64,000 nt of DNA from Leeuwenhoekiella sp. MAR_2009_132 (GTDB lineage Bacteria; Bacteroidota; Bacteroidia; Flavobacteriales; Flavobacteriaceae), in assembly GCF_000687915.1 (NCBI RefSeq), contig NZ_JHZY01000002.1:1426001-1490000 (forward strand), in the 5' to 3' direction. The translations under genes and the position numbers were made by a program. A model generated the notes under the pieces. The model made no database searches, was not told the origin of the DNA, and saw only the letters and a list, made by a program, of their open reading frames with translations. The first letter of the stretch is position 1. Each line of letters starts with the position of its first letter. This document shows, piece after piece, positions 1 to 64,000 of the stretch.

Positions 1-1645
1 TTACTTCATCGCCATAATGTATTTGTGTTAACTGCGTCTCACCACTTTTTGTAACCGGCTCTACGGCACTCCACGCCATAAATTCGGGTCTGCGTTGTAA
101 AGCCAACTGGTAATAAGTGTCTAAAACAGCATCAATTTGGGTGGCATTTGCTTTACCAAATTCTCGTGCTGCCCAATCGAATTGATGCTTTGCAACCGCC
201 TCGCTTGTTTCAAATTTTGACATATCCCAGGCCATATCCATAAACAACTCAGTATTGTATTCGTGGGGTTTGATATCTCCGGCGTTTAAAATCCAGATAT
301 CTTCTGCCTTGAAGCTATAAGCTTTTGAAAGTTCTTCCCACATTAAAACCGGATGCGTCGAGTTTAACCACAGGTAATCGTGCGGTCTTCCCCAGTATGA
401 AGTGTGGTAATAAATACCCGCCCCACCGCTGCGTTTTTGTTCTTCCAGATTGCTCAATTGGCGTAAGTACCCATAGTTGTCATCGGTCCATACCAGAGTT
501 ACATCTTCAGGTAATTTTAAACCGTTTTGATAGTAATGCAGCACCTCTTTATATGGCACAAATGCCTGCGGAACTTGAGCTAAATCCTGCTTGGTTTCTT
601 TTAAAATTTCCCGTTGATCGGTAATTACCTGCTCTAATAATTTTACCTGAGAAGGCGTGTCATCATCTCCTACAATCATTGGCGAATCGTGCTCTCCACG
701 CATTCCTAAAGTATAAATACCTTCATAATCTGCAGTTTCTCTGGCTCGCTTTTTAAACAATTCTTTGATTTCTCCTGCATTGACATCATAGCGGTAATCA
801 CCCATCGTATCGTGATCCCATTCAGCATTTATATTGCATAACATGGGTTCTGCGTGCGAACTGCCAACGACTATCGCATAATCATCTGCGACTACTTTAT
901 TTTTGGGATAATGGTAAAAAGCTTTGGTACAGGTATGCATAGCCGGCCAAATGGTATTTGCCCGTAAACGCAATAATAATTCAAAAACCTTAGCATAGGT
1001 TTTAGGACCGATATCACCCGTTTTTGGCTCAAAATTTAAAGCGGCCCAGCGCTGCAAGCCCCAATCTTCATCCTTTAAAAATATCCCTCTATATTTTACC
1101 GAAGGTTCACCATATACTTGAGGCGTTATAGTTAAGCTTAGTTGTTCTTTTTTATCGGGAATAACATCTGCCCACCATTCCCACGGAGAAACGCCTATAC
1201 GTCTTGAGATTTCCAATAATCCGTATGCTGTTGCACGACGGTCTGATCCTAGAATTACTAAAGCCTGACTAAGATCTTTAGTAGGATTTTCTATTACTTG
1301 AATTGAATAAGTTTCCCATTTACCACTCAGCTGTGTAGTATCGATTTTTTTTGCAGCTACGAGATCATTTATAAAAGAACTCGTACCTAAAGTTCCTGCA
1401 AGTATAGCCGTTGACGTGTTATTAGTTGTTTTTGTTCCTAATCGCTTTCCGGTGATTTTAAACACGTCATCGTTAAGCATTGCAGCCGCAATATGAACCA
1501 CCTTTGGTTCGCTTTTATCAATAATTACACTGGTGTTTTCTTTAGAATCTACCAACTTAAATGGTGTCTGCGCAGTGCTATTTGTAATCCCACCTAAAGT
1601 AAGGATAATTGCAAAGAACAAATAGATTTGAGGTGAACTCTTCAT
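1..1645 (-). CDS. GH115 family alpha-glucuronidase, 3' end outside window
   Basis: About 548 codons are visible and the frame stays open to the window edge, so the C-terminus is missing. The protein starts with a signal peptide (MKSSPQIYLFFAIILTLGG, then a cleavage-like STAQ). Recognisable GH115 stretches follow: GSDRRATAYGLLEISRRIG, SSHAEPMLCNINAEWDHD, LGMRGEHDSPM and GGAGIYYHTSYWGRPHDYLW. GH115 enzymes are exo/endo-acting alpha-1,2-(4-O-methyl)glucuronidases that remove glucuronic acid side chains from xylan or arabinogalactan; the protein is probably periplasmic or surface-associated. The ATG lies 6 bases downstream of the preceding gene's stop codon, so it is the last visible gene of the GH92-GH28-GH89-acyltransferase operon. 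Family assignment is firm; the exact substrate is inferred. Confidence 0.88.
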   Translation of the reverse strand, partial: MKSSPQIYLFFAIILTLGGITNSTAQTPFKLVDSKENTSVIIDKSEPKVVHIAAAMLNDDVFKITGKRLGTKTTNNTSTAILAGTLGTSSFINDLVAAKKIDTTQLSGKWETYSIQVIENPTKDLSQALVILGSDRRATAYGLLEISRRIGVSPWEWWADVIPDKKEQLSLTITPQVYGEPSVKYRGIFLKDEDWGLQRWAALNFEPKTGDIGPKTYAKVFELLLRLRANTIWPAMHTCTKAFYHYPKNKVVADDYAIVVGSSHAEPMLCNINAEWDHDTMGDYRYDVNAGEIKELFKKRARETADYEGIYTLGMRGEHDSPMIVGDDDTPSQVKLLEQVITDQREILKETKQDLAQVPQAFVPYKEVLHYYQNGLKLPEDVTLVWTDDNYGYLRQLSNLEEQKRSGGAGIYYHTSYWGRPHDYLWLNSTHPVLMWEELSKAYSFKAEDIWILNAGDIKPHEYNTELFMDMAWDMSKFETSEAVAKHQFDWAAREFGKANATQIDAVLDTYYQLALQRRPEFMAWSAVEPVTKSGETQLTQIHYGDEV

Positions 1646-1651
1646 AAACAC

Positions 1652-2797
1652 TTAAATTTTAATGTAAATTGATTTCTTATCTAAGATATATCCTAAAAAC
1701 CAGCATAGCAGCATAAATACAAATGCGGTAAGTAGTGCTCCAAAACTACCCGAAGCTAATTTTTGAAAAACTTCCTGACTTACCCAATCAAAAACCGACA
1801 ATCCCGACGGGGTTTTTATCAGTCCTAAAATCACAAAAAACAACTCTGAAAACAGGTAAATAAACAACGGATTCTTCCCAAAAACTGTAAAAAAATACGT
1901 TCCGGTTTTGAGTTGCTTTAATTCAATACTGAAGATTAATAACGCAATTATGCACAGGTCTATTCCCACCGTATAAAGGACAAAAGAGCTGGTCCATAAT
2001 TTTTTACTTAGCGGAAAACTCCCCTCCCAAATCAATGCCAATGCATAAAGCACAACACCGGCGATTAAAAGCTGTGCAATGGTTTTATAACTTTTACCAG
2101 ATTTAATTATAAATACACCCGCAAGGTAACCGCCTACTACATTTACTACCGCAGGTAATGTGCTTAAAAGTCCTTCGGGATCAAATGAAATACGGTCTTT
2201 TTTATACATATGGCTTTCGCCAAAAATGGTCTGATCAAGCCAGGTAATTCCATTTGTTGCCATCTCTAATTCGTGTCCGTTAGTTCCTAACAAATAAAGC
2301 AATGCCCAGTACACCATTAATATTCCACCAGAGATTATAAGAATCCATTTTGTTTTAAAATAGTGAACCAGAATAGCCGTAAAAAAGTAGCACAGCGCAA
2401 TACGCTGCAACACCCCCATAATTCGGGTTTCTGAGATGAGTTTTAGCTGTAATCCACCGTCTGTACCGTACTCAAAAAATGGAAACCAGTACATTAGATA
2501 TCCTATTAAAAAAATAATAAGGGAGCGCTTAATTATTTTTTTCCAAAATGCCGCAGAAGTACCATTTTTAAATCTGGGCATCGAGAAACTCATTGCATTA
2601 CCCATAGCAAATAGAAACGACGGAAAAACCAAATCTGCTAAGGTAAACCCGAACCAGGAAGCATGCGTAAACGCAGTATAAAATTTTGCGCCAGATCCCG
2701 GAGTGTTTACTACAATCATTAAACAGATGGTTAATCCCCTAAATACATCAAGAGATAAAAAGCGTTTTGATTGTTTTAATGCAGATGCCATAGCCAT
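1652..2797 (-). CDS. HGSNAT/NagX-like membrane acyltransferase (DUF5009 type)
   Basis: A 381-residue polytopic inner-membrane protein with about ten hydrophobic segments. The N-terminal motif LDVFRGLTICLMIVVNTPG is the signature of the DUF5009/DUF1624 group, which includes human heparan-alpha-glucosaminide N-acetyltransferase (HGSNAT) and bacterial NagX-like proteins. HGSNAT moves an acetyl group across a membrane onto terminal alpha-glucosamine. The start codon overlaps the stop codon of the GH89 gene by one base (TAATG), indicating translational coupling. The neighbour is an alpha-N-acetylglucosaminidase, so acetylation or transport of GlcN/GlcNAc is a sensible role. Many bacterial members have no tested activity, so transport or another O-acylation is also possible. 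Confidence 0.8.
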   Translation of the reverse strand: MAMASALKQSKRFLSLDVFRGLTICLMIVVNTPGSGAKFYTAFTHASWFGFTLADLVFPSFLFAMGNAMSFSMPRFKNGTSAAFWKKIIKRSLIIFLIGYLMYWFPFFEYGTDGGLQLKLISETRIMGVLQRIALCYFFTAILVHYFKTKWILIISGGILMVYWALLYLLGTNGHELEMATNGITWLDQTIFGESHMYKKDRISFDPEGLLSTLPAVVNVVGGYLAGVFIIKSGKSYKTIAQLLIAGVVLYALALIWEGSFPLSKKLWTSSFVLYTVGIDLCIIALLIFSIELKQLKTGTYFFTVFGKNPLFIYLFSELFFVILGLIKTPSGLSVFDWVSQEVFQKLASGSFGALLTAFVFMLLCWFLGYILDKKSIYIKI

Positions 2798-5034
2798 TAG
2801 TAATCGTACGTTATAGGTTGCATCTTCTCGATTAGCGGCTCTATTTTACTGCGGTATTTATCGTGCAATTCTTTTGCAACTTCTATTGCATTTCCGCTGG
2901 CCTCAACAGGAAAAGACTTTTCGGTTGTTACCCAATTCCATTCCCAGGTTTTAATGGCTTCATCAAACTGGTTTTGATCAAAATCGCTCCAGTTGTTTTG
3001 CACTTCGGCGAAAAATTGTTCCCAACGAGGTTTGTAAAAATCGGTCATTAAGCCACTCCACTGTCTATTGCTGTATTCATGAAGTCTATTGTCAGCTCCT
3101 CCCCATAATGTGATTAAATCGCGTGCATTTTGCTCATAGAGTGCTTTTTCATCTGGTGTTGTTCCCCAACTTCTCGCATCTGCAATCCATGGGCCTAATA
3201 AGAAATCTTTTCGCGTAGCTAATAGACGGTCTAAATCATCTATAAGCTCTATAAATTCGCCGGAATACATTTTAAAAGCTTCCTGATCTCCATTTTTATA
3301 GGCGTATGAAATTTGCTGCTGCAACGGCAACGCATAATTTGCCAGTACCTGCCGCGTAACATCAACTACATCATATTTAAAACCGTCTGAATGTTCAAAC
3401 TCTGAAGAAACCTCAACAAATAAATCCCAGGCAGGCAGTAAATCTTCTGCCGAATAATTGAGCTTTGTACGTGCCCATCTGCGATAGCCCTCAAAAGTAG
3501 GGCGCGCTACAATAATAGATTCGGCGCCATCGCGTATGGTTTGTCCATTGTAAACCGTTTGCACCAAAATATCCCAGGCCTCAAGCAATTTAAAATTTAC
3601 AGCCCCATAGCGGTTAAGATTGTAACTTTTCAGCCAGTTATTAAGTTCAATGGGCTCGGTATTCCAGGTATTATCGGTCATCAACTCATATAAAACCGGA
3701 TTTTGTTCTATAGCTTCCATTGTAAGACCAATGCCTTTCAATTTACCTGAAGTGCTGTCTTGTAAAGCAGCTGCAGGTTGGGTTGCCACAGTTTCAATAC
3801 GCCCAAACATACTGATGTTTCCACCAAAATTATGCAGCATATTCCAAATCCATTTTTTACCATAAAATGCTTCGGTACGTTTCCACACCGGTTCAATTTC
3901 CGTAGCCAAATCGAGAATGATCATGTTATCATCAGGTACCGCATCAAGCAAACCTTTTATTTGCGGAGCTTCCCAAAAATCACGATGACTGTAAAACAAC
4001 CAGCCCTGCATCACCCACACCGCTTCTTCATCTGCAGAACGCATTCCCTCATACACTTGTTTACTCAAGTTTGATAAATACTCAGGATCGTTAGAAGGTG
4101 GTGTATTTTCATTAAAGGTATCTGCAGAATACAGATGGTCTGTACCGTAAATTTTGGTTTGTTCTTCCAGAAAGCGTTTACCGATTTCAGCAAAAAGCGG
4201 ATCGTCGCAATCGAGAATATAGGTATCTTCAAAATCATTACCCCAATTGGTTTGCTTCAGTTTTGCATTAGGAAAAATACGTTTAAATGATGCCGGAACG
4301 TGCCCTGTAAATGCCGGTAAAACCGGAGTCATCCCCAACTCGCGTGCTCGATTAAGAATTTTAATTTGAAGATCGCGGTGGCTCTCTTTCCAGCTTTGTG
4401 GTAATGGACCACCCCAGCCGTCCAAATTTCCCATCCAGAACCAGGAGAAATACGACGGACCACTAAAAAAGCCACTCAGATCTTCTTCTGTAAAACCATA
4501 GGATTTATATACGTTATCCCAGATAAACTCTTCACCGGTAATGGCAAGCGGCATATTTATACCGTGTAACGCCATCCAGTCTAACTCTTTTTCCCAGCGT
4601 TTCCAATCCCACCAACTCATTGAATAATTAAAGGTGCAATAGTTTAAATAATACCGGTATTCGTAAGGTGTTTTTTTAATTATTTTTTCGCTTAGCAGCG
4701 GAAGTGTTTCAGGAAAATCAAGATTGGTTCCATTCCAGGTGATTTGCCCATGAACTATATTTTTTATGTAATAATATAATGCCGAAGCTACCGAAACGCC
4801 GTTGTTTCCGCGTAAGCGTATTTTATCATTATGCGAGTCAATCTCAAACCAATCTTCTTGAACAGTACTGTCTAATTCTATTATAAATTGATCTGCGTGG
4901 TTGGGTAAGGTGCGTTTTAATAACGCATATTCCGGAGTATCTACAGATTCTGTAAGCTCTTTAGTTTGCTGAGAAGTACAACTGCATATAAGCAAGAATA
5001 CAAGATAACCGGCATATGTATTAAGAAGTCGCAT
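2797..5034 (-). CDS. GH89 alpha-N-acetylglucosaminidase, lipoprotein
   Basis: 745 residues, beginning with a lipoprotein signal peptide (lipobox-like LICSC, Cys at about 19), so it is probably membrane-anchored. The N-terminal domain is followed by a TIM barrel with near-diagnostic NAGLU/GH89 motifs: MSWWDWKRWEKELDWMALHG, MGNLDGWGGPLPQSW and SADTFNENTPPS. By comparison with human NAGLU the acid/base should be Glu309 (in ADTFNEN) and the nucleophile Glu440 (in GLTMEAIEQNP); both are present. The enzyme releases terminal alpha-linked GlcNAc. It sits 23 bases downstream of the GH28 gene and overlaps the acyltransferase gene by one base, so all three are cotranscribed. Confidence 0.93.
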   Translation of the reverse strand: MRLLNTYAGYLVFLLICSCTSQQTKELTESVDTPEYALLKRTLPNHADQFIIELDSTVQEDWFEIDSHNDKIRLRGNNGVSVASALYYYIKNIVHGQITWNGTNLDFPETLPLLSEKIIKKTPYEYRYYLNYCTFNYSMSWWDWKRWEKELDWMALHGINMPLAITGEEFIWDNVYKSYGFTEEDLSGFFSGPSYFSWFWMGNLDGWGGPLPQSWKESHRDLQIKILNRARELGMTPVLPAFTGHVPASFKRIFPNAKLKQTNWGNDFEDTYILDCDDPLFAEIGKRFLEEQTKIYGTDHLYSADTFNENTPPSNDPEYLSNLSKQVYEGMRSADEEAVWVMQGWLFYSHRDFWEAPQIKGLLDAVPDDNMIILDLATEIEPVWKRTEAFYGKKWIWNMLHNFGGNISMFGRIETVATQPAAALQDSTSGKLKGIGLTMEAIEQNPVLYELMTDNTWNTEPIELNNWLKSYNLNRYGAVNFKLLEAWDILVQTVYNGQTIRDGAESIIVARPTFEGYRRWARTKLNYSAEDLLPAWDLFVEVSSEFEHSDGFKYDVVDVTRQVLANYALPLQQQISYAYKNGDQEAFKMYSGEFIELIDDLDRLLATRKDFLLGPWIADARSWGTTPDEKALYEQNARDLITLWGGADNRLHEYSNRQWSGLMTDFYKPRWEQFFAEVQNNWSDFDQNQFDEAIKTWEWNWVTTEKSFPVEASGNAIEVAKELHDKYRSKIEPLIEKMQPITYDY

Positions 5035-5057
5035 ATGTTCAATTTTAGGTTGTGGTA

Positions 5058-6623
5058 TTACTGTTCTATAACAAGAAAATGTTTTTTAATACTATCGGTT
5101 ACTTCCGGCTTAGGACTTACATTTTTTAATGCAATTTGTTGTGTGAGGTTATATGGTAACTTTATACTTTCTAATTGTAATTGACTTACATCATCAAAAA
5201 CAAAAGCCGGTCTAAAATCTGTTTTAGCTAGCGCGAAATTGATATTCTTAAGTTTCAGGTTTTTTGCGTGACGCACATACAACCCCCAGGCAGGCAATTC
5301 ACCAAACATCGAAAACTCAGGATAACCTGCGCGTTCTTCGGGAACTGCCTCAAGCCTACTCAACGGAATATACCCCATTCCTTTTGTAGCATTACCGGGA
5401 TAGAGAACGGTGATATTCTCAAGCTTTACATTTTCAATTACAGCATCTTCAAGACCTACAATAGACGCAGGAAAAGGATTGTGAAAAAAATCAACTTCGG
5501 GCCCGCGTAAATCATAATCTATATCGGGTCTGCCAAAAGGGACCTCAACAAGCATATTTTTTATACTCACATTCTTAACCGAACCCGGTTGCTCACCAGA
5601 ACGATTTCCTAATCGTATAAACAGCGCATTGCCTGTGTTTTTTGCCGTAATATTAGATATCTGGATATTATCAATTGCTGCACCATCTACCGATTCTAAA
5701 GCAATGGCAGAGCGGAACGTGTCATAAACCTGTATGCTGTCTATGGTTACATTTTTAAAACCTCCATAAGAAGCAGAACCAAATTTTATAGCACTGGCGC
5801 TTGATCGTATGGTACAGTTTTTAATTAAAATTCCATCATTTGCGTAATCAGGGTAATACGATTTTAGACAGATCCCGTCATCGGCAGTATTTAAATTACA
5901 ATTGGTAATGCTCACATTTTTGCAATCTGTGATATCAATTCCGTCATTATTCCAATAAGCGCGGTTTACTATTTTAAGATTGTCTAAAATCAAATTTTCG
6001 GTCAACTCAAACGAAAGTCCCCAGCAAGCTGCTGCACCCAGAGATAAATCGGTAATGCTTACCTCTTCACATTGTGAAAACCGAATTAATTTGGGACGTT
6101 TGGTTTCGTTAGGACGATTACGTCTGTAATTGTATTGGGTATCAATATCAATTCCTGCGTGGTGTAAACTATCTATTGCTAAGGCTAGTTTTAATCCCTG
6201 ACCATCAACTTTACCTTTACCAGTTATTTTTATATTTTTCGCTTTATGCGCTAAAAGTAAAGCCAGTTGTGAGTTATCATCCTTTTTAGGAAATACCGGT
6301 CTTCCCGGCATATCAAGTTTTTTATAATCCTGTGGTGAAGTACTTCCTAATAAAACTCCACCTTCTTCAATTTCTAGATGCACGTTACTTTTAAGAACCA
6401 GACTTCCGGTTAAGAACGTTCCTTTAGGAAAAACAACCGTGCCTCCATTTTGTTCAAAAGCCTTATCAATCGCTGCCTGAATGGCGGCTGTATTGAGGGT
6501 TTTACCATCTGCAACGGCACCAAAATCTAAAATAGAAAACTCCCGCGTAGCTGTATCCTGAGCAAAAATAATTGCCTGAAAAATTAGTAATACACCTAAA
6601 AGTTTGTTTTTAATTTTCATCAC
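5058..6623 (-). CDS. GH28 family pectinase-like glycosidase
   Basis: 521 residues with a cleavable signal peptide (MMKIKNKLLGVLLIFQAIIFAQ). The fold is a right-handed parallel beta-helix: the N-terminal FSILDFGAVADGKTLNTAAI and NGGTVVFPKGTFLTGSL are typical of GH28 (polygalacturonase, exo-galacturonidase, rhamnogalacturonase). The catalytic aspartate motifs are visible as NNDGID (about residue 228) and TADDGICLKS (about 250). The usual G-H-G and R-I-K motifs are not evident; SASYGG stands where the HG motif is expected. This argues for activity on something other than plain homogalacturonan. Its first 14 bases overlap the end of the GH92 gene, so the two are translationally coupled. Confidence 0.88.
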   Translation of the reverse strand: MMKIKNKLLGVLLIFQAIIFAQDTATREFSILDFGAVADGKTLNTAAIQAAIDKAFEQNGGTVVFPKGTFLTGSLVLKSNVHLEIEEGGVLLGSTSPQDYKKLDMPGRPVFPKKDDNSQLALLLAHKAKNIKITGKGKVDGQGLKLALAIDSLHHAGIDIDTQYNYRRNRPNETKRPKLIRFSQCEEVSITDLSLGAAACWGLSFELTENLILDNLKIVNRAYWNNDGIDITDCKNVSITNCNLNTADDGICLKSYYPDYANDGILIKNCTIRSSASAIKFGSASYGGFKNVTIDSIQVYDTFRSAIALESVDGAAIDNIQISNITAKNTGNALFIRLGNRSGEQPGSVKNVSIKNMLVEVPFGRPDIDYDLRGPEVDFFHNPFPASIVGLEDAVIENVKLENITVLYPGNATKGMGYIPLSRLEAVPEERAGYPEFSMFGELPAWGLYVRHAKNLKLKNINFALAKTDFRPAFVFDDVSQLQLESIKLPYNLTQQIALKNVSPKPEVTDSIKKHFLVIEQ

Positions 6624-8967
6624 TTTTTGCTTTTACTGCTTCGGTTTCTAGTGGTTTGTGTGCTTCGCTCGTCATTTGTAACTTCAATACACCACCAGCG
6701 GTGATATTACTGTGTTTTAAGTTTAAATCCTGTAGCGGTTTATCATTAAAATCTGCTTTGTTTATAAAAACGTTGGTCTCCGAATTATTCTGAGCGTCTA
6801 TAATAAACGTTTTCCCACTATAGTAATCGGGATTGAGATGTATGGTAATTTTATTGAATAGTGGACTTCCTAATTGATATTCAGGATCAGCCTCGGTACC
6901 GCCATTCATTTGAAACAATCCCGTTTTCATCAATACTGCTAGACTCCCCATAAGCCCTTGATCTTCGTCCCCGTTATATCCCCTAGCTGGCGATAAATCT
7001 GAAAATACACGATCTACCACTTTACGTGACCAATATTGTGAACGCTGTGGAGCACCCAACTTATTAAATACAAATGCGGTTTGTATAGAAGGTTGATTAC
7101 CATAATTTATAGGAATTCTACTGTATTCCGGATGCAGTTCTGCATCGTGAGAAGTTCCTGAGGTAAAGCCCATTTTTTCGGCTTGTTCAAATTGGGATTC
7201 AAGTTTAGCTATTGCTAAATCGTTGCCTCCCATTAGCGCTGCGAGCCCCTCTAATTCATGAGGGACAAACCAGGTTGCCTGTGCAGCATTGGCCTCAACA
7301 AAACCGTGCTCATATTGATATGGATCAAAATCTTTATTAAAACTTAAGTCTACACTTCTCGCAGACATCCAGCCGGTTTTTGTATCAAAAACGTTTTTAT
7401 AATTTTTTGATCTACGTATAAAATAATTGAATTCATCTTTCTTATTTAACTTTTCAGCTAACTGTGCCAGTGTATAATCCTGATATGCGTATTCTAAAGT
7501 CTGACTAGAACCATCTTTGTGTATCCCATACTCATCTTCCGGCACTGGAAGTGGATGCGGTACAAAACCATTTTCTATATAATATTCTAAACCACCACCT
7601 TTATTTGTGTAATGTTCATAACCTGCTTTGCTCATCGCACCACCGGGCATATGATTTTTTTTAAGCGCTGCATAAATAGTATCTAAATTTTCTGTAACAA
7701 TGCCCTTTTGAATTGCACTTACAATAAAGGGTGTAGACGATGCTCCGGTCATTACATAGGTGTAATTTCCTCCCGAAGGACCCCGCGGAATGTAGCCGCC
7801 ATCTTTATAATATTGTAATAATGATGAAGTAAACTCATCCATTATCTCTGGGTAAACAAGTCCCCAAAGTGTATTTATCGTCCATTGTGCACCCCAAAAG
7901 GAATCTGAATTGTAATGATTAAACAAGGGTTTTCCTGCATCATCAAGGGGTAACTGTCCTATTCTAAACTCTGTTCCTGTATTATCAGGATAATTACCGT
8001 TAAAATCGCTTATAGTACGTCTCCCCTGAAGTGCGTGCCATAAATCTGTATAAAAACGTTTCTGTTGTTTTTCACTTCCTCCTTCAATTTCTATTCTTCC
8101 CAGCATTGCATTCCACGCTGTTCTTGATTCTGAAACCACTTGATCAAAATCCCAATGAGGCAATTCTTGCTGTATATTATTTTCGGCATTTGCCAAAGAG
8201 GTATATGAGATACCTACTTTCATTAATACCTCATCTGAGGTAGTATTAAGTTTTATAAGATAATTTCCTGTCTCTTCATCTTTAATTAGAGAAGTAACCG
8301 GGGTGTTTAATTTTATTTTAAAATACGTAGTAAGTGGTTTTGGTCTGCGTGTAGTTGGAGTCATTATAAAACTTCCTGAAAGCTCCTGTTTACCATTTAG
8401 TTCAAGCACACCCAATCTGTTTTCACAAGGTCCTAACAGGGTATTGAGATTGAATAAGATTGCCCGTTCCTGATCTTTATTAAACGTATAATTATGAAAA
8501 CCTACCCGTTTTGTACTGGTTAACTGAGCATTAATACCATAACGCTCTAACACTAACTTATGGTAACCGGGATGAATTATTTCTTTATCGTGATCAAATT
8601 TGGAATAAAAATCTGTGAAAATTGTTTTTTGAGATATTGAATCTAAACTTACAGGCATTACCGAAAGACCTGCCATTTGCCACGCGTGTACGTGACTAAA
8701 GCTTTTAATCGTATCTGTCTTATATCGATAACCGCTACCCCACGCCCCATTAGTTTGGGTATCTGGACTAAGATTTACCATACCAAAAGGTCTGCTTGCT
8801 GAGGAAAAGAAAAACCACCTCGAATTTTCGGTATCTAATAGTGGGTATACCTTATCTACGAGTTCTTCTGAAGTTGTGACTTTGGGTTCTTCTGCTTTAC
8901 AAGCCAGTATAAGGGTTACTAATACGAGAAGTAATGCTTGGTGAAGTTTAATTTTTTTCACGCTCAT
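6610..8967 (-). CDS. GH92 alpha-mannosidase, lipoprotein
   Basis: 785 residues from the ATG chosen here, which gives MSVKKIKLHQALLLVLVTLI followed by a lipobox LILAC; an upstream ATG at 9000 would add 11 residues and spoil the signal peptide. GH92 enzymes are calcium-dependent exo-alpha-mannosidases with an N-terminal beta-sandwich and an (alpha/alpha)6 barrel. Visible family stretches include SRPFGMVNLSPDTQTNG, GYRYKTDTIKSFSHVHAWQM, GGYIPRGPSGGNYTYVMTGA and the C-terminal GYNGDEDQGLMGSL, which holds the acidic catalytic region. It is the first gene of the leftward enzyme operon after the SusD terminator. Linkage specificity (alpha-1,2/1,3/1,4) cannot be read from the sequence. Confidence 0.92.
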   Translation of the reverse strand: MSVKKIKLHQALLLVLVTLILACKAEEPKVTTSEELVDKVYPLLDTENSRWFFFSSASRPFGMVNLSPDTQTNGAWGSGYRYKTDTIKSFSHVHAWQMAGLSVMPVSLDSISQKTIFTDFYSKFDHDKEIIHPGYHKLVLERYGINAQLTSTKRVGFHNYTFNKDQERAILFNLNTLLGPCENRLGVLELNGKQELSGSFIMTPTTRRPKPLTTYFKIKLNTPVTSLIKDEETGNYLIKLNTTSDEVLMKVGISYTSLANAENNIQQELPHWDFDQVVSESRTAWNAMLGRIEIEGGSEKQQKRFYTDLWHALQGRRTISDFNGNYPDNTGTEFRIGQLPLDDAGKPLFNHYNSDSFWGAQWTINTLWGLVYPEIMDEFTSSLLQYYKDGGYIPRGPSGGNYTYVMTGASSTPFIVSAIQKGIVTENLDTIYAALKKNHMPGGAMSKAGYEHYTNKGGGLEYYIENGFVPHPLPVPEDEYGIHKDGSSQTLEYAYQDYTLAQLAEKLNKKDEFNYFIRRSKNYKNVFDTKTGWMSARSVDLSFNKDFDPYQYEHGFVEANAAQATWFVPHELEGLAALMGGNDLAIAKLESQFEQAEKMGFTSGTSHDAELHPEYSRIPINYGNQPSIQTAFVFNKLGAPQRSQYWSRKVVDRVFSDLSPARGYNGDEDQGLMGSLAVLMKTGLFQMNGGTEADPEYQLGSPLFNKITIHLNPDYYSGKTFIIDAQNNSETNVFINKADFNDKPLQDLNLKHSNITAGGVLKLQMTSEAHKPLETEAVKAKSDEN

Positions 8968-9034
8968 ATTGATTAGGGCTGAAACGTCATTTTGCAGCAA
9001 TATAGCTCAAAACGAACCATATTAACCTGGGTAT

Positions 9035-9066
9035 AAAAAATAGATGCAGGCAATTGCTTGCCTGCA
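9035..9066 (-). terminator. Rho-independent terminator after SusD
   Basis: A 9-bp perfect stem (TGCAGGCAA / TTGCCTGCA) with a TTGC loop, followed on the minus strand by a run of six T. It separates the leftward SusC-SusD transcript from the GH92-led enzyme genes. Partial read-through is possible because the downstream genes belong to the same locus. Confidence 0.75.
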
Positions 9067-9109
9067 ATCTATTTAGATACACACAATTTTCGGCAAATTA
9101 ATTTTATGA

Positions 9110-10717
9110 TTAGTATCCTGGATTTTGAGTGATTAAACCACCTGTATTATCTATTTCAGATTGTGGTATAGGTCTTAATAAATGTTTCTCTTGAAGTGCT
9201 TTGTTTAAAGCAGCATGTGGGTTGTTTGCAAGAACCCGTTCAATAAGTCTTCCGGTACGCTTAAGATCCATCCAGCGGTTTACTTCACCTACCAACTCAC
9301 GGGCGCGCTCGTCAAGTATAAGATCTATTGTAACATCTGATGCAACAAGTGGAGTTGTAATACCTGCTCTAGAGCGTAAAGTATTAAGTCTGGCCGCTGC
9401 ATCTCCTGCGTTTTCTAATTGAAGGTACGCTTCAGCAGCAAATAAATAAGCTTCACCAGAGCGCATAACTACCATATCACGCTCCCCTTGAGAAGGCTGA
9501 TCTGGTTGCGTAAATGGAACGCTAGGATCGTCAAATTTTTTAAACATTGGGTAATGAACCGGCGTGGTACCATCATTTTTAAAATAAGTTCCGGGATTGA
9601 TTACTGCATATTCCTTAGAATCTATCTCTTCCTGAGTCCATACCGTTTTAGGAAAAAATATTGCGGTATCACCAATAGCGATAGGCGCCTCATTTTCGGT
9701 AGCGTATAACACGCGTGCATACGTTGCTTGAGCTCGCTCATCTTCTTCAGAAAATAAACTGTAGAAAAACGGTGTAGGCATAGGTCCTAATCCCTTTACA
9801 GATCGTGATAAACCTTTGTAATCAAAAAATCTAAATTTGTACAGCATATGTCTTGAGTTACCCCATCCTCGAGAAACTGAATTGCTTCCGAATAGAAAAG
9901 AGAAAACAACTTCAGAATTTCTCTGATTTGTAATGCTCACTAAATCGCTAAACGAAGGAACTAACTGGTGTTTGCTGATAACTGTTTCTGCTAAAGCTGC
10001 TGCCTGAGTAAAATCTGCATCAGAACCAAAAGATTTATAACCTTTAGTAAGTAATACTTTAGAAGTAAAATGTCTAACAGCATCCTTTGTTAGACGACCG
10101 TAAGTATTTACGGTTTCGGGTATTCCTGCCAGAGCATCTTGTAAATCTGTAAGAATCTGAGCATATACATCAGCCTCAGAACTGCGCGCATATTCTGTAC
10201 TTGAAGTACTTACTTGATTAAGTACTAATGGTACACCTCCGTAGTTTTCTACCAATCTAAAATAAGCGTATGCTCTAAAGAATTTAGCTTCTGCAATACC
10301 TTTAGTCTTAACATCATCTGGCACATTTTGAATAATGTCTGCATTATCTATGGCTAGATTTGAAGCTGCAATGATTCTATATTGATTATCCCAATACACA
10401 TCAATTGCATAATTTAAAGAATTGAAGTTAACATAATCATTAAGATCACTGGTTCCTGTTATAGGAGCATCACGGGTAACGATATCTGTACCTAAATCTT
10501 CTAACGCATAATACAAATTAGATGTGTAATAGGTACTGGTCTCTCGGGAACGCTCATAAACAGAAGCGACTAATTGATTAAACGTTTCCGGATCATTATT
10601 TGCGTTCTCAATACTTATAGATGTATTATTCTCTTCTTCTAAATAACTGTCGCAACTAGAGCTAAGTGCTCCCAGTGCTAAGAACCCAACAATTAGTTTA
10701 TAATTTATATAGTTCAT
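9110..10717 (-). CDS. SusD/RagB family glycan-binding lipoprotein
   Basis: 535 residues with a lipoprotein signal (ALSSSC, Cys about residue 22). The N-terminal SusD-like domain with TPR helices includes AEAKFFRAYAYFRLVENYGGVPLVL; the RagB/SusD C-terminal part includes GEAYLFAAEAYLQLENAGDAA and ILDERARELVGEVNRWMDLKRTG, ending in PIPQSEIDNTGGLITQNPGY. SusD proteins sit on the outer surface and deliver glycan to the SusC channel. The gene starts 27 bases downstream of the SusC stop codon, the usual arrangement of a SusC/D pair. Confidence 0.95.
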   Translation of the reverse strand: MNYINYKLIVGFLALGALSSSCDSYLEEENNTSISIENANNDPETFNQLVASVYERSRETSTYYTSNLYYALEDLGTDIVTRDAPITGTSDLNDYVNFNSLNYAIDVYWDNQYRIIAASNLAIDNADIIQNVPDDVKTKGIAEAKFFRAYAYFRLVENYGGVPLVLNQVSTSSTEYARSSEADVYAQILTDLQDALAGIPETVNTYGRLTKDAVRHFTSKVLLTKGYKSFGSDADFTQAAALAETVISKHQLVPSFSDLVSITNQRNSEVVFSFLFGSNSVSRGWGNSRHMLYKFRFFDYKGLSRSVKGLGPMPTPFFYSLFSEEDERAQATYARVLYATENEAPIAIGDTAIFFPKTVWTQEEIDSKEYAVINPGTYFKNDGTTPVHYPMFKKFDDPSVPFTQPDQPSQGERDMVVMRSGEAYLFAAEAYLQLENAGDAAARLNTLRSRAGITTPLVASDVTIDLILDERARELVGEVNRWMDLKRTGRLIERVLANNPHAALNKALQEKHLLRPIPQSEIDNTGGLITQNPGY

Positions 10718-10744
10718 TTTATAATATTTTAGATTATTTCGTAA

Positions 10745-13700
10745 TTAAAAAGTAAGGTTGAGCCCGGTCATAAACGTACGGGTCATAAAAGCCGCACCAT
10801 ACTGATCTCTACCTGCACTTTCTGGATCCCAACCATCATATTTTGTAAATACAAACGGGTTTTGAACTGTTGCATAAACGCGTAAGTTTCTAATTTTAAT
10901 CTTATCAAGCATATTTGCCGGTAAGGTATATCCCAGTGTCATAAAACCTACTTTTACGTAAGACACATCCATATACAGAATGGCATCTCTATATTGACCA
11001 GGGTTACCCGGCTGAAACCAATCATTAGTAGGATTTTCTGGAGTCCAGTAATCTGTTTTATAACCATTAAATAAACGAGAAGGCTCATTATCATACCCCC
11101 AGGCATAGTTACTGTGGAAAACACTTTTATAGGTATTGCCCTGACTGAAGTTTAATAAGAATGAAAAATCAAAATTCTGATAGTTCATCGTACTCGTGAT
11201 ACCACCGGTCCATTTTGGAGTAACCTGCCCTATCACTTTACGATCTTCACCTGGAGTGATTAGACCATCACCGTTTACATCTGTAACACGTACCTGACCA
11301 GGACGCTGGTTAAATGCTGCAGCTTCTTCAACTTCATCTAATTGCCAGATACCAGCATACTCGTAATCATAAACGGCACCTATAGGCTCACCTACTCTAT
11401 GTATAAGATTTGTACCATTTACGTTAAAAATGATCTCATCTAAATCTCCATATAATTTATCAAGTGTATTTTTATTAGAAGCGAAGTTGAAATTAGTCGT
11501 CCATCTAAAATTACCATTATCAATATTAGTAGTGTTTAAAGAAACTTCGATACCTTGATTTGTAGATTCTCCTACGTTATCATAGGTTCCTCCAAAACCG
11601 GTTACATTAGGTAATGGAGTGAAGAAAATAATATCTGTGTTTTTTCTTCTATACACATCTACAGAACCAGAAATTCTATTATTTAAAAATCCGAAGTCTA
11701 CTCCCAGGTTTATTTCTGTAGTACGTTCCCAGGTTAAGTTTTCATTTGCAATACCTGTTAAAAATGCTGTAGAAACCGAAGAGTCTCCTAGGTTAGTAGC
11801 GCCAGAACCTAAAAGAGATTGAGATGCAAGAGGCCCTAAGCCACCACCCTGACCATTGTTACCGGTCTGGCCATAACTTAAACGTAATTTTGCATTGGAT
11901 AAAACTTCTTGATCAGCTAAGAAATCCTCATCAATAACTTGCCAGGCAAATGCTGCAGATGGGAAAAATGCCCATTTATTTTTATCTGAAAGTATTGAAG
12001 AACCATCGTATCTACCTGTTAGAGTAAATAAATATTTATCGGCAAGGGTATAATTTACTCTACCTGTATAAGATTCTAAAGTTTGTTTAGAAAAACCACT
12101 TCCTAGGTTTCTAATACTTAAACCCGCTCCTAAATTATAGAACGTAAAAGCGTCTGTAGTAAAATTACGTACTTCATTATCATAATTCTCTCTGCGTTCC
12201 ATAAAACGTGAAACTACCCCTGTAAAGTTTAGGGCGTGTACACCGGTCTCTAAACTGTAGTTTAAAATGTTATCCCAGGCATAGGAGAAATAATTTGAGT
12301 TTGAAGTTACCGCCCTACGGTTAGCGGGATTACCACTTGTACTTTTAGTAAATAAACCTCTGTATTCTCCATAACGTTGGTATTTTATATTTGGAGAAAA
12401 TTTTGACGTGACCGTTAAGTTTTCAATAGGTTCTACTTTTAAAGCTATGTCACCTATATACTGTAAGAATTTTTGCTCACGTGTAATGTTCTGTAGATCA
12501 AATAATGGGTTTGTTATTTGAGTTTCTTTATCTATAGGCGTAAACCGAAGGCTACCATCTTCATTATACGGGCTACCGATAGGCTTAAGACGATAGGCAC
12601 TTCTAAATGCTTCAAGTGTACCTATATTTTGAGTAGCTGTGGTTATATAATTACTTATATTAATATTTAACCAGTCTTTCAAATCACTGTTTAAACTTCC
12701 TCTTATATTGTATCTTTTAAAATCTTCACCGGCAAAGTTTCCTTTATCAAGCGTATAAGCCAAACCGGCAGCGTAAGTTGTCTTTTCGGTACCACCACTT
12801 AAACTTATGGTGTGATTTGTTTGAAAACCCTTTTCTAAAAGTAAATCAACCCAATCTGTACTAACCCCATCTGCAATATTTTGCAATTCCTGCTCGTCTA
12901 AATAATCTGCAATACTTACATCGCCACGTCGCGTATTTAGATCACCATCTGTGCTGTTAAACACCTGTCCTAATGCAACATCTCTCAATAACTCTACATA
13001 GCCGGGGCCATCGTATATATCTGGCAAATTATAAGCCTCCTTATACCCCACATAATTGCTATAATCTATTTTTAATTCACCGGTTTTACCACGTTTGGTT
13101 TCAATCAAAACTACACCATTACTACCACGAGAACCATAAACCGCTGTTGCAGAGGCATCTTTTAAGATGTCCATTCTACTAATATCTGCCGGGTTTAAGA
13201 ACGAAATATCATCAACGAAAATCCCATCAACAATAAATAATGGATTTTGCCCGGGATTAAATCCACCATTTGAAGCAGTTTGGTTTGAATTAATCGTACT
13301 TGCACCCCGTATACGAATATTAAAACCGCCTCCACCGGGCTTATTATCGGTACGCTGAATAACAACACCAGGCGCCTGACCTTGCAAAGCAGATATTGCG
13401 TCTACTTTATTTGCCTGCTCAATGTCTTTAGATCCTACTGAAACTACAGAACCTGTTAAATCTTTACGTTTTACAGTACCGTAACCAATTACTACTACTT
13501 CATCAAGTTCTGCACTATTCTCTTCAAGCTTAACATTTATTGTAGCCTGACCTGTATAGGTGCGTTTTGCTGTAGTATATCCTACATAAGTAAATACTAA
13601 TACATCGTTTGCGTTAACCGAAAGTGAATAATTTCCATCAAAATCGGTAACTGCTCCATTTGATGTTCCTTCTACTACAATATTTACCCCAGGTACGGGC

Positions 13701-13804
13701 ATATTATTAGCATCTGTGACTACCCCTGATACATTTTTTTGTGCCCAGGAACTGGATACAAAACAAAGTGTTAGGATTATTAATGAAAGTCTAAGTTTCT
13801 CCAT
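10745..13804 (-). CDS. SusC/RagA TonB-dependent outer membrane transporter
   Basis: 1019 residues. Order: signal peptide ending in SSWAQ; a carboxypeptidase-D-like domain (about 22-100, VTDANNMPVPGVNIVVEGT); a TonB-box-like DEVVVIGYGTVKRKDLTGSV; a plug domain with the SusC signature DASATAVYGSRGSNGVVLIET; then the 22-strand barrel ending in a C-terminal Phe (MTGLNLTF). It imports oligosaccharides across the outer membrane using TonB energy, with the SusD encoded directly downstream. It is divergent from a second SusC across a 719-base intergenic region, and no sigma/anti-sigma or hybrid two-component regulator lies next to it. Confidence 0.95.
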   Translation of the reverse strand: MEKLRLSLIILTLCFVSSSWAQKNVSGVVTDANNMPVPGVNIVVEGTSNGAVTDFDGNYSLSVNANDVLVFTYVGYTTAKRTYTGQATINVKLEENSAELDEVVVIGYGTVKRKDLTGSVVSVGSKDIEQANKVDAISALQGQAPGVVIQRTDNKPGGGGFNIRIRGASTINSNQTASNGGFNPGQNPLFIVDGIFVDDISFLNPADISRMDILKDASATAVYGSRGSNGVVLIETKRGKTGELKIDYSNYVGYKEAYNLPDIYDGPGYVELLRDVALGQVFNSTDGDLNTRRGDVSIADYLDEQELQNIADGVSTDWVDLLLEKGFQTNHTISLSGGTEKTTYAAGLAYTLDKGNFAGEDFKRYNIRGSLNSDLKDWLNINISNYITTATQNIGTLEAFRSAYRLKPIGSPYNEDGSLRFTPIDKETQITNPLFDLQNITREQKFLQYIGDIALKVEPIENLTVTSKFSPNIKYQRYGEYRGLFTKSTSGNPANRRAVTSNSNYFSYAWDNILNYSLETGVHALNFTGVVSRFMERRENYDNEVRNFTTDAFTFYNLGAGLSIRNLGSGFSKQTLESYTGRVNYTLADKYLFTLTGRYDGSSILSDKNKWAFFPSAAFAWQVIDEDFLADQEVLSNAKLRLSYGQTGNNGQGGGLGPLASQSLLGSGATNLGDSSVSTAFLTGIANENLTWERTTEINLGVDFGFLNNRISGSVDVYRRKNTDIIFFTPLPNVTGFGGTYDNVGESTNQGIEVSLNTTNIDNGNFRWTTNFNFASNKNTLDKLYGDLDEIIFNVNGTNLIHRVGEPIGAVYDYEYAGIWQLDEVEEAAAFNQRPGQVRVTDVNGDGLITPGEDRKVIGQVTPKWTGGITSTMNYQNFDFSFLLNFSQGNTYKSVFHSNYAWGYDNEPSRLFNGYKTDYWTPENPTNDWFQPGNPGQYRDAILYMDVSYVKVGFMTLGYTLPANMLDKIKIRNLRVYATVQNPFVFTKYDGWDPESAGRDQYGAAFMTRTFMTGLNLTF

Positions 13805-13896
13805 TATTGTTTGTTTGGTTAATAGTTAAATTCTTGTGAAAAAATCACAGAATGAAATTACCCAGACAGCTTGTTCATTAAATGGATATATCACTC

Positions 13897-13927
13897 AAAA
13901 ACATAGAGGAATCACTTAAAACTACAA
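13897..13927 (-). promoter_or_regulatory. Bacteroidota-type promoter candidate for leftward SusC
   Basis: On the minus strand a TTG (13925-13927) is followed after 19-20 bases by TATGTTTTT (13897-13905), close to the Bacteroidota -33 TTG / -7 TAnnTTTG consensus with one mismatch. Transcription would start about 85 bases before the SusC ATG. Weak consensus in AT-rich DNA, so this is a candidate only. Confidence 0.35.
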
Positions 13928-14368
13928 CGATGTAAATTTTAGAAACTAATCATTAATCAAACCTTAAATATTTAATATTTAGCTATTTATAAATTTTTAT
14001 GAATAGAAAATCCTTACTCTTGATGTATTCATCTATATACCTATAGGGTTACCTATACTCTTTAAGTTAATTTATACCGCATAGAATTTCATCAAGAAAT
14101 AATAATTTTAGTCCTAATCATTTAATGTACATTATAAGAGATCAATAACTTCAATTTTAAAGAACGTGTAATTGATTTTAATTAAGTGAAGAACACTATA
14201 GGCTAAACCTAATTTCACAGATATACTTAAATTGAGAATTACAATTCGAATTTAAAATTGAATTTCTGGCATAAGTATATTAGGGGGAAGTCTTGAAAGA
14301 ACTGCTTAAGAATTGTAGAAAGTTCTTATTGAATATTTTTATCCCTAAAATTTACTAAAATTTAAAAA

Positions 14369-14400
14369 TTGTCATATTCACACTTATTAGCTTAGATTTT
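14369..14400 (+). promoter_or_regulatory. Bacteroidota-type promoter candidate for rightward SusC
   Basis: TTG at 14369-14371 and TAGATTTT at 14393-14400, separated by 21 bases, resemble the -33 TTG / -7 TAnnTTTG pattern. This gives a leader of about 115 bases before the ATG at 14524. Candidate only. Confidence 0.3.
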
Positions 14401-14523
14401 AAGTTATATATAATAGATTAAAAAAATACTTTGCAAATTTTTAAAATACTTGTAAAAATATTAAAAGTATTTTATACCTTTATTCCGTATTACATTTTAA
14501 CTAAATCAATTAATCAAATTCTT

Positions 14524-17500
14524 ATGAAGAAAATCTACTCAAGTTTTCATCACCGATTTGTACTTATTGCTGTAATTCTTTTTTCGGGTGCTTTTATGCA
14601 GGCACAGACAAAAATTACAGGAACAGTTACAGACGCTAACAATGCAGAACCCCTACCCGGGGTAAATGTTATAGCCGGAACCGCAGGTGCTATTACAGAT
14701 TTTGACGGAAAGTATGAAGTAACCGTACCAGCCGGTACAACACAGCTTACTTTTTCTACCTTAGGTTATGCTACGCAAACGATTTCGATAAATGGTAGAA
14801 GCGTAATAGACTTAGTTCTAGCTTCAAAATCTGAAGATCTCGATGAGGTAATTGTAGTAGGATATGGTACGGTTAAGAAAAGTGACCTTACCGGCTCTGT
14901 CTCTACTATAGACGGGGATGCTTTTAAAGAATTACCAGTAACCTCTGTAGATCAAGCTATTCAGGCAAGAGCTCCAGGTGTACAGGTAACTCAAAGTTCT
15001 GGTGCGCCAGGTGGTGGTGTATCTGTACGTATACGTGGTTCTAACTCTATTAATAGTGGTAGTGAACCTTTATATGTTATAGACGGATTTCCTATTTACC
15101 CAGATAACAGCGCCTATGGTGCAGGTGGTAACAGGCAGCCTACAAACGTAATGGCTTCTATTAACCCTAATGACATTGAATCTATTGAGGTACTTAAAGA
15201 TGCTTCTGCAACTTCAATTTATGGTTCTAGAGGTTCTAATGGTGTAGTACTTATTACAACAAAACGTGGTAAAGCAGGAAAAACTAAAATTAGCTACGAC
15301 GGGTCTTTTTCTACCCAGACAATAAGCAACTCTATAGATGTATTAAATGGTACTCAATTTGCTCAGTACATCAATATTTTAGAGCAAAGCGCTGGTGGTA
15401 ACCCGGTTTATACCCAGGAACAAATAGATTCCTTTGGAGCAGGTACTAACTGGATTGATGAAGTAACTAGAACTGGAATCATTCAGAATCACCAGTTAAC
15501 ATTTTCCGGAGGTAGTGAAAATAACAGATTTGCACTTACCGGTAACTACCACGATAACAATGGTATTATTAAAGAAACCAATTACAAACGTTACGGTATA
15601 CGTATAAATGTTGATAACAAGGCACTTAATGATTTTATAGATGTTTCATCTAGCTGGACTTATAACCGTGCAATATCAAATAACGCACCTACAGATGGTG
15701 GTGGACCAGGTGGTATTATTATTACTGCTTTAGGACTAGATCCTACAGTACCGGTACGCAATGAAGATGGTTCATATGCCCTAGCGTCATACGATGGTCG
15801 TTTTGCAATAAACCCGTTACAAGAATTAGACTTTGTTACAGATCGTGACATTACAAATCGTGTGTTAGGAACAACCAGTCTTACTTTTAATCTTAGCGAT
15901 TCCTTTAAGTTTAAAACGAGTTTAGGAGCAGATATATTAAACGTATCTCGAACTACGTTTTATCCTTCTGGAAATTCACGTTTAGGTAGAGAAAATTCTG
16001 GTGAATTAACACTCGCAAATCGTGATGTAGGTAATATTTTAAATGAAAATATCTTTACCTATACTAAGAAATTTGGTGAAAAACATAATATTGACGCAGT
16101 TGCAGGTTACACCTATCAAAAAGAGGTTAACAAATATATGCAGGCGACAACCCGTGGTATTACTGCATCAAATGTTGATCAGGCAACTTTACAAGGCGGT
16201 CCAGATGTTTTAACGCCATTTTCAGGTAGAAGAGAATGGTTATTAGAATCTCTTTTAGGTCGTGTAAACTATAACTACGATAGTAAATACTTATTTACTT
16301 TTACCTTTAGACGTGATGGTTCTTCTCGTTTTGGAAGCGAAAATAAATGGGCTAATTTTCCTTCTGTAGCATTAGGTTGGAATCTTGCAAATGAATCTTT
16401 TTACGAAGAATCTAGCATCGCTAACGTGATGAACAAGTTTAAACTTAGAGGTAGTTTAGGTCTTACCGGAAACTCAGAAATTCCTGTATATAACTCTCTT
16501 GCAAACCTTAGTGAGTTTAATTACGTATTTAATGGTGGTAACGCTCTTGGTCTTGCAGACGGAAGATTAGGAAATCCAGATTTAAAGTGGGAATCTACAA
16601 CGATGAGAAACATAGGTCTTGATGCATCATTCTTTAATGATAAATTAAATTTAACACTTGATTACTTCAGCAATACTACAGAAGATTTATTGCTATTTGT
16701 ATCTATCCCAAGTAGTTTAGGTTTTGAATCTATCCTAAAAAATTCAGGCTCTTTAGAAAATAAAGGATTTGAAATAGGTTTAGATGGTTATGTGGTAAAC
16801 ACTGAAGATTTTAAATGGAACATCGCAGGTAACATATCATTCCTAAGAAATAAACTTACCAGTCTTGGTGACAGTACTCCATTTTTCTCTCAAACTACAA
16901 GTGGTCACTTAGGTGTTGACGGTAGCTGGGTAGAAGCAGGAAATCCTATTGGTGTATGGAGAGGTTATGACTATGTAGGTATTTTTCAATCTGAAGATGA
17001 AATCGCTAATAATGCTTCCAGATCTGGTGATAAACCAGGTTACCCAAGATACCGCGATGCTAACGGAGATGGTGAGATTACACCAGACGATTACGTAATA
17101 ATAGGTGATCCTAATCCAGATTTTACCTGGGGTCTTAACTCTACTTTAAATTATAAGAATTTTGATTTAGGTATCTTCTTTAGAGGCTCACAAGGTTTTG
17201 ATGTACGTAACTTACAGGCATCAGAATTAGGTGACGGTGTACAACGTATCAATCAGTTAAGCACAATTTTAACAGACTCCTGGACACCTACAAATACAGA
17301 TGCTTCACGTCCTATAATTGATGCAAGTAGAGATTTTGCAAACTCATACAGAGATTCTGATTACTTTATTGAAGACGGTTCTTTTATACGTTTACAAAAC
17401 TTATCGTTAGGATATACATTACCTAACTTTAATGAAAATATAAGCAAACTACGTTTCTATGTAAGTGGTCAAAACTTACTTACCATTACTAATTATAGCG

Positions 17501-17613
17501 GATTTGATCCTGAGGTAAACAACCGCGGTCAAAACAACCTAAATAGAGGTGATGATTATGATGCTTACCCACGCTCAAGTACATTTACAATGGGTGTTAA
17601 CTTAGAATTTTAA
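14524..17613 (+). CDS. SusC/RagA TonB-dependent outer membrane transporter
   Basis: 1029 residues from the chosen ATG, which gives a normal signal peptide (MKKIYSSFHHRFVLIAVILF through FMQAQ). The frame is open 31 codons further upstream, but that extension is AT-rich leader sequence. Domains: carboxypeptidase-D-like N-terminal domain (VTDANNAEPLPGVNVIAGTA), TonB box region LDEVIVVGYGTVKKSDLTGS, plug signature DASATSIYGSRGSNGVVLIT, barrel ending in MGVNLEF. Codon use is smooth and A/T-ending, typical of a well-expressed gene. It is followed 17 bases later by its SusD. Its sequence differs from the leftward SusC, so the locus carries two distinct transport pairs rather than a recent tandem duplicate. 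Confidence 0.95.
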   Translation: MKKIYSSFHHRFVLIAVILFSGAFMQAQTKITGTVTDANNAEPLPGVNVIAGTAGAITDFDGKYEVTVPAGTTQLTFSTLGYATQTISINGRSVIDLVLASKSEDLDEVIVVGYGTVKKSDLTGSVSTIDGDAFKELPVTSVDQAIQARAPGVQVTQSSGAPGGGVSVRIRGSNSINSGSEPLYVIDGFPIYPDNSAYGAGGNRQPTNVMASINPNDIESIEVLKDASATSIYGSRGSNGVVLITTKRGKAGKTKISYDGSFSTQTISNSIDVLNGTQFAQYINILEQSAGGNPVYTQEQIDSFGAGTNWIDEVTRTGIIQNHQLTFSGGSENNRFALTGNYHDNNGIIKETNYKRYGIRINVDNKALNDFIDVSSSWTYNRAISNNAPTDGGGPGGIIITALGLDPTVPVRNEDGSYALASYDGRFAINPLQELDFVTDRDITNRVLGTTSLTFNLSDSFKFKTSLGADILNVSRTTFYPSGNSRLGRENSGELTLANRDVGNILNENIFTYTKKFGEKHNIDAVAGYTYQKEVNKYMQATTRGITASNVDQATLQGGPDVLTPFSGRREWLLESLLGRVNYNYDSKYLFTFTFRRDGSSRFGSENKWANFPSVALGWNLANESFYEESSIANVMNKFKLRGSLGLTGNSEIPVYNSLANLSEFNYVFNGGNALGLADGRLGNPDLKWESTTMRNIGLDASFFNDKLNLTLDYFSNTTEDLLLFVSIPSSLGFESILKNSGSLENKGFEIGLDGYVVNTEDFKWNIAGNISFLRNKLTSLGDSTPFFSQTTSGHLGVDGSWVEAGNPIGVWRGYDYVGIFQSEDEIANNASRSGDKPGYPRYRDANGDGEITPDDYVIIGDPNPDFTWGLNSTLNYKNFDLGIFFRGSQGFDVRNLQASELGDGVQRINQLSTILTDSWTPTNTDASRPIIDASRDFANSYRDSDYFIEDGSFIRLQNLSLGYTLPNFNENISKLRFYVSGQNLLTITNYSGFDPEVNNRGQNNLNRGDDYDAYPRSSTFTMGVNLEF

Positions 17614-17630
17614 TTTAAAATTGCTGAACT

Positions 17631-19220
17631 ATGAAAAACAATTCAAAATTTAAACCTTTAAAATTGCTCTACGCTTTTGTAGTGGCGACAGCTTTGGTTA
17701 GCTGTACAGACCTTGAAGAGAATCCAGATTTTACAACTCAGGAAAACTTTTTTCAAACAGCAGATCAGCTTGAACTTGGTGTTAATGCTGTATATGATGG
17801 TATAGGTACCGGTAGAGACTGGGAAAATCACTACTACAATAGATTTGTATTTGAATGTTTAGTAGGGTATCAAGTAGGCTATGAAAAAGGCCCACTAGCC
17901 TATCAAACCGGAAACGTAGATCCTGCAGATTTCTACATAGGTAGATACTGGAGAATTTCTTATGAAAACATCAATAGAGCAAACACGCTTATTGAAAAAG
18001 CAGATGAGCTTAAAGAAGCGGGTGTGCCAGATGTTGCAAAGATAGATCGTGTAAAAGCTGAAGCTTTGTTTCTAAGAGCTTTTTACTACTACAATCTTGT
18101 ACGTTACTTTGATGATATTCCTGTTAAGACTTCAAGATCTATTGATGATAAAGATTTACCATCTAATGAAAATGGTAAGCGTCTAGCTTTAGACCTAATA
18201 CAATCAGATTTGATGATGGCTGCAGAAATATTACCAGAATCCTATACTGGCGAAGATTCAGGAAGAGCAACTAAATGGGCAGCGATGGCTTTACTGGTTA
18301 AGGCTTATTTACAGGATGAAAAATGGGGTCCTGCTTACACAACCGCTCAGACTATTATTGATGAGTCTGGTATAAGTCTATTTACAGACTTCGCAGATAA
18401 CTTTGCGGTTGCAACAGAAAACAGCGGAGAACGTATTTTTGAAGCACAAGTTTCTGCTAGTGCAAATCCTAATGAATATCAAAATTACCATGCACACTTT
18501 GTACCTAGAGATTTACCTAATGATTTAGGTGGTGTGGGCTGGCATTGGCTTAATAGCACACGAGCTTTTCGTGAGCGCTATGATGTAAATGATAAGCGTA
18601 TAGCTGGTACTTTTATTAGTGAATATCCTTCAACAAGACCTGCTTTAAATGCAGCCGGTGAGCGCCCAGTTGTAAGATGGAGCAAAGATGCACCTTATAA
18701 TTTAGGAGTAACTGGTGGTCTTGTTCCTGTAGATGCAGATCCTAATAATCCTGACGAATTAATTTTCTCAAGTGGTTTCTCTGCTAAATACACAGAAATA
18801 GGTCTAACTAACCCTTATGCAAATGAGAAAAACATCGTTTATTTGAGATATGCTGATGTTCTTTTAGGTCATTCTGAAGCAGCTAACGAGAGTGGCACAG
18901 GCGATCCTTACTACGGAATTAACTTAGTACGTGAGCGTGCAGGTCTTCCATTTTTATCAGGTTTAGGACAGGCAGCGTTGAGAGATGCAATTGTAAACGA
19001 GCGTGTACTTGAGTTTGCTATGGAAAATGAAACCTATCCTGAACTTAAGCGTAAAAGTACCTTTGGTGGTGCTCAGGATTACTTAGGAGATTATATTCAA
19101 AGTTTTATTGATCAATACAATGTTGATCGTACCTTAAAAGCTAAAGATTACGTTTTACCACTTCCTTTAAATGAAGTTTTGGGTAATCCCAACGTAACTC
19201 AAAATCCTCTATATCAGTAA
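17631..19220 (+). CDS. SusD/RagB family glycan-binding lipoprotein
   Basis: 529 residues with a lipoprotein signal (ATALVSC, Cys about 25). The TPR-containing SusD core is seen in VKAEALFLRAFYYYNLVRYF and later in KNIVYLRYADVLLGHSEAAN; the C-terminal family ending is LPLPLNEVLGNPNVTQNPLY. It partners the SusC 17 bases upstream, with a good hairpin terminator 27 bases after its stop codon. Ligand specificity is not readable from sequence, but it should bind the same glycan that the linked glycosidases process. Confidence 0.95.
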   Translation: MKNNSKFKPLKLLYAFVVATALVSCTDLEENPDFTTQENFFQTADQLELGVNAVYDGIGTGRDWENHYYNRFVFECLVGYQVGYEKGPLAYQTGNVDPADFYIGRYWRISYENINRANTLIEKADELKEAGVPDVAKIDRVKAEALFLRAFYYYNLVRYFDDIPVKTSRSIDDKDLPSNENGKRLALDLIQSDLMMAAEILPESYTGEDSGRATKWAAMALLVKAYLQDEKWGPAYTTAQTIIDESGISLFTDFADNFAVATENSGERIFEAQVSASANPNEYQNYHAHFVPRDLPNDLGGVGWHWLNSTRAFRERYDVNDKRIAGTFISEYPSTRPALNAAGERPVVRWSKDAPYNLGVTGGLVPVDADPNNPDELIFSSGFSAKYTEIGLTNPYANEKNIVYLRYADVLLGHSEAANESGTGDPYYGINLVRERAGLPFLSGLGQAALRDAIVNERVLEFAMENETYPELKRKSTFGGAQDYLGDYIQSFIDQYNVDRTLKAKDYVLPLPLNEVLGNPNVTQNPLYQ

Positions 19221-19247
19221 TTATTTTTTTTAATTGTTCTGTAAGAA

Positions 19248-19273
19248 AACCTGCCAGCAATGGCAGGTTTTTT
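19248..19273 (+). terminator. Rho-independent terminator after SusD
   Basis: AACCTGCCA / TGGCAGGTT, 9-bp perfect stem with GCAA tetraloop, followed by a run of T. It separates the SusCD transcript from the FG-GAP/ASPIC gene. Confidence 0.85.
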
Positions 19274-19317
19274 AATGACCTATTTCTATCTTTAGTTTTC
19301 TTATCTAAATCTAACTA

Positions 19318-22300
19318 ATGCATCGTTTTTCTTCATACTTTAAATCAATACTGCTCATATTAGGTGTTGCTTCGTGTACTTCACCTAAAACCGATGAAGC
19401 CATAACCGAAAGCAGCTTATTTAAGTTACACACTTCAAAAGAAACAGGAGTTGACTTTACAAATACCATTGTAGAAAATGCCGATTTTAATATGGTCGAT
19501 TATTTTTATGTCTATAATGGTGGTGGCGTTGCGATAGGTGACATTAATAATGATGGTCTGACCGATATTTATTTTACAGGCAATTTTGTCGATGATAAAT
19601 TATATCTCAATCTAGGTGACTTCAAGTTTAAAGACATTACCATTTCCGCGGGGATTAATAAACCCGGATGGTCTACCGGTGTAACCATGATAGATATTAA
19701 CCACGATGGTTTACTTGATATATATGTAAGTAGATCTGGAAATTATATCCCAGAAAAACGTGCAAACCTACTCTATATAAATCAGGGAAATACCACATTT
19801 AAAGAACAAGCAGCGACTTATGGTTTAGCCGATACCAGCTACTCTACTCAGGCTGCATTTTTAGATTATGATCACGACGGGGATCTAGATATGTACTTAC
19901 TTAATCACAGTAACGAGATACGCGATCCTAATAATGTAAAGGCATTAACAAAAGACGGCAGCGGTCTCGCAAATGACCGGTTCTATAAAAATATGGAAGT
20001 TGAGACCGGCAACATCAGCTTTACAGATGTTACCCTCGAGGCAGGAATTCTCTACGATGGTATGGGCCTGGGCATAGGTACTGCAGACGTGAATAATGAC
20101 GGCTGGGATGATATTTTTATAACAAACGATTTTATAGCAAATGACTATCTCTACCTAAATAATCAAGACGGAACCTTCACAGAGCAAGCACATGCATTTC
20201 TGGGACATAACAGCCATTTTAGTATGGGTAATGACCTTGCAGATTTTAATAATGATGGCCTGGTTGATATCGTAACTGCAGATATGCTCCCTCCAGATAA
20301 TTTTCAGGAGAAAAAAATGTCTGGCCCCTTAAATAATGATTTATTTCAATACACGCTTCAAGAAGGCTACTTACCTCAATATATGCGTAACAATTTGCAA
20401 ATAAACACCGGCGGTACTTCTACAAACGAACAAAGTTTTTCTGAAGTAGGTCAACTTGTAGGTATAGATGCTACAAGCTGGAGCTGGGCGCCGCTTTTTG
20501 CAGATTTTGACAACGACGGTCTCAAAGACTTATACATTACTAATGGTTATTTACGCGATATAACCGACCTTGATTTTATAAACTACACCAGCACCCTTTC
20601 TGGTAATCCTACACTAAAAACTTTAGATTCCATTTTAAAAAATAAAGCTAAAACGATGCCTGCGCTGAAGTTGGCAAATTATATGTTTAAAAATACAGAT
20701 TCGCTTCGTTTTGAAAACGTTTCTAACCCGTGGGGATTAAGCGAACCTTCGCTATCTAATGGTGCGGCTTATGCAGATCTTGATAATGATGGTGATCTTG
20801 ATCTGGTTATAAATAATATTAATGCGGAAGCTTTTATCTATGAGAATAAAATAAATAACGGTAATTACTTACGTGTTTCCTTAACCGGCGATTCATTAAA
20901 TACTTTTGCCTTCGGAAGCGAAATATCTCTTTTTCAAGATGGGAAAATTCAAAAAGTAAAGCAAAGTGTTACCCGTGGGTATCAATCTTCTGTTGATCCC
21001 ATTTTACATTTTGGGCTAACCTCACAAAAAATAGATAGCCTTATCATTTCCTGGCCTACCGGGAAGATGGGAATTTTAAAAAACGTTAAAGCAAATCAAT
21101 TACTGAAGCTTTCAGAAAATGATTTAGCTGAATATATTCCAAATGCTAAATCAAAACCGGAACAATTTATGGTTGAGGTAAGCCAAAAAAGTTCTGTTAA
21201 TTATCTGCACACAGATCCTTTTTATAACGATTTTAATCGCCAATTTTTACTACCGCATAAACACTCGTTTCAAGGTCCTGGCATAGCTGTAGGAGATATT
21301 AATAATGATGGCTATGAAGACTTTTTTATAGGTGGTGCCTACAATCAAAGTGGTCAGATTTTTAAAGGTTCTAAAAACGGCACATTTACTCAAACAGCGC
21401 TTGTAGCAAATGAGAAAGAAAAATTTGAAGAAGACACCGGTGTTTTACTTTTTGATGCCGATAATGATGGTGATCTCGATTTATATATAGCATCAGGGAG
21501 TAATGAATTTTATCCTGATTCTGAGTTTTATCAAGATCGCTTATATATAAACGATGGGCGCGGTAATTTTAAATTGAATCCCTACGCATTACCTCAAATT
21601 ACTGCTAGCGGTTCTTGTGTACGCGCAGCTGACTTTGATAAAGATGGTGATCTCGATTTGTTTGTAGGCGGAAGATTGTCTGCACTTAAATATCCTTTAC
21701 CGGGACAAAGTTATTTACTGGTAAACGAAAATGGTGTTTTTAAAGACAAAACAAAAAGTCTAGCTCCTTCCATATCTAAATTAGGAATGGTAACCGATGC
21801 TTTATGGAGCGATTATGACAATGATGGAGATACAGACCTGGTGGTTGTAGGTGAGTTTATGGCAATTCAATTTATAAAAAATGAAAACGGAATTTTTGAG
21901 AATAAAACGGCAACCACAGGACTTAACAAAACTTCAGGTTGGTGGAACTCTATAAATGCCGGTGATTTTGATAATGACGGCGATATAGATTATGTGGTAG
22001 GAAATCTAGGATTAAATACAAAATACCAGGTTTCTTCAGAAGAGCCAATGACCGTTTATGCTTTAGATTATGATAACAACGGAAGCTTAGATCCTATTCT
22101 AGCCACTTATAAAAATGGTGTTCAGGTACTTGTGCACTCTAGAGATGATTTGATCAAGCAGATACCTGCTATGAAGAAAAAATTCCCCAATTATGCCAGT
22201 TATGCTAATGCAAGCTTAAACGAGGTGCTTACTACGCAAGAAAAAAGCCGCGCGTACAGTGCCCGGGCATTTACATTTGCCTCTTCCGTATTAATGAATA

Positions 22301-22854
22301 ATGGAGACGGCACCTTTGCAATACACTCCTTACCTACTGCAGCACAATTAGGCCCCATCTACAGCATACTGGTTGATGATGTAAATAACGATAGCTTCTT
22401 AGATCTAATCGTGAGTGGTAACGATTTTGGGACAAGTGTTGATGCCGGGAGATACGATGCCTTAAAAGGGCTAATATTAAGCGGAGACGGCACAGGAGGC
22501 TTTCAGCCAATGGGCATTTATGAAGATGGTTTAAATTTAGAGGGACAGGTACGTGGTTCTGCGGTTCTTGCAGGAAATCAAAGTTCACGCTATATATTTG
22601 GTCGTAATTCTGATTCGCTCACAATCTATGAACCTTCAAATGCAAAAGCCTTTAAAACGCTGCAAATAGACGCGGCTGCAGCAAAAGGTATAATTACATA
22701 TAAAAATGGAAAGAAGCGAGCTCTCGAGTTTTATTACGGCTCCTCCTATTTATCTCAATCTACCAGATCAATTAAAATTGATGAAACGATAGCTAAGATT
22801 GAAGTTGAGAATTTTAAAGGAGAGAAGAGCATTGTGTTTGAAAACAAACTCTGA
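19318..22854 (+). CDS. FG-GAP/VCBS repeat lipoprotein with ASPIC/UnbV domain
   Basis: 1178 residues; lipoprotein signal with Cys about residue 20 (LGVASC). It contains many calcium-binding FG-GAP/VCBS-type blades with D-x-N/D-x-D-G cores, such as GDINNDGLTDIYFTGNF, DINHDGLLDIYVSRSG, DYDHDGDLDMYLLNH and DFDNDGDIDYVVGNLG, forming probably two beta-propellers. Between them (about residues 520-600) lies an ASPIC/UnbV domain (AFGSEISLFQDGKIQKVKQS, then QKIDSLIISWPTGK). Such proteins often accompany SusCD pairs and are thought to be surface glycan- or protein-binding factors; enzymatic activity has not been shown for the family as far as I know. It has its own start after the terminator, so it may be independently transcribed. 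Confidence 0.88.
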   Translation: MHRFSSYFKSILLILGVASCTSPKTDEAITESSLFKLHTSKETGVDFTNTIVENADFNMVDYFYVYNGGGVAIGDINNDGLTDIYFTGNFVDDKLYLNLGDFKFKDITISAGINKPGWSTGVTMIDINHDGLLDIYVSRSGNYIPEKRANLLYINQGNTTFKEQAATYGLADTSYSTQAAFLDYDHDGDLDMYLLNHSNEIRDPNNVKALTKDGSGLANDRFYKNMEVETGNISFTDVTLEAGILYDGMGLGIGTADVNNDGWDDIFITNDFIANDYLYLNNQDGTFTEQAHAFLGHNSHFSMGNDLADFNNDGLVDIVTADMLPPDNFQEKKMSGPLNNDLFQYTLQEGYLPQYMRNNLQINTGGTSTNEQSFSEVGQLVGIDATSWSWAPLFADFDNDGLKDLYITNGYLRDITDLDFINYTSTLSGNPTLKTLDSILKNKAKTMPALKLANYMFKNTDSLRFENVSNPWGLSEPSLSNGAAYADLDNDGDLDLVINNINAEAFIYENKINNGNYLRVSLTGDSLNTFAFGSEISLFQDGKIQKVKQSVTRGYQSSVDPILHFGLTSQKIDSLIISWPTGKMGILKNVKANQLLKLSENDLAEYIPNAKSKPEQFMVEVSQKSSVNYLHTDPFYNDFNRQFLLPHKHSFQGPGIAVGDINNDGYEDFFIGGAYNQSGQIFKGSKNGTFTQTALVANEKEKFEEDTGVLLFDADNDGDLDLYIASGSNEFYPDSEFYQDRLYINDGRGNFKLNPYALPQITASGSCVRAADFDKDGDLDLFVGGRLSALKYPLPGQSYLLVNENGVFKDKTKSLAPSISKLGMVTDALWSDYDNDGDTDLVVVGEFMAIQFIKNENGIFENKTATTGLNKTSGWWNSINAGDFDNDGDIDYVVGNLGLNTKYQVSSEEPMTVYALDYDNNGSLDPILATYKNGVQVLVHSRDDLIKQIPAMKKKFPNYASYANASLNEVLTTQEKSRAYSARAFTFASSVLMNNGDGTFAIHSLPTAAQLGPIYSILVDDVNNDSFLDLIVSGNDFGTSVDAGRYDALKGLILSGDGTGGFQPMGIYEDGLNLEGQVRGSAVLAGNQSSRYIFGRNSDSLTIYEPSNAKAFKTLQIDAAAAKGIITYKNGKKRALEFYYGSSYLSQSTRSIKIDETIAKIEVENFKGEKSIVFENKL

Positions 22855-22901
22855 AAAATTAAGCCTTTTAAAATTTTTAGTTCAAAATCTTATAAATAAA
22901 A

Positions 22902-22926
22902 AAAGCCTCAGTAAAACTGAGGCTTT
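22902..22926. terminator. Strong hairpin terminator, better on minus strand
   Basis: Perfect 11-bp stem AAAGCCTCAGT / ACTGAGGCTTT with a 3-base loop. On the minus strand it is followed by seven T and more T-rich sequence, so it best serves a leftward transcript, namely the tRNA whose 3' end lies 8 bases upstream. It could also end the rightward ASPIC gene. Confidence 0.75.
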
Positions 22927-22933
22927 GAAGAAG

Positions 22934-22954
22934 TGATCGCGACAGGATTCGAAC
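22934..22954 (-). other. tRNA 3'-end remnant, att-like site
   Basis: Read on the minus strand this matches the 3' end of a tRNA in standard numbering: T-loop TTCGAAT, 3' T-stem CCTGT, acceptor strand CGCGATC, discriminator A, no encoded CCA. The matching 5' T-stem (ACAGG) and the rest of the tRNA are absent; homology stops at the T-loop. A terminator follows directly, as after a real tRNA gene. A T-loop-to-3'-end fragment is the classic scar left by integration of an element into a tRNA gene. Whether the element is the decayed block to the right is inferred. Confidence 0.45.
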
Positions 22955-23143
22955 CGAATTCTGAAACCTTTATGATTACTTACCTTTCAAAGCAAAAACC
23001 TAAACGAGTTAACCGAATTGTAAACGTTTTTCAATACTATTTGACTTTCATCTTTGCCAAAATTAGGAAAAATTAATTTTAAATAGAAAACTATTAATTT
23101 GATTTTAAATTATTTATGTATTATAACTTATATCAAGTTTAAT

Positions 23144-23455
23144 TTAGGTACCATATTCTCTCATTTCTTTTAAATATTGTGAAGGTTTCTCACCTACTTT
23201 TCGTTCAAAAACTTTAGAAAAAGAACAGGCTCTTTTAAATCCAACTTCTTGTCACCAAGCCTGTATCTTATAAAACTGAAGCTGTGGATCATCTTCCAGC
23301 TTTTCTAGTAAATATTGTACACGTAATTCATAAATGTAATTAGAGAAATTAACCTCTTTAACCTTATTGATTACCCGTGATAAATACGCTGAATTGGTAT
23401 TCAAATCTTTAGCCAGACCAGAAAGATTTAAGTCAGGATTTAAAAAATGTAACTT
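23144..23455 (-). pseudogene. Truncated AraC-family regulator with internal stop
   Basis: Only the HTH C-terminal part is present. Translation gives LAKDLNTNSAYLSRVINKVK, then YKIQAW, a TGA stop (bases 23252-23254), then QEVGFKRACSFSKVFERKVG and a final stop. It is closely similar to the C-terminus of the intact TPR-AraC gene at 33939-35645, where the same place reads IQALGEEVGFKRA. The 5' part (TPR and membrane domain) is gone and its upstream edge abuts the Fic pseudogene. It is a dead paralogue, probably a recombination remnant. Confidence 0.85.
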
Positions 23456-23456
23456 A

Positions 23457-23858
23457 CAGGAATATTAATGCGTTTAGCTTTCTCTAATAGCGTTCTGTGC
23501 CATTCGAATAATGCCAGATCTGTCAAAGGTTCTGCAAAATTTTGCCTAACCCGCACCATCAACTCTCCTACACTCCGCGCCATTGGATCTTTAACGGATT
23601 TTGAGTTACCGTAGCCCAAATTGTTCCGTATGGAGACATCACATCTTCCTGGCTCAGATACTCTCCCTCAATTTCTGAAGTTTTCACTGCCTCAGCAACC
23701 ATTAGCGATAAGATAGCTTCCATTTGCATCGTATCTGAAAGTCCTTCCAATATACCATTAACGCGACCAGCCCTTTGGCTGAATTTAAAGAGCTTCTCTT
23801 CAATTTCAGTTATTGTATACTTAAAATTTGGCCAGTCTTCGTATTGCCAATTATACAT
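23457..23858 (-). pseudogene. Fic family protein N-terminal fragment, frameshifted
   Basis: The first 75 or so codons read MYNWQYEDWPNFKYTITEIE through AVKTSEIEGEYLSQEDVMS, the start of DUF4172-Fic proteins (AMP-transferases). A one-base deletion right after the VMS codons shifts the frame; in the other frame the family sequence continues as SIRNNLGYGNSKSVKDPMAR and LMVRVRQNFAEPLTDLALFE. It then stops abruptly at about 23457, where the AraC fragment begins. The catalytic HPFxDGNGR motif is missing. Frameshifted and 3'-truncated, hence non-functional. An operator-like array survives upstream. Confidence 0.85.
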
Positions 23859-23878
23859 GATGAGCTGATTAAACTAAT

Positions 23879-23935
23879 TAATTGGCTCAAGTATAGTAAA
23901 AATTTGAGCCGATTAGCACTTATAATCGGCTCAAA
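23879..23935. promoter_or_regulatory. Triple TTGAGCC operator array upstream of Fic remnant
   Basis: A perfect 13-bp inverted repeat (TTTGAGCCGATTA at 23903-23915, TAATCGGCTCAAA at 23923-23935, 7-base spacer) plus a third, nearly matching arm TAATTGGCTCAA at 23879-23890. The array starts 21 bases upstream of the Fic start codon. Position and symmetry fit an operator for autoregulation; it could also fold as an RNA hairpin. Confidence 0.55.
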
Positions 23936-24162
23936 GCTTTATTATGGGTTGTCTATTTTATAAGAAACCGCTTATGAGTTTAGATTTGAAGTATCTATAG
24001 TTAAGATCCTGTCCTAATATATTAAACTTAAACAATTAACTTAATTATTCTACGGCATTGCTAACCCTTTTTACTGGTTTGCATATCAAGAGGTTTCAGA
24101 TAGTATTTTAATTCACTAAATTGGTTAGCATTTCTGAACTTCAGAAATTTAAACAGAAAATT

Positions 24163-26397
24163 ATGAGTACAATAAAAACTTCCGTAAATCGTCGTTCTTT
24201 TCTTAAAACCTCAGCTTTAGCCAGTGGCGGAATGCTATTAAGTTTCAATTGGCTCTTGCATTCTAACACCAATGCGATTACTGAAGAACAAATTCCTGAA
24301 GGATGGTTTGAAATGAATGCCTATTTAAAAATAGCTACAGATGGGACAGTAACAATAATGGCTCCCAATCCAGAATTTGGTCAAAATGTATTAACATCCT
24401 TACCTATGATTGTTGCTGAGGAATTAGACGTCGACTGGGATCAAGTTGTTGTAAAGCAAGCACCTTTTCGTACCGATTTATATACGAGACAATTTGCTGG
24501 CGGCAGTCAATCTATACGGCAAGGTTATAATGCCCTACGTACAGCCGGAGCAACAGCACGCCAGATGCTAATTAATGCCTCTGCCAAAGTCTGGAATGTT
24601 TCAGCTTCAGAAATTACAACCACAAAAGGCTTTTTAAAACATACATCTGGTAAAAAAAGTACTTATGGCGAAATGGCTGAAGCAGCATCGCAAGAAAAAG
24701 TCCCGGAGTCTGTAGAATTAAAAAATACCGAGGATTTTACGATCATAAGCAGCTCTAAAAAGAATGTTGCTTTACCAGACATTGTAAGCGGAAAACCCTT
24801 ATTTGGAATGGATTATAAGGTTCCGGGAATGAAATATGCTACCATAGCACATCCTCCTGCATTTGGACTTAAATTGAAATCTTACGACGGTACGGAAGCT
24901 TTAAAAATGCCCGGCATAACTGCTATTTTTGATATTGATATTTACAATGAAGGCTATGAGTTAAACATCTTTGATACCGCTACCTTTCCCAATCTAGTGG
25001 TAGTGGTAGGTGATTCTACCTGGCAGGTTATGCAAGCAAAAAAAGCATTAAAACTGGAGTGGGAACCCTTTGAAGAACATACGCTTAAACTCAATGTCTT
25101 TGGCAATAAATCGACACAGGTAGTTCCAGCAGGATTGGAGAGTTCTGAGGATCACTGGGAACAGATGGATGCTAAATCTAAAGAACCGGGTACTGTAGTA
25201 CGCAAAGATGGCGATCCCGAAACAGCTTTTAAAAATGCCGCTAAGATTATTGAAAGTACGTATACCGCTCCTTTTTTGGCACATAATGCCATGGAACCTG
25301 TAAACTTTTTTGCTCACGTAACTGATGATAAAGCAATATTAGCCGGTCCTTTACAGGCGCCCGAACTTACAGAGCCTACGGTTGCCGCACGGCTAGGAAT
25401 GAGTAAAGATCAAATTGAAATTATTATGACCCGTATGGGTGGTGGTTTTGGCAGACGGGCATATTCTCACGAAGTCGTTGAAGCTGCTGTAATTTCTCAA
25501 AAAATAAAAAAACCGGTAAAACTGGTGTATACCCGTGAGGACGATATGACTTACGGCATTTACCGTCCTGCCTACCACGCTACTTTTAGAGCAGCTTTGG
25601 ATGAAAATAATAAAATGGTTGCCTACCACATAAAAACAGGCGGTATACCTGAAAGTCCGCTGCATGCAAACCGTTTCCCGGCAGGAGCGGTTGACAATTA
25701 TCTAGCTGAAAGCTGGCAAATTAATTCAAATATTACCATCGGAGCTTTTAGAGCTCCGAGATCTAATTTTATGGGAGGTTCTGAACAGGCATTTTTAGAT
25801 GAAGTTGCTGTTGCTGCTGGTAAAGATCCTATTGCATTTAGATTAGAATTGTTTGAAAAAGCAAAAATAAGTCCGGTAGGTGTAAACAATGATTATGAAG
25901 CAGATCGTTTTATTGCGCTACTTGAATTGTTACGTAACAAATCAAATTGGGAGTCTTCAAAACCCGACATTCATCGAGGGGTTGCAGCCTATTATTGTCA
26001 TAACAGTTATGTAGGTCATGTTGTTGACTTGAAGAATGACAATGGGAAATTAGTCTTTGATAAAGTATACAGTGCCGTAGACTGTGGCATTGTTATCAAT
26101 AAGGATGCTGCACGAAATATGGTGGAAGGCGCAGTAACCGATGGTTTGGGAAATGCGATGTTTGGCAAAATGACTTTTAAGGATGGTGTTCCTCAAAAAA
26201 GTAATTTTTACAATTACCGATTGATTCGTATGCCCGAATCTCCTAAAGATATTGAAGTGCATTTTGTTGAAAATGGTAAAAACCCAACAGGATTAGGTGA
26301 ACCTCCTTTCCCTCCTATTTTTGCGGCGTATACTAATGCATTGTCTCGTGCAAAAAATAAACGCTTTTACAACCATCCTATTCTGGAAGAAGTATAA
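24163..26397 (+). CDS. Molybdenum hydroxylase large subunit (IorB/aldehyde oxidase-like)
   Basis: 744 residues from the chosen ATG, which places a Tat signal at the N-terminus (NRRSFLKTSALASGG); an upstream in-frame TTG at 24121 would bury it. The family is the single-chain xanthine-dehydrogenase-type molybdopterin subunit with an internal duplication, as in isoquinoline 1-oxidoreductase beta. Visible motifs: GGGFGRRAYSHEVVEAAVIS, IGAFRAPRSNFMGGSEQAFL and a C-terminal GLGEPPFPP carrying the expected catalytic Glu. It should oxidise an aldehyde or N-heterocycle in the periplasm. Its 2Fe-2S partner and a cytochrome c are encoded in the convergent operon just downstream. Confidence 0.9.
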   Translation: MSTIKTSVNRRSFLKTSALASGGMLLSFNWLLHSNTNAITEEQIPEGWFEMNAYLKIATDGTVTIMAPNPEFGQNVLTSLPMIVAEELDVDWDQVVVKQAPFRTDLYTRQFAGGSQSIRQGYNALRTAGATARQMLINASAKVWNVSASEITTTKGFLKHTSGKKSTYGEMAEAASQEKVPESVELKNTEDFTIISSSKKNVALPDIVSGKPLFGMDYKVPGMKYATIAHPPAFGLKLKSYDGTEALKMPGITAIFDIDIYNEGYELNIFDTATFPNLVVVVGDSTWQVMQAKKALKLEWEPFEEHTLKLNVFGNKSTQVVPAGLESSEDHWEQMDAKSKEPGTVVRKDGDPETAFKNAAKIIESTYTAPFLAHNAMEPVNFFAHVTDDKAILAGPLQAPELTEPTVAARLGMSKDQIEIIMTRMGGGFGRRAYSHEVVEAAVISQKIKKPVKLVYTREDDMTYGIYRPAYHATFRAALDENNKMVAYHIKTGGIPESPLHANRFPAGAVDNYLAESWQINSNITIGAFRAPRSNFMGGSEQAFLDEVAVAAGKDPIAFRLELFEKAKISPVGVNNDYEADRFIALLELLRNKSNWESSKPDIHRGVAAYYCHNSYVGHVVDLKNDNGKLVFDKVYSAVDCGIVINKDAARNMVEGAVTDGLGNAMFGKMTFKDGVPQKSNFYNYRLIRMPESPKDIEVHFVENGKNPTGLGEPPFPPIFAAYTNALSRAKNKRFYNHPILEEV

Positions 26398-26419
26398 AAT
26401 CATAAACGTGTTTAAACAA

Positions 26420-26446
26420 AAAGAGCCGCTAAATTAGCGGCTCTTT
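26420..26446. terminator. Bidirectional terminator between convergent genes
   Basis: Near-perfect palindrome AAAGAGCCGCTAA / TTAGCGGCTCTTT (13-bp arms, 1 base between) with A/T runs on both sides. It separates the convergent large-subunit gene (+) and cytochrome gene (-). Confidence 0.85.
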
Positions 26447-26498
26447 CTTTAGTATAAAACTTATCGTACAGCACTTAAAGTTGTGTTGGAGTTATATT

Positions 26499-27143
26499 TT
26501 AGTTTGCTTCTTCCGGAGCATACGCACCGGTTTTAAGCCAGGTTATCCACGCCTCCTTAAACTCCGCGTGACTCATTGGCGGCAATGATAGCCCTTCAGC
26601 GGGATGCCAACCAGCCTTTACTAAAGTATCTTCAGCATGTGCAATTAAATCTTTAATGGATTTATTTCCATTTTTAGATTTGTCAATTAATTGTTTAGCC
26701 AATTCATTAGCGGTTCTTCCTTGAAAGATCATTTTCATATCCGCGGGTGGCAAATGCCATTCGGGATTTCCCGGGGGAGCATGTTTACCGGGTGTATTTT
26801 CATTTTGATGGCAATTGGCACATTTCATCGCATACACCCCTTTTCCGTCTTCACCGCGTTGTGGTGACATGCCATGTAGATGACTGTCATCACCCTGTAG
26901 CGGAATATCTCCCGAAGGATGACAGTTCATACAGCGTGGATGCATCAATACAGAGTAGACTTTCTTAAAGGCTTCCTTAGAAACTACACTGTCTTTTTTA
27001 AGGCTTGAAAGTTCTATATAGTCTTCAGTTGAAAAATTCTTTTCAGACATTCCTACTGAAATGCCTACTACCAAAAGAATTAGAAAAACCCCTCCTACAG
27101 TACTTAAAATTTTTCCTTGATTTTTAGGTTTAAATGGATTCAT
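26499..27143 (-). CDS. Membrane-anchored diheme c-type cytochrome
   Basis: 214 residues with an N-terminal membrane anchor (about 10-30, ILSTVGGVFLILLVVGISVG). Two heme c attachment motifs are visible, CMNCH (about residue 71) and CANCH (about 108), so it is a periplasmic electron carrier. It is the last gene of the leftward operon, 20 bases after the 2Fe-2S subunit gene. Context indicates that it takes electrons from the molybdenum hydroxylase and passes them to the respiratory chain, as cytochrome partners do in related periplasmic aldehyde dehydrogenases. Confidence 0.85.
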   Translation of the reverse strand: MNPFKPKNQGKILSTVGGVFLILLVVGISVGMSEKNFSTEDYIELSSLKKDSVVSKEAFKKVYSVLMHPRCMNCHPSGDIPLQGDDSHLHGMSPQRGEDGKGVYAMKCANCHQNENTPGKHAPPGNPEWHLPPADMKMIFQGRTANELAKQLIDKSKNGNKSIKDLIAHAEDTLVKAGWHPAEGLSLPPMSHAEFKEAWITWLKTGAYAPEEAN

Positions 27144-27163
27144 AATTTCTAATTGAACGATTA

Positions 27164-27628
27164 TTAAGTACTGCTTTTATTAATTTCTGCGGCAACATGA
27201 ATCGCCTTACGAATTCTGGAATAGGTTCCACAACGGCAAATATTACCTGCCATCGCCAGATCTATATCCTCATCGGTTGGATTGGGATTTTCTTTTAACA
27301 ATACAGCTGCAGACATAATCTGACCGCTATGACAATACCCACATTGCGGCACATCGATTTCGGTCCAAGCCAGTTGTACCGGATGATCGTGATTTTCTGC
27401 TAAACCCTCGATGGTCACTATTTTCTTATTTTCAGCGCGCTTAACTTTTGTAACACAAGAGCGCACGGCTTCGCCCTCCAGATGTACAACACATGCCCCA
27501 CACTGTGCCACACCACATCCATACTTTGTACCCGGCAGATCTAAATGATCTCGCAATACCCATAGAAGAGGTGTTTCGGGATCAACATCTACCTGCAGAT
27601 CTTTTTCGTTAACGTGTAGTGAAATCAT
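27164..27628 (-). CDS. 2Fe-2S subunit of molybdenum hydroxylase (IorA-like)
   Basis: 154 residues from the ATG giving [15 protein letters not shown]; an upstream ATG at 27652 adds 8 residues (MNSLKICT) and cannot be excluded. The N-terminal plant-type ferredoxin domain has the cysteine set in [17 protein letters not shown] and a later Cys in VRSC; the C-terminal helical domain carries the second cluster with CGYCHSGQ and NICRCGTY. It has no signal peptide and would travel with its Tat-exported large subunit. Unusually, that subunit's gene lies downstream on the opposite strand rather than in the same operon. Confidence 0.92.
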
Positions 27629-27683
27629 AGTGCATATTTTTAAGCTGTTCAATTCTATTAAAGATACTAAATACCTCTATATA

Positions 27684-28835
27684 TTATTTTTGTGATAAAT
27701 AGGTTTCTTTTGTAACTACATCAAACCACTGAGTAGACCCTTCAGACCTATCTGTAATTGCAATCTGAACAAAAGCTTCGGTATCACTTGCGCCGTGCCA
27801 ATGCGGCGTATTTGGAGGGCATTTCACGGTATCCCCTTTTTTTAAGATGCGTTTAGGACTTCCTTTTTCCTGATAAAAACCGGTACCAGAAATTGAAATA
27901 ATGATCTGACCCGTAGGATGCTGGTGCCAAAAAGTACGTGCACCAGGTTCAAAAGTCACTACGCCCGCAGCAGTTGTATTCACCTCATCTGCTGTTATTA
28001 GCGAATTGAGATAAGCCTTACCTGTAAATACAGGATTGTCTAATTTTTCTCCTCTGAGGAATATTAAATTTTCGATTTCGCTTAATGCGGAAGAAGGCGT
28101 CGGCTCCTTGCTATCGGTAAGTGCTGCTAGAAGCAATTTACCTATATAAGCCTTTTCCGGTCCTGCTTGAGTTTCTACCATCTCAATAATTTTGTTCATT
28201 TGAGCTTCAGTAACTCCCTGGTGCATCGCAATACCTATATGTCCGCGTGCCATAGGGTCGAGGTCGCCCATTGTTAACAATGCACCTACTGTTGCAATTT
28301 CACGCTCCTTGTAATTAAGTACTCCTCGTTTAAAGATATCTGCAAAAAGATGTTCTTTAAGAAAAACCTCAATCACAGGAACTGTTTTAGCGTAGCCCGC
28401 CATAGGTCTGTTATTAATTCCAGTTAAATCAGCAAGAACTTCTTTCCCTATTTCATATTTATTTCCCGCATTCAAATCAGTTGCTGCCGGCCCCTCCTGA
28501 TCCTGAATACCTTTATTTATTCGATCTTGAAGAACTTCAGTCAATGTATTTATAGCCATTAGGCTTCTGGGAAAACCACAATAAGCGTAGAGGTGTACTA
28601 ATTCCTCCTTTACCTGATTTACCGTCATTCCAGCGTCGAGACCCGCGTGTAATGAGGCATTAAGCAATTGCGTATCGCCCTTTGCTGTAGCGATTGCTAT
28701 TGAAGCAATCCCTTGTTCTACAGGGCTCAGTTCATCTTTAGATTGTGCAGATGCAGAACCAAATGATAAGCTGTAAAAGGTTAGCATACTTATTACGATT
28801 AAAAGGGTTGACTGTTTTACATTAAACTTTTTCAT
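27684..28835 (-). CDS. Carboxymuconolactone decarboxylase-like protein with C-terminal cupin
   Basis: 383 residues with a signal peptide (up to about residue 30, SFGSASAQ). Two CMD/AhpD-like helical units follow (about 40-110, GLDAGMTVNQVKEELVHLYA; about 170-240, NYKEREIATVGALLTMGDLD), then a cupin (about 275-370) with metal-ligand histidines in ARTFWHQHPTGQ and PPNTPHWHG. AhpD-type CxxC cysteines are not evident. The fusion is common in Bacteroidota and Proteobacteria and is usually annotated only by domain; a role in peroxide or small-molecule detoxification is a guess. It is in the middle of the oxidoreductase operon, 31 bases upstream of the 2Fe-2S gene. Confidence 0.85.
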   Translation of the reverse strand: MKKFNVKQSTLLIVISMLTFYSLSFGSASAQSKDELSPVEQGIASIAIATAKGDTQLLNASLHAGLDAGMTVNQVKEELVHLYAYCGFPRSLMAINTLTEVLQDRINKGIQDQEGPAATDLNAGNKYEIGKEVLADLTGINNRPMAGYAKTVPVIEVFLKEHLFADIFKRGVLNYKEREIATVGALLTMGDLDPMARGHIGIAMHQGVTEAQMNKIIEMVETQAGPEKAYIGKLLLAALTDSKEPTPSSALSEIENLIFLRGEKLDNPVFTGKAYLNSLITADEVNTTAAGVVTFEPGARTFWHQHPTGQIIISISGTGFYQEKGSPKRILKKGDTVKCPPNTPHWHGASDTEAFVQIAITDRSEGSTQWFDVVTKETYLSQK

Positions 28836-28846
28836 AATTCTATATT

Positions 28847-29452
28847 TTAGAAGTCGATTTTAGCCAGCCAATCATCTAACTTTTCTTCTACTTGTTCTGC
28901 TTTTTCTCCTTCCATAACAAAGAGGATCCCGTCCCGTTCTATACCGCCTTCAACTGAAAATGCTTCAAGTACTTTAGAATCAGAACACAATTTATTGATT
29001 GTTTTAATCGTGCTTCCCAAACCATAACCTGCATTGGTGTTAAAAGGTATTACGGTTTTACCGCTAAGGTTATTTGTAGTCAAAAAACTTTTTATAGGTG
29101 GTGGGAGTTGCATTCCCCAGGTGGGAAACCCTATAAAAACCGTATCATAATGATCCAGATTATTAATTTTAGTTTGTAAAGGAGGTAAAAAACCGGTTTC
29201 GTTTTCTTCTGCTACCTGAGCTACAATTTCCTGATAGTTCTCAGGGTAAGGGTCTTGTAGTTCTATAGCAGTCATTTCACCACCGGTTTTTTTCTGTATC
29301 ATTTGAGCTACCGCCCGGGTATTATTTGTACGCGACACATAAACTATCAAAATAGGCTGCGCCTTATTTTCAGTTGAATGCTGCATAGTTTTTTCTGCCT
29401 GACCTTGACAGGAAAGGGTAAATACGAGCATAAGTAACACTAAATACTTCAT
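28847..29452 (-). CDS. Flavodoxin-like lipoprotein
   Basis: 201 residues with a lipoprotein signal (LVFTLSC, Cys about 15). The flavodoxin fold starts at about 33 with an FMN phosphate loop VSRTNNTRAVAQMI, followed by DTVFIGFPTWGMQLPPPIKS, typical of the flavodoxin_4 group found beside aldo/keto reductases and CMD proteins. It probably carries FMN and works as a redox partner or quinone reductase on the outside of the inner membrane. Spacing to its neighbours is 7 and 11 bases, so it is cotranscribed. Confidence 0.87.
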   Translation of the reverse strand: MKYLVLLMLVFTLSCQGQAEKTMQHSTENKAQPILIVYVSRTNNTRAVAQMIQKKTGGEMTAIELQDPYPENYQEIVAQVAEENETGFLPPLQTKINNLDHYDTVFIGFPTWGMQLPPPIKSFLTTNNLSGKTVIPFNTNAGYGLGSTIKTINKLCSDSKVLEAFSVEGGIERDGILFVMEGEKAEQVEEKLDDWLAKIDF

Positions 29453-29459
29453 CTAATTT

Positions 29460-29915
29460 CTATTTGCCTGGAGGCCCCGTTAGTAGTTTTACAAATGATA
29501 AATTTGCCAGTTTCCAGCCATCGTCTTCATTCACATAAACCTCGGTCACCATAAAACGATTTGTCACTTCATTGCCTCCTACTTCAGCTAAAAGAGTGAT
29601 TTCATTCAAAAGAATTGCCGTCTCACCGATTACATCAACAGATATAGTATGGACGTCTGCTTTTTTATACCAGATTCCTCCACTACCTATAATTGCTAAT
29701 TCGCGATCTGTACCCCAACTGCCGCCCATATGTACAAACTGAGCTTGAGGATGAAAAAAATCTTTAAGTTCATTTACATTTTTATCTGCCATCCATTGCC
29801 ATTTGTTTGCGGATAGCTCTTTAATTTTAGATTCGGTATCCTGCGCATGTAATTGAATGGTCATTAAAACCATTAAGACCAAAACCACATTCTTTACAAA
29901 TTTTTGGTGTTTCAT
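29460..29915 (-). CDS. Secreted NTF2-like (SnoaL/DUF4440) protein
   Basis: 151 residues with a signal peptide (about 25 residues, ending in LHAQ). The rest is an NTF2-like cone fold: NKWQWMADKNVNELKDFFHP, then FVHMGGSWGTDRELAIIGSG. Members act as small hydrolases, isomerases or binding proteins; no function can be assigned. It is a tandem paralogue of the gene directly upstream and sits in the oxidoreductase operon, 7 bases before the flavodoxin gene. Confidence 0.82.
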   Translation of the reverse strand: MKHQKFVKNVVLVLMVLMTIQLHAQDTESKIKELSANKWQWMADKNVNELKDFFHPQAQFVHMGGSWGTDRELAIIGSGGIWYKKADVHTISVDVIGETAILLNEITLLAEVGGNEVTNRFMVTEVYVNEDDGWKLANLSFVKLLTGPPGK

Positions 29916-29926
29916 AATTTTAATTT

Positions 29927-30382
29927 TTAATGAACGATTTTATGAGTATCACGAACGCTACTAAACGTTAAGTCAAGCAGCTTCCAGGCATCATTCTGCA
30001 TTTGATAAACTTCAGTTACTGTAAACTCGGTTGAAACATCATCGCCTCGCACATGCGCCACTAGTGTAATTCGATTCCATACGATTACAGTTTCTCCAAA
30101 TTCTTTTACAACAGTATCATGCACATTAGCTTGCTTGTACCAAATACTGCCACTTTCTATTATCTCTAATTCCCGGCTCTTATCCCAGGAGCCACTCATA
30201 TGTACAAAGCGAGCATCTTCATCAAATAAGTCCTTGAGCTTATCTACATCCTTATCTGCCATCCACTGCCATTTATTCATTGAAAGTTCTTTAACCTGTT
30301 TTGTTACATCACTATCCTGAGTAAAGCCAACCTGAGTAAAGAGGAGCATAAAAAATCCTACTATTTTATATATGTTTTTCAT
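29927..30382 (-). CDS. Secreted NTF2-like protein, tandem paralogue
   Basis: 151 residues, the same length and layout as the next gene downstream, with a signal peptide (MKNIYKIVGFFMLLFTQVGF). The shared core reads NKWQWMADKDVDKLKDLFDE and ARFVHMSGSWDKSRELEIIE. The two have clearly diverged, so the duplication is not recent. It is now the first intact gene of the leftward operon, since the aldo/keto reductase 22 bases upstream is broken. Confidence 0.82.
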   Translation of the reverse strand: MKNIYKIVGFFMLLFTQVGFTQDSDVTKQVKELSMNKWQWMADKDVDKLKDLFDEDARFVHMSGSWDKSRELEIIESGSIWYKQANVHDTVVKEFGETVIVWNRITLVAHVRGDDVSTEFTVTEVYQMQNDAWKLLDLTFSSVRDTHKIVH

Positions 30383-30404
30383 TCGATTGTATTTTAAAAT
30401 TCAA

Positions 30405-31392
<988 letters not shown>

Positions 31393-31543
31393 TTATTTTG
31401 TTCCTTACAAAGTTCAATTACTTTACCGCTCCTATTTGTATATGAATTACTGCCTTTATTACCATTTTTACCGTTTGCACTGTGAGCTCCAAAATTCTTA
31501 AAACCAGTTCGGTATATTTGCTGGTATACAAAAGCATTTGGTT

Positions 31544-32437
31544 ATGAAGGACATTCTAAAAGTAGAAACGATATCACAATACAATACATTAAAGGAAATC
31601 GCTAACAGACATCCGTTAATCACGTGTTTTGATAGTGCCGATGCAAAACCCTTACAAAGCGGAAAATTTAACTTTGGTTTTTATGCCATTTTTCTAAAAG
31701 GTGTAAACTGTGGAGAATTACAATACGGTCGCAACACCTATGATTATGAAGCGGGCACTTTAGTCTTTATGGGGCCGGGACAAGCGGTTGAGATCAAAAC
31801 TCAAAAGGATTACAATCCTAAAGGCAATGCCTTACTCTTTCACGCTGATTTTATCAAAGGAACTCCCCTTGCCTCGAAAATTCATACCTACACATTTTTT
31901 TCTTATGAACTTAACGAAGCGCTTCACCTTTCTGAAAAAGAGCAACATATCGTAAAGGATCTCTTTTCTAAAATAGATTATGAACTAGAACAGTCTATAG
32001 ATAAACACAGTAAACAGATCGTATGTAATACCATAGAGTTACTTCTAAATTATTGTGAGCGCTTTTATGAGCGCCAGTTTATCACCCGAGAAGTTTTAAG
32101 CCAAGGTGTTGTTTCAAACTTTGAACGCATGCTTCATGCTTACTTCAATTCTGAAAAGCCACAAAAAATCGGACTTCCTTCTGTATCTTATTTTGCTGAA
32201 GAATTGAATTTATCTGCAAATTATCTGGGTGATCTCATCAAAAAAGAAACCGGAAAATCTGCTATAGATCACATTCACTTAAAATTAATTGACCTCGCAA
32301 AAGACCGCATTTTTGATGGTGATAAATCTATAAGTCAAGTCGCTTATGAACTGGGGTTTAAATATCCACAGCATTTTAATAGGTTATTTAAGAAAAATAC
32401 CGGATATACACCTAGCGCTTATAGGAATTTAAATTAA
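31544..32437 (+). CDS. AraC family transcriptional regulator
   Basis: 297 residues from the ATG chosen here (MKDILKVETISQYNTLKEIA); an in-frame TTG two codons upstream is also possible. The N-terminal half is a cupin-like sensor domain (FGFYAIFLKGVNCGELQYGR, LVFMGPGQAVEI); the C-terminal 100 residues form the two HTH motifs (LSANYLGDLIKKETGKSAID, KSISQVAYELGFKYPQHFNR). This architecture is typical of AraC regulators divergent from aldo/keto reductase and flavodoxin genes. It is divergent from the broken reductase, 157 bases away, and likely controls the leftward operon. Confidence 0.88.
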   Translation: MKDILKVETISQYNTLKEIANRHPLITCFDSADAKPLQSGKFNFGFYAIFLKGVNCGELQYGRNTYDYEAGTLVFMGPGQAVEIKTQKDYNPKGNALLFHADFIKGTPLASKIHTYTFFSYELNEALHLSEKEQHIVKDLFSKIDYELEQSIDKHSKQIVCNTIELLLNYCERFYERQFITREVLSQGVVSNFERMLHAYFNSEKPQKIGLPSVSYFAEELNLSANYLGDLIKKETGKSAIDHIHLKLIDLAKDRIFDGDKSISQVAYELGFKYPQHFNRLFKKNTGYTPSAYRNLN

Positions 32438-32527
32438 TAGGTTTTAATCTAATGCATTAAATTCCTTAAAAACTATTATTCCTGAATTTCAGATCTAATT
32501 GAACTAAAAACGAAATTTAAAATCTTA

Positions 32528-33097
32528 TTATCCCAACTTTTCCCTCAATACATCTATATCATTTGAAATTTTAGAATCTATGACTCTGGCATAAATCTGT
32601 GTTGTAGCTATTTTGTGATGCCCTAAGATTTTAGAAACAGTTTCTATTGGAACTCCATTTGCCAGAGTTACTGTCGTTGCAAAAGTGTGCCTGGCCGTAT
32701 GAAAACTTAGTTTCTTTTTGATTTTCAGTTTAATAGCTATCTCTTTCAAATATTGATTTATTTTCTGATTAGAATAGACGGGTAATAGTAAATCACTATT
32801 AATAACTCTTGGATGATTTTTATAGAAATCTAAAATGATCTCAGCCTCATTCAAGAGCGGTATTCTTACTTGAGTATTGGTTTTTAATCGTCGGGTATAA
32901 ATCCACTTTTTACCATCTATACCTATTTGTAAATTATCCTTTTTTAATGATTTTGTATCTGCAAAGGCTAAACCTGTGTAGCAAGCAAATACAAAAATGT
33001 CTCTAGTGGTGGTGTGTGTTACTTTATTAAAAGTTGCATTTTTCAACTTACTCAAGTCTTGCTTGTTGAGATAAATCATATCTACCTTATCAATCAT
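32528..33097 (-). pseudogene. Tyrosine recombinase, catalytic-domain fragment
   Basis: 189 residues cover only the C-terminal catalytic domain of a Bacteroidota phage-integrase-type recombinase (full length usually about 400). Visible: ACYTGLAFADTKSLKKDNLQ (the first Arg position is not Arg, as in some Bacteroidota relatives), the HTARHTFAT box, LGHHKIATTQIYARV with the nucleophilic Tyr. The arm-binding and core-binding domains are missing. The fragment begins exactly where the truncated prolyl oligopeptidase ends; the two frames overlap by 8 bases. It is most likely the remnant of an integrative element's integrase. Confidence 0.75.
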
Positions 33098-33719
33098 CAG
33101 GCAACCAACTGATTCCTAAAAAAGAATCCGGCCACGCGTTTTTCAAGACTTCAGAATACTGGTAATTCTTTTCAATATCGAGAATTATGATTTCTGATAT
33201 TTCATAACCCGAATGGGTTAAAGCCACAGCTACTTTATCCCCCTTCCAACTGGGTTTAAAATAGCTAACCGTATACGCTTCTAAAGTATCATAAGTCCCG
33301 GGATCAAACAACGCTATCTCTTCAGCCTCATACGAATCTTGATAGTATAACTTAGCATATTGTTCACCTGCCTTACGCTTTAAATAAAAATACCTTCCAC
33401 TCTCAACAATTTTAGCATCTGACACTTGGTCTGCAGCCCGGTTTCCATATTCTGTAAACTTATCCATCAACAGCTTACGTCCAGAAATTTGGTTTAGTAC
33501 TTTATCTGCAAGCTTTGCCTGTGTATCATACCAGACTTTGATATCTTCCTTAATCAAATCTTCCAAATTGCGGTAGGGATCCGATACTTCGATTCCAAAA
33601 TGGGTTTCAATAACTTCACGCTTTGTTAATTTAGGATACTGCAGATCGGGTTGTCCCAAATTTTGAGCACTCAAACAGAGCGGGAAATACAGTATACTAA
33701 TCATCCATATATACTTCAT
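33090..33719 (-). pseudogene. Prolyl oligopeptidase (S9A), N-terminal fragment only
   Basis: The ATG chosen gives a signal peptide (MKYIWMISILYFPLCLSAQ). It is followed by the S9A N-terminal sequence: PKLTKREVIETHFGIEVSDP, then YRNLEDLIKEDIKVWYDTQA and the start of the beta-propeller. The family is about 700 residues long with a C-terminal alpha/beta-hydrolase Ser-Asp-His domain; here it ends after GISWLPDD, where SGF normally follows in the family. No catalytic domain exists. The break coincides with the integrase fragment, so it is a recombination junction. Confidence 0.82.
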
Positions 33720-33736
33720 AAGTTCCAAATTTAGAA

Positions 33737-33754
33737 GCCCCATTTGCATGGGGC
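33737..33754 (-). terminator. Weak hairpin terminator candidate
   Basis: GCCCCAT / ATGGGGC, 7-bp stem with a 4-base loop, between the small peptide ORF and the prolyl oligopeptidase fragment. The T-run after it is poor on the minus strand, so termination is uncertain. Confidence 0.35.
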
Positions 33755-33770
33755 CTTATAAAAATTAAAT

Positions 33771-33896
33771 TTAAAGACCGTGCTTGGGTGCTTTAATTTT
33801 ATCCCTTCTAATGGGACCTTTGTCATACCCTCCAGTGATTACCCGGGGGTTTTTCAATCTGAACTTTTCGAACGCTTTTAAGTTGGGTGTTTTCAT
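33771..33896 (-). CDS. 41-residue basic peptide, possible modified-peptide precursor
   Basis: A short ORF reading MKTPNLKAFEKFRLKNPRVI, then TGGYDKGPIRRDKIKAPKHG and a final Leu. It is strongly basic (many Lys/Arg), has no signal peptide, and carries a mid-sequence TGGY. It lies 42 bases after the TPR-AraC regulator on the same strand, in the same direction as the oxoamine synthase-GNAT gene. A TTGAC and a TTGGTTTG about 35-50 bases before the ATG could be a promoter of its own. I know no family for it. Clean start, sensible composition and a hairpin behind it support a real gene; substrate peptide, small DNA/RNA-binding protein or chance ORF all remain possible. Confidence 0.5.
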   Translation of the reverse strand: MKTPNLKAFEKFRLKNPRVITGGYDKGPIRRDKIKAPKHGL

Positions 33897-33938
33897 ATGT
33901 AAAGTATTAAATTAGTATTCCTACAAACCAATAGCTTG

Positions 33939-35645
33939 CTAGTTGTCAACCGATCTCAGTTGTTTCAAATACTGGGAAGGTTTCTCCCCCACTTTTCGTT
34001 CAAAAGCTTTAGAAAATGAATAAGCCCTTTTAAAACCTACTTCTTCTCCCAAAGCCTGGATTTTATAGTACTGAAGTTGGGTGTCACCTGCTAATTTTTT
34101 TATCAAGTATTCAATGCGCAACTCATTGATATAACTCGAGAAATTCATTTTTTTAGTTTCATTAATGACCCTTGAGAGATATGCTGAATTGGTATTTAAA
34201 TCCTTAGCGAGACTAAAAAGACTTAGCTCGGCATCTAAATACTGCTTTCGGTCTTCAAAGTTCTGGAGCCTTCGTAGCAGGACAATTTTTATTTCCTCGG
34301 TAAGAACTGGCTCAGCAGGATCATCATCATCATCATCATCAATTTCCCTGACCTTTAGAGGTTCTGAAGCGTTACATGAGAATTTCTTAACTCTTTTGAA
34401 TTTGGATTTTAAATAAATACCCGAAAATACAAGGGCCAAGGCTACTAAACTGAATTGCAAAAATTGCTTCATATACCGCCATTTATAAGCTTGCTTTTCA
34501 GAATCCAATTCCTCCAAAAGTCTTGGCTTTTCTACCTGATTGAGATAACTGGAATTTAAATAGAGTTTGTTTGAATTAATGACGGAATCAACCGCTATTG
34601 CCCTACGTGTATAATAGAGCTCTTCTTCAGAATCTGGCAGGTTTTTACTGTATGTAATCAAATTATCGTACACTTTTTTTAATTCTGGGTAGACCTCCTG
34701 ATTTAGCGTGTAAATCGAATCAATCTTTTTAAAATAGTCATTGGCCAGAGATACGTCACCCATTTTTTTAGCAATTTGTCCCAGATAGTAATACGATACT
34801 GAAACTACAGATAGATCTTCAGAGATTTCTGGTAGCGCCTCGTTTAATAGCTTTTCGGCTGTTTGATACGCATCCAACCAATAAGCATTAACTCCTTTTG
34901 AGTGTAAGAAATCGTAAAAGAACAATCGGTCGGAAGTTTTTAATGTTTCTTCCAGTCCGATTTCAATAAATTGGGCTGCCTGCTCGTAATTACCCGCTCG
35001 CTGATATGCCAGTTGCAGATTGTGAAGCGTGATTAAATAATCCTCAAGATAAACTGCTTCAAAATCAGGTAATGTTTTCAAGTAGTCCAAGTGATTCTCG
35101 TAAATTTCAATAGCCTTGGTGTAATCTCCCCATCTATTTTGAAAAGCTCCCAAGACCTGGCTTATCTCGATTTCCTGTTCTTTATTCTGATTCAGCCGTG
35201 CCAAATCGTAAGCATTATAATAGGCTTTCAGGGATTCTTCATAAGCTCCAAGTTCGTAGTGATAATAGCCTTTCAGCATATAGCCCAATGCCGGATAAGT
35301 ATAGTTGTAACAATTTTGAGAATACCGTATAATACTGTCGCTGTATTTTAAATTGGTTTGCGTATCATACAGACGGGCTGCAAAGTCAAAAGCTCTGGCG
35401 ATTTCAAAACTGTCTTTAGCTTTCCTAGCCTTGTTTAGGTAAGCTTCAGTAATCAGCCGTTGCTGACTCAGGCTTACCTCACGTTCATCATAAGCCATCC
35501 TAAGTTCAGGAATACTTAGACCTTCTAGGTACTTTCGATAATAGGTATTGTGAACACCTTCCTGACCTAGCCTATTTGTATTAGAAATTTCCTGCTGTGG
35601 AACCCCTGAAATAGAAACCAATATCCATAAACTGAGCACTAACAT
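33939..35645 (-). CDS. TPR-containing membrane AraC-type regulator
   Basis: 568 residues. Order: N-terminal hydrophobic signal (MLVLSLWILVSISG); a TPR array from about 60 to 350 (helical pairs such as AYEESLKAYYNAYDLARLNQ); one transmembrane helix about 395-415 (LQFSLVALALVFSGIYL); a run of seven Asp; and a C-terminal AraC HTH domain (LAKDLNTNSAYLSRVINETK, ALGEEVGFKRAYSFSKAFER). The layout resembles Bacteroidota one-component sensors with extracytoplasmic TPRs and cytoplasmic HTH. It starts 11 bases after the oxoamine synthase gene's stop and so shares its transcript; it may control that gene through the repeats at 38170-38255. A dead paralogue fragment lies at 23144. Confidence 0.88.
   Translation of the reverse strand: MLVLSLWILVSISGVPQQEISNTNRLGQEGVHNTYYRKYLEGLSIPELRMAYDEREVSLSQQRLITEAYLNKARKAKDSFEIARAFDFAARLYDTQTNLKYSDSIIRYSQNCYNYTYPALGYMLKGYYHYELGAYEESLKAYYNAYDLARLNQNKEQEIEISQVLGAFQNRWGDYTKAIEIYENHLDYLKTLPDFEAVYLEDYLITLHNLQLAYQRAGNYEQAAQFIEIGLEETLKTSDRLFFYDFLHSKGVNAYWLDAYQTAEKLLNEALPEISEDLSVVSVSYYYLGQIAKKMGDVSLANDYFKKIDSIYTLNQEVYPELKKVYDNLITYSKNLPDSEEELYYTRRAIAVDSVINSNKLYLNSSYLNQVEKPRLLEELDSEKQAYKWRYMKQFLQFSLVALALVFSGIYLKSKFKRVKKFSCNASEPLKVREIDDDDDDDPAEPVLTEEIKIVLLRRLQNFEDRKQYLDAELSLFSLAKDLNTNSAYLSRVINETKKMNFSSYINELRIEYLIKKLAGDTQLQYYKIQALGEEVGFKRAYSFSKAFERKVGEKPSQYLKQLRSVDN
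34320..34340 (-). repeat. (GAT)7 trinucleotide tract in TPR-AraC gene
   Basis: Seven tandem GAT codons (seven Asp) in the linker between membrane helix and HTH domain. Length changes would stay in frame and only alter linker length. Confidence 0.8.
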
Positions 35646-35656
35646 ACGTTTTCAAT

Positions 35657-38086
35657 TTAGAGTAATTTCTTATTTGATCCCTGCAAGATGCCAAGCGATT
35701 CCAGTTTGTAATTGTCTTTCACCTGAATGTAACTTACATTTTCAATGATCTCAGCTCCCAATTTCCGTTTCTCAAAACCAGCAGTCATCCCAAAGTCTAT
35801 TCGACTCAATCCCAATTTTTTAGCTCTTAAAATCGTCTGATACAATAATTGCCGATATGTTTGATACTGGTTTACATATTCATAATCAAGCCCTACCAGG
35901 TTTGGTACATAGGTTTTGGCTGATTTATAGCAAAACATCACTCCAAGAATTAACCTGTCTTTGTCAATCTCGTTATTACAAAGCACGATGAATTCATAAC
36001 CACTATTTGTATTCATATTCTGGAATAGCTGGATGGGATACATAAATGTGTTAAGTCCGAGGTTTGCCTGCTTGACATTTTTATAAAGCTGATAGTAACG
36101 TTCTAAATCTGCTTCGTTTAATGACGAGCATATCTCAATCCGAACTTTTTCCCGATACGGCGCGATATCCTTTCTAAAATGAACTCTTGATTTTTTACTA
36201 AGGTTACTGATATATTCTGCTTCATTCTCCCATTCAAAATTTTTGTATTGGGCAGATTCCGGCATATCAATTCGTACATAGCCTTGTAAATTGAATGTTT
36301 TATGTAGAAAGGAATCACTTCTGAAGTCCCGCAAAACGATCATCTCTGCTTGAAATTCGCGTTCTAAATCTTCAAGAATCCTGAAAAACAGGTCTAATAC
36401 TTCTTGCCAATTCTTGGAATCAAAATCTATGTAAAGATGATCCCCTTCTGTAATTAACGAACCTACACTTAAAACTTTTGAAGTGAAATAGTACGGATTG
36501 GTTTTACGCTCTAATTCTAAATAGGCTGAGACTTCATTTTTAGAAAATAAATCATCTTTCCAAATGGAGCTGGTTAGGAAGGTTATTAAAACAGGTTTTG
36601 TGTTATCTGAAATAATCAGATATCTAAAATCCCAATTGTTTTCTATTGCAGTATGACCGGTGAATGACTGCTCTAAAACCTGTAAACCCTCCCAATCGTA
36701 AATGCTCTTCCCTCCCATATGGGTATTCCAAAGATCCTTATCGATATTGGTTATGGTTGATTCCAGGCTGACCTGAAACCTGCCAAAATATTTTGAAGGA
36801 TCACGATTATTAGATGCCTTAGCTTCGGGTAGTTTAAAAGCCCTGCGTACCCGTTGCAGAGAAGTATGCGTATGCTCGAGCGCCAGCTTGTAGTTTATGG
36901 ACAAGGCGTCCACCAGGCCGGATATATCTTCCAATTCATTATGGGTGGAAATGGTGATGCGTACTCCGGTATTCTTAACAGGTACTGCAGGAAAAATACC
37001 CAGATTGGTATAAAATCCATCCTTCATCATCAATTTTACTAATTCGTATCCAGTCGCAGGAGTTCCTGTGCCTATAAAGTGTACCGGAGACTCATTGTGG
37101 TCTATTACTGGTAAATCAGTCTGAGAAAGAAGTGTATTGAAATGGGTTATCCGATTTTGTAAATCCTGCTGTCGTTCATAAATTTCATCCGATAAATGAA
37201 TTCGAGATGAGGCTATTGCTGCAGCCACTGATGCCGGTTCCAGTTGGGCTGAAAACGTAAGGGGACCTCCAAAATTCTTAATTTGGGCATAGAGCTTTTT
37301 ATCAGAAGTTATGACCGTCGCTCCACTGGCTCCAAAAGTTTTACTCAATGTTCCTATAAGCAAAACTTGTTTAGGTACTTCCTTTAATACACTCATCACG
37401 TAACCACTACCATGTTTCCCTTTCCAACTCATTCCGTGCACATCGTCAAAATATAGATGCAATTGCGGGTATTTTCTAGCCAGATTCATCAAGTCTTCAA
37501 TCGGAGCAAAATCCCCATACATCGAATACACTCCATCTGCCAGGTACCAAACTTTTTTAGCAGTTCTACCTAATTGCATCACTTTATCTTCAAGCATATC
37601 TAAATTATTGTGCCTGATCATTTCAACAGGAATGGAACGTGTTTTAAGAATTTCAGTAGCTTGATGTACACTCCAATGCACCTGATGATCCAGAATTACC
37701 GCATCTTCATCCCGAACAGCTGTAGGTAATACAGCAAGGTGACCGAGGGTACTGTTTTTAGTGATAATAACTGGGGTATTATAAATTACCGCCATATTCT
37801 GCTCCAATTCTTCATAGAGCGGATGCGAGATGTAGGATTTGGAAAGCGGAAATTGAGTCCCGCAGTCCCGAATAGCCTGAATGGCTGCTTCTTTTAGGCG
37901 CCGATCCTGCTCAAGGCCTAGATATCCCGTAGTACCAAAGTGATAGTGTTTGTTACCCTTAATCTCAAGATATCTGCCACTAAGCTTACTACCGCTGGCA
38001 TATAAATGAAGTACCCCTTCTTCTTTGGCGCGTACCATCACATCATCAACTGAATCCAAAAAATTATTGTGCTTAATCTTTGCCAT
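35657..38086 (-). CDS. Alpha-oxoamine synthase fused to GNAT acyltransferase
   Basis: 809 residues. The first 400 or so are a PLP-dependent alpha-oxoamine synthase (KBL/AONS/serine palmitoyltransferase family): FGTTGYLGLEQDRRLKEAAI, the Asp/His pair in FDDVHGMSWKGKHGSGYV (214-217) and the Schiff-base lysine Lys249 in GTLSKTFGASG. Residues about 430-809 form a GNAT/FemAB-like acyltransferase region (SRVHFRKDIAPYREKVRIEI, GLSRIDFGMTAGFEKRKLGA). Oxoamine synthases condense an amino acid with an acyl thioester, losing CO2; a linked GNAT could acylate the product. This suggests a lipid or acyl-peptide pathway such as sulfonolipid-like compounds, but the substrate is not readable. First gene of a leftward operon with the TPR-AraC regulator. 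Confidence 0.82.
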   Translation of the reverse strand: MAKIKHNNFLDSVDDVMVRAKEEGVLHLYASGSKLSGRYLEIKGNKHYHFGTTGYLGLEQDRRLKEAAIQAIRDCGTQFPLSKSYISHPLYEELEQNMAVIYNTPVIITKNSTLGHLAVLPTAVRDEDAVILDHQVHWSVHQATEILKTRSIPVEMIRHNNLDMLEDKVMQLGRTAKKVWYLADGVYSMYGDFAPIEDLMNLARKYPQLHLYFDDVHGMSWKGKHGSGYVMSVLKEVPKQVLLIGTLSKTFGASGATVITSDKKLYAQIKNFGGPLTFSAQLEPASVAAAIASSRIHLSDEIYERQQDLQNRITHFNTLLSQTDLPVIDHNESPVHFIGTGTPATGYELVKLMMKDGFYTNLGIFPAVPVKNTGVRITISTHNELEDISGLVDALSINYKLALEHTHTSLQRVRRAFKLPEAKASNNRDPSKYFGRFQVSLESTITNIDKDLWNTHMGGKSIYDWEGLQVLEQSFTGHTAIENNWDFRYLIISDNTKPVLITFLTSSIWKDDLFSKNEVSAYLELERKTNPYYFTSKVLSVGSLITEGDHLYIDFDSKNWQEVLDLFFRILEDLEREFQAEMIVLRDFRSDSFLHKTFNLQGYVRIDMPESAQYKNFEWENEAEYISNLSKKSRVHFRKDIAPYREKVRIEICSSLNEADLERYYQLYKNVKQANLGLNTFMYPIQLFQNMNTNSGYEFIVLCNNEIDKDRLILGVMFCYKSAKTYVPNLVGLDYEYVNQYQTYRQLLYQTILRAKKLGLSRIDFGMTAGFEKRKLGAEIIENVSYIQVKDNYKLESLGILQGSNKKLL

Positions 38087-38169
38087 GAAGTCTTGATTTT
38101 AAATTCAAACCTTAAACTATGTAAATATTTATATACTAACCTATTAGACGATTTGCTCCTGGATCTCTC

Positions 38170-38255
38170 TATCCCTTAAAGACAACTTTTTATCCCTGAG
38201 AGACAAAAATCTTTATGAAAACACTACAATTGATTACAAAATCCCTTAAATGCAA
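38170..38255. promoter_or_regulatory. Three direct repeats TATCCCTkArAGACAA in divergent promoter
   Basis: Copies at 38170-38185 (TATCCCTTAAAGACAA), 38191-38206 (TATCCCTGAGAGACAA) and a weaker one at 38240-38255 (AATCCCTTAAATGCAA). The first two are 21 bp apart, two helical turns, as expected for tandem binding of an AraC-type regulator. They lie between the oxoamine synthase gene (-) and the STAS-like gene (+). Confidence 0.6.
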
Positions 38256-38311
38256 CTGACTTAAAAATTGATAAAAATTATTTTTTTTAATTTGTAGTAG
38301 TATTCTTTATT

Positions 38312-38686
38312 ATGCACGAAGTACTAGAAACAGATTATGCCATTTTCTGGATTGAAGACTCAATCCTTTTTTGTTCATACAAAGCGATTGTAGTTAAAGG
38401 TTACGATATGGCAAAACGTATCGTAGCCGATCGGCTATCGTTTCAAAATGAACGCCCCTATCCTATTTTATGCGATGTTAGAAGAATAGTAGATTCCGAT
38501 AAAATTGCCAGAGACTTTTTAGCACGCGAAGGATCCACTTTTGCTAAAGCGATTAGTTTTTTAGTACAGCCCTTAAAAAGCCAGGCACAAGCAGAATTTT
38601 TTATTCAAAATAATAAACCTCTGGTACCAACCGGAATTTTTACAAATCAAACAAAAGCTATAGCGTTTTTGATGCCTTATAAATAG
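38312..38686 (+). CDS. Small STAS-like protein of unknown function
   Basis: 124 residues, cytoplasmic, no signal peptide. The middle part PYPILCDVRRIVDSDKIARD and the alternating beta-alpha pattern resemble the SpoIIAA/STAS-like proteins common in Bacteroidota (DUF7793-type), but I cannot confirm this without a profile search. It is followed 44 bases later by a HAMP-AraC regulator on the same strand. Such proteins often occur next to regulators, so a sensory or anti-sigma-antagonist-like role is plausible but unproven. Confidence 0.7.
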   Translation: MHEVLETDYAIFWIEDSILFCSYKAIVVKGYDMAKRIVADRLSFQNERPYPILCDVRRIVDSDKIARDFLAREGSTFAKAISFLVQPLKSQAQAEFFIQNNKPLVPTGIFTNQTKAIAFLMPYK

Positions 38687-38730
38687 TTTTTCTAATCTCT
38701 TCCCCTACTTAAATTTAATAATCTGTAACT

Positions 38731-39669
38731 ATGGATCGACAATTAGAAGGTGAAGATATTAAACGCGTAATGCGTATCAATCGCATGATTATTGAAATGG
38801 CCAGTGGGAATTTTAATTTTAGAATTCCGAGCTCATCGCACAATGATGAACTGGAAACGATCACGATGCTATTAAATATGATGGCTGAGGAACTCCAGGA
38901 ATCCTACAAGAGTTTGTATCTAATCCATACGCGTCAAAGCCAAGAACACGTTGCAGATATCGTATTTGTGCTAGATTCTGATTTAAAGATTAAACATTTT
39001 TCATCTTCAACTCATGAATTTCCTTTATTAAACTCAAAAACAATCATTGGTACTGATTTTGTAAAATGCCTCGATAAAAAATCAAGAACATTGTGGAATT
39101 CACAAATGATTGACCCTCTTAACTACCCTCCAAAAATTAATCTTCAACTGAAAGTAGCGCAGAAACTAAGCTTACCTGTCAGTTTTTTTCTCAATCAGTT
39201 GGAATTCACCAAATCTAATGTCTATTTAATGCTTACAGGAGTACGAACGGTCAATATTCTGAAACAGAATGAAAAAAATCTTAATTCCATTGCACGAATC
39301 AAAAACGGAGAAGGAATACCCAAACAAGCTAAATCTGTTTTGAAACGGGAGGTTGATGTGCGTATTATGAAAGAAATACATAATTACATTCAATCTCACC
39401 TTGATCAATCCTTAATATCTCTAAGGGATTTAGCACATACGTTTGGAACTAACGAATACAAATTGAAAAAGGGTTTTAAAGAGTTGTATGGGACGACCGT
39501 TTATAAATTTCAAATGGAAGAACGTTTAAAAAAAGCCGTGCTACTACTTGAGTCTACTAAAATCCAAATCAAAGTTATTTCAAAACTCGTTGGTTTTAGT
39601 GATGTTGCTCATTTTTCAAGATCGTTTAAGAAAAGATACGGCTATAGTCCCAGTCAACTTAGAAAATAA
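38731..39669 (+). CDS. AraC-type regulator with HAMP-like and PAS-like N-terminus
   Basis: 312 residues, no membrane helix. Residues about 1-60 resemble a HAMP/dimerisation coiled coil (RINRMIIEMASGNFNFRIPS, then HNDELETITMLLNMMAEELQ). Residues about 70-180 look like a PAS sensor (VADIVFVLDSDLKIKHFSSS). The last 100 residues are an AraC HTH pair (LRDLAHTFGTNEYKLKKGFK, SKLVGFSDVAHFSRSFKKRY). A soluble HAMP-PAS-AraC layout is unusual. It is linked to the STAS-like gene and lies 74 bases before the MauE-like gene, so it may control the DUF6520 or SusCD-peptidase genes. Confidence 0.82.
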   Translation: MDRQLEGEDIKRVMRINRMIIEMASGNFNFRIPSSSHNDELETITMLLNMMAEELQESYKSLYLIHTRQSQEHVADIVFVLDSDLKIKHFSSSTHEFPLLNSKTIIGTDFVKCLDKKSRTLWNSQMIDPLNYPPKINLQLKVAQKLSLPVSFFLNQLEFTKSNVYLMLTGVRTVNILKQNEKNLNSIARIKNGEGIPKQAKSVLKREVDVRIMKEIHNYIQSHLDQSLISLRDLAHTFGTNEYKLKKGFKELYGTTVYKFQMEERLKKAVLLLESTKIQIKVISKLVGFSDVAHFSRSFKKRYGYSPSQLRK

Positions 39670-39743
39670 GATAAATCCTTCTAGTACAAATCGCTTTACT
39701 ATTTGCAAATTATTGTTGCTGACCTTGCATACAAATATTTGAT

Positions 39744-40184
39744 ATGTATCCCAAGTCAGCTTATAATTCAAATTTACTTTTAGTGATCTGTACCGCTTTG
39801 GTATTTCTCTGGATATACGCTGCAACGGGAAAACTTATCGAATTCGAGCAATTTACAGTTCAAATGAAACAGGTGCCCGTTCTCAAACCTGTTGCTGAAT
39901 TATTAACCTGGGCAGTGCCTGTAAGTGAATATGTGCTAAGTGCATTACTTCTAATACCTAAAACACGCCGGCTTGGGTTATTAAGTTCTGCAGTATTGAT
40001 GAGCGTATTTACAATGTATATAGCCGGAATGATACTATTCAGTCCAGAACTACCCTGCTCCTGTGGCGGAATCATTAATGATTTAACCTGGAGTCAGCAT
40101 TTGCTCTTCAACCTGGTTTTTACGGCTCTGGCTATTTATGGCAGCTATCTGTTTTCCCGTTTTACTAAAAATAACGCCTTATAA
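39744..40184 (+). CDS. MauE/DoxX-like redox-associated membrane protein
   Basis: 146 residues with four predicted transmembrane helices (about 10-28, 45-68, 76-97, 112-135). PCSCGGIINDLTWSQHLLFN is typical of Bacteroidota MauE-domain proteins, with a C-x-C pair facing the periplasm. MauE proteins are linked to disulfide or cofactor maturation of exported partners. It is followed 81 bases later by a small secreted DUF6520 protein with two cysteines, a frequent pairing in Flavobacteriia as I recall; a functional link is inferred. Confidence 0.85.
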   Translation: MYPKSAYNSNLLLVICTALVFLWIYAATGKLIEFEQFTVQMKQVPVLKPVAELLTWAVPVSEYVLSALLLIPKTRRLGLLSSAVLMSVFTMYIAGMILFSPELPCSCGGIINDLTWSQHLLFNLVFTALAIYGSYLFSRFTKNNAL

Positions 40185-40265
40185 AATTAGTCGTGCGCAC
40201 GATGATGCAGGAGCAGCCGAAAACCTGTAAAACAGAGTAGGCAAAACTTTTTAATACTTTTTATT

Positions 40266-40544
40266 ATGAAAAAATCTAAAATAATGATCCCGGTAATGAC
40301 ACTGGGGCTTGCAGTAGGTTTGGCATTTGCCAATACAACAACAGTAGTAAGTGGTTGGATAGACCTTGATGGCATCCCTACGCAATTAGACTCAGAGCCC
40401 TGCCAGGGTACAGGTGAAATTTGCCATGTGAAATTTGACAACGATCCACAGGAGCGGGAATTTCCGGTATATACAGATATGTCACTAACTACCCTTAAGG
40501 ATAGTAATACGACAGTTCCGTATCAATTACCTGCATTACCTTAA
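40266..40544 (+). CDS. DUF6520 family small secreted protein
   Basis: 92 residues with a signal peptide (MKKSKIMIPVMTLGLAVGLA, cleaved near AFAN), leaving about 70 residues. The mature part GWIDLDGIPTQLDSEPCQGT and GEICHVKF contains just two cysteines six residues apart, suitable for one disulfide. The layout (lysine start, short signal, GWI, Cys pair) fits DUF6520 peptides of unknown function found widely in Bacteroidota. It is the last gene of the rightward set and converges on the M16 peptidase operon across a strong terminator. Confidence 0.82.
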   Translation: MKKSKIMIPVMTLGLAVGLAFANTTTVVSGWIDLDGIPTQLDSEPCQGTGEICHVKFDNDPQEREFPVYTDMSLTTLKDSNTTVPYQLPALP

Positions 40545-40564
40545 TTTAAAAACAGGTAGTAAAA

Positions 40565-40594
40565 ACATCCCCATAGCACACACTATGGGGATGT
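40565..40594. terminator. Terminator between convergent DUF6520 and M16 genes
   Basis: Perfect 12-bp stem ACATCCCCATAG / CTATGGGGATGT with loop CACACA. On the minus strand it is followed by five T; on the plus strand the tail is weaker, so it mainly ends the SusC-SusD-peptidase operon. Confidence 0.88.
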
Positions 40595-40598
40595 CATA

Positions 40599-43418
40599 TT
40601 AATTTTCATATGCACCTGCGATGAAGACGGAACGATGTTCTGGCACCAGTTTTTGTTGAAACAGTTGTTGCACATCCTGCGGTGAAATTTGATTCAAGTA
40701 GCTTTGCACTTCTTCCAACTCGGGCAATCGCATATCCCATTTATAATACCGGTAAGCTTTTTCGAGTACAGACTTTCCCACGATACCTCGCAGATATACC
40801 CGCTTCTTAAGCTGCTTCAATTCCTGCTCAGCTAGAGGTCGATTAGTAAACCCTTTCAAAAGCTCCTCCACATCGTGTAGTAAAACAGCTTCCATTCCAC
40901 CTACTGTGGGAAGGCTTATTGACATATTTCCCTGTTGCAAATCGTAGTTTACATAACTCGCCACACTGTTTACATAAAGCCCCCGCTTTTTTAGAAATCG
41001 CAATTCGGGTATCTTACTTTTCAAAACCTGATGCATCAGCTGTAAAGCAACCTGCTCTTTCCAGTCCTTCCGGGCTATTGGCAGGTTATATTCTATTTTA
41101 AGTTTTAGTGTTGCGGGTTGCATATGGGGCATCCTATACCGTTTACACACTGATGCCTTAGCTAAGTTATCCTTCATTTGACAGTTCGTATTTACGCGCA
41201 GATTTTCTTCTGGTAAATTTCCAAAGTACTTCTTCAATAGCGGAATAATAGTGACCTCCTTAAAATCTCCGCTTATTAAAAAGGTAAACTCCTGCGGCTT
41301 TTGAAACAGACTTTTATATACACGGTCCAGTTCAGCCCTATTCGTGTTTTGTACCGCCTTATAGCGCTCCAGAGCTGTAATACCTGCATCGGGATCATCC
41401 TTATCCCGCTTACTCAATACATTAAAATCATAATCCTCCTTTCCATATGGCGGATTGTTATATAAAAGAACTTCTTCCTCCTGCCAATAGGTAAAGGCTT
41501 TGGGATGTTCCGTTACAGCAGTTAAATACAAATAGGTTAATTGCAACAGTTCTTCCAGCCCTGCCGGTGACGCCTTTAAACGTATTCCACATTCGTGGTC
41601 ATCTACATACAAAGCCCGGCCATAGATCATACCCTTCTTTTGTAGCAAATCTTGTAATTCAAAAGAGGTAAACCCTCCCACTCCACTTTGATGTACCCAG
41701 ACTGGTACCAGATAGCCCTTTCTAGTTAGTTCGGCATCCAGGCTTCCGGCACCCACCTTGCGGAATCCGTGTATAGCTAATGGAGCTCCTTTTAGTTGAT
41801 ACAGTATTACCCGAACCCCGTTGTCAAGCCGCAGCTCCATTCCCCCCAATGCATCAAAACCGGCAAGTCTATGACCCACTTCAGAAAGCGCAGCGGCTTC
41901 ATCTTCTGTAAGGAGTGGGTTAACCCGGGTAGTAGTATATGCCCCTATGTCACTTTGCGTAGTTTCAAACCAACTACGAAACTGGTCTTCAGTCAACGTG
42001 AGTACAGATGCACCCTTAGGAGCTACTACTGCTATATCCTTTGGGCCGCCCTGTAAAAATGCTTTCAATGCCGTATTCACCCTTTCATAACTCAATGCTG
42101 CCAGCCACTGCTTTTTTAAAGAATCCAGATTAATTTCTAAGGGTTTATGATCCAGGATCCGCTGTCCATAAGCCTTAAAAACAGCTTGTAATGACGAGGT
42201 ATCCCGTTGCTCGATATGGGTATCCAGCTGCTCTTTGTACTGCTCATAATCCGATTCCGCAATACCATTTTGTTTAAGCCAATTCACCTCGCCCATAACT
42301 TCCTGAATACTGGGTTGCTCTCTTCCGGTAAAACAGCTAATTCGTAGACCCAGAGCCGGTAACTCCCCCTCTTTATCTATCCCCAACTCATAGTGCGTAG
42401 TATAATCAGTGCGCGTCTGGCGGAGGCTTTTTTCCAATAAGGTATAGACCAGTTCGTTCATCCATTGCTGTCGCAATGCCTGCTCGTTATCTACAGCCGG
42501 CATGGGGTTTCTCCAGTATAAATAGATTGTAGTTTGTCCGGGTATAGCTCCATGCTGCTCCCACTGTTCCAGTTTTACAAACTGCCTAGAACGCCCTAAA
42601 TAATCGTTTTTATAACTTACATATCCATCAGCACCTCCAGGTTTTAAACTTCCAAAATACCTTTTGATATCTTCCGTTACTGCATCCAGATCTTCCACAG
42701 CCCCTGCAAGGAGTAAGGTTGTGCGTTGGGGTTGATACCAGTCTTTAAAAAAATCAGAAACCTGCTTCCCGTCAAAATCTTTGATGTGCTTATAATACGC
42801 ATCGGGGTTTACCGGAGCAGGATAGGCATTAGATAGTAATGCAAGCACACGTGACTCGTCATACGTTCTGTATCCCTTACGATACAGGTATTCTTGATAA
42901 AAGCTTTCCTGCTCCGAGTTCAAAAGCGCAGCAGAGGGTTGCAATTTACCTCCGATCAGGCGGCTGAACAAATCCATCCCGGCAGTATACACTTCAGATC
43001 CTACACGATCAAATTCATAATTATAAACCGTATGCTCCAGATAGGTTCCGGCTTGTAAAGGCAATCGCTGTGTGCGTATAGCCTTCTGTACAGCTCCCGA
43101 CTTTGCTGCGGCTTCCTCTCGCAAGATGCTAAAAGGTAAATGCTCAACATAATGAGAAAGATCGCGTTGTCCTTCGGCTTCCATACTATGGCCGGTACCT
43201 ACATACACATTCATCAAAACAGGTTGTCCTTCCCACGCTGCATTAGATAGAATAACATAACGCATTCCGTTATCCAGTGTTCCGCTGCGCATACTTGTTG
43301 CTCGATTACTACCAGCATCCTCCTGCCCATAGGTATATAAACCACAAAGCATAAAGCCCAGTACCATACCCGGTGTCAAAAACCAATGGGTAATTCGCAA
43401 TAAGTTAATATCCTGCAT
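40599..43418 (-). CDS. M16 family zinc metallopeptidase (insulinase/pitrilysin-like)
   Basis: 939 residues with an N-terminal hydrophobic signal segment. The inverted zinc motif HxxEH is present and intact as H89-Y-V-E-H93 (RDLSHYVEHLPFS); the third ligand should be a Glu in LLNSEQESFYQE about 80 residues later. Four M16 half-domains follow, the third and fourth without a zinc motif, as is normal. Periplasmic M16 enzymes degrade peptides in a closed chamber. The start overlaps the end of the SusD gene by 14 bases, so synthesis is coupled with the transporter. This argues that the SusCD pair imports peptides rather than glycans. Confidence 0.9.
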   Translation of the reverse strand: MQDINLLRITHWFLTPGMVLGFMLCGLYTYGQEDAGSNRATSMRSGTLDNGMRYVILSNAAWEGQPVLMNVYVGTGHSMEAEGQRDLSHYVEHLPFSILREEAAAKSGAVQKAIRTQRLPLQAGTYLEHTVYNYEFDRVGSEVYTAGMDLFSRLIGGKLQPSAALLNSEQESFYQEYLYRKGYRTYDESRVLALLSNAYPAPVNPDAYYKHIKDFDGKQVSDFFKDWYQPQRTTLLLAGAVEDLDAVTEDIKRYFGSLKPGGADGYVSYKNDYLGRSRQFVKLEQWEQHGAIPGQTTIYLYWRNPMPAVDNEQALRQQWMNELVYTLLEKSLRQTRTDYTTHYELGIDKEGELPALGLRISCFTGREQPSIQEVMGEVNWLKQNGIAESDYEQYKEQLDTHIEQRDTSSLQAVFKAYGQRILDHKPLEINLDSLKKQWLAALSYERVNTALKAFLQGGPKDIAVVAPKGASVLTLTEDQFRSWFETTQSDIGAYTTTRVNPLLTEDEAAALSEVGHRLAGFDALGGMELRLDNGVRVILYQLKGAPLAIHGFRKVGAGSLDAELTRKGYLVPVWVHQSGVGGFTSFELQDLLQKKGMIYGRALYVDDHECGIRLKASPAGLEELLQLTYLYLTAVTEHPKAFTYWQEEEVLLYNNPPYGKEDYDFNVLSKRDKDDPDAGITALERYKAVQNTNRAELDRVYKSLFQKPQEFTFLISGDFKEVTIIPLLKKYFGNLPEENLRVNTNCQMKDNLAKASVCKRYRMPHMQPATLKLKIEYNLPIARKDWKEQVALQLMHQVLKSKIPELRFLKKRGLYVNSVASYVNYDLQQGNMSISLPTVGGMEAVLLHDVEELLKGFTNRPLAEQELKQLKKRVYLRGIVGKSVLEKAYRYYKWDMRLPELEEVQSYLNQISPQDVQQLFQQKLVPEHRSVFIAGAYEN

Positions 43419-44799
43419 TTTGAGTAAGATTTGGGTTTTTTAAGATTTCATCCTCGGGGATAGGGTATAGCAAATCGGTTTCCTCGATACCTTCCAGTAC
43501 ATCCTGTGCTCGTCCCGTACGCTTTAAATCCAACCAGCGATGTCCCCATTCACCAAAGAGTTCGTGAGAACGCTCTTCCAGCACCGCTTCAATCAGGCTT
43601 TCCTGAGAAAGGGATGTGTTAAACTCCAAAGTCTCCAGACCGGCACGCTCCCGTATAACATTGAGGTCGGCTACTGCCAGCTCCAGTTTACCCTGCCGGG
43701 TACGGGCTTCTGCCCGTATGAGATACTGCTCGGCCAGTCGCATAACCATCGAGTATTCGGTATAATCCCCTCCACTGGCATCGTATTGTATTTTGTATTT
43801 ATTAGGGTAGTAATAGGTTTGTGCGGCCGTTATAAAACTGCCTACCCAATCCTCCCGCCGTTGGTCTCCAGATTCCCAGCTTTGCAGCAAATCCGCACTT
43901 AGTTCGACCGGACTTCCGGTGGGAGTAATCCGTAGGAGCAGATTACCGTCTCGTGTATGAATAAAGCTGTTCCCCCAGCCCTCAGGAGATACCTGCCACA
44001 AGGCCTCCCGACTATTGGCCAAAAACACACTGTTTAGATCTTCAGGCAATTCATAAAGTTCATCAGCTTCCAGTACTTCACTGCTGTAAGCTTCGGCTAG
44101 TTCCCAATTTTCCAAATACAGTTGCACCCGCGCCAGTAAGCCCAGTGCTGTAAAACGGTTCGCCCGGGTACGCTCGTTATCGGGATAGTCATTATCCAGC
44201 AATGCAACCGCACGGGTTAAGTCTTCAAGAATAAGATTGTAAATATCAGTTTGCAGACTTCGGGGTTGTAGAGCATTTACCGTATAATTCGTTTGGGTGA
44301 TTAAGGGTACATCCCCATACAAATTGGTCAACTCAAAGTAGGTAAATGCCCGAATAAAACGTGCCTGGCCTTCCAGTGCTTCACGGGTATCAGCGCTTAG
44401 GGCATTGTTCTCTGCAACTCCTTCTATAAGGGCATTACACATATAAATCATGTTGTATGCTCCAGACCACAAATTCAGGTTCAGGCCATTAGAAGCTTCC
44501 AGCTGATACCCGGCAAATGCTTCCATATCAGGAACAGCACTTGTGAGACTATAGGTACCTGCACTAAGCCCACCTAAAAAACTTACACTGGCATTACCCC
44601 CTGCTGCAAAGGCTGTATTGAATAATTGTATATACATCCCATCCAGAGCTGCCCGGGCTGTGGCGTCATCGCCATATACTGTAGTACTGGTAATACGGTC
44701 ATTCGGCACCTCTAGAGCTACAAAGGATTCACATCCACTCAGTAAAAATGCCACCAGTAAAGCGGCTACTGCTCTTGGGTATTTTATAATGATTTTCAT
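43405..44799 (-). CDS. SusD/RagB family lipoprotein paired with M16 peptidase
   Basis: 464 residues from the ATG giving MKIIIKYPRAVAALLVAFLL and a lipobox LLSGC; the frame is open 25 codons further into the SusC end, but that part has no signal character. SusD core: ALEGQARFIRAFTYFELTNL and EYSMVMRLAEQYLIRAEART; C-terminal LEERSHELFGEWGHRWLDLK and IPEDEILKNPNLTQNAGY. Directly after the SusC (4 bases) and overlapping the peptidase. Base composition is visibly more GC-rich than the glycan SusD genes of the window. Confidence 0.93.
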   Translation of the reverse strand: MKIIIKYPRAVAALLVAFLLSGCESFVALEVPNDRITSTTVYGDDATARAALDGMYIQLFNTAFAAGGNASVSFLGGLSAGTYSLTSAVPDMEAFAGYQLEASNGLNLNLWSGAYNMIYMCNALIEGVAENNALSADTREALEGQARFIRAFTYFELTNLYGDVPLITQTNYTVNALQPRSLQTDIYNLILEDLTRAVALLDNDYPDNERTRANRFTALGLLARVQLYLENWELAEAYSSEVLEADELYELPEDLNSVFLANSREALWQVSPEGWGNSFIHTRDGNLLLRITPTGSPVELSADLLQSWESGDQRREDWVGSFITAAQTYYYPNKYKIQYDASGGDYTEYSMVMRLAEQYLIRAEARTRQGKLELAVADLNVIRERAGLETLEFNTSLSQESLIEAVLEERSHELFGEWGHRWLDLKRTGRAQDVLEGIEETDLLYPIPEDEILKNPNLTQNAGY

Positions 44800-44803
44800 A
44801 AGC

Positions 44804-47797
44804 TTAAAAATTAAGTTTGAGACCTGCAGTAAGCATTTGCAAAGCAGGTAGGTTAGTGCCGGGAGATTGCGCATCTAGCCCCCGGTATCTGGTAAACGTG
44901 AGTAGGTTTTGTCCCTGTAAAAACAGAACACATGAATTAAGTCCCCAGTTTTCTGCAGGGAGCTCATAGCTAAGACCCACTGTTTTAAGTCTTAAAAAAG
45001 AGGTGTTGGTATACACCCCAGCACTGGTAAGCAATCGGTTATACGCACGTGAGGCATCTATAGTTTGTGAAGCTTTTTGAACTTCTGCCACGTCCCCGGG
45101 GTTCTGCCAGCGGCGCTCATAATCTTCCTGAAGTATAGCACCCAGTCTGCCTGGAGCAATGCCGGGGTAATATTGCTGCCCCTCCTGCAGTACAAACTCC
45201 CATAAAAAATCAAGACGTACCCGCCCGTAACTAAGCTCATTGCGCAAACCGCCAAAAAGACTGCGGGTAAGATCTTTTACCCGTACGCGGTCGTCAAAGT
45301 TGTACACCCCGTCTTCGTTTATATCTTTAAACGTATACAACCCCGTCTCCGAATCTACCCCGGTATAATCATAGAGAAACTGAATGTTAAGTGATTCTCC
45401 CTCTTTGTAGATGTTGGCATACGAACTCTCTTCAATCCCGGGAAAGGCAATCAGGCGATTTTGAGGTATACTCGCGTTAAGTGAAGCCTGCCAGTTAAAG
45501 CGACCGGCACGCAAATTTGTAGAAGCTTCAAACTCCCAGCCGGTGTTCTCCACCGTAGCATCCAGGTTGGCCTGTATGCTGGTAAATCCGGTAATAGCAG
45601 GCAGGTTGTAACCTACCAGTTGATTAGACGAGCGGTTGCGGTACCAACTGCTACTCAACCGTAACTGATCTTTAAAAAAACCGAGATCAAGCGCTAGCTC
45701 CAGCTTGCGGTTACGCTCCCACGAGTAGATAGGGTTAGTAAGTTGGGTGGGATATAGCCCTCCCCCACCCGGAGTGGCAGAATAGGTGTCTAAATACCCA
45801 TAATCGCCTACCTGATCACTTCCCGTAGAACCATAGCTTCCACGTAATTTAGTAAACGATAAAAAGGTCTTTAAACCTTGCATCCAGCCCTCTTCACTTA
45901 CAATCCAGGCTGCACCCACTGCTCCAAAACTCGCAAAGCGGCGCGAGGGTCCAAAACGACTGCTCCCATCCCGTCTTCCGGTAAGATTGAGGTAGTATTT
46001 ACGGGCGTAGTTGATCCCCACACGTCCAAAACCTGCAGCATAGGCATATTCCTGAGTGGTATTATCGGTAACAAATAATTGTTCGGCAGCTGCAAGATTC
46101 CCTAGTAGCTGGTCATTAGCATAGCCTATCCCCACCATATTCAGCCCTGTATTTTTACGATGTTGAAAGGTTGATCCTAGCAGCGCATCCAGGTTAAACT
46201 TCCCCCAGCTGTTGCGGTAGATAAGCTGCGGCTCGACAATCCACGACTCCCGCTGGCCCCCTACGTGTAACGAACGGGAGTTTATAAAACTCCAAAGTGT
46301 AGGATTGTAAAACGTTAAGGGCTGCTTCACCAGTTCATTACTGTGCAGTAACGTATAGCCGCTATTGAGGCGCGCTTCCAGATTAGGGGTTATCGCATAC
46401 GAGAGACTCAGGCTGCTTATAAGTTGCTGCACCCGGGCTTCACTCTCCCGGTATAGGGTTGAGAAAGGATTGGTCCAGCTTGAGTCTTCCCAGTTGAGTT
46501 CCCCAGCATCCCCATACACTTCAGGTGCATTGGGAGCTAGAGATAATCCTGTGCTTACAAAGCTGCTGCCGTCAAACTGCCGGTTGCGATCACTGCCAAA
46601 GCTGGTATTAAACTGCAAGCTAAAGCGATCATCACGGCTGTTATGACTGAGGTTCAAATTTGCCGTAAACTTGTTGTATAAATAGTCCCCGGGAAATACA
46701 GCGGTCTCTCGTTGATAACCCAGCCCCAGATTAAATCGCATGGTCTCACTACCCCCACTAATTCCCAGATTAACCCCGGTGGTTTGTGCCGTACCTCCAA
46801 AAAGTTTTTCCTGCCAGTCGGTATACCGCTGCGAGTCCCAAAGTACCAGATCAGGAGCATTGGTCTGCGTAGGGGTTGCTCCGTCATTGGCAAAGGCTTC
46901 CTGCCTTAGGCTAATGTAATCCACTGTTGTAATCAAATCCAGTTTACGGGGTACAACACCGGCACCGGTATATACCTGCGCATTAAAACGGGTCTTTTGC
47001 TTCCCGCCTGTTCCTTTTTTTGTCGTGATCAGGATTACCCCGTTTGCTCCACGCGAACCGTAGATCGCCGTGGCATCAGCATCTTTTAAGATTTCGATGC
47101 TTTCAATATTGGCGGGGTTCAACGTATTGAGCGGGTCTATCCCTGCGATGTTGGGACTGGTAAGTCCGCTAAAGCTGTTAAGCGGGGCACTGTCTATGGG
47201 CACCCCGTTTATGATGTAGAGCGGCAGGTTGCCCGAATTACCAAAACCGCTGCGCAAACTATTTTGCCCCCGTATTTGTACGCTAGGCGCATTACCCGGC
47301 ACCCCACTGCGCTGCACCACAGAGACTCCTGCCATCCGCCCCTGCAAAGCCGTTAGCACATTGGTTACCGGCTGTCGCTCCAGTTCTTCTGCCGTAACCC
47401 GCGCGATGCTGCCCGTTTGCTCCCGGCGGGTGGTATTGTAATAGCCTGCATTGATGGTCACCTCACCCAGATCGGTGATGTCCTGCTCCAATACAATGCT
47501 AAAACGCATCTGCGTTCCCACAGGTATGCGTAGGGATTTAAATCCGAGGTAGGCAATACGTAAGGTATCCGTCGCTTGTGCATTCAGGCTAAATGCCCCT
47601 TGCAAATCGGTTTGTGTACCCCTGCTGCTGTTCGTTAAGGTGATACTAACCCCGGGAATGGGGTTGTCATTCGTATCGGTAACCCTACCGGATACGACTT
47701 GTTGGGGCAATGCTGCCCAAAGTAGATTTCCTGTTGCCCAAAATACGGCAACAAGTATCCACGCAACCCCCGTAAGGCGCGTAGCTTTATTTTTCAT
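44804..47797 (-). CDS. SusC/RagA TonB-dependent transporter, GC-rich
   Basis: 997 residues. Signal peptide to about 27; carboxypeptidase-like domain (VTDTNDNPIPGVSITLTNSS); LGEVTINAGYYNTTRREQTG in the TonB-box position; plug signature LKDADATAIYGSRGANGVIL; barrel ending AGLKLNF. The gene is noticeably richer in G and C than the other SusC genes here, with different codon choice, suggesting transfer from another lineage. First gene of the SusC-SusD-M16 operon. Its upstream region contains three terminator-like hairpins, all pointing towards the opposite strand. Confidence 0.94.
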   Translation of the reverse strand: MKNKATRLTGVAWILVAVFWATGNLLWAALPQQVVSGRVTDTNDNPIPGVSITLTNSSRGTQTDLQGAFSLNAQATDTLRIAYLGFKSLRIPVGTQMRFSIVLEQDITDLGEVTINAGYYNTTRREQTGSIARVTAEELERQPVTNVLTALQGRMAGVSVVQRSGVPGNAPSVQIRGQNSLRSGFGNSGNLPLYIINGVPIDSAPLNSFSGLTSPNIAGIDPLNTLNPANIESIEILKDADATAIYGSRGANGVILITTKKGTGGKQKTRFNAQVYTGAGVVPRKLDLITTVDYISLRQEAFANDGATPTQTNAPDLVLWDSQRYTDWQEKLFGGTAQTTGVNLGISGGSETMRFNLGLGYQRETAVFPGDYLYNKFTANLNLSHNSRDDRFSLQFNTSFGSDRNRQFDGSSFVSTGLSLAPNAPEVYGDAGELNWEDSSWTNPFSTLYRESEARVQQLISSLSLSYAITPNLEARLNSGYTLLHSNELVKQPLTFYNPTLWSFINSRSLHVGGQRESWIVEPQLIYRNSWGKFNLDALLGSTFQHRKNTGLNMVGIGYANDQLLGNLAAAEQLFVTDNTTQEYAYAAGFGRVGINYARKYYLNLTGRRDGSSRFGPSRRFASFGAVGAAWIVSEEGWMQGLKTFLSFTKLRGSYGSTGSDQVGDYGYLDTYSATPGGGGLYPTQLTNPIYSWERNRKLELALDLGFFKDQLRLSSSWYRNRSSNQLVGYNLPAITGFTSIQANLDATVENTGWEFEASTNLRAGRFNWQASLNASIPQNRLIAFPGIEESSYANIYKEGESLNIQFLYDYTGVDSETGLYTFKDINEDGVYNFDDRVRVKDLTRSLFGGLRNELSYGRVRLDFLWEFVLQEGQQYYPGIAPGRLGAILQEDYERRWQNPGDVAEVQKASQTIDASRAYNRLLTSAGVYTNTSFLRLKTVGLSYELPAENWGLNSCVLFLQGQNLLTFTRYRGLDAQSPGTNLPALQMLTAGLKLNF

Positions 47798-47844
47798 AAC
47801 TTCGTCGTGTTAATAAGTAAAACAATCGTTTTATTTAAGCTCAC

Positions 47845-47953
47845 GCCTTCCCCGCAGATTCCACTCACAGGGGAAGGCTTTTTTGCTTAATGCGGCTTTT
47901 TAAAAGCCTCTTTTCTCTTTTTTACAGACCTTGCGGTCTGCAGCTTTTTTTTT
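47845..47953 (+). terminator. Three tandem terminator-like hairpins
   Basis: Hairpin 1: GCCTTCCCC (47845-47853) / GGGGAAGGC (47870-47878), then TTTTTT. Hairpin 2: GGCTT / AAGCC around 47894-47908, then a CTTTTCTCTTTTTT tract. Hairpin 3: CAGACC-TTGC-GGTCTG (47925-47940), then CAGC and nine T. All have the T-run on the plus strand, although the only adjacent gene, SusC, runs on the minus strand and starts 48 bases to the left. They may end a rightward non-coding transcript or form a structured minus-strand leader. Confidence 0.6.
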
Positions 47954-48480
47954 AGGCTAATTCACCGGTGTGCTTAAACCGAACATGGTAAAAGCCCGTG
48001 CCACTTGTTCAACAAGGACAACCCCCACCCAACTAGAGGATGCTTCGTAGGGAAACAACCCATAACCCACGGGTGATTAGCACGAAGTAACATGTACCCG
48101 TAAACACGTTGCGTTGTTCATAAGCAGTTGTGCTTTAAAAGTTGATACTAACAGCCCATAAGGGATGTTGACCATTTTGGCCTGTTTGATTGTAGGGGAA
48201 AAAAGGGTGCGAAGCTTTATAGAGAAGAATGCGACTTTGAAAATGGTAGCTGAGGATTGTAAAATGCCCTAATACAAAAAGGGCGTGAACACTCAACTTA
48301 TGCTATCGCGGTACTGGTATACCGTTGGAACAATAAGTGAGATGAACACGCCCGGGTCGTGAACATCCTAGCTTATCCTCTCGTTCCATAAAATTACCAG
48401 TTTTCGATAGCGAGATTCAAAGCGAATGCTTCTAATATTTTATGCCAAGAAGTTTCGCAAATATATAATTATGAAGTAAA
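47954..48480. ncRNA. Structured non-coding region, candidate RNA of unknown family
   Basis: About 530 bases with no convincing ORF but dense pairing. Nested hairpin: GGGCGTG (48281-48287) / CACGCCC (48347-48353), inside it ACTTAT (48296-48301) / ATAAGT (48333-48338), and CGGTA / TACCG at the tip. A competing helix pairs GCTATCG (48302-48308) and ACTGGTA (48313-48319) with CGATAGC (48405-48411) and TACCAGT (48395-48401). CTTCGT (48042-48047) / ACGAAG (48081-48086) forms another stem further left. CGTGAACA occurs twice, 74 bases apart. It matches no tmRNA, RNase P, 6S or SRP signature that I recognise. Strand is unknown; a DNA recombination site is an alternative. Confidence 0.4.
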
Positions 48481-48496
48481 TATAAATAAAATATTT

Positions 48497-48518
48497 ATTA
48501 TGTCCTATAGGACATAAT
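48497..48518. promoter_or_regulatory. 22-bp perfect palindrome, probable operator of XRE regulator
   Basis: ATTATGTCCTA-TAGGACATAAT is perfectly symmetrical with no spacer and ends 31 bases before the XRE start codon. The core TGTCCTATAGGACA has the size and symmetry expected for a dimeric HTH_3 or restriction-controller protein. Autoregulation of the regulator, perhaps with control of hsdM downstream, is the natural reading. Confidence 0.7.
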
Positions 48519-48549
48519 TTTTTATGTGCTTTTTGTTTCCTTTTGATCT

Positions 48550-48786
48550 ATGCATGAGTCATTGGAGGAAATAGAAAAGTACATTATTCTAAAGGTTAAA
48601 AAGATTCGGGAAAGTAAAGGTGTCAATCAGGAAAACCTTTCAATGGCTATTGGAAAAAACATAAGTTTTATTTCTCAGATTGAGGCTCCCTCTAAAAAAT
48701 CTAAGTACAATATTATTCATTTAAATCTTATTGCAAAAGTTCTTGAATGCTCTCCTAAAGATTTTTGGCCTGATGAACCGTTATAG
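48550..48786 (+). CDS. XRE/HTH_3 family regulator, possible restriction controller
   Basis: 78 residues, essentially one helix-turn-helix domain: LKVKKIRESKGVNQENLSMA, then IGKNISFISQIEAPSKKSKY. The C-terminal LECSPKDFWPDEPL is typical of short XRE proteins in Bacteroidota. Size and layout resemble restriction-modification controller (C) proteins. It lies behind a perfect 22-bp palindrome and about 400 bases upstream of hsdM on the same strand. This is a sensible position for timing methylase and nuclease expression, though the long gap means hsdM may have its own promoter. Confidence 0.8.
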   Translation: MHESLEEIEKYIILKVKKIRESKGVNQENLSMAIGKNISFISQIEAPSKKSKYNIIHLNLIAKVLECSPKDFWPDEPL

Positions 48787-49182
48787 TATTCGGCTCCTAA
48801 ATTTATTTAATTTCTAGCCTTTTATCTAAACTCATTTTCATACACTCTTCATACTCTATCCTAGGCTTTGAGTGGGGGTTGCCTATAGTATGCTATACTG
48901 CTATCTCTACTTATTTTAGGAATCGTATTTCAATATCTTCTCGAGAGATTTAGAACTAAAGTCAAATATTTCCATCAAATCCTCAAAAGCATGATTGGAA
49001 ATTCTATTCCGTTATCCCTATCGTTTAAAGTTTCTACAAAAACGATACTGCTATTCTAATTACTTTAAACAATACAATACTATGAAGATCAACATTTCTT
49101 AAAAAATTTAACTAACTTTCCGTTTCGGTTCTTCCCCTACAACGATCCATTAGTTACTTAAAAAAATTACCATTTATTATAA
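48787..49182. other. AT-rich gap between XRE gene and hsdM
   Basis: About 400 bases without a coding ORF, RNA signature or strong hairpin. It probably contains the hsdM promoter, but I see no clear consensus. Confidence 0.5.
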
Positions 49183-50796
49183 ATGATCAAAGCAGATATT
49201 GATTTTGAAAAAGAACTCTGGGATGCAGCGAACGAATTGCGTGGCGCGGTATCAGAGAATAACTATAAAAACTACATCCTTCCCCTTGTTTTCGTAAAGC
49301 ACCTTAGCGAACGCTATGAGGTGGTGCGCGAGGAACTGAAGGAGCAGCTTAATGATCCTGAATCTGATTATTACACTACAGATAAGGAGGAGATCAATTA
49401 CGTCCTGGAAGACCGGGATGAATACCGCTCCCGGAATACCTTTAAAATTCCGGAAACCGCTTCTTGGCAGTATTTGAAAGACAATGCTGAGCAGGATGAT
49501 ATCAAGGTGAAGGTAGATGATGCTTTTGACGTGATCCAAGAACTTTTAACGGGCTATAACCCGCAGCTGGTAAATATTTTGCCGCGGATCTTTGTGCGGA
49601 GTGAACTATCTCCCAAACAAACCGGCGGAATCATCAACCTCCTCTCCCATCCTAAGTTTTCTGAAAAGGAAAATCCCGAAAGCGATATCCTTGGCCGTAT
49701 CTATGAATATTACATTGGCCGCTTCGCCATGGCTGAAGGTTCGGGTGCGGGGCAGTTTTTTACACCCGGAAGTATCGTAAGATTACTGGTGGAAATCCTG
49801 GAACCTTATAAAGGCCGTATTTTTGATCCGGCTTGTGGGAGTGGCGGTATGTTCGTGCAGAGTTTGAAATTCATCAAAGAACACGGCGGAAACAAAAAAG
49901 ACATCGCGATCTACGGCCAGGAAATGACCGCACAGACTTTACGGTTATGCCTGATGAACCTGATGCTGCGGGATCTTTCTTTTGATATCAAACTGGGAAA
50001 TTCCTTGCTTGACGACAAATTCCCCAACCTGAAAGCCGACTATATTATTGCCAATCCGCCATTTAATGTGAGCAACTGGCATCCTGAAGATCTACCAGAT
50101 GGTGATCCCCGATTGTTTGGCCCCAAAGAAGAATTCACTACAGATGGCAGCGCCAATTATATGTGGATGCAAACCTTCTGGCTGCATTTAAGCGACACGG
50201 GTACTGCCGGAATTGTAATGGCAAACGGCGCAATGACCTCCAACAACAAAGGCGAGAAAAATGTGCGGCAGCATATGGTAGACCATTCTATGATAGATGC
50301 CATCGTGCGCCTGCCCGATAAGCTGTTCCTCACCACCGGGATCCCCGCCTGCCTTTTCATCCTGAGCAAGAACCGCGACGGCAAATACGGCAGCCACCGC
50401 GAACGCAATAACGAGATTCTGTTCCTGGACGCCTCCAAAATGGGCACCATGGCCAGCCGGAAACTGCGGGTCTTTAGTGATGATGATATTAATAAAATAG
50501 CTGAAACCTACCACAAATGGCGCAATGTCAGCCCGAGCACCTCGACTTCGCTCGGCACAGGCTCCGTCGAAGGGTATGTCGATGTGGAAGGTTTCTCCAA
50601 AGCAGCCACCCTAGCCAATGTTCAAAAGCAGGATTACAAACTCACCCCGGGTATTTATGTAGGCACCGAAGCTGAAGAAGATGATGGAATTCCTTTTGAG
50701 GAAAAGATGGAGGGTCTCAAGGCACAGTTGTTAGAGCAGTTTGAAAAAGGTGAAGAATTAAAGGAAAAGATTAAAGGCAGTTTTGAGAAGATTTAA
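49183..50796 (+). CDS. hsdM: Type I restriction-modification DNA methyltransferase subunit
   Basis: 537 residues. An N-terminal HsdM helical domain (DFEKELWDAANELRGAVSEN) is followed by the N6-adenine methylase core with SAM motif I FDPACGSGGMF (214-224) and catalytic motif IV NPPF (291-294). It methylates adenine in the target site chosen by HsdS and forms the M2S core of the complex. Residues about 450-464 (SPSTSTSLGTGSVEG) do not fit the family and are encoded by a repeat-like hairpin sequence inserted in frame. Visibly GC-richer than the three genes that follow. Normally hsdS and hsdR follow directly; here they are separated by a 5.3-kb cargo. Confidence 0.95.
   Translation: MIKADIDFEKELWDAANELRGAVSENNYKNYILPLVFVKHLSERYEVVREELKEQLNDPESDYYTTDKEEINYVLEDRDEYRSRNTFKIPETASWQYLKDNAEQDDIKVKVDDAFDVIQELLTGYNPQLVNILPRIFVRSELSPKQTGGIINLLSHPKFSEKENPESDILGRIYEYYIGRFAMAEGSGAGQFFTPGSIVRLLVEILEPYKGRIFDPACGSGGMFVQSLKFIKEHGGNKKDIAIYGQEMTAQTLRLCLMNLMLRDLSFDIKLGNSLLDDKFPNLKADYIIANPPFNVSNWHPEDLPDGDPRLFGPKEEFTTDGSANYMWMQTFWLHLSDTGTAGIVMANGAMTSNNKGEKNVRQHMVDHSMIDAIVRLPDKLFLTTGIPACLFILSKNRDGKYGSHRERNNEILFLDASKMGTMASRKLRVFSDDDINKIAETYHKWRNVSPSTSTSLGTGSVEGYVDVEGFSKAATLANVQKQDYKLTPGIYVGTEAEEDDGIPFEEKMEGLKAQLLEQFEKGEELKEKIKGSFEKI
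50531..50574 (+). repeat. REP-like palindromic sequence inserted in hsdM
   Basis: A GC-rich stretch with inverted repeats CCGAGC (50533-50538) / GCTCGG (50550-50555) and CTTCG (50546-50550) / CGAAG (50568-50572). Wording such as CTCGACTTCGCTCGG resembles intergenic repeats common in Flavobacteriaceae. It is a multiple of three with its flanks and stays open, adding about 15 residues between the WRN and VDVEGFSKAATL parts of HsdM. Confidence 0.6.
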
Positions 50797-50912
50797 AGAA
50801 AAATTTAAAGTCGTCTTTTTACTAGAGAAGTAATGGTTAGTGCAATTAACCATTGGGAGTTAATTTTTTTTTTAAATGCATTGTTGGACAACATTAAAGT
50901 AAACTAAACTCT

Positions 50913-51884
50913 ATGGCGAGAATTTACATTTTACATTCGAGAGAGGAAGATAATTTTGTTAGGTCTTTAATGAAGAACCTCACCGATTTAGGTCACGACT
51001 TAATATTAAGTGATTTTGAAGTTGGCCACGATATAAATTTGTCTCTCAAAAATGCAATGCAGAGTGCTGATATTCAAGTTGCAATTATATCGGACAATGC
51101 AATTAGTTCCAGTTACTTTATGAATGAGATGATGCAACTTCGGAATTATTCAGTGCATACAAATCTTCGAAAATTATTTATTCCAATATTTTATCCAAAC
51201 GTTTCTTTTAATGAATTACCTAGTTCAATAAGAAATATTCAAGGTATAATGTTGAATGGTACGACCGAAAAAGATTCTAAAACAGTTGCTCGAGAAATGG
51301 ATATTGCCATTAACTCATTTTATGGAAAACAGATAGCAATTGAGGAAGAAGAAAAGGAAGTTAAAGACAAAATTGAGTCTACTGCACCTGAATATATTCA
51401 ACAGACATTAAGTGACTTAAAGTCTAAAGAAAGTAATATGAAAATGTATGCGGTGGTATGGTATACTATAGGTTTTATAGCACTTCTTGCAGGAGTGGCT
51501 GCAACTATATGGTTATCCGATTCAGGTCTGGACAATTTCGGAGAAAAGGAAAATTGGAGTAAAACAATTTTCTTTGCGATAAAGAGTGCCCTTATTATTA
51601 TACTCTTGATAGCATCATCTAAATACTCTTTCAATTTAGGTAAATCCTATATGAATGAAACAATGAAAATTGCGGACAGGATCCACGCAATTTCCTTTGG
51701 AAAGTTTTATTTACAGGTTTTCAACAAGCGTATTGAAGCAGAGGAACTTAAGGACATCTTCCGCGATTGGAACATAAGCACTCAATCATCTTTTTTGGGT
51801 TCGAAAAGTGAAGAATTTGATCCCAAAATATTAGAAAAGTTTTCTCAAATAATTGATAAAATTAAGGGAACGGAACCTAAATAA
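50913..51884 (+). CDS. TIR domain protein with two C-terminal membrane helices
   Basis: 323 residues. Residues 1-140 form a TIR_2-type domain: MARIYILHSREEDNFVRSLM, then DFEVGHDINLSLKNAMQSAD and SSSYFMNEMMQL, where Glu72 is at the position of the catalytic Glu of NAD-hydrolysing TIRs. A charged helix (145-175) leads to two transmembrane segments (about 179-202 and 219-238) and a helical tail, similar to SLATT-type 2TM effectors. It ends 8 bases before the helicase gene, so the two form one unit. The layout suggests an abortive-infection effector that consumes NAD or harms the membrane. No ThsA-type Thoeris partner is adjacent. Confidence 0.85.
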   Translation: MARIYILHSREEDNFVRSLMKNLTDLGHDLILSDFEVGHDINLSLKNAMQSADIQVAIISDNAISSSYFMNEMMQLRNYSVHTNLRKLFIPIFYPNVSFNELPSSIRNIQGIMLNGTTEKDSKTVAREMDIAINSFYGKQIAIEEEEKEVKDKIESTAPEYIQQTLSDLKSKESNMKMYAVVWYTIGFIALLAGVAATIWLSDSGLDNFGEKENWSKTIFFAIKSALIIILLIASSKYSFNLGKSYMNETMKIADRIHAISFGKFYLQVFNKRIEAEELKDIFRDWNISTQSSFLGSKSEEFDPKILEKFSQIIDKIKGTEPK

Positions 51885-51892
51885 GAAAATTA

Positions 51893-54800
51893 ATGACATT
51901 AACTCTACCCAAAGTATTAAAACTTGTTGATGAAATCAGCTCAAATCAGATATGGCAACTTTTGGGAGAGCAAACGACAATTGACAATGTTCAAATAGTA
52001 AGTATCAATCCTTTTGTAATACAATCAGAAGGAGTAAAGTACTTATTGACAAGTAACAAAGATTATCAAGACAATACAATTGATTATATTCTTCTTACTT
52101 CCAAAATTCCTAAAAGAGCTGATTTTAACGCAGGAAGGATAAAAATTCAACGTTGGCTCAAACACCCAGTTTTTCAAAATTTCACACCAGAAGAAGTTGT
52201 AACCAGTTGGATTGACAATTTCAAATTCATAAAGGAAAACGAGGAACAAAATATAAAAGGACTAAGACCGCCACAGATTGGTGCATTGCATTCAATTTTA
52301 GCTCACCTTCACAACGCAGACGACAAAGCAATTGTAGTAATGCCTACAGGGACAGGTAAAACTGAAACTATGTTGGCGACATTAATTTCCAATGGTTGCA
52401 AAAAACTTCTTGTTTCTGTCCCGTCAGACTCTCTGAGGACTCAGGTAGCTCAAAAATTTATTTCGCTTGGCTTACTCAAAGAATTTGGTATTGTTGACAC
52501 CTCCTGCCTGAATCCAATAGTTGGTATTGTCAATAGTGGTTTTGAGACCACACAAGACCTACAAAATTTCATTCAGAAGTGTAATGTGGTTGTATCTACA
52601 ATGACCTTGTTAACAGGTTTTTCAACACAACAAAAAGAAATACTAAACAATACTTTCTCTCATTTTTTTGTTGATGAAGCTCATCATTCAGAGGCAAAAA
52701 CCTGGAAACGACTTATCAATAGGTTTGATAAGGAAAAAGTTTTTCTATTTACAGCGACCCCTTTCCGAAATGACGGACAAAATTTACAAGGAAAGCAAAT
52801 TTTTAATTTTTCACTTAGAAAAGCACAAGAACAGAAGTACTACAAACAAATCAATTACTTACCAATCAGAGAATACAATAAAAATTTAGCTGATAAAAAA
52901 ATTGCAGAAAAGGCAGTTGAACAATTGAGAGCGGACCGTGCCGAAGGTTTTAACCATTTTATTATGGCAAGGTGCAAAGATAAAGTACGTGCGAAAGAAG
53001 TTTTTGAACATTATAAAGAATATACTGACTTAAACCCAGTGTTAGTTCATACAGGTATTGCAGGCATAAAAAATAAAATTGAAGCAATAAAACGCGGGGT
53101 CCACTTTATAATTGTGTGTGTAAATATGTTAGGCGAAGGGTTCGACCTACCTAATCTCAAAATTGCTGCAATTCACGATGAACGCCAAAGTTTACCAATT
53201 ACGCTTCAATTTATCGGACGATTTACAAGAACGTCCTATGAACAATTAGGAAATGCAAGTTTTATTACTAATATTGCTTACCCACCTATACACGAAGAAT
53301 TAGATCAGCTTTATGCACGTAATTCAGATTGGAATTTACTTCTTCCCCGGTTAAGTGATAATGCAACTCAAAAGGAACTTGATATTAAAGCATTTTTGGA
53401 CGGCTTTGATAATCTTACCGATTCAATTATTCCTTTTCAGCAAATTAATCCTGCAATGAGCACGGTAATTTTTCAATGCGCCGTTGATACTTGGCATCCT
53501 TCTAATTGGGAAACAGGCTTTCCAGGAATAAATAATTTTGAACACGTTTTCAGCCGTCATAGTAATGAAACGTTGGTGATCATTTTAGGAAAAATTGAAA
53601 AAGTGGAATGGGGAAGATTTGAAACCGTTCAAAATTTACAATGGCATCTAATAGTAGTACATTGGGATTTAAGACCTAACGTAAATAGAGTTTTCTTAAA
53701 CTCTTCGATAAAAGGGTTTTCAGGAACATCTTTATTGGAAGCCATTTTTGGAGTAGGCAGTACAACCCAAATCACCGGTATGAATGTATTCCGAATATTC
53801 CACAACGTAAATAGACTTTCACTTTTTAATGTTGGAACAAGAAGAGGAATTGGACAAGACGTGACCTTTCAATCCTATTATGGAAAAGGAGTTCAGGACG
53901 GTATCAGAGAACTTGAGCAAGGAACTCTAATTAAAAATAACATTTTTGGAGTTGGCTATAAGGAAGGAGAAAAAATATCTCTTGGTTGTTCTGTAAAAGG
54001 AAAAATTTGGTCATATCAGAGAGGTAACTTAGATGAACTTACCAAATGGTGTGAAAATATTGGAGATATAGTTACAGACGATGAAATCGATCCCAATATT
54101 GTTCTACAGCACACATTAGCAATTGAGAAATTACATCAAAGACCTAATGTTATGCCAATTTTGATTGATTGGAATCCTGAAATGTATGAGAATAGCGAAA
54201 GTAGATATATTATCAATGTCAATGGTGCATCTTATGATCTTGCATTTACAGAGTTAAATTTATTGGATCCAAGCCTAGATGTTAATCACAGCCTAAAATT
54301 TGCATTAGAAACAGAGGTGGACTCTATTCACTTTGAAATGGTATTAGGTCTTAGTCAAAAAACAAATGAACCCTATTACAAAATCAATAAACTTACAAAT
54401 CACACCTGCACAATACAATATGGCAATAAGAACGAAAGTTTAGTGAATTTTTTTCAAGACACTACCCCAACAATTTGGTTTGCTGATGGCTCTCAGTTGT
54501 TTGGAAATCATTTTGTAAAATTAAAGGTTCAACCAGGTCTTTTTTCCAGTGATTCAATTATTACAGACAATTGGACAGGTATAGATATTAGAAAAGAATC
54601 TCAAGACATAGCACCATATATTAAGGATTCAATTCAGTATTATTTTATTGAAAAAATAAAAGATGACTTTCAAATTATCTACGATGATGATGGAAAAGGA
54701 GAGATAGCAGACATTATTGGTATAAACGATTCAGATACAGTAATTGATATCCATTTGTATCACCTTAAATATGCTAAAAAGGGTGTGGTAAACAATAACA

Positions 54801-55135
54801 TTGATAACTTCTATCAAGTTTGCGGACAAGCAGAAAAATCTTTAAAGTGGAAACATAAATCTGGTAGAGAATTTTTTAATCACCTATTTAAGCGAAAAAC
54901 AAAAACACTTGGAGGCAATAGTTGCAGTAGAATTGTAAAAGGGACAGAAGACGATTTAGAAAATTTATTAAATCAAGCTAAATGGACTAAGGCAATGCGC
55001 TTTCATATTTACATTGTTCAACCATCATTGAGTAAGGCAAACCCATCAAAAGATATTCTATTGTTGCTGGGTAACGTTCAACATTATCTTGCTACCGTTG
55101 GAAACGTGGAATTGAAAGTTTACTCAAGTCCATAA
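51893..55135 (+). CDS. Large SF2 DEAD/DEAH helicase with putative C-terminal nuclease-like domain
   Basis: 1080 residues. An N-terminal domain of unknown family (1-120) precedes the SF2 core: Q-like region LRPPQIGALHSIL, Walker A MPTGTGKT (150-157), DEAH at 261-264, FTATPFR (about 285) and motif VI QFIGRFTRTS (about 445). The remaining 600 residues are not a family I recognise. One segment (DGKGEIADIIGI, then TVIDIHLYHLKYAKKG) has the spacing of acidic residues plus Lys seen in PD-(D/E)xK-like nucleases, but this is only a visual match. AT-rich, unlike hsdM and hsdR. Probably a nucleic-acid sensor or translocase working with the TIR protein. Confidence 0.82.
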   Translation: MTLTLPKVLKLVDEISSNQIWQLLGEQTTIDNVQIVSINPFVIQSEGVKYLLTSNKDYQDNTIDYILLTSKIPKRADFNAGRIKIQRWLKHPVFQNFTPEEVVTSWIDNFKFIKENEEQNIKGLRPPQIGALHSILAHLHNADDKAIVVMPTGTGKTETMLATLISNGCKKLLVSVPSDSLRTQVAQKFISLGLLKEFGIVDTSCLNPIVGIVNSGFETTQDLQNFIQKCNVVVSTMTLLTGFSTQQKEILNNTFSHFFVDEAHHSEAKTWKRLINRFDKEKVFLFTATPFRNDGQNLQGKQIFNFSLRKAQEQKYYKQINYLPIREYNKNLADKKIAEKAVEQLRADRAEGFNHFIMARCKDKVRAKEVFEHYKEYTDLNPVLVHTGIAGIKNKIEAIKRGVHFIIVCVNMLGEGFDLPNLKIAAIHDERQSLPITLQFIGRFTRTSYEQLGNASFITNIAYPPIHEELDQLYARNSDWNLLLPRLSDNATQKELDIKAFLDGFDNLTDSIIPFQQINPAMSTVIFQCAVDTWHPSNWETGFPGINNFEHVFSRHSNETLVIILGKIEKVEWGRFETVQNLQWHLIVVHWDLRPNVNRVFLNSSIKGFSGTSLLEAIFGVGSTTQITGMNVFRIFHNVNRLSLFNVGTRRGIGQDVTFQSYYGKGVQDGIRELEQGTLIKNNIFGVGYKEGEKISLGCSVKGKIWSYQRGNLDELTKWCENIGDIVTDDEIDPNIVLQHTLAIEKLHQRPNVMPILIDWNPEMYENSESRYIINVNGASYDLAFTELNLLDPSLDVNHSLKFALETEVDSIHFEMVLGLSQKTNEPYYKINKLTNHTCTIQYGNKNESLVNFFQDTTPTIWFADGSQLFGNHFVKLKVQPGLFSSDSIITDNWTGIDIRKESQDIAPYIKDSIQYYFIEKIKDDFQIIYDDDGKGEIADIIGINDSDTVIDIHLYHLKYAKKGVVNNNIDNFYQVCGQAEKSLKWKHKSGREFFNHLFKRKTKTLGGNSCSRIVKGTEDDLENLLNQAKWTKAMRFHIYIVQPSLSKANPSKDILLLLGNVQHYLATVGNVELKVYSSP

Positions 55136-55272
55136 AGAGGTAATCAAAAAATGAAAATAATAGCAGCTGCCAATATCACCTATACCCAAGCTGAGGTTTC
55201 GTTCTTCAAAAGACAAGATACTGGAAAAATCCTTGCCTTCGTATAGCTGCAAAAGATAGATGTACTTTAAAA

Positions 55273-56067
55273 ATGAAGGAAGAATTTGATAAATACATAG
55301 CTCAGAAACGAAAACTCGGAAGAATCCTAACCTTAGGTACAGAAATGTCTCAAAAAGTTGCTGGTAGAATTGAAAATCATACTAAAGCCTATGCAACAAT
55401 TCTGTTTACCAGAATGTGTGCCACATCAGTTAGTATGATGAAACTGGGTCCAGAAAGTATAGAGTCGCATTGGGAGTGTACATCATTGTTTTCTCTGACT
55501 CGAAATTTAATAGAAAATTACCACACTTTGTTCTATTTTTCTATTGATAAAATAAGTGAGGATGAACGAGAATTAAGAAAGTTATTTTTTGATCTTCACG
55601 AAACTAAAAGCAGAGCCGATATGCTCTTTTATTTAGCTAAAGAAGATAAGAATCAAGGAGTAAAAATTGAGAAAGAAATAAAAGATCGGATAAGGAATAA
55701 TAAAATTTTTAAAGAGCTTCATCAGAAAAAACAAAAAAACCTTATAAAAGGAAGCTCATCTTTTATAATTACCAGGGAAGAAATAGAAGAAAGAATAGGA
55801 AACAGTAAGGAAAAGTATAAAGGTTTATATAAGTTCTTGTCTAACCAAGTACATAGTTTCCCTATGTCATTTACAAGAATGACTGAACAACAAAAAGGTA
55901 GAGGAATAGCAAGTGAAGTAGAAATCAACTATTCTAATATGGCTTTTGAACTAAGTGCAAATTATTATTTAGAAGGCTGTCTAAATATGGTTCAATTGTT
56001 TCCTGAGTTAAAATCTGATTATGAACAAAAACTTTTGAATGAAAAACAGAAACAGCATAACGCCTAA
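55273..56067 (+). CDS. Helical protein of unknown function, HEPN-like motif
   Basis: 264 residues, predicted all-helical, cytoplasmic. SLTRNLIENYHTLFYFSID contains R-N-x5-H, which fits the HEPN RNase consensus (R, polar residue, then H). A later SNQVHSFP segment resembles the conserved part of DUF5677-type proteins. Neither assignment is certain. It lies 137 bases after the helicase gene and 114 bases before hsdS, on the same strand and with the same AT-rich composition as the TIR and helicase genes. A toxin or RNA-cleaving effector of the cargo is a reasonable but unproven reading. Confidence 0.65.
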   Translation: MKEEFDKYIAQKRKLGRILTLGTEMSQKVAGRIENHTKAYATILFTRMCATSVSMMKLGPESIESHWECTSLFSLTRNLIENYHTLFYFSIDKISEDERELRKLFFDLHETKSRADMLFYLAKEDKNQGVKIEKEIKDRIRNNKIFKELHQKKQKNLIKGSSSFIITREEIEERIGNSKEKYKGLYKFLSNQVHSFPMSFTRMTEQQKGRGIASEVEINYSNMAFELSANYYLEGCLNMVQLFPELKSDYEQKLLNEKQKQHNA

Positions 56068-56181
56068 GAATCAATTATACAAACTGGGGAATACCTCACA
56101 ATGCAATGGTTAACTGTAAAATAGAAGTTCCTAAGCCGAAACTTGCATTATTCGAGAAGTTAAAAACACAAACAACAACTA

Positions 56182-57450
56182 ATGCCAGAAAACTGGAAAA
56201 CATATAAACTTTCAGAAGCCTTTGAAATAATTGGTGGAGGAACGCCAAAAACCAAAATTAAAGAATACTGGAATGGTAACATCCCGTGGTTATCTGTAGT
56301 TGATTTCAATGATGATCAGAGGACGGTTTTTTCTACAGAGAAATCTATTACTGAACTCGGCCTTAAAAAAAGTAGTACCAAAATTTTGTCTGAGGGCCAA
56401 CTAATAATTTCTGCACGAGGTACCGTTGGACAAATTGCCCAATTGGGAAGAGATATGGCATTTAACCAATCCTGCTACGGCCTATCTGGGAAGGAAAATA
56501 TTTTATTAAATGATTTCGGCTATTACTTAATAAAATCTTCTATAACAAACATCCAAGCCAATTCTCACGGTTCCGTATTTGACACTATCACGAGAAATAC
56601 CTTTGACAATATTGAAGTTGGTATACCTCCTCTCCCAGAACAAAAATCCATCGCCTCCATCCTTTCTGCTTTAGACGATAAGATCGAACTCAATCTCCAA
56701 ATGAACAAAACCCTGGAACAAATGGCAATGGTTTTATACAAGCACTGGTTTGTTGATTTTGGGCCTTTTCAGGATGGGGAATTTGTGTACTCTGAACTGG
56801 GAGAAATTCCGAAGGGATGGGAAGTGAAAAAATTAGGAGATGTTGCCGAAGTTGGCTCCAGTAAAAGAATTTTTCGTAACGAATATGTAGAGAACGGAAT
56901 TCCGTTTTTCCGAGGAAAAGAAGTAATTCAACTTAGTCAAGGAAAAAGTATTTCCACTGAACTATTTATAAAGGCTGATAAATATCATTTAATAAAAGAG
57001 AAATTCGGAGTGCCTAAAAAAGATGATATTTTGATATCTTCTGTGGGCACTATAGGAGTTTCCTGGTTAGTTGAAAACAACAATCCTTTTTATTTTAAAG
57101 ATGGAAATTTAACCTGGATAAAAAATTATAAACCAGAAGTGAATGGCCATTTTATTTCTCAGTGGTTAAAATCACCGTCCACCCAGGATCAAATCAAAGG
57201 TGAAACAATAGGAAGTACTCAACAAGCTTTAACTATTTCTGCTTTGAGAACTTTAAAAATAGCTCTTCCTAAAGATGAATCTTATGTTGAAGATATATCT
57301 AAAAAATTAAAACTTTGGAATACAGCTTTAGTTGCAAATAAAAAGGAAATAGAATTACTAACCCAACTCCGTGACACCTTATTGCCAAAAGTCATCAGCG
57401 GGGAAGTCCGCGTGAAAGATGCGGAGCAAATCGTAACAGAAGTCTTATGA
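56182..57450 (+). CDS. hsdS: Type I restriction-modification specificity subunit
   Basis: 422 residues with two target recognition domains. TRD1 starts GGGTPKTKIKEYWNGNIPWL; the central conserved helix is PPLPEQKSIASILSALDDKI; TRD2 starts EIPKGWEVKKLGDVAEVGSS; the distal conserved helix is NKKEIELLTQLRDTLLPKVI. Each TRD reads one half of a split target site. TRD1 and TRD2 are AT-rich while the conserved repeats and the 3' end are GC-richer, as expected when TRDs are exchanged by recombination. The stop overlaps the hsdR start by four bases (ATGA). Confidence 0.94.
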   Translation: MPENWKTYKLSEAFEIIGGGTPKTKIKEYWNGNIPWLSVVDFNDDQRTVFSTEKSITELGLKKSSTKILSEGQLIISARGTVGQIAQLGRDMAFNQSCYGLSGKENILLNDFGYYLIKSSITNIQANSHGSVFDTITRNTFDNIEVGIPPLPEQKSIASILSALDDKIELNLQMNKTLEQMAMVLYKHWFVDFGPFQDGEFVYSELGEIPKGWEVKKLGDVAEVGSSKRIFRNEYVENGIPFFRGKEVIQLSQGKSISTELFIKADKYHLIKEKFGVPKKDDILISSVGTIGVSWLVENNNPFYFKDGNLTWIKNYKPEVNGHFISQWLKSPSTQDQIKGETIGSTQQALTISALRTLKIALPKDESYVEDISKKLKLWNTALVANKKEIELLTQLRDTLLPKVISGEVRVKDAEQIVTEVL

Positions 57451-60449
57451 CACAAATGATCGAGATCACGGTGCAAAAGGCTGCCATAGCCTGCCTTCAG
57501 GAGTTGGGGTACACCTATAAAGAAGGCAATTCCCTGCAGCGGGATCTCAAAAAAGTGGTTTTGGAGGAGGATCTTCGGGAATTTTTAGTGAGCTCCTACC
57601 CCGGCGTACCTGGCACCGCCATTAACGAAGCCCTTTCAGCTTTTACGCAGCACCAGGGAATGGATCTCGATCACCGCAACCGCGATTTTCATCTTAAAAT
57701 GACCCAGGGGGTTTCCATTACCTGGAAAGATGCTTCGGGCAAAGAACAGGCCCGGCACCTCTACCCTATCAATTACCTGGAGCCTAAGAAAAATACCTTT
57801 GTGTGTGCAGATGAAGTAAAGATCATGGGCAAGAACAGCCGCCGCACAGATCTGCTCGTTTTCATCAACGGACTTCCGCTCATCGTTTTTGAATTCAAGA
57901 ATATGTTTGATCCCGAGGTGGGCGTGGAAAACGCGCACCGGCAAATTGGGCATTACGTTCAGGATATTCCGCAGCTGTTTGATTACAATGCCATCACGGT
58001 AGTTTCAGATGGGCTGGAAACCCTACACGGGATGTACAACTCATCGCTAAAGTGGTTTGCTCCGTGGAAAAGCGTTCACGGGGATGACCTTCAGCAGAAA
58101 CAGGAACTTCAGCTGGAGACCTTGCTGAAGGGATTATTTCCGAAGAAAACCCTATTAAACTACCTTCAAAACTTCATTTTCCACGAAGACCATAACGGGA
58201 AAATAATCAAGAAAGGCGCAAAATACCACCAGTACTGGGGCATCAAAAAAGCGGTGGACAGTGCCGTAGGAAATATAAAACCCAACGGTGACGGCCGGCT
58301 GGGAGTGATCTGGCACACGCAGGGATCGGGTAAAAGCATCTCGATGGCCATCCTTACCGGGATCCTGCGGCAAATGCCCGAAATGAAAAACCCCACCATC
58401 CTCATACAGGTAGACCGTAATGACCTGGACCAGCAACTCTATGAGAATTTTGTGCTGTGCAAAGACCTGGTGGGCCACGTACAACACGCCGATACCACCG
58501 ATGAGCTTCGGGCCCTGCTGAGTACCGATGGCGGCGGGGTGATCTTTACCACCATTGAGAAATTCCGCTTAAAAGAACTGGCTTCGGGAAAAGAGCTCTC
58601 CCACCCCGTTCTTTCTGAACGGTACAACCTGATCGTGATGGCCGATGAAGCTCACCGCACCCAGTACGGCTTTCATAGCGGCGGCTTTGCGCAGAACATC
58701 AGACGCGCGTTGCCCAATGCCTCCTTTATAGGATTCACCGGAACTCCCGTAGATGGCAAAGATGCCGATACCCAACAGGTATTTGGCCCCACAATTCACA
58801 CCTACGATATCAAACAGGCCGTGGAAGACGGTGCCACGGTGCCCATTTATTACGAACCAAAAATGGTTCCGCTCAACATCAAAGCCAAATATGACAGGGA
58901 GCTGGATGAAATGGAAGAAGATGCCGATGAGGAGAACAATGCCGTTTGGGCCGCGATAGAAGATGCCGCCGGGGCTGCAGACCGGGTAGATAGAGTTGCC
59001 AAAGACATCCTCACCCATTTTAAAGCCAGGGCCGAAAGCTTAGAAGGCAAAGCGATGATCGTGTGTATGAGCCGCAAGAACTGCGTAAAAATGTATAATG
59101 CGCTCACTGCACTTGAAGGTTACCCTGAAATAGCCGTGATTATGACCGGAAACATCAGCAAAGATCCTACGGCCTGGAATCCGCATATACGCACTAAAGA
59201 TGCAATGGAAGCGATAAAAAAACGTTTCCGTACACCTGAAGATCCGCTTAAAATTGTAGTCGTTCGTGATATGTGGCTTACGGGATTTGACGCGCCCTGC
59301 GCCCATACGATGTATGTGGATAAAATTATGAAAGGTCATAACCTGATGCAGGCCATTGCAAGAGTGAACCGCGTTTTTCAAGACAAACCCAACGGACTCG
59401 TAGTAGATTTTATAGGCATTTCCGGCTTTCTTGCCGAGGCCACCAAAAAATACACTGCCGGGGGTGGGGAAGGAAAACCCACTCTGGATCTTGAAGCCGC
59501 GGTAGAAATTTGCCTGGAGCAATTTGAGAAAGTGAAAGATCTTATAGGTGATTTTTCTGCGGAAAGCATCAATGCAATGACCGATATGGACAAAATGAAA
59601 TGGTCTAGCAGTGTAGTGAATAGCCTTTTAAAATCTGATGCCGTTACCGATGCATTTTTGCTCGAAGAGCGCAAGTTGGCCGAACTGGTGGCTATGACGA
59701 GTTCAGATCCGCGGGTTTGGGAGATTCAGGAAGAGCTTGCGATCATTCAGAAGATCAGACAGCTCATCAGAAAAATAAAATTCCCTCCCGGTTCGCGTAG
59801 GGAAAAGAATGAAAAGATAAAAGACCTGATAAGCAAATCCCTGGAATCACAGGAGATTGTAGATCTGGCAAAAATGTACAACCTGGACAAGATCGATATT
59901 TCCATAGTAGACGATCGCTTCCAGGCCATTGTAAAGGAAAAAGGCGACGAGAACATCAAAGTAGAATTGCTGCGCCGGATCATCAATGACGAGATACGGG
60001 TGCGCATGCCTAAAAACATCCGCAGGATGCGAAAACTGAAAGACGAGTTAGAAAAAGTGCTTGGTAACTACCATAAAAATTCTTTGGATTCCATCGCCGC
60101 CATCAAGCATTTGCTGGACATCGCGAATGAATTTCAGCAGGATGACATCCGAACCAAACAACTAGGTTTAACCGAAGACGAACTCGCTTTTTACGATCTG
60201 TTATCGGCTAACGAAAAGTTACTGAACCAATCTGGCCCCATCCAGGACCTGGCACATAAAGTTGTGGACTCCGTTAAGAAAAATCTCCAACTAGACTGGG
60301 CGCGAAATGAGAATGCAAAAGCCGCTATTCGACTGGCCGTAAAAAAAGAATTACGAGGCAAGGTACCCTTTTCTGAACTGGATAATTTGCTGAAGGAAGT
60401 TATAGAACAAGCCGAGGGGCAGTATAGAGATTGGCCTCTAGAGGCTTGA
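57447..60449 (+). CDS. hsdR: Type I restriction endonuclease subunit
   Basis: 1000 residues. N-terminal PD-(D/E)xK nuclease with Asp135, Glu149 and Lys151 (RTDLLVFINGLPLIVFEFKN). SF2 translocase: Walker A TQGSGKS (291-297), DEAH 400-403, FTGTPV (about 429), then the second RecA domain and a helical HsdM-binding tail ending GQYRDWPLEA. Acts with HsdM and HsdS to translocate and cut unmethylated foreign DNA. All key residues are present, so the system looks active. GC-rich like hsdM. A second copy of its last 43 codons lies at 61079. Confidence 0.95.
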   Translation: MTQMIEITVQKAAIACLQELGYTYKEGNSLQRDLKKVVLEEDLREFLVSSYPGVPGTAINEALSAFTQHQGMDLDHRNRDFHLKMTQGVSITWKDASGKEQARHLYPINYLEPKKNTFVCADEVKIMGKNSRRTDLLVFINGLPLIVFEFKNMFDPEVGVENAHRQIGHYVQDIPQLFDYNAITVVSDGLETLHGMYNSSLKWFAPWKSVHGDDLQQKQELQLETLLKGLFPKKTLLNYLQNFIFHEDHNGKIIKKGAKYHQYWGIKKAVDSAVGNIKPNGDGRLGVIWHTQGSGKSISMAILTGILRQMPEMKNPTILIQVDRNDLDQQLYENFVLCKDLVGHVQHADTTDELRALLSTDGGGVIFTTIEKFRLKELASGKELSHPVLSERYNLIVMADEAHRTQYGFHSGGFAQNIRRALPNASFIGFTGTPVDGKDADTQQVFGPTIHTYDIKQAVEDGATVPIYYEPKMVPLNIKAKYDRELDEMEEDADEENNAVWAAIEDAAGAADRVDRVAKDILTHFKARAESLEGKAMIVCMSRKNCVKMYNALTALEGYPEIAVIMTGNISKDPTAWNPHIRTKDAMEAIKKRFRTPEDPLKIVVVRDMWLTGFDAPCAHTMYVDKIMKGHNLMQAIARVNRVFQDKPNGLVVDFIGISGFLAEATKKYTAGGGEGKPTLDLEAAVEICLEQFEKVKDLIGDFSAESINAMTDMDKMKWSSSVVNSLLKSDAVTDAFLLEERKLAELVAMTSSDPRVWEIQEELAIIQKIRQLIRKIKFPPGSRREKNEKIKDLISKSLESQEIVDLAKMYNLDKIDISIVDDRFQAIVKEKGDENIKVELLRRIINDEIRVRMPKNIRRMRKLKDELEKVLGNYHKNSLDSIAAIKHLLDIANEFQQDDIRTKQLGLTEDELAFYDLLSANEKLLNQSGPIQDLAHKVVDSVKKNLQLDWARNENAKAAIRLAVKKELRGKVPFSELDNLLKEVIEQAEGQYRDWPLEA

Positions 60450-60471
60450 TAACACAGAAATTCTAATTAAT

Positions 60472-60861
60472 ATGAAGAAATATATTTTATTCCTTGCCTT
60501 TTTATCTCTTTCCTGTAAAGAGAATAAACCTGGCAATAACCCCTATAATAATTCACAAGAGGAGAAGCAATATTATTATGAAGATGAAGAAGTTGAAGAT
60601 GGATATTATAATGAAGATGAAATTGACGGCTATCAGGATGGTACTTATTCAGCAACTGTTTACTATAACAATCCGGAAACCTCTTATTCTGCAACTTACA
60701 CCCTTGATGTAGAGGTAGAGGATAACGAAGTAACCGTAATCTATTTTCCTAATGATGGTTATCTCGATTATGACCATATATGGCCAGATGAATTAGATGA
60801 TTATGGATATGTCATAATTTCTGGAGAAGAAGGAAAAACTTATGAAATTCAAATTGATTGA
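60472..60861 (+). CDS. Small acidic lipoprotein of unknown function
   Basis: 129 residues, starting with a lipoprotein signal (MKKYILFLAFLSLSC). The mature protein is very rich in Asp, Glu and Tyr (EEKQYYYEDEEVEDGYYNED), followed by a beta-rich part (YSATYTLDVEVEDNEVTVIY) and a Tyr/Asp-rich tail. I do not recognise a family. It starts 22 bases after hsdR and could be cotranscribed with it, although its AT-rich composition suggests separate origin. It lies inside the stretch between hsdR and the duplicated hsdR end. Confidence 0.7.
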   Translation: MKKYILFLAFLSLSCKENKPGNNPYNNSQEEKQYYYEDEEVEDGYYNEDEIDGYQDGTYSATVYYNNPETSYSATYTLDVEVEDNEVTVIYFPNDGYLDYDHIWPDELDDYGYVIISGEEGKTYEIQID

Positions 60862-61640
60862 GAATGAAACAATATTCATTTGTAAACTCCATCGTTTCGC
60901 AATAGTTTGTTTAACAACAGTATTCTTACTTAGCTAATGAATACAAGTACCTGATAGGTTCTAATACTAAAATCAATTATTAAACTGGTGCCGGGAAAGC
61001 TTTTGTAGCTTACATTCAATCATACCACGAGAATTTCGATTCTAGCCCAGATTTAGGGTAATAAAATAGAAACATACCCTCGCCGCCATTCGCTCAGCAG
61101 TGAAAAATAAATCACGGGGCAAAGTTCCATTTACTGAACTGGATAATTTGCTGAAGGAAGTAATCGAACAAGCTGAGGGGCAATATAAGGATTGGCCGTT
61201 GGAGGCTTAGAAGATTTACTTCAGGAAGTAATAAATAAATGGATAAGATTGAAACTAACTAAGAGTTAATAAAGGATAAATTTTCTAATTCAATTATTTA
61301 CCCATTTAGAATCTACTCCACATCAATTTCAATCACATAGCTACCTAATTCGTCTACAAGTTGAAACGTGGTTCTACATTTCAATTTTTCTTTAAATATT
61401 TAAGTTTCTTTTCAATACTACTTACAGAATAATGCTATTTGTAGGCTTCCCTAAAAAAGGGGAAGCCTACACGATCAATGCTAATTTCTTACTCTTGCCC
61501 TTGACTATACTTAACTTATTATAAAAATAAGAGGCTACATTTTTGGTTATTAAGATTAAATGCTTCTGATTTATATTTGATATACATTTGTTAAATACTT
61601 TAATAATCAAACACTAAATTGTTTAAGTTGAAATTTCAAT
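60862..61640. other. Degraded region with hsdR scar and a hairpin
   Basis: Besides the hsdR remnant (61079-61210), this stretch holds a short minus-strand coding-like fragment (61313-61390, QLVDELGSYVIEIDVE) and a strong hairpin: GTAGGCTTCCC (61441-61451) / GGGAAGCCTAC (61460-61470) with an A-rich loop. The hairpin lacks a good T-run on either strand. No intact gene is seen. Confidence 0.55.
61079..61210 (+). pseudogene. Remnant of a second hsdR 3' end
   Basis: In frame, 43 codons read AAIRSAVKNKSRGKVPFTEL, then DNLLKEVIEQAEGQYKDWPL and EA stop. This is nearly the same as the C-terminus of the intact HsdR (AAIRLAVKKELRGKVPFSEL and on), but not identical in DNA or protein. It therefore comes from a related hsdR allele rather than a recent copy. 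No upstream coding part remains. It marks an exchange or insertion at the hsdR end. Confidence 0.88.
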
Positions 61641-62304
61641 ATGAAAACTTATATCTCCGAAATCATTCCAAAGATTAAAAGGTATTCTAAGAAGTTAGAC
61701 GATCTTACACTATTAACAAATCAACATTGGGTTGTAATTGATGAAATTAAAAATTCTAAGAATGTATATATATTTAGATCAAATGGTGGTTTATTGATTT
61801 CACAAAATGGCAGAGTTGAACTGGCTAACTGGGAATATTTAGGGAACAATTCTTTATTGATCCATAGGAAATCAGAAATATATTTATTTAAACATGGTTT
61901 CTTTGATGAGAACTTACTTGCCTTGCAAGTAGATGGGAGTAAATGAATATGCTTTTTTAATTAATGAAAATAAATATGATGGAGAAATAAATTCAATAGA
62001 AAAGGTTCTTGATTTTCTAACAAGTAATTACCTTGAAAACAGAACAGCTTCAAAAATTAATATCATTAACGATAGCCATAAATCTGGAATGGTCAAGTTA
62101 GAGGAAATAGGATTTAATATAGTTAAATTAAAAACAGATTTTGGTGTATTAAAAATTAAAACTAAGCTTGATAAAGGATTTACTCGAGGGGATGAAGCAT
62201 ATAATATTGCAGGGGAAAAGGCTAAAGACGGCAAATATATTATTGGTTGGCCAGCTATGTGGAACTATATTATTATAAAAGATGGAAAGGTTGATATACT
62301 TTAA
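61641..62304 (+). pseudogene. Conserved hypothetical protein split by a frameshift
   Basis: The first frame (61641-61946, MKTYISEIIPKIKRYSKKLD to LLALQVDGSK) and the second (61933-62304, VNEYAFLINENKYDGEINSI to IIIKDGKVDIL) join naturally if one base is removed at the GGGAGTAAA near 61935, giving ...LALQVDGVNEYAFLINE... of about 220 residues. Both halves have even codon use and similar composition. The whole resembles an unnamed family of Flavobacteriia hypothetical proteins. The insertion could be a real mutation, a sequencing error or less likely programmed frameshifting. Confidence 0.7.
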
Positions 62305-62404
62305 TCATCAAATAAGGATCATTCCTAATAAGTAGTAGCCTTCTATAATAGTCATTTTATAAAATATATTGACCTAAAAATCAATTATTGAATTTAGGAT
62401 CAAG

Positions 62405-62623
62405 ATGAAAGACAACAAACCTCCCTGCACAAAAAAAGAGTGCCAAAAAGTAAGTTTTGAACTCAAATTAATGATCATTGACCAAATCCAGAATGGTCAA
62501 ATCTCCGTTAACCACGCTGCCAAATCCTATAACGTTTCAAGATCTTCTATTGACTATTGGCTAAAAAAATACAGTACCATAGAACAAAAGAAACGAGGTA
62601 TGAGTGAACAAGATGAAATATAA
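62405..62623 (+). pseudogene. IS3 orfA, frameshifted
   Basis: 72 residues with the IS3 helix-turn-helix: KVSFELKLMIIDQIQNGQIS, then NHAAKSYNVSRSSIDYWLKK. The frame ends early after SEQDEI; coding-like sequence (leucine-zipper region EELEFVKEFQRDYIANLENL) continues in another frame, so the C-terminal coiled coil was lost by frameshift. Confidence 0.78.
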
Positions 62624-62776
62624 AAGCTAAAAGTGAAGAACTGGAGTTTGTAAAAGAATTTCAAAGGGATTACATCGCTAATCTCGAGAATTTATCAGGA
62701 CTCGATCTAGCAAAAAGGCATTGCCCGAAGCATTAGCCAAAGAGATAGAAAAATGCAAAAGAGACCTTTTAAAATG

Positions 62777-63626
62777 AATGGGTCTACCAATGTTTCGGGA
62801 TATCTAAACAAGCTTTTTACAAGCGTCTGGCAATACATCAAAAGTCTAACCAGCAAGAACAAGCTATACTTAACCTTGTTGAACAGGTCAGAAAGGAAAT
62901 GCCAAAAACGGGCAGTTTAAAGCTGTATAAATCAATCAAGCCGGCTCTTGTTGAAAAGAATATTAAAATGGGCAGAGATCGCTTCTATCTACTTCTTAGA
63001 AGACATCGCCTGCTCATACCCAAAACCAAAAGAGCACACATCACAACAAACTCAAAACATCACTTTTATAAATATCCAAATCTAGTTAAGGACTTCATTC
63101 CTACAGCTGCAGAGCAGCTGCAGAGCAGCTGTAGGTAAGTGATGGTGGTAATGCATATCTTGCGCTGGTAACAGACGCCTATTCTAAAAAAATAATGGGT
63201 TACAAAATCGATGATCATATGAAAACGAGCCTCTGTATTGATGCGCTCAAAATGGCTTTAAAACAAAGAAAATACCCCCACCAAAAGCTCATTCATCACT
63301 CTGACCGCGGTCTGCAGTACTGTAACCCTACCTACACTAACTTCGCGGAGAGAAACGGGATCAACACCAGTATGACCCAGCAATACGACCCCTATGAGAA
63401 TGCCGTAGCCGAACGAATAAACGGAATACTAAAACAGGAATATGGATTGGGTAAAACAATTGTGAATCTTAAACTAGCTCAGAAAATGGTTAAAAAAGCA
63501 GTCAAAATCTACAATTCAAAACGAATGCACTACAGCCTGGAATTTAAAACTCCAGACTTTGCTCACAGTAATCAAAATCATAGTTACAGACAGTACAGAA
63601 AAATACCGATATTAGTAACCGAATGA
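62777..63626 (+). pseudogene. IS3 orfB transposase, internally deleted
   Basis: The 5' part reads VYQCFGISKQAFYKRLAIHQ and PKTGSLKLYKSIKPALVEKN, ending at a stop after EQLQSSCR. The 3' part (YLALVTDAYSKKIMGYKIDD to KIPILVTE) is the rve integrase core. Between them the segment carrying the first catalytic Asp is replaced by a duplicated GCTGCAGAGCA motif (63108-63135) and a deletion. Confidence 0.8.
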
Positions 63627-63797
63627 AAACAAAATAGTAAACCGGCAACTGGTCAACCTATTTCAGTATAAGACAAATCGAGCAGAATTAAAAAATCTTT
63701 AAATTTCGACTACAACAAAGCTAGATTTGGTTATATAATCAAGAAATGTGTTTTCTAATTTTGTATTAGTAAGTAAGATAGTTTAAAACTTATTTAT

Positions 63798-64000
63798 ATG
63801 AAAAATCAGGAAATAAAAAGAGTTAAATCAATATCTCAATACCATAAGTTAAAAGGGCTTTCTAGTCCAGAACATCCATTAATTAGTGTGATTGATTTTG
63901 CTGCAATTAATAATTCAACAAACGAAGATGATTATTCTTTAGTTTTTGATTTATATGCCATTGCTATGAAGCGTGGTTTTAAAGGTAAAATGAAATATGG
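63798..64000 (+). CDS. AraC-type regulator, N-terminal part only (window edge)
   Basis: 67 codons are visible, MKNQEIKRVKSISQYHKLKG and then LSSPEHPLISVIDFAAINNS, open at the window end. The phrase IS-x-YHKLKGLSSPEHPLISVIDF is characteristic of the N-terminal domain of a large Bacteroidota AraC regulator group of about 300 residues. The HTH domain lies outside the window. Expected target unknown; such genes usually stand next to short-chain dehydrogenase or reductase genes. Confidence 0.75.
   Translation, partial: MKNQEIKRVKSISQYHKLKGLSSPEHPLISVIDFAAINNSTNEDDYSLVFDLYAIAMKRGFKGKMKY

Follow-up and report, generated by a model that had tools for sequence, protein, structure and literature searches.

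Organisation of the locus

The window (the whole 64,000-nucleotide stretch of Leeuwenhoekiella sp. MAR_2009_132 DNA that was analysed) contains the genes hsdM, hsdS and hsdR, whose motifs are those of a methylase, a specificity subunit and a motor-nuclease, respectively. These define a type I restriction-modification (R-M) operon which, judged from its sequence, looks intact around three additional genes (the cargo) located between hsdM and hsdS. The features are as follows.

49183..50796, + strand: hsdM; matches to N6_Mtase (3.1e-93) and HsdM_N, with NPPF and DPACGSGG motifs; conserved left arm
50797..56181, + strand: hsdM–hsdS interval, the probable cargo slot; other contents in seven related loci
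50913..51884, + strand: gene for a TIR protein with two predicted membrane helices (TIR-2TM), 323 aa; TIR_2 match, E=8.7e-13
51893..55135, + strand: DEAH SF2 helicase gene, 1080 aa; ResIII match, E=2.3e-25
54596..55132, + strand: nuclease-like C-terminal domain of the helicase (residues 902–1080), from alignment and a model
55273..56067, + strand: DUF5677 gene (third cargo gene), 264 aa; PF18928 match, E=1e-11
56182..57450, + strand: hsdS; Methylase_S match, 1.8e-49
57447..60449, + strand: hsdR, conserved right arm; motifs, and 57–95% protein identity to six relatives
61082..61208, + strand: second, incomplete copy of the 3′ end of hsdR (127 nt, 81% identity)

The hsdS and hsdR genes overlap by 4 nt, and the helicase gene starts 8 nt past the TIR-2TM stop codon, in the same direction, as originally described. 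Gene order and domain matches agree with the original prediction of defence-like cargo within a type I R-M operon. The predicted contrast between AT-rich cargo (30.8–33.8% G+C) and GC-richer hsd genes holds for hsdM (46.8%) and hsdR (47.9%) but not for hsdS, which at 35.9% is nearly cargo-like. A promoter and terminator scan of the locus gave chance-level results only. The partial hsdR 3′ copy is located downstream of a 129-aa ORF; an integrase-core ORF also lies downstream of the operon.

The cargo proteins

The TIR-2TM protein comprises a TIR domain (residues 1–118), a long helix (119–208) that includes the first membrane helix, a second membrane helix from residue 215, and a conserved tail with the motif DRIHAIxFGKFYL ... 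FxxWN. The TIR_2 match, together with two hydrophobic stretches starting at residues 178 and 215, supports the assignment of a TIR protein with two membrane helices. Glu72 corresponds to the conserved TIR glutamate and is retained in 74 of 78 aligned sequences; the protein thus has the fold and the glutamate of TIR-domain enzymes, with NAD cleavage being predicted only. The closest homologues among the best 120 matches listed are 76–82% identical. The 2TM half recurs with other N-termini (TIR, EAD11 and others) and is matched by phrog_2628, a PHROG of unknown function (E=5.6e-16). No Pfam family matched the 2TM-plus-tail module, SLATT was absent from the Pfam profile matches of the protein and of its 2TM part, and phage records gave no match to TIR-2TM. 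In comparison with bacterial TIR NADases such as AbTir and the TIR-APAZ protein of SPARTA, the TIR domain is here attached to the conserved 2TM-plus-tail module instead.

The helicase consists of an N-terminal region, a motor (approximately residues 98–490), a middle region and a nuclease-like C-terminal domain (approximately 902–1080). The ResIII match and the GTGKT, DEAH and QFIGRFTR motifs bear out the description of a 1080-residue DEAH helicase; of its supposedly unknown 600-residue C-terminal region, the end can now be described as nuclease-like. Conserved residues in this domain are E902, Q915, D932, D933, E937, D940, H957-x-K959 and Q979, of which D940, H957, K959 and Q979 are invariant in 106/106 aligned sequences, and the predicted model has an alpha-beta-beta-beta-alpha order. 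The PD-(D/E)XK nuclease fold is characterised by a D ... (D/E/Q)xK motif in an alpha-beta-beta-beta-alpha core; the core order, D940 and K959 fit this pattern, and a histidine is positioned two residues before K959 in all 106 sequences. The domain gave no Pfam match and no credible PDB sequence match.

The helicase motor core resembles those of SauUSI, XPB and RadD (7clg, E=2.7e-07; all three proteins among the top Foldseek rows); a second fold comparison, with the whole helicase, essentially probes the motor region only. The helicase differs from these proteins in its own N- and C-terminal regions, which have no PLD-nuclease or DUF3427 family match. SauUSI-type type IV restriction enzymes combine an N-terminal PLD nuclease with a C-terminal DUF3427-type domain; this assignment was rejected, the matches being limited to the motor region (about residues 115–455), as was RadD, for which the helicase scores 39.1 bits against a curated NF053632 cut-off of 720 bits. 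The family is very large, with thousands of members and no curated name. Relatives occur on 68 plasmid records, and four phage records match the helicase, in two cases across the greater part of the protein. Scans of viral contigs with single proteins gave no match; scans with alignments did, giving at least 80 loci, and the C-terminal domain is present in 10 of the 80 retained.

The third protein had been proposed to carry an R-N-x5-H HEPN-like motif. HEPN RNases are distinguished by a conserved R-x(4-6)-H, and the proposed motif is not conserved: in an alignment of the window protein with four others 23–25% identical to it, R77 and H194 are each present in 5/5 sequences and H84 in 1/5, that of the window. 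As no R-x(4-6)-H is conserved among these five sequences, the HEPN RNase reading was rejected. Homologues at four plasmid loci have other neighbouring genes. HEPN genes in R-M operons are presented, in the available part of the source, as toxin-type genes alongside R-M that provide further lines of defence (PMC3710099); the DUF5677 gene would likewise be a toxin-type gene associated with R-M, but differs in lacking the conserved motif among the five aligned sequences.

Comparison with named defence systems

No curated family, including those of PADLOC, names this cargo set, in line with the original prediction. PADLOC profiles matched the TIR-2TM protein only as ThsB (E=0.005), the DUF5677 protein only as Cas2b (E=0.0015), and the helicase only partially, over its motor, as PbeA, type IV restriction, DinG and Cas3; for hsdM and hsdS the PADLOC scan covers the best 25 matches each. 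Thoeris comprises a ThsA effector gene beside the TIR protein ThsB. The cargo is not Thoeris, as had been stated, with no ThsA match in the cargo proteins or three small downstream ORFs and ThsB at E=0.005 only. Hachiman pairs HamA (DUF1837) with the helicase HamB, and a Hachiman partner is missing as predicted, neither HamA nor HamB matching any of the three cargo proteins at E<=0.1; distant helicase relatives match HamB only at E values of 0.0003–0.004.

Additional defence genes within hsd operons are known from TgvAB, DarTG2, RloF and PrrC, to which the present arrangement is similar. According to the available parts of the reports, TgvAB (V. cholerae), DarTG2 (EPEC) and RloF lie between hsdS and hsdR (PMC11411939, PMC12255303), whereas here the slot is between hsdM and hsdS and has other occupants. 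Type I R-M operons with cargo inside them are already known, and the hsdM–hsdS slot is a variant of this arrangement. Within the partial coverage of the literature, we found no description of a TIR–helicase pair or of an hsdM–hsdS slot.

The hsdM–hsdS interval in related operons

A sample of 397 genomes of the family yielded 23 hsdM relatives at E<=1e-120; all of these were opened, together with one plasmid. The near clade (hsdM identity 71–95%) includes six other genera and the plasmid, giving eight loci with the window; the far set consists of 17 loci with hsdM identities of 43–48%. Cargo occupies the hsdM–hsdS interval in 8/8 near-clade loci and the hsdS–hsdR interval in none of the seven that could be evaluated. 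In the far set, genes are present between hsdM and hsdS in 6/17 loci (small genes) and between hsdS and hsdR in 15/17. With kinship uncorrected, Fisher tests of near versus far gave p=0.003 (hsdM–hsdS) and 0.0001 (hsdS–hsdR), or 0.006 and 0.0003, respectively, when the window was left out.

The cargo set differs at each of the eight loci. By Pfam, the six relatives contain AbiC with SIR2-TIR and an M78 peptidase, KAP (three loci), RhuM-Fic, and an OLD-like protein; the plasmid contains a KAP-like P-loop ATPase with RelE and IrrE. The slot fillings are not all independent, because related KAP proteins occur in 3/8 loci and related M78/IrrE proteins in 2/8. Searched with phmmer, the three cargo proteins of the window match no cargo of the other seven slots; the TIR profile alone matches the SIR2-TIR protein of one relative, L081, and, weakly, another L081 protein.

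Protein identities to the window hsdM are 93, 89, 87, 85, 83 and 71% in the six relatives; those of hsdR (95, 87, 80, 79, 76 and 57%) fall in the same order, and hsdS is 33–37% identical in all six. In 6/6, DNA homology breaks off no more than 34 nt from the hsdM stop codon and resumes inside hsdS. For L081, it covers 49178–50803 at 87% and, in hsdS, only a central segment (56626–56840) and the 3′ end from 57358, the two regions between lacking it. At the plasmid locus, which is degraded (hsdM is in pieces and IS21 genes follow hsdS), homology stops 283 nt before the hsdM stop. Thus hsdM and hsdR are conserved, and the cargo and the hsdS target regions turn over between them.

Since related operons have other defence-like genes at this position, the cargo is likely to be one of the alternative contents of an exchangeable slot, as opposed to a fixed new two-gene system. 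We consider it probable that near-clade type I R-M operons carry an exchangeable defence-cargo slot in the hsdM–hsdS interval; the defensive role of the cargo is suggested by family resemblance. With eight loci only, the near clade is small, which counts against the slot reading, as do the related KAP and M78/IrrE fillings, the degraded plasmid locus, the small genes between hsdM and hsdS in six far-set loci and the chance-level promoter and terminator scan.

Alternative explanations

A first alternative is that the helicase is a type I R-M accessory, acting as a second motor-nuclease with HsdMS, and that the TIR and DUF5677 proteins are passengers. In agreement with this, hsd genes are present in the stretch around the helicase at 11/45 loci (a raw count, uncorrected for the base rate), and the helicase starts 6–12 nt past hsdS in three of four E. 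coli genomes opened. These E. coli cases are, however, close copies (95–100% identical), and 34/45 loci have no hsd gene by annotation or the phmmer queries used; the flanking genes point the other way in L011, and in L021 the helicase lies between mobile-element genes. We regard this explanation as rather unlikely.

The TIR-2TM protein and the helicase had been said to surely act together, and could form a new two-gene system in which the helicase, on sensing invading DNA, activates a TIR NADase at the membrane. Their 8-nt spacing and shared direction favour such a system, as do catalytic sites that look intact in both proteins, another TIR gene adjoining the helicase gene on the opposite strand in Bradyrhizobium (L041), and a Tle1-like phospholipase gene 12 nt past the helicase in Roseovarius (L042). 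The 8-nt spacing also counts against the slot reading, in that it fits a true pair too. However, the pairing is absent from the other loci compared: TIR-2TM occurs at 0/45 other helicase loci, and the helicase at 0/11 other 2TM loci, a set that leaves out the closest TIR-2TM homologues. Any TIR gene was found at 1/45 of these helicase loci (a different TIR, on the opposite strand) in a scan with a profile of the window's TIR family over stretches of which some were short. Helicases 65–84% identical to that of the window also occur without TIR-2TM. A comparison by eye of the best 120 helicase and best 120 TIR-2TM rows, which weighs little, revealed no shared longest-contig size. The counts of 0/45 and 0/11, an outcome of the kind that had been named beforehand as refuting the proposal, rule out the conserved pair as a general rule; a two-gene system is quite improbable, and the two genes may represent a young, lineage-specific partnership.

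A chance pile-up of unrelated insertions in a defence island, with no slot, would agree with the AT-rich cargo, the plasmid-borne helicase relatives and the partial hsdR copy and integrase-core ORF downstream, but is very improbable given that the same interval is occupied in 8/8 near-clade loci and the other in 0/7, with most of the far set reversed.

Proposed role of the slot

On the exchangeable-slot reading, the slot in the window would hold three modules that occur separately at other loci: a TIR protein anchored in the membrane, a helicase ending in a nuclease-like domain, and a DUF5677 protein. The three are most likely expressed together with the R-M genes and would provide back-up layers. 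The helicase would move along and cut DNA that has evaded the type I enzyme; once triggered, the TIR protein may consume NAD or disturb the membrane, so stopping the infected cell, and the DUF5677 protein is presumably a further effector. Cargo exchange is most simply read as recombination within the two conserved arms, hsdM and hsdR. We tentatively extend this to the possibility that, in the near clade, these two genes supply the homology on either side of a cassette comprising the cargo and the hsdS target regions, such that one exchange could deliver both a new restriction specificity and a new back-up immune effector, across genera.

The helicase family, uncurated and with an invariant nuclease-like C-terminus, and the 2TM module with its varied N-termini are separate and clear targets for testing. 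If the slot reading is correct, the hsdM–hsdS interval of the near clade would provide an address for collecting unknown defence genes by reading the slot in more genomes, and immune cargo would turn over together with DNA specificity.

Organisation and base composition of the operon

The gene coordinates of the original prediction were confirmed, and the type I R-M operon, whose R-M motifs appear intact on a motif check, is arranged as follows.

Genes of the type I R-M operon in the window
49183-50796: hsdM, left of the cargo, with motifs that look intact
Between hsdM and hsdS: TIR protein with a two-transmembrane (2TM) module, 323 aa
Between hsdM and hsdS: DEAH helicase, 1080 aa, starting 8 nt past the TIR stop codon
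Between hsdM and hsdS: DUF5677 protein, 264 aa
56182-57450: hsdS, right of the cargo
Overlapping hsdS by 4 nt: hsdR

The cargo had been described as AT-rich and lying between GC-richer hsd genes. The cargo genes are indeed AT-rich (30.8-33.8% G+C; hsdM 46.8%, hsdR 47.9%), but hsdS, at 35.9%, lies so near to them that the AT-rich block comprises cargo and hsdS rather than the cargo alone.

Around 630 nt downstream of hsdR, past a 129-aa ORF, a 127-nt stretch (61082-61208) has 81% identity to the 3′ end of hsdR, which may be left over from an exchange or duplication that once took place at the operon's right end. An integrase-core ORF (63195-63626; 143 aa, rve and rve_3 domains) is probably part of a transposase. 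On the minus strand, 43405-47797 holds two large genes that, judged from sequence, resemble a SusD-like and SusC/TonB-type outer membrane pair.

The hsdM-hsdS slot in related operons

Of 397 genomes sampled from the family, 24 had an hsdM match at 1e-120, that of the window included; all 23 other loci were opened, and a plasmid relative, Microscilla sp. PRE1 (90% identical across 362 residues), was added. The window groups in a near clade with the plasmid and with six relatives at 71-95% identity, which belong to six other genera.

Content of the hsdM-hsdS slot at the other near-clade loci
L081: AbiC, SIR2-TIR fusion, M78 peptidase, two more small proteins
L082: KAP ATPase, 998 aa
L083: KAP ATPase, 1046 aa; TIR gene past hsdR
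L084: RhuM-Fic and a 154-aa protein
L085: KAP ATPase, 1067 aa
L086: OLD-like ATPase
L092 (the plasmid): P-loop ATPase, RelE and IrrE genes; hsdM in pieces, IS21 genes after hsdS

Counting reading frames of at least 60 aa, cargo lies between hsdM and hsdS at 8/8 near-clade loci versus 6/17 distant loci (43-48% identity; Fisher p=0.003), and between hsdS and hsdR at 0/7 evaluable near-clade loci versus 15/17 distant ones (p=0.0001); with the window left out the values are 0.006 and 0.0003, kinship being ignored in all four tests. The cargo of the window has no phmmer match in the other near-clade slots; its TIR profile matches the L081 SIR2-TIR protein and, weakly, one further L081 protein. Some of the other fillings are related to one another: KAP-type genes in L083, L085 and L092, and M78/IrrE genes in L081 and L092.

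DNA homology between the window and L081 runs through hsdM to 7 nt past its stop codon (87% identity), reappears for 215 nt in mid-hsdS (88%), and, from a point 93 nt short of the hsdS end, continues through hsdR (90%). In the five other genome relatives it breaks off no more than 34 nt from the hsdM stop codon, and in the plasmid 283 nt before it. Across the six relatives, hsdM and hsdR protein identities drop in step, whilst hsdS stays at 33-37%. From these sequence comparisons, the hsdM and hsdR arms seem to have been inherited together, with the cargo and hsdS target regions replaced; cargo would be exchanged through recombination in the two arms. Variable target regions in hsdS are a general trait of type I systems, so it is only a possibility that they are exchanged jointly with the cargo.

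Conservation and neighbours of the cargo genes

The original prediction had the TIR protein and helicase acting together, yet TIR-2TM and helicase homologues were not found together at the other loci examined. Helicase neighbourhoods were examined at 45 loci outside the window: 7 genome contigs, 8 loci from phylum/class genome searches, 16 plasmids (of 68 plasmid records with a match), 4 E. coli chromosomes (15 of 5426 genomes matched) and 10 viral contigs; L015 and L016 are near-copies, as are the E. coli loci, L030 is very divergent, L019 and L044 are in pieces, and some stretches are short. Using annotation and a profile of the window's TIR family, a TIR gene was present at 1/45 of these loci (L041) and TIR-2TM at none. 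Conversely, the helicase occurs at 0/11 2TM-module loci outside the window (L024, L031-L034, L105-L110), a set that leaves out the nearest TIR-2TM homologues, in which L106-L109 have nearly identical match values and the L105 and L110 stretches begin at the gene itself.

The L041 gene (L041:11005-12204, Bradyrhizobium elkanii) encodes a 400-aa protein with TIR at residues 96-206 and without the 2TM module; it lies on the opposite strand, convergent, a few nt from the helicase end.

As a raw count, hsd genes lie within the fetched stretch at 11/45 helicase loci (L012, L013, L022, L037, L044, L046-L049, L118 and L120; fragments in L046). The remaining neighbours vary widely: SIR2 and HerA (L010), PDDEXK_4 (L012), Fic-like/AlbA_2 (L015), reverse transcriptase (L026), MmeI (L027), GmrSD, OLD and UvrD (L029), NERD (L030), and HerA and SMC-like (L052). 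In Roseovarius the helicase is followed after 12 nt by a Tle1-like phospholipase gene (L042:10953-12080), and in Methylocystis such a gene comes ~1 kb after it (L036:11976-13133). A gene of ~415-421 aa (in L047 at 9435-10697) lies 152 nt past the helicase in all four E. coli chromosomes opened, and also on one E. coli plasmid; the one copy scanned had no match in Pfam, PHROGs or PADLOC.

The third protein belongs to the DUF5677 family, with homologues on 7 plasmid records, the neighbours differing in all four opened. Its proposed HEPN-like R-N-x5-H motif is not conserved, the histidine being present in only 1/5 aligned sequences; R77 and H194 are kept in all five.

A predicted nuclease domain in the helicase

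The helicase family is very large, with 3146 matches in one search and 7115 in a second, each of which scored only ~8000 candidates. The motor motifs checked are invariant across 106 aligned sequences (that of the window, 21 of the 120 matches listed from the first search and 84 of the 120 listed from the second), and in sequence or fold the motor comes closest to SauUSI, RadD and XPB. Invariant in this alignment, and in a second set (n=31), are E902, Q915, D932, D933, E937, D940, H957, K959, Q979, R1001, R1013, Q1043 and P1044. In a structural model (mean pLDDT 82.9), a helix (914-925), three strands (928-931, 941-946, 950-958) and a second helix (971-988) are predicted, with D940 directly ahead of the second strand and H957-x-K959 closing the third. 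This order and positioning suggests a divergent PD-(D/E)XK nuclease, with histidine replacing the usual acid; as no supporting match was found among families or PDB sequences, the assignment remains a prediction. A 623-aa protein on a helicase-bearing Roseibium plasmid (L045:13668-15536), for which no Pfam family was found, matches the C-terminal domain profile (E=9e-08), so by sequence the nuclease-like domain may also be present in proteins other than the helicase.

Relation to known embedded defence genes

It is established that type I R-M operons can carry embedded defence genes (TgvAB, RloF, DarTG2 and PrrC; PMC11411939, PMC12255303, PMC12707154), and HEPN genes are known in R-M operons (PMC3710099). 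No description of a clade with an hsdM-hsdS slot was found in the literature searched. The site named as a potential hotspot in PMC12255303 is hsdS-hsdR, whereas that of the near clade is hsdM-hsdS. Embedded cargo is already known, and the hsdM-hsdS slot of the near clade is a variant of such operons.
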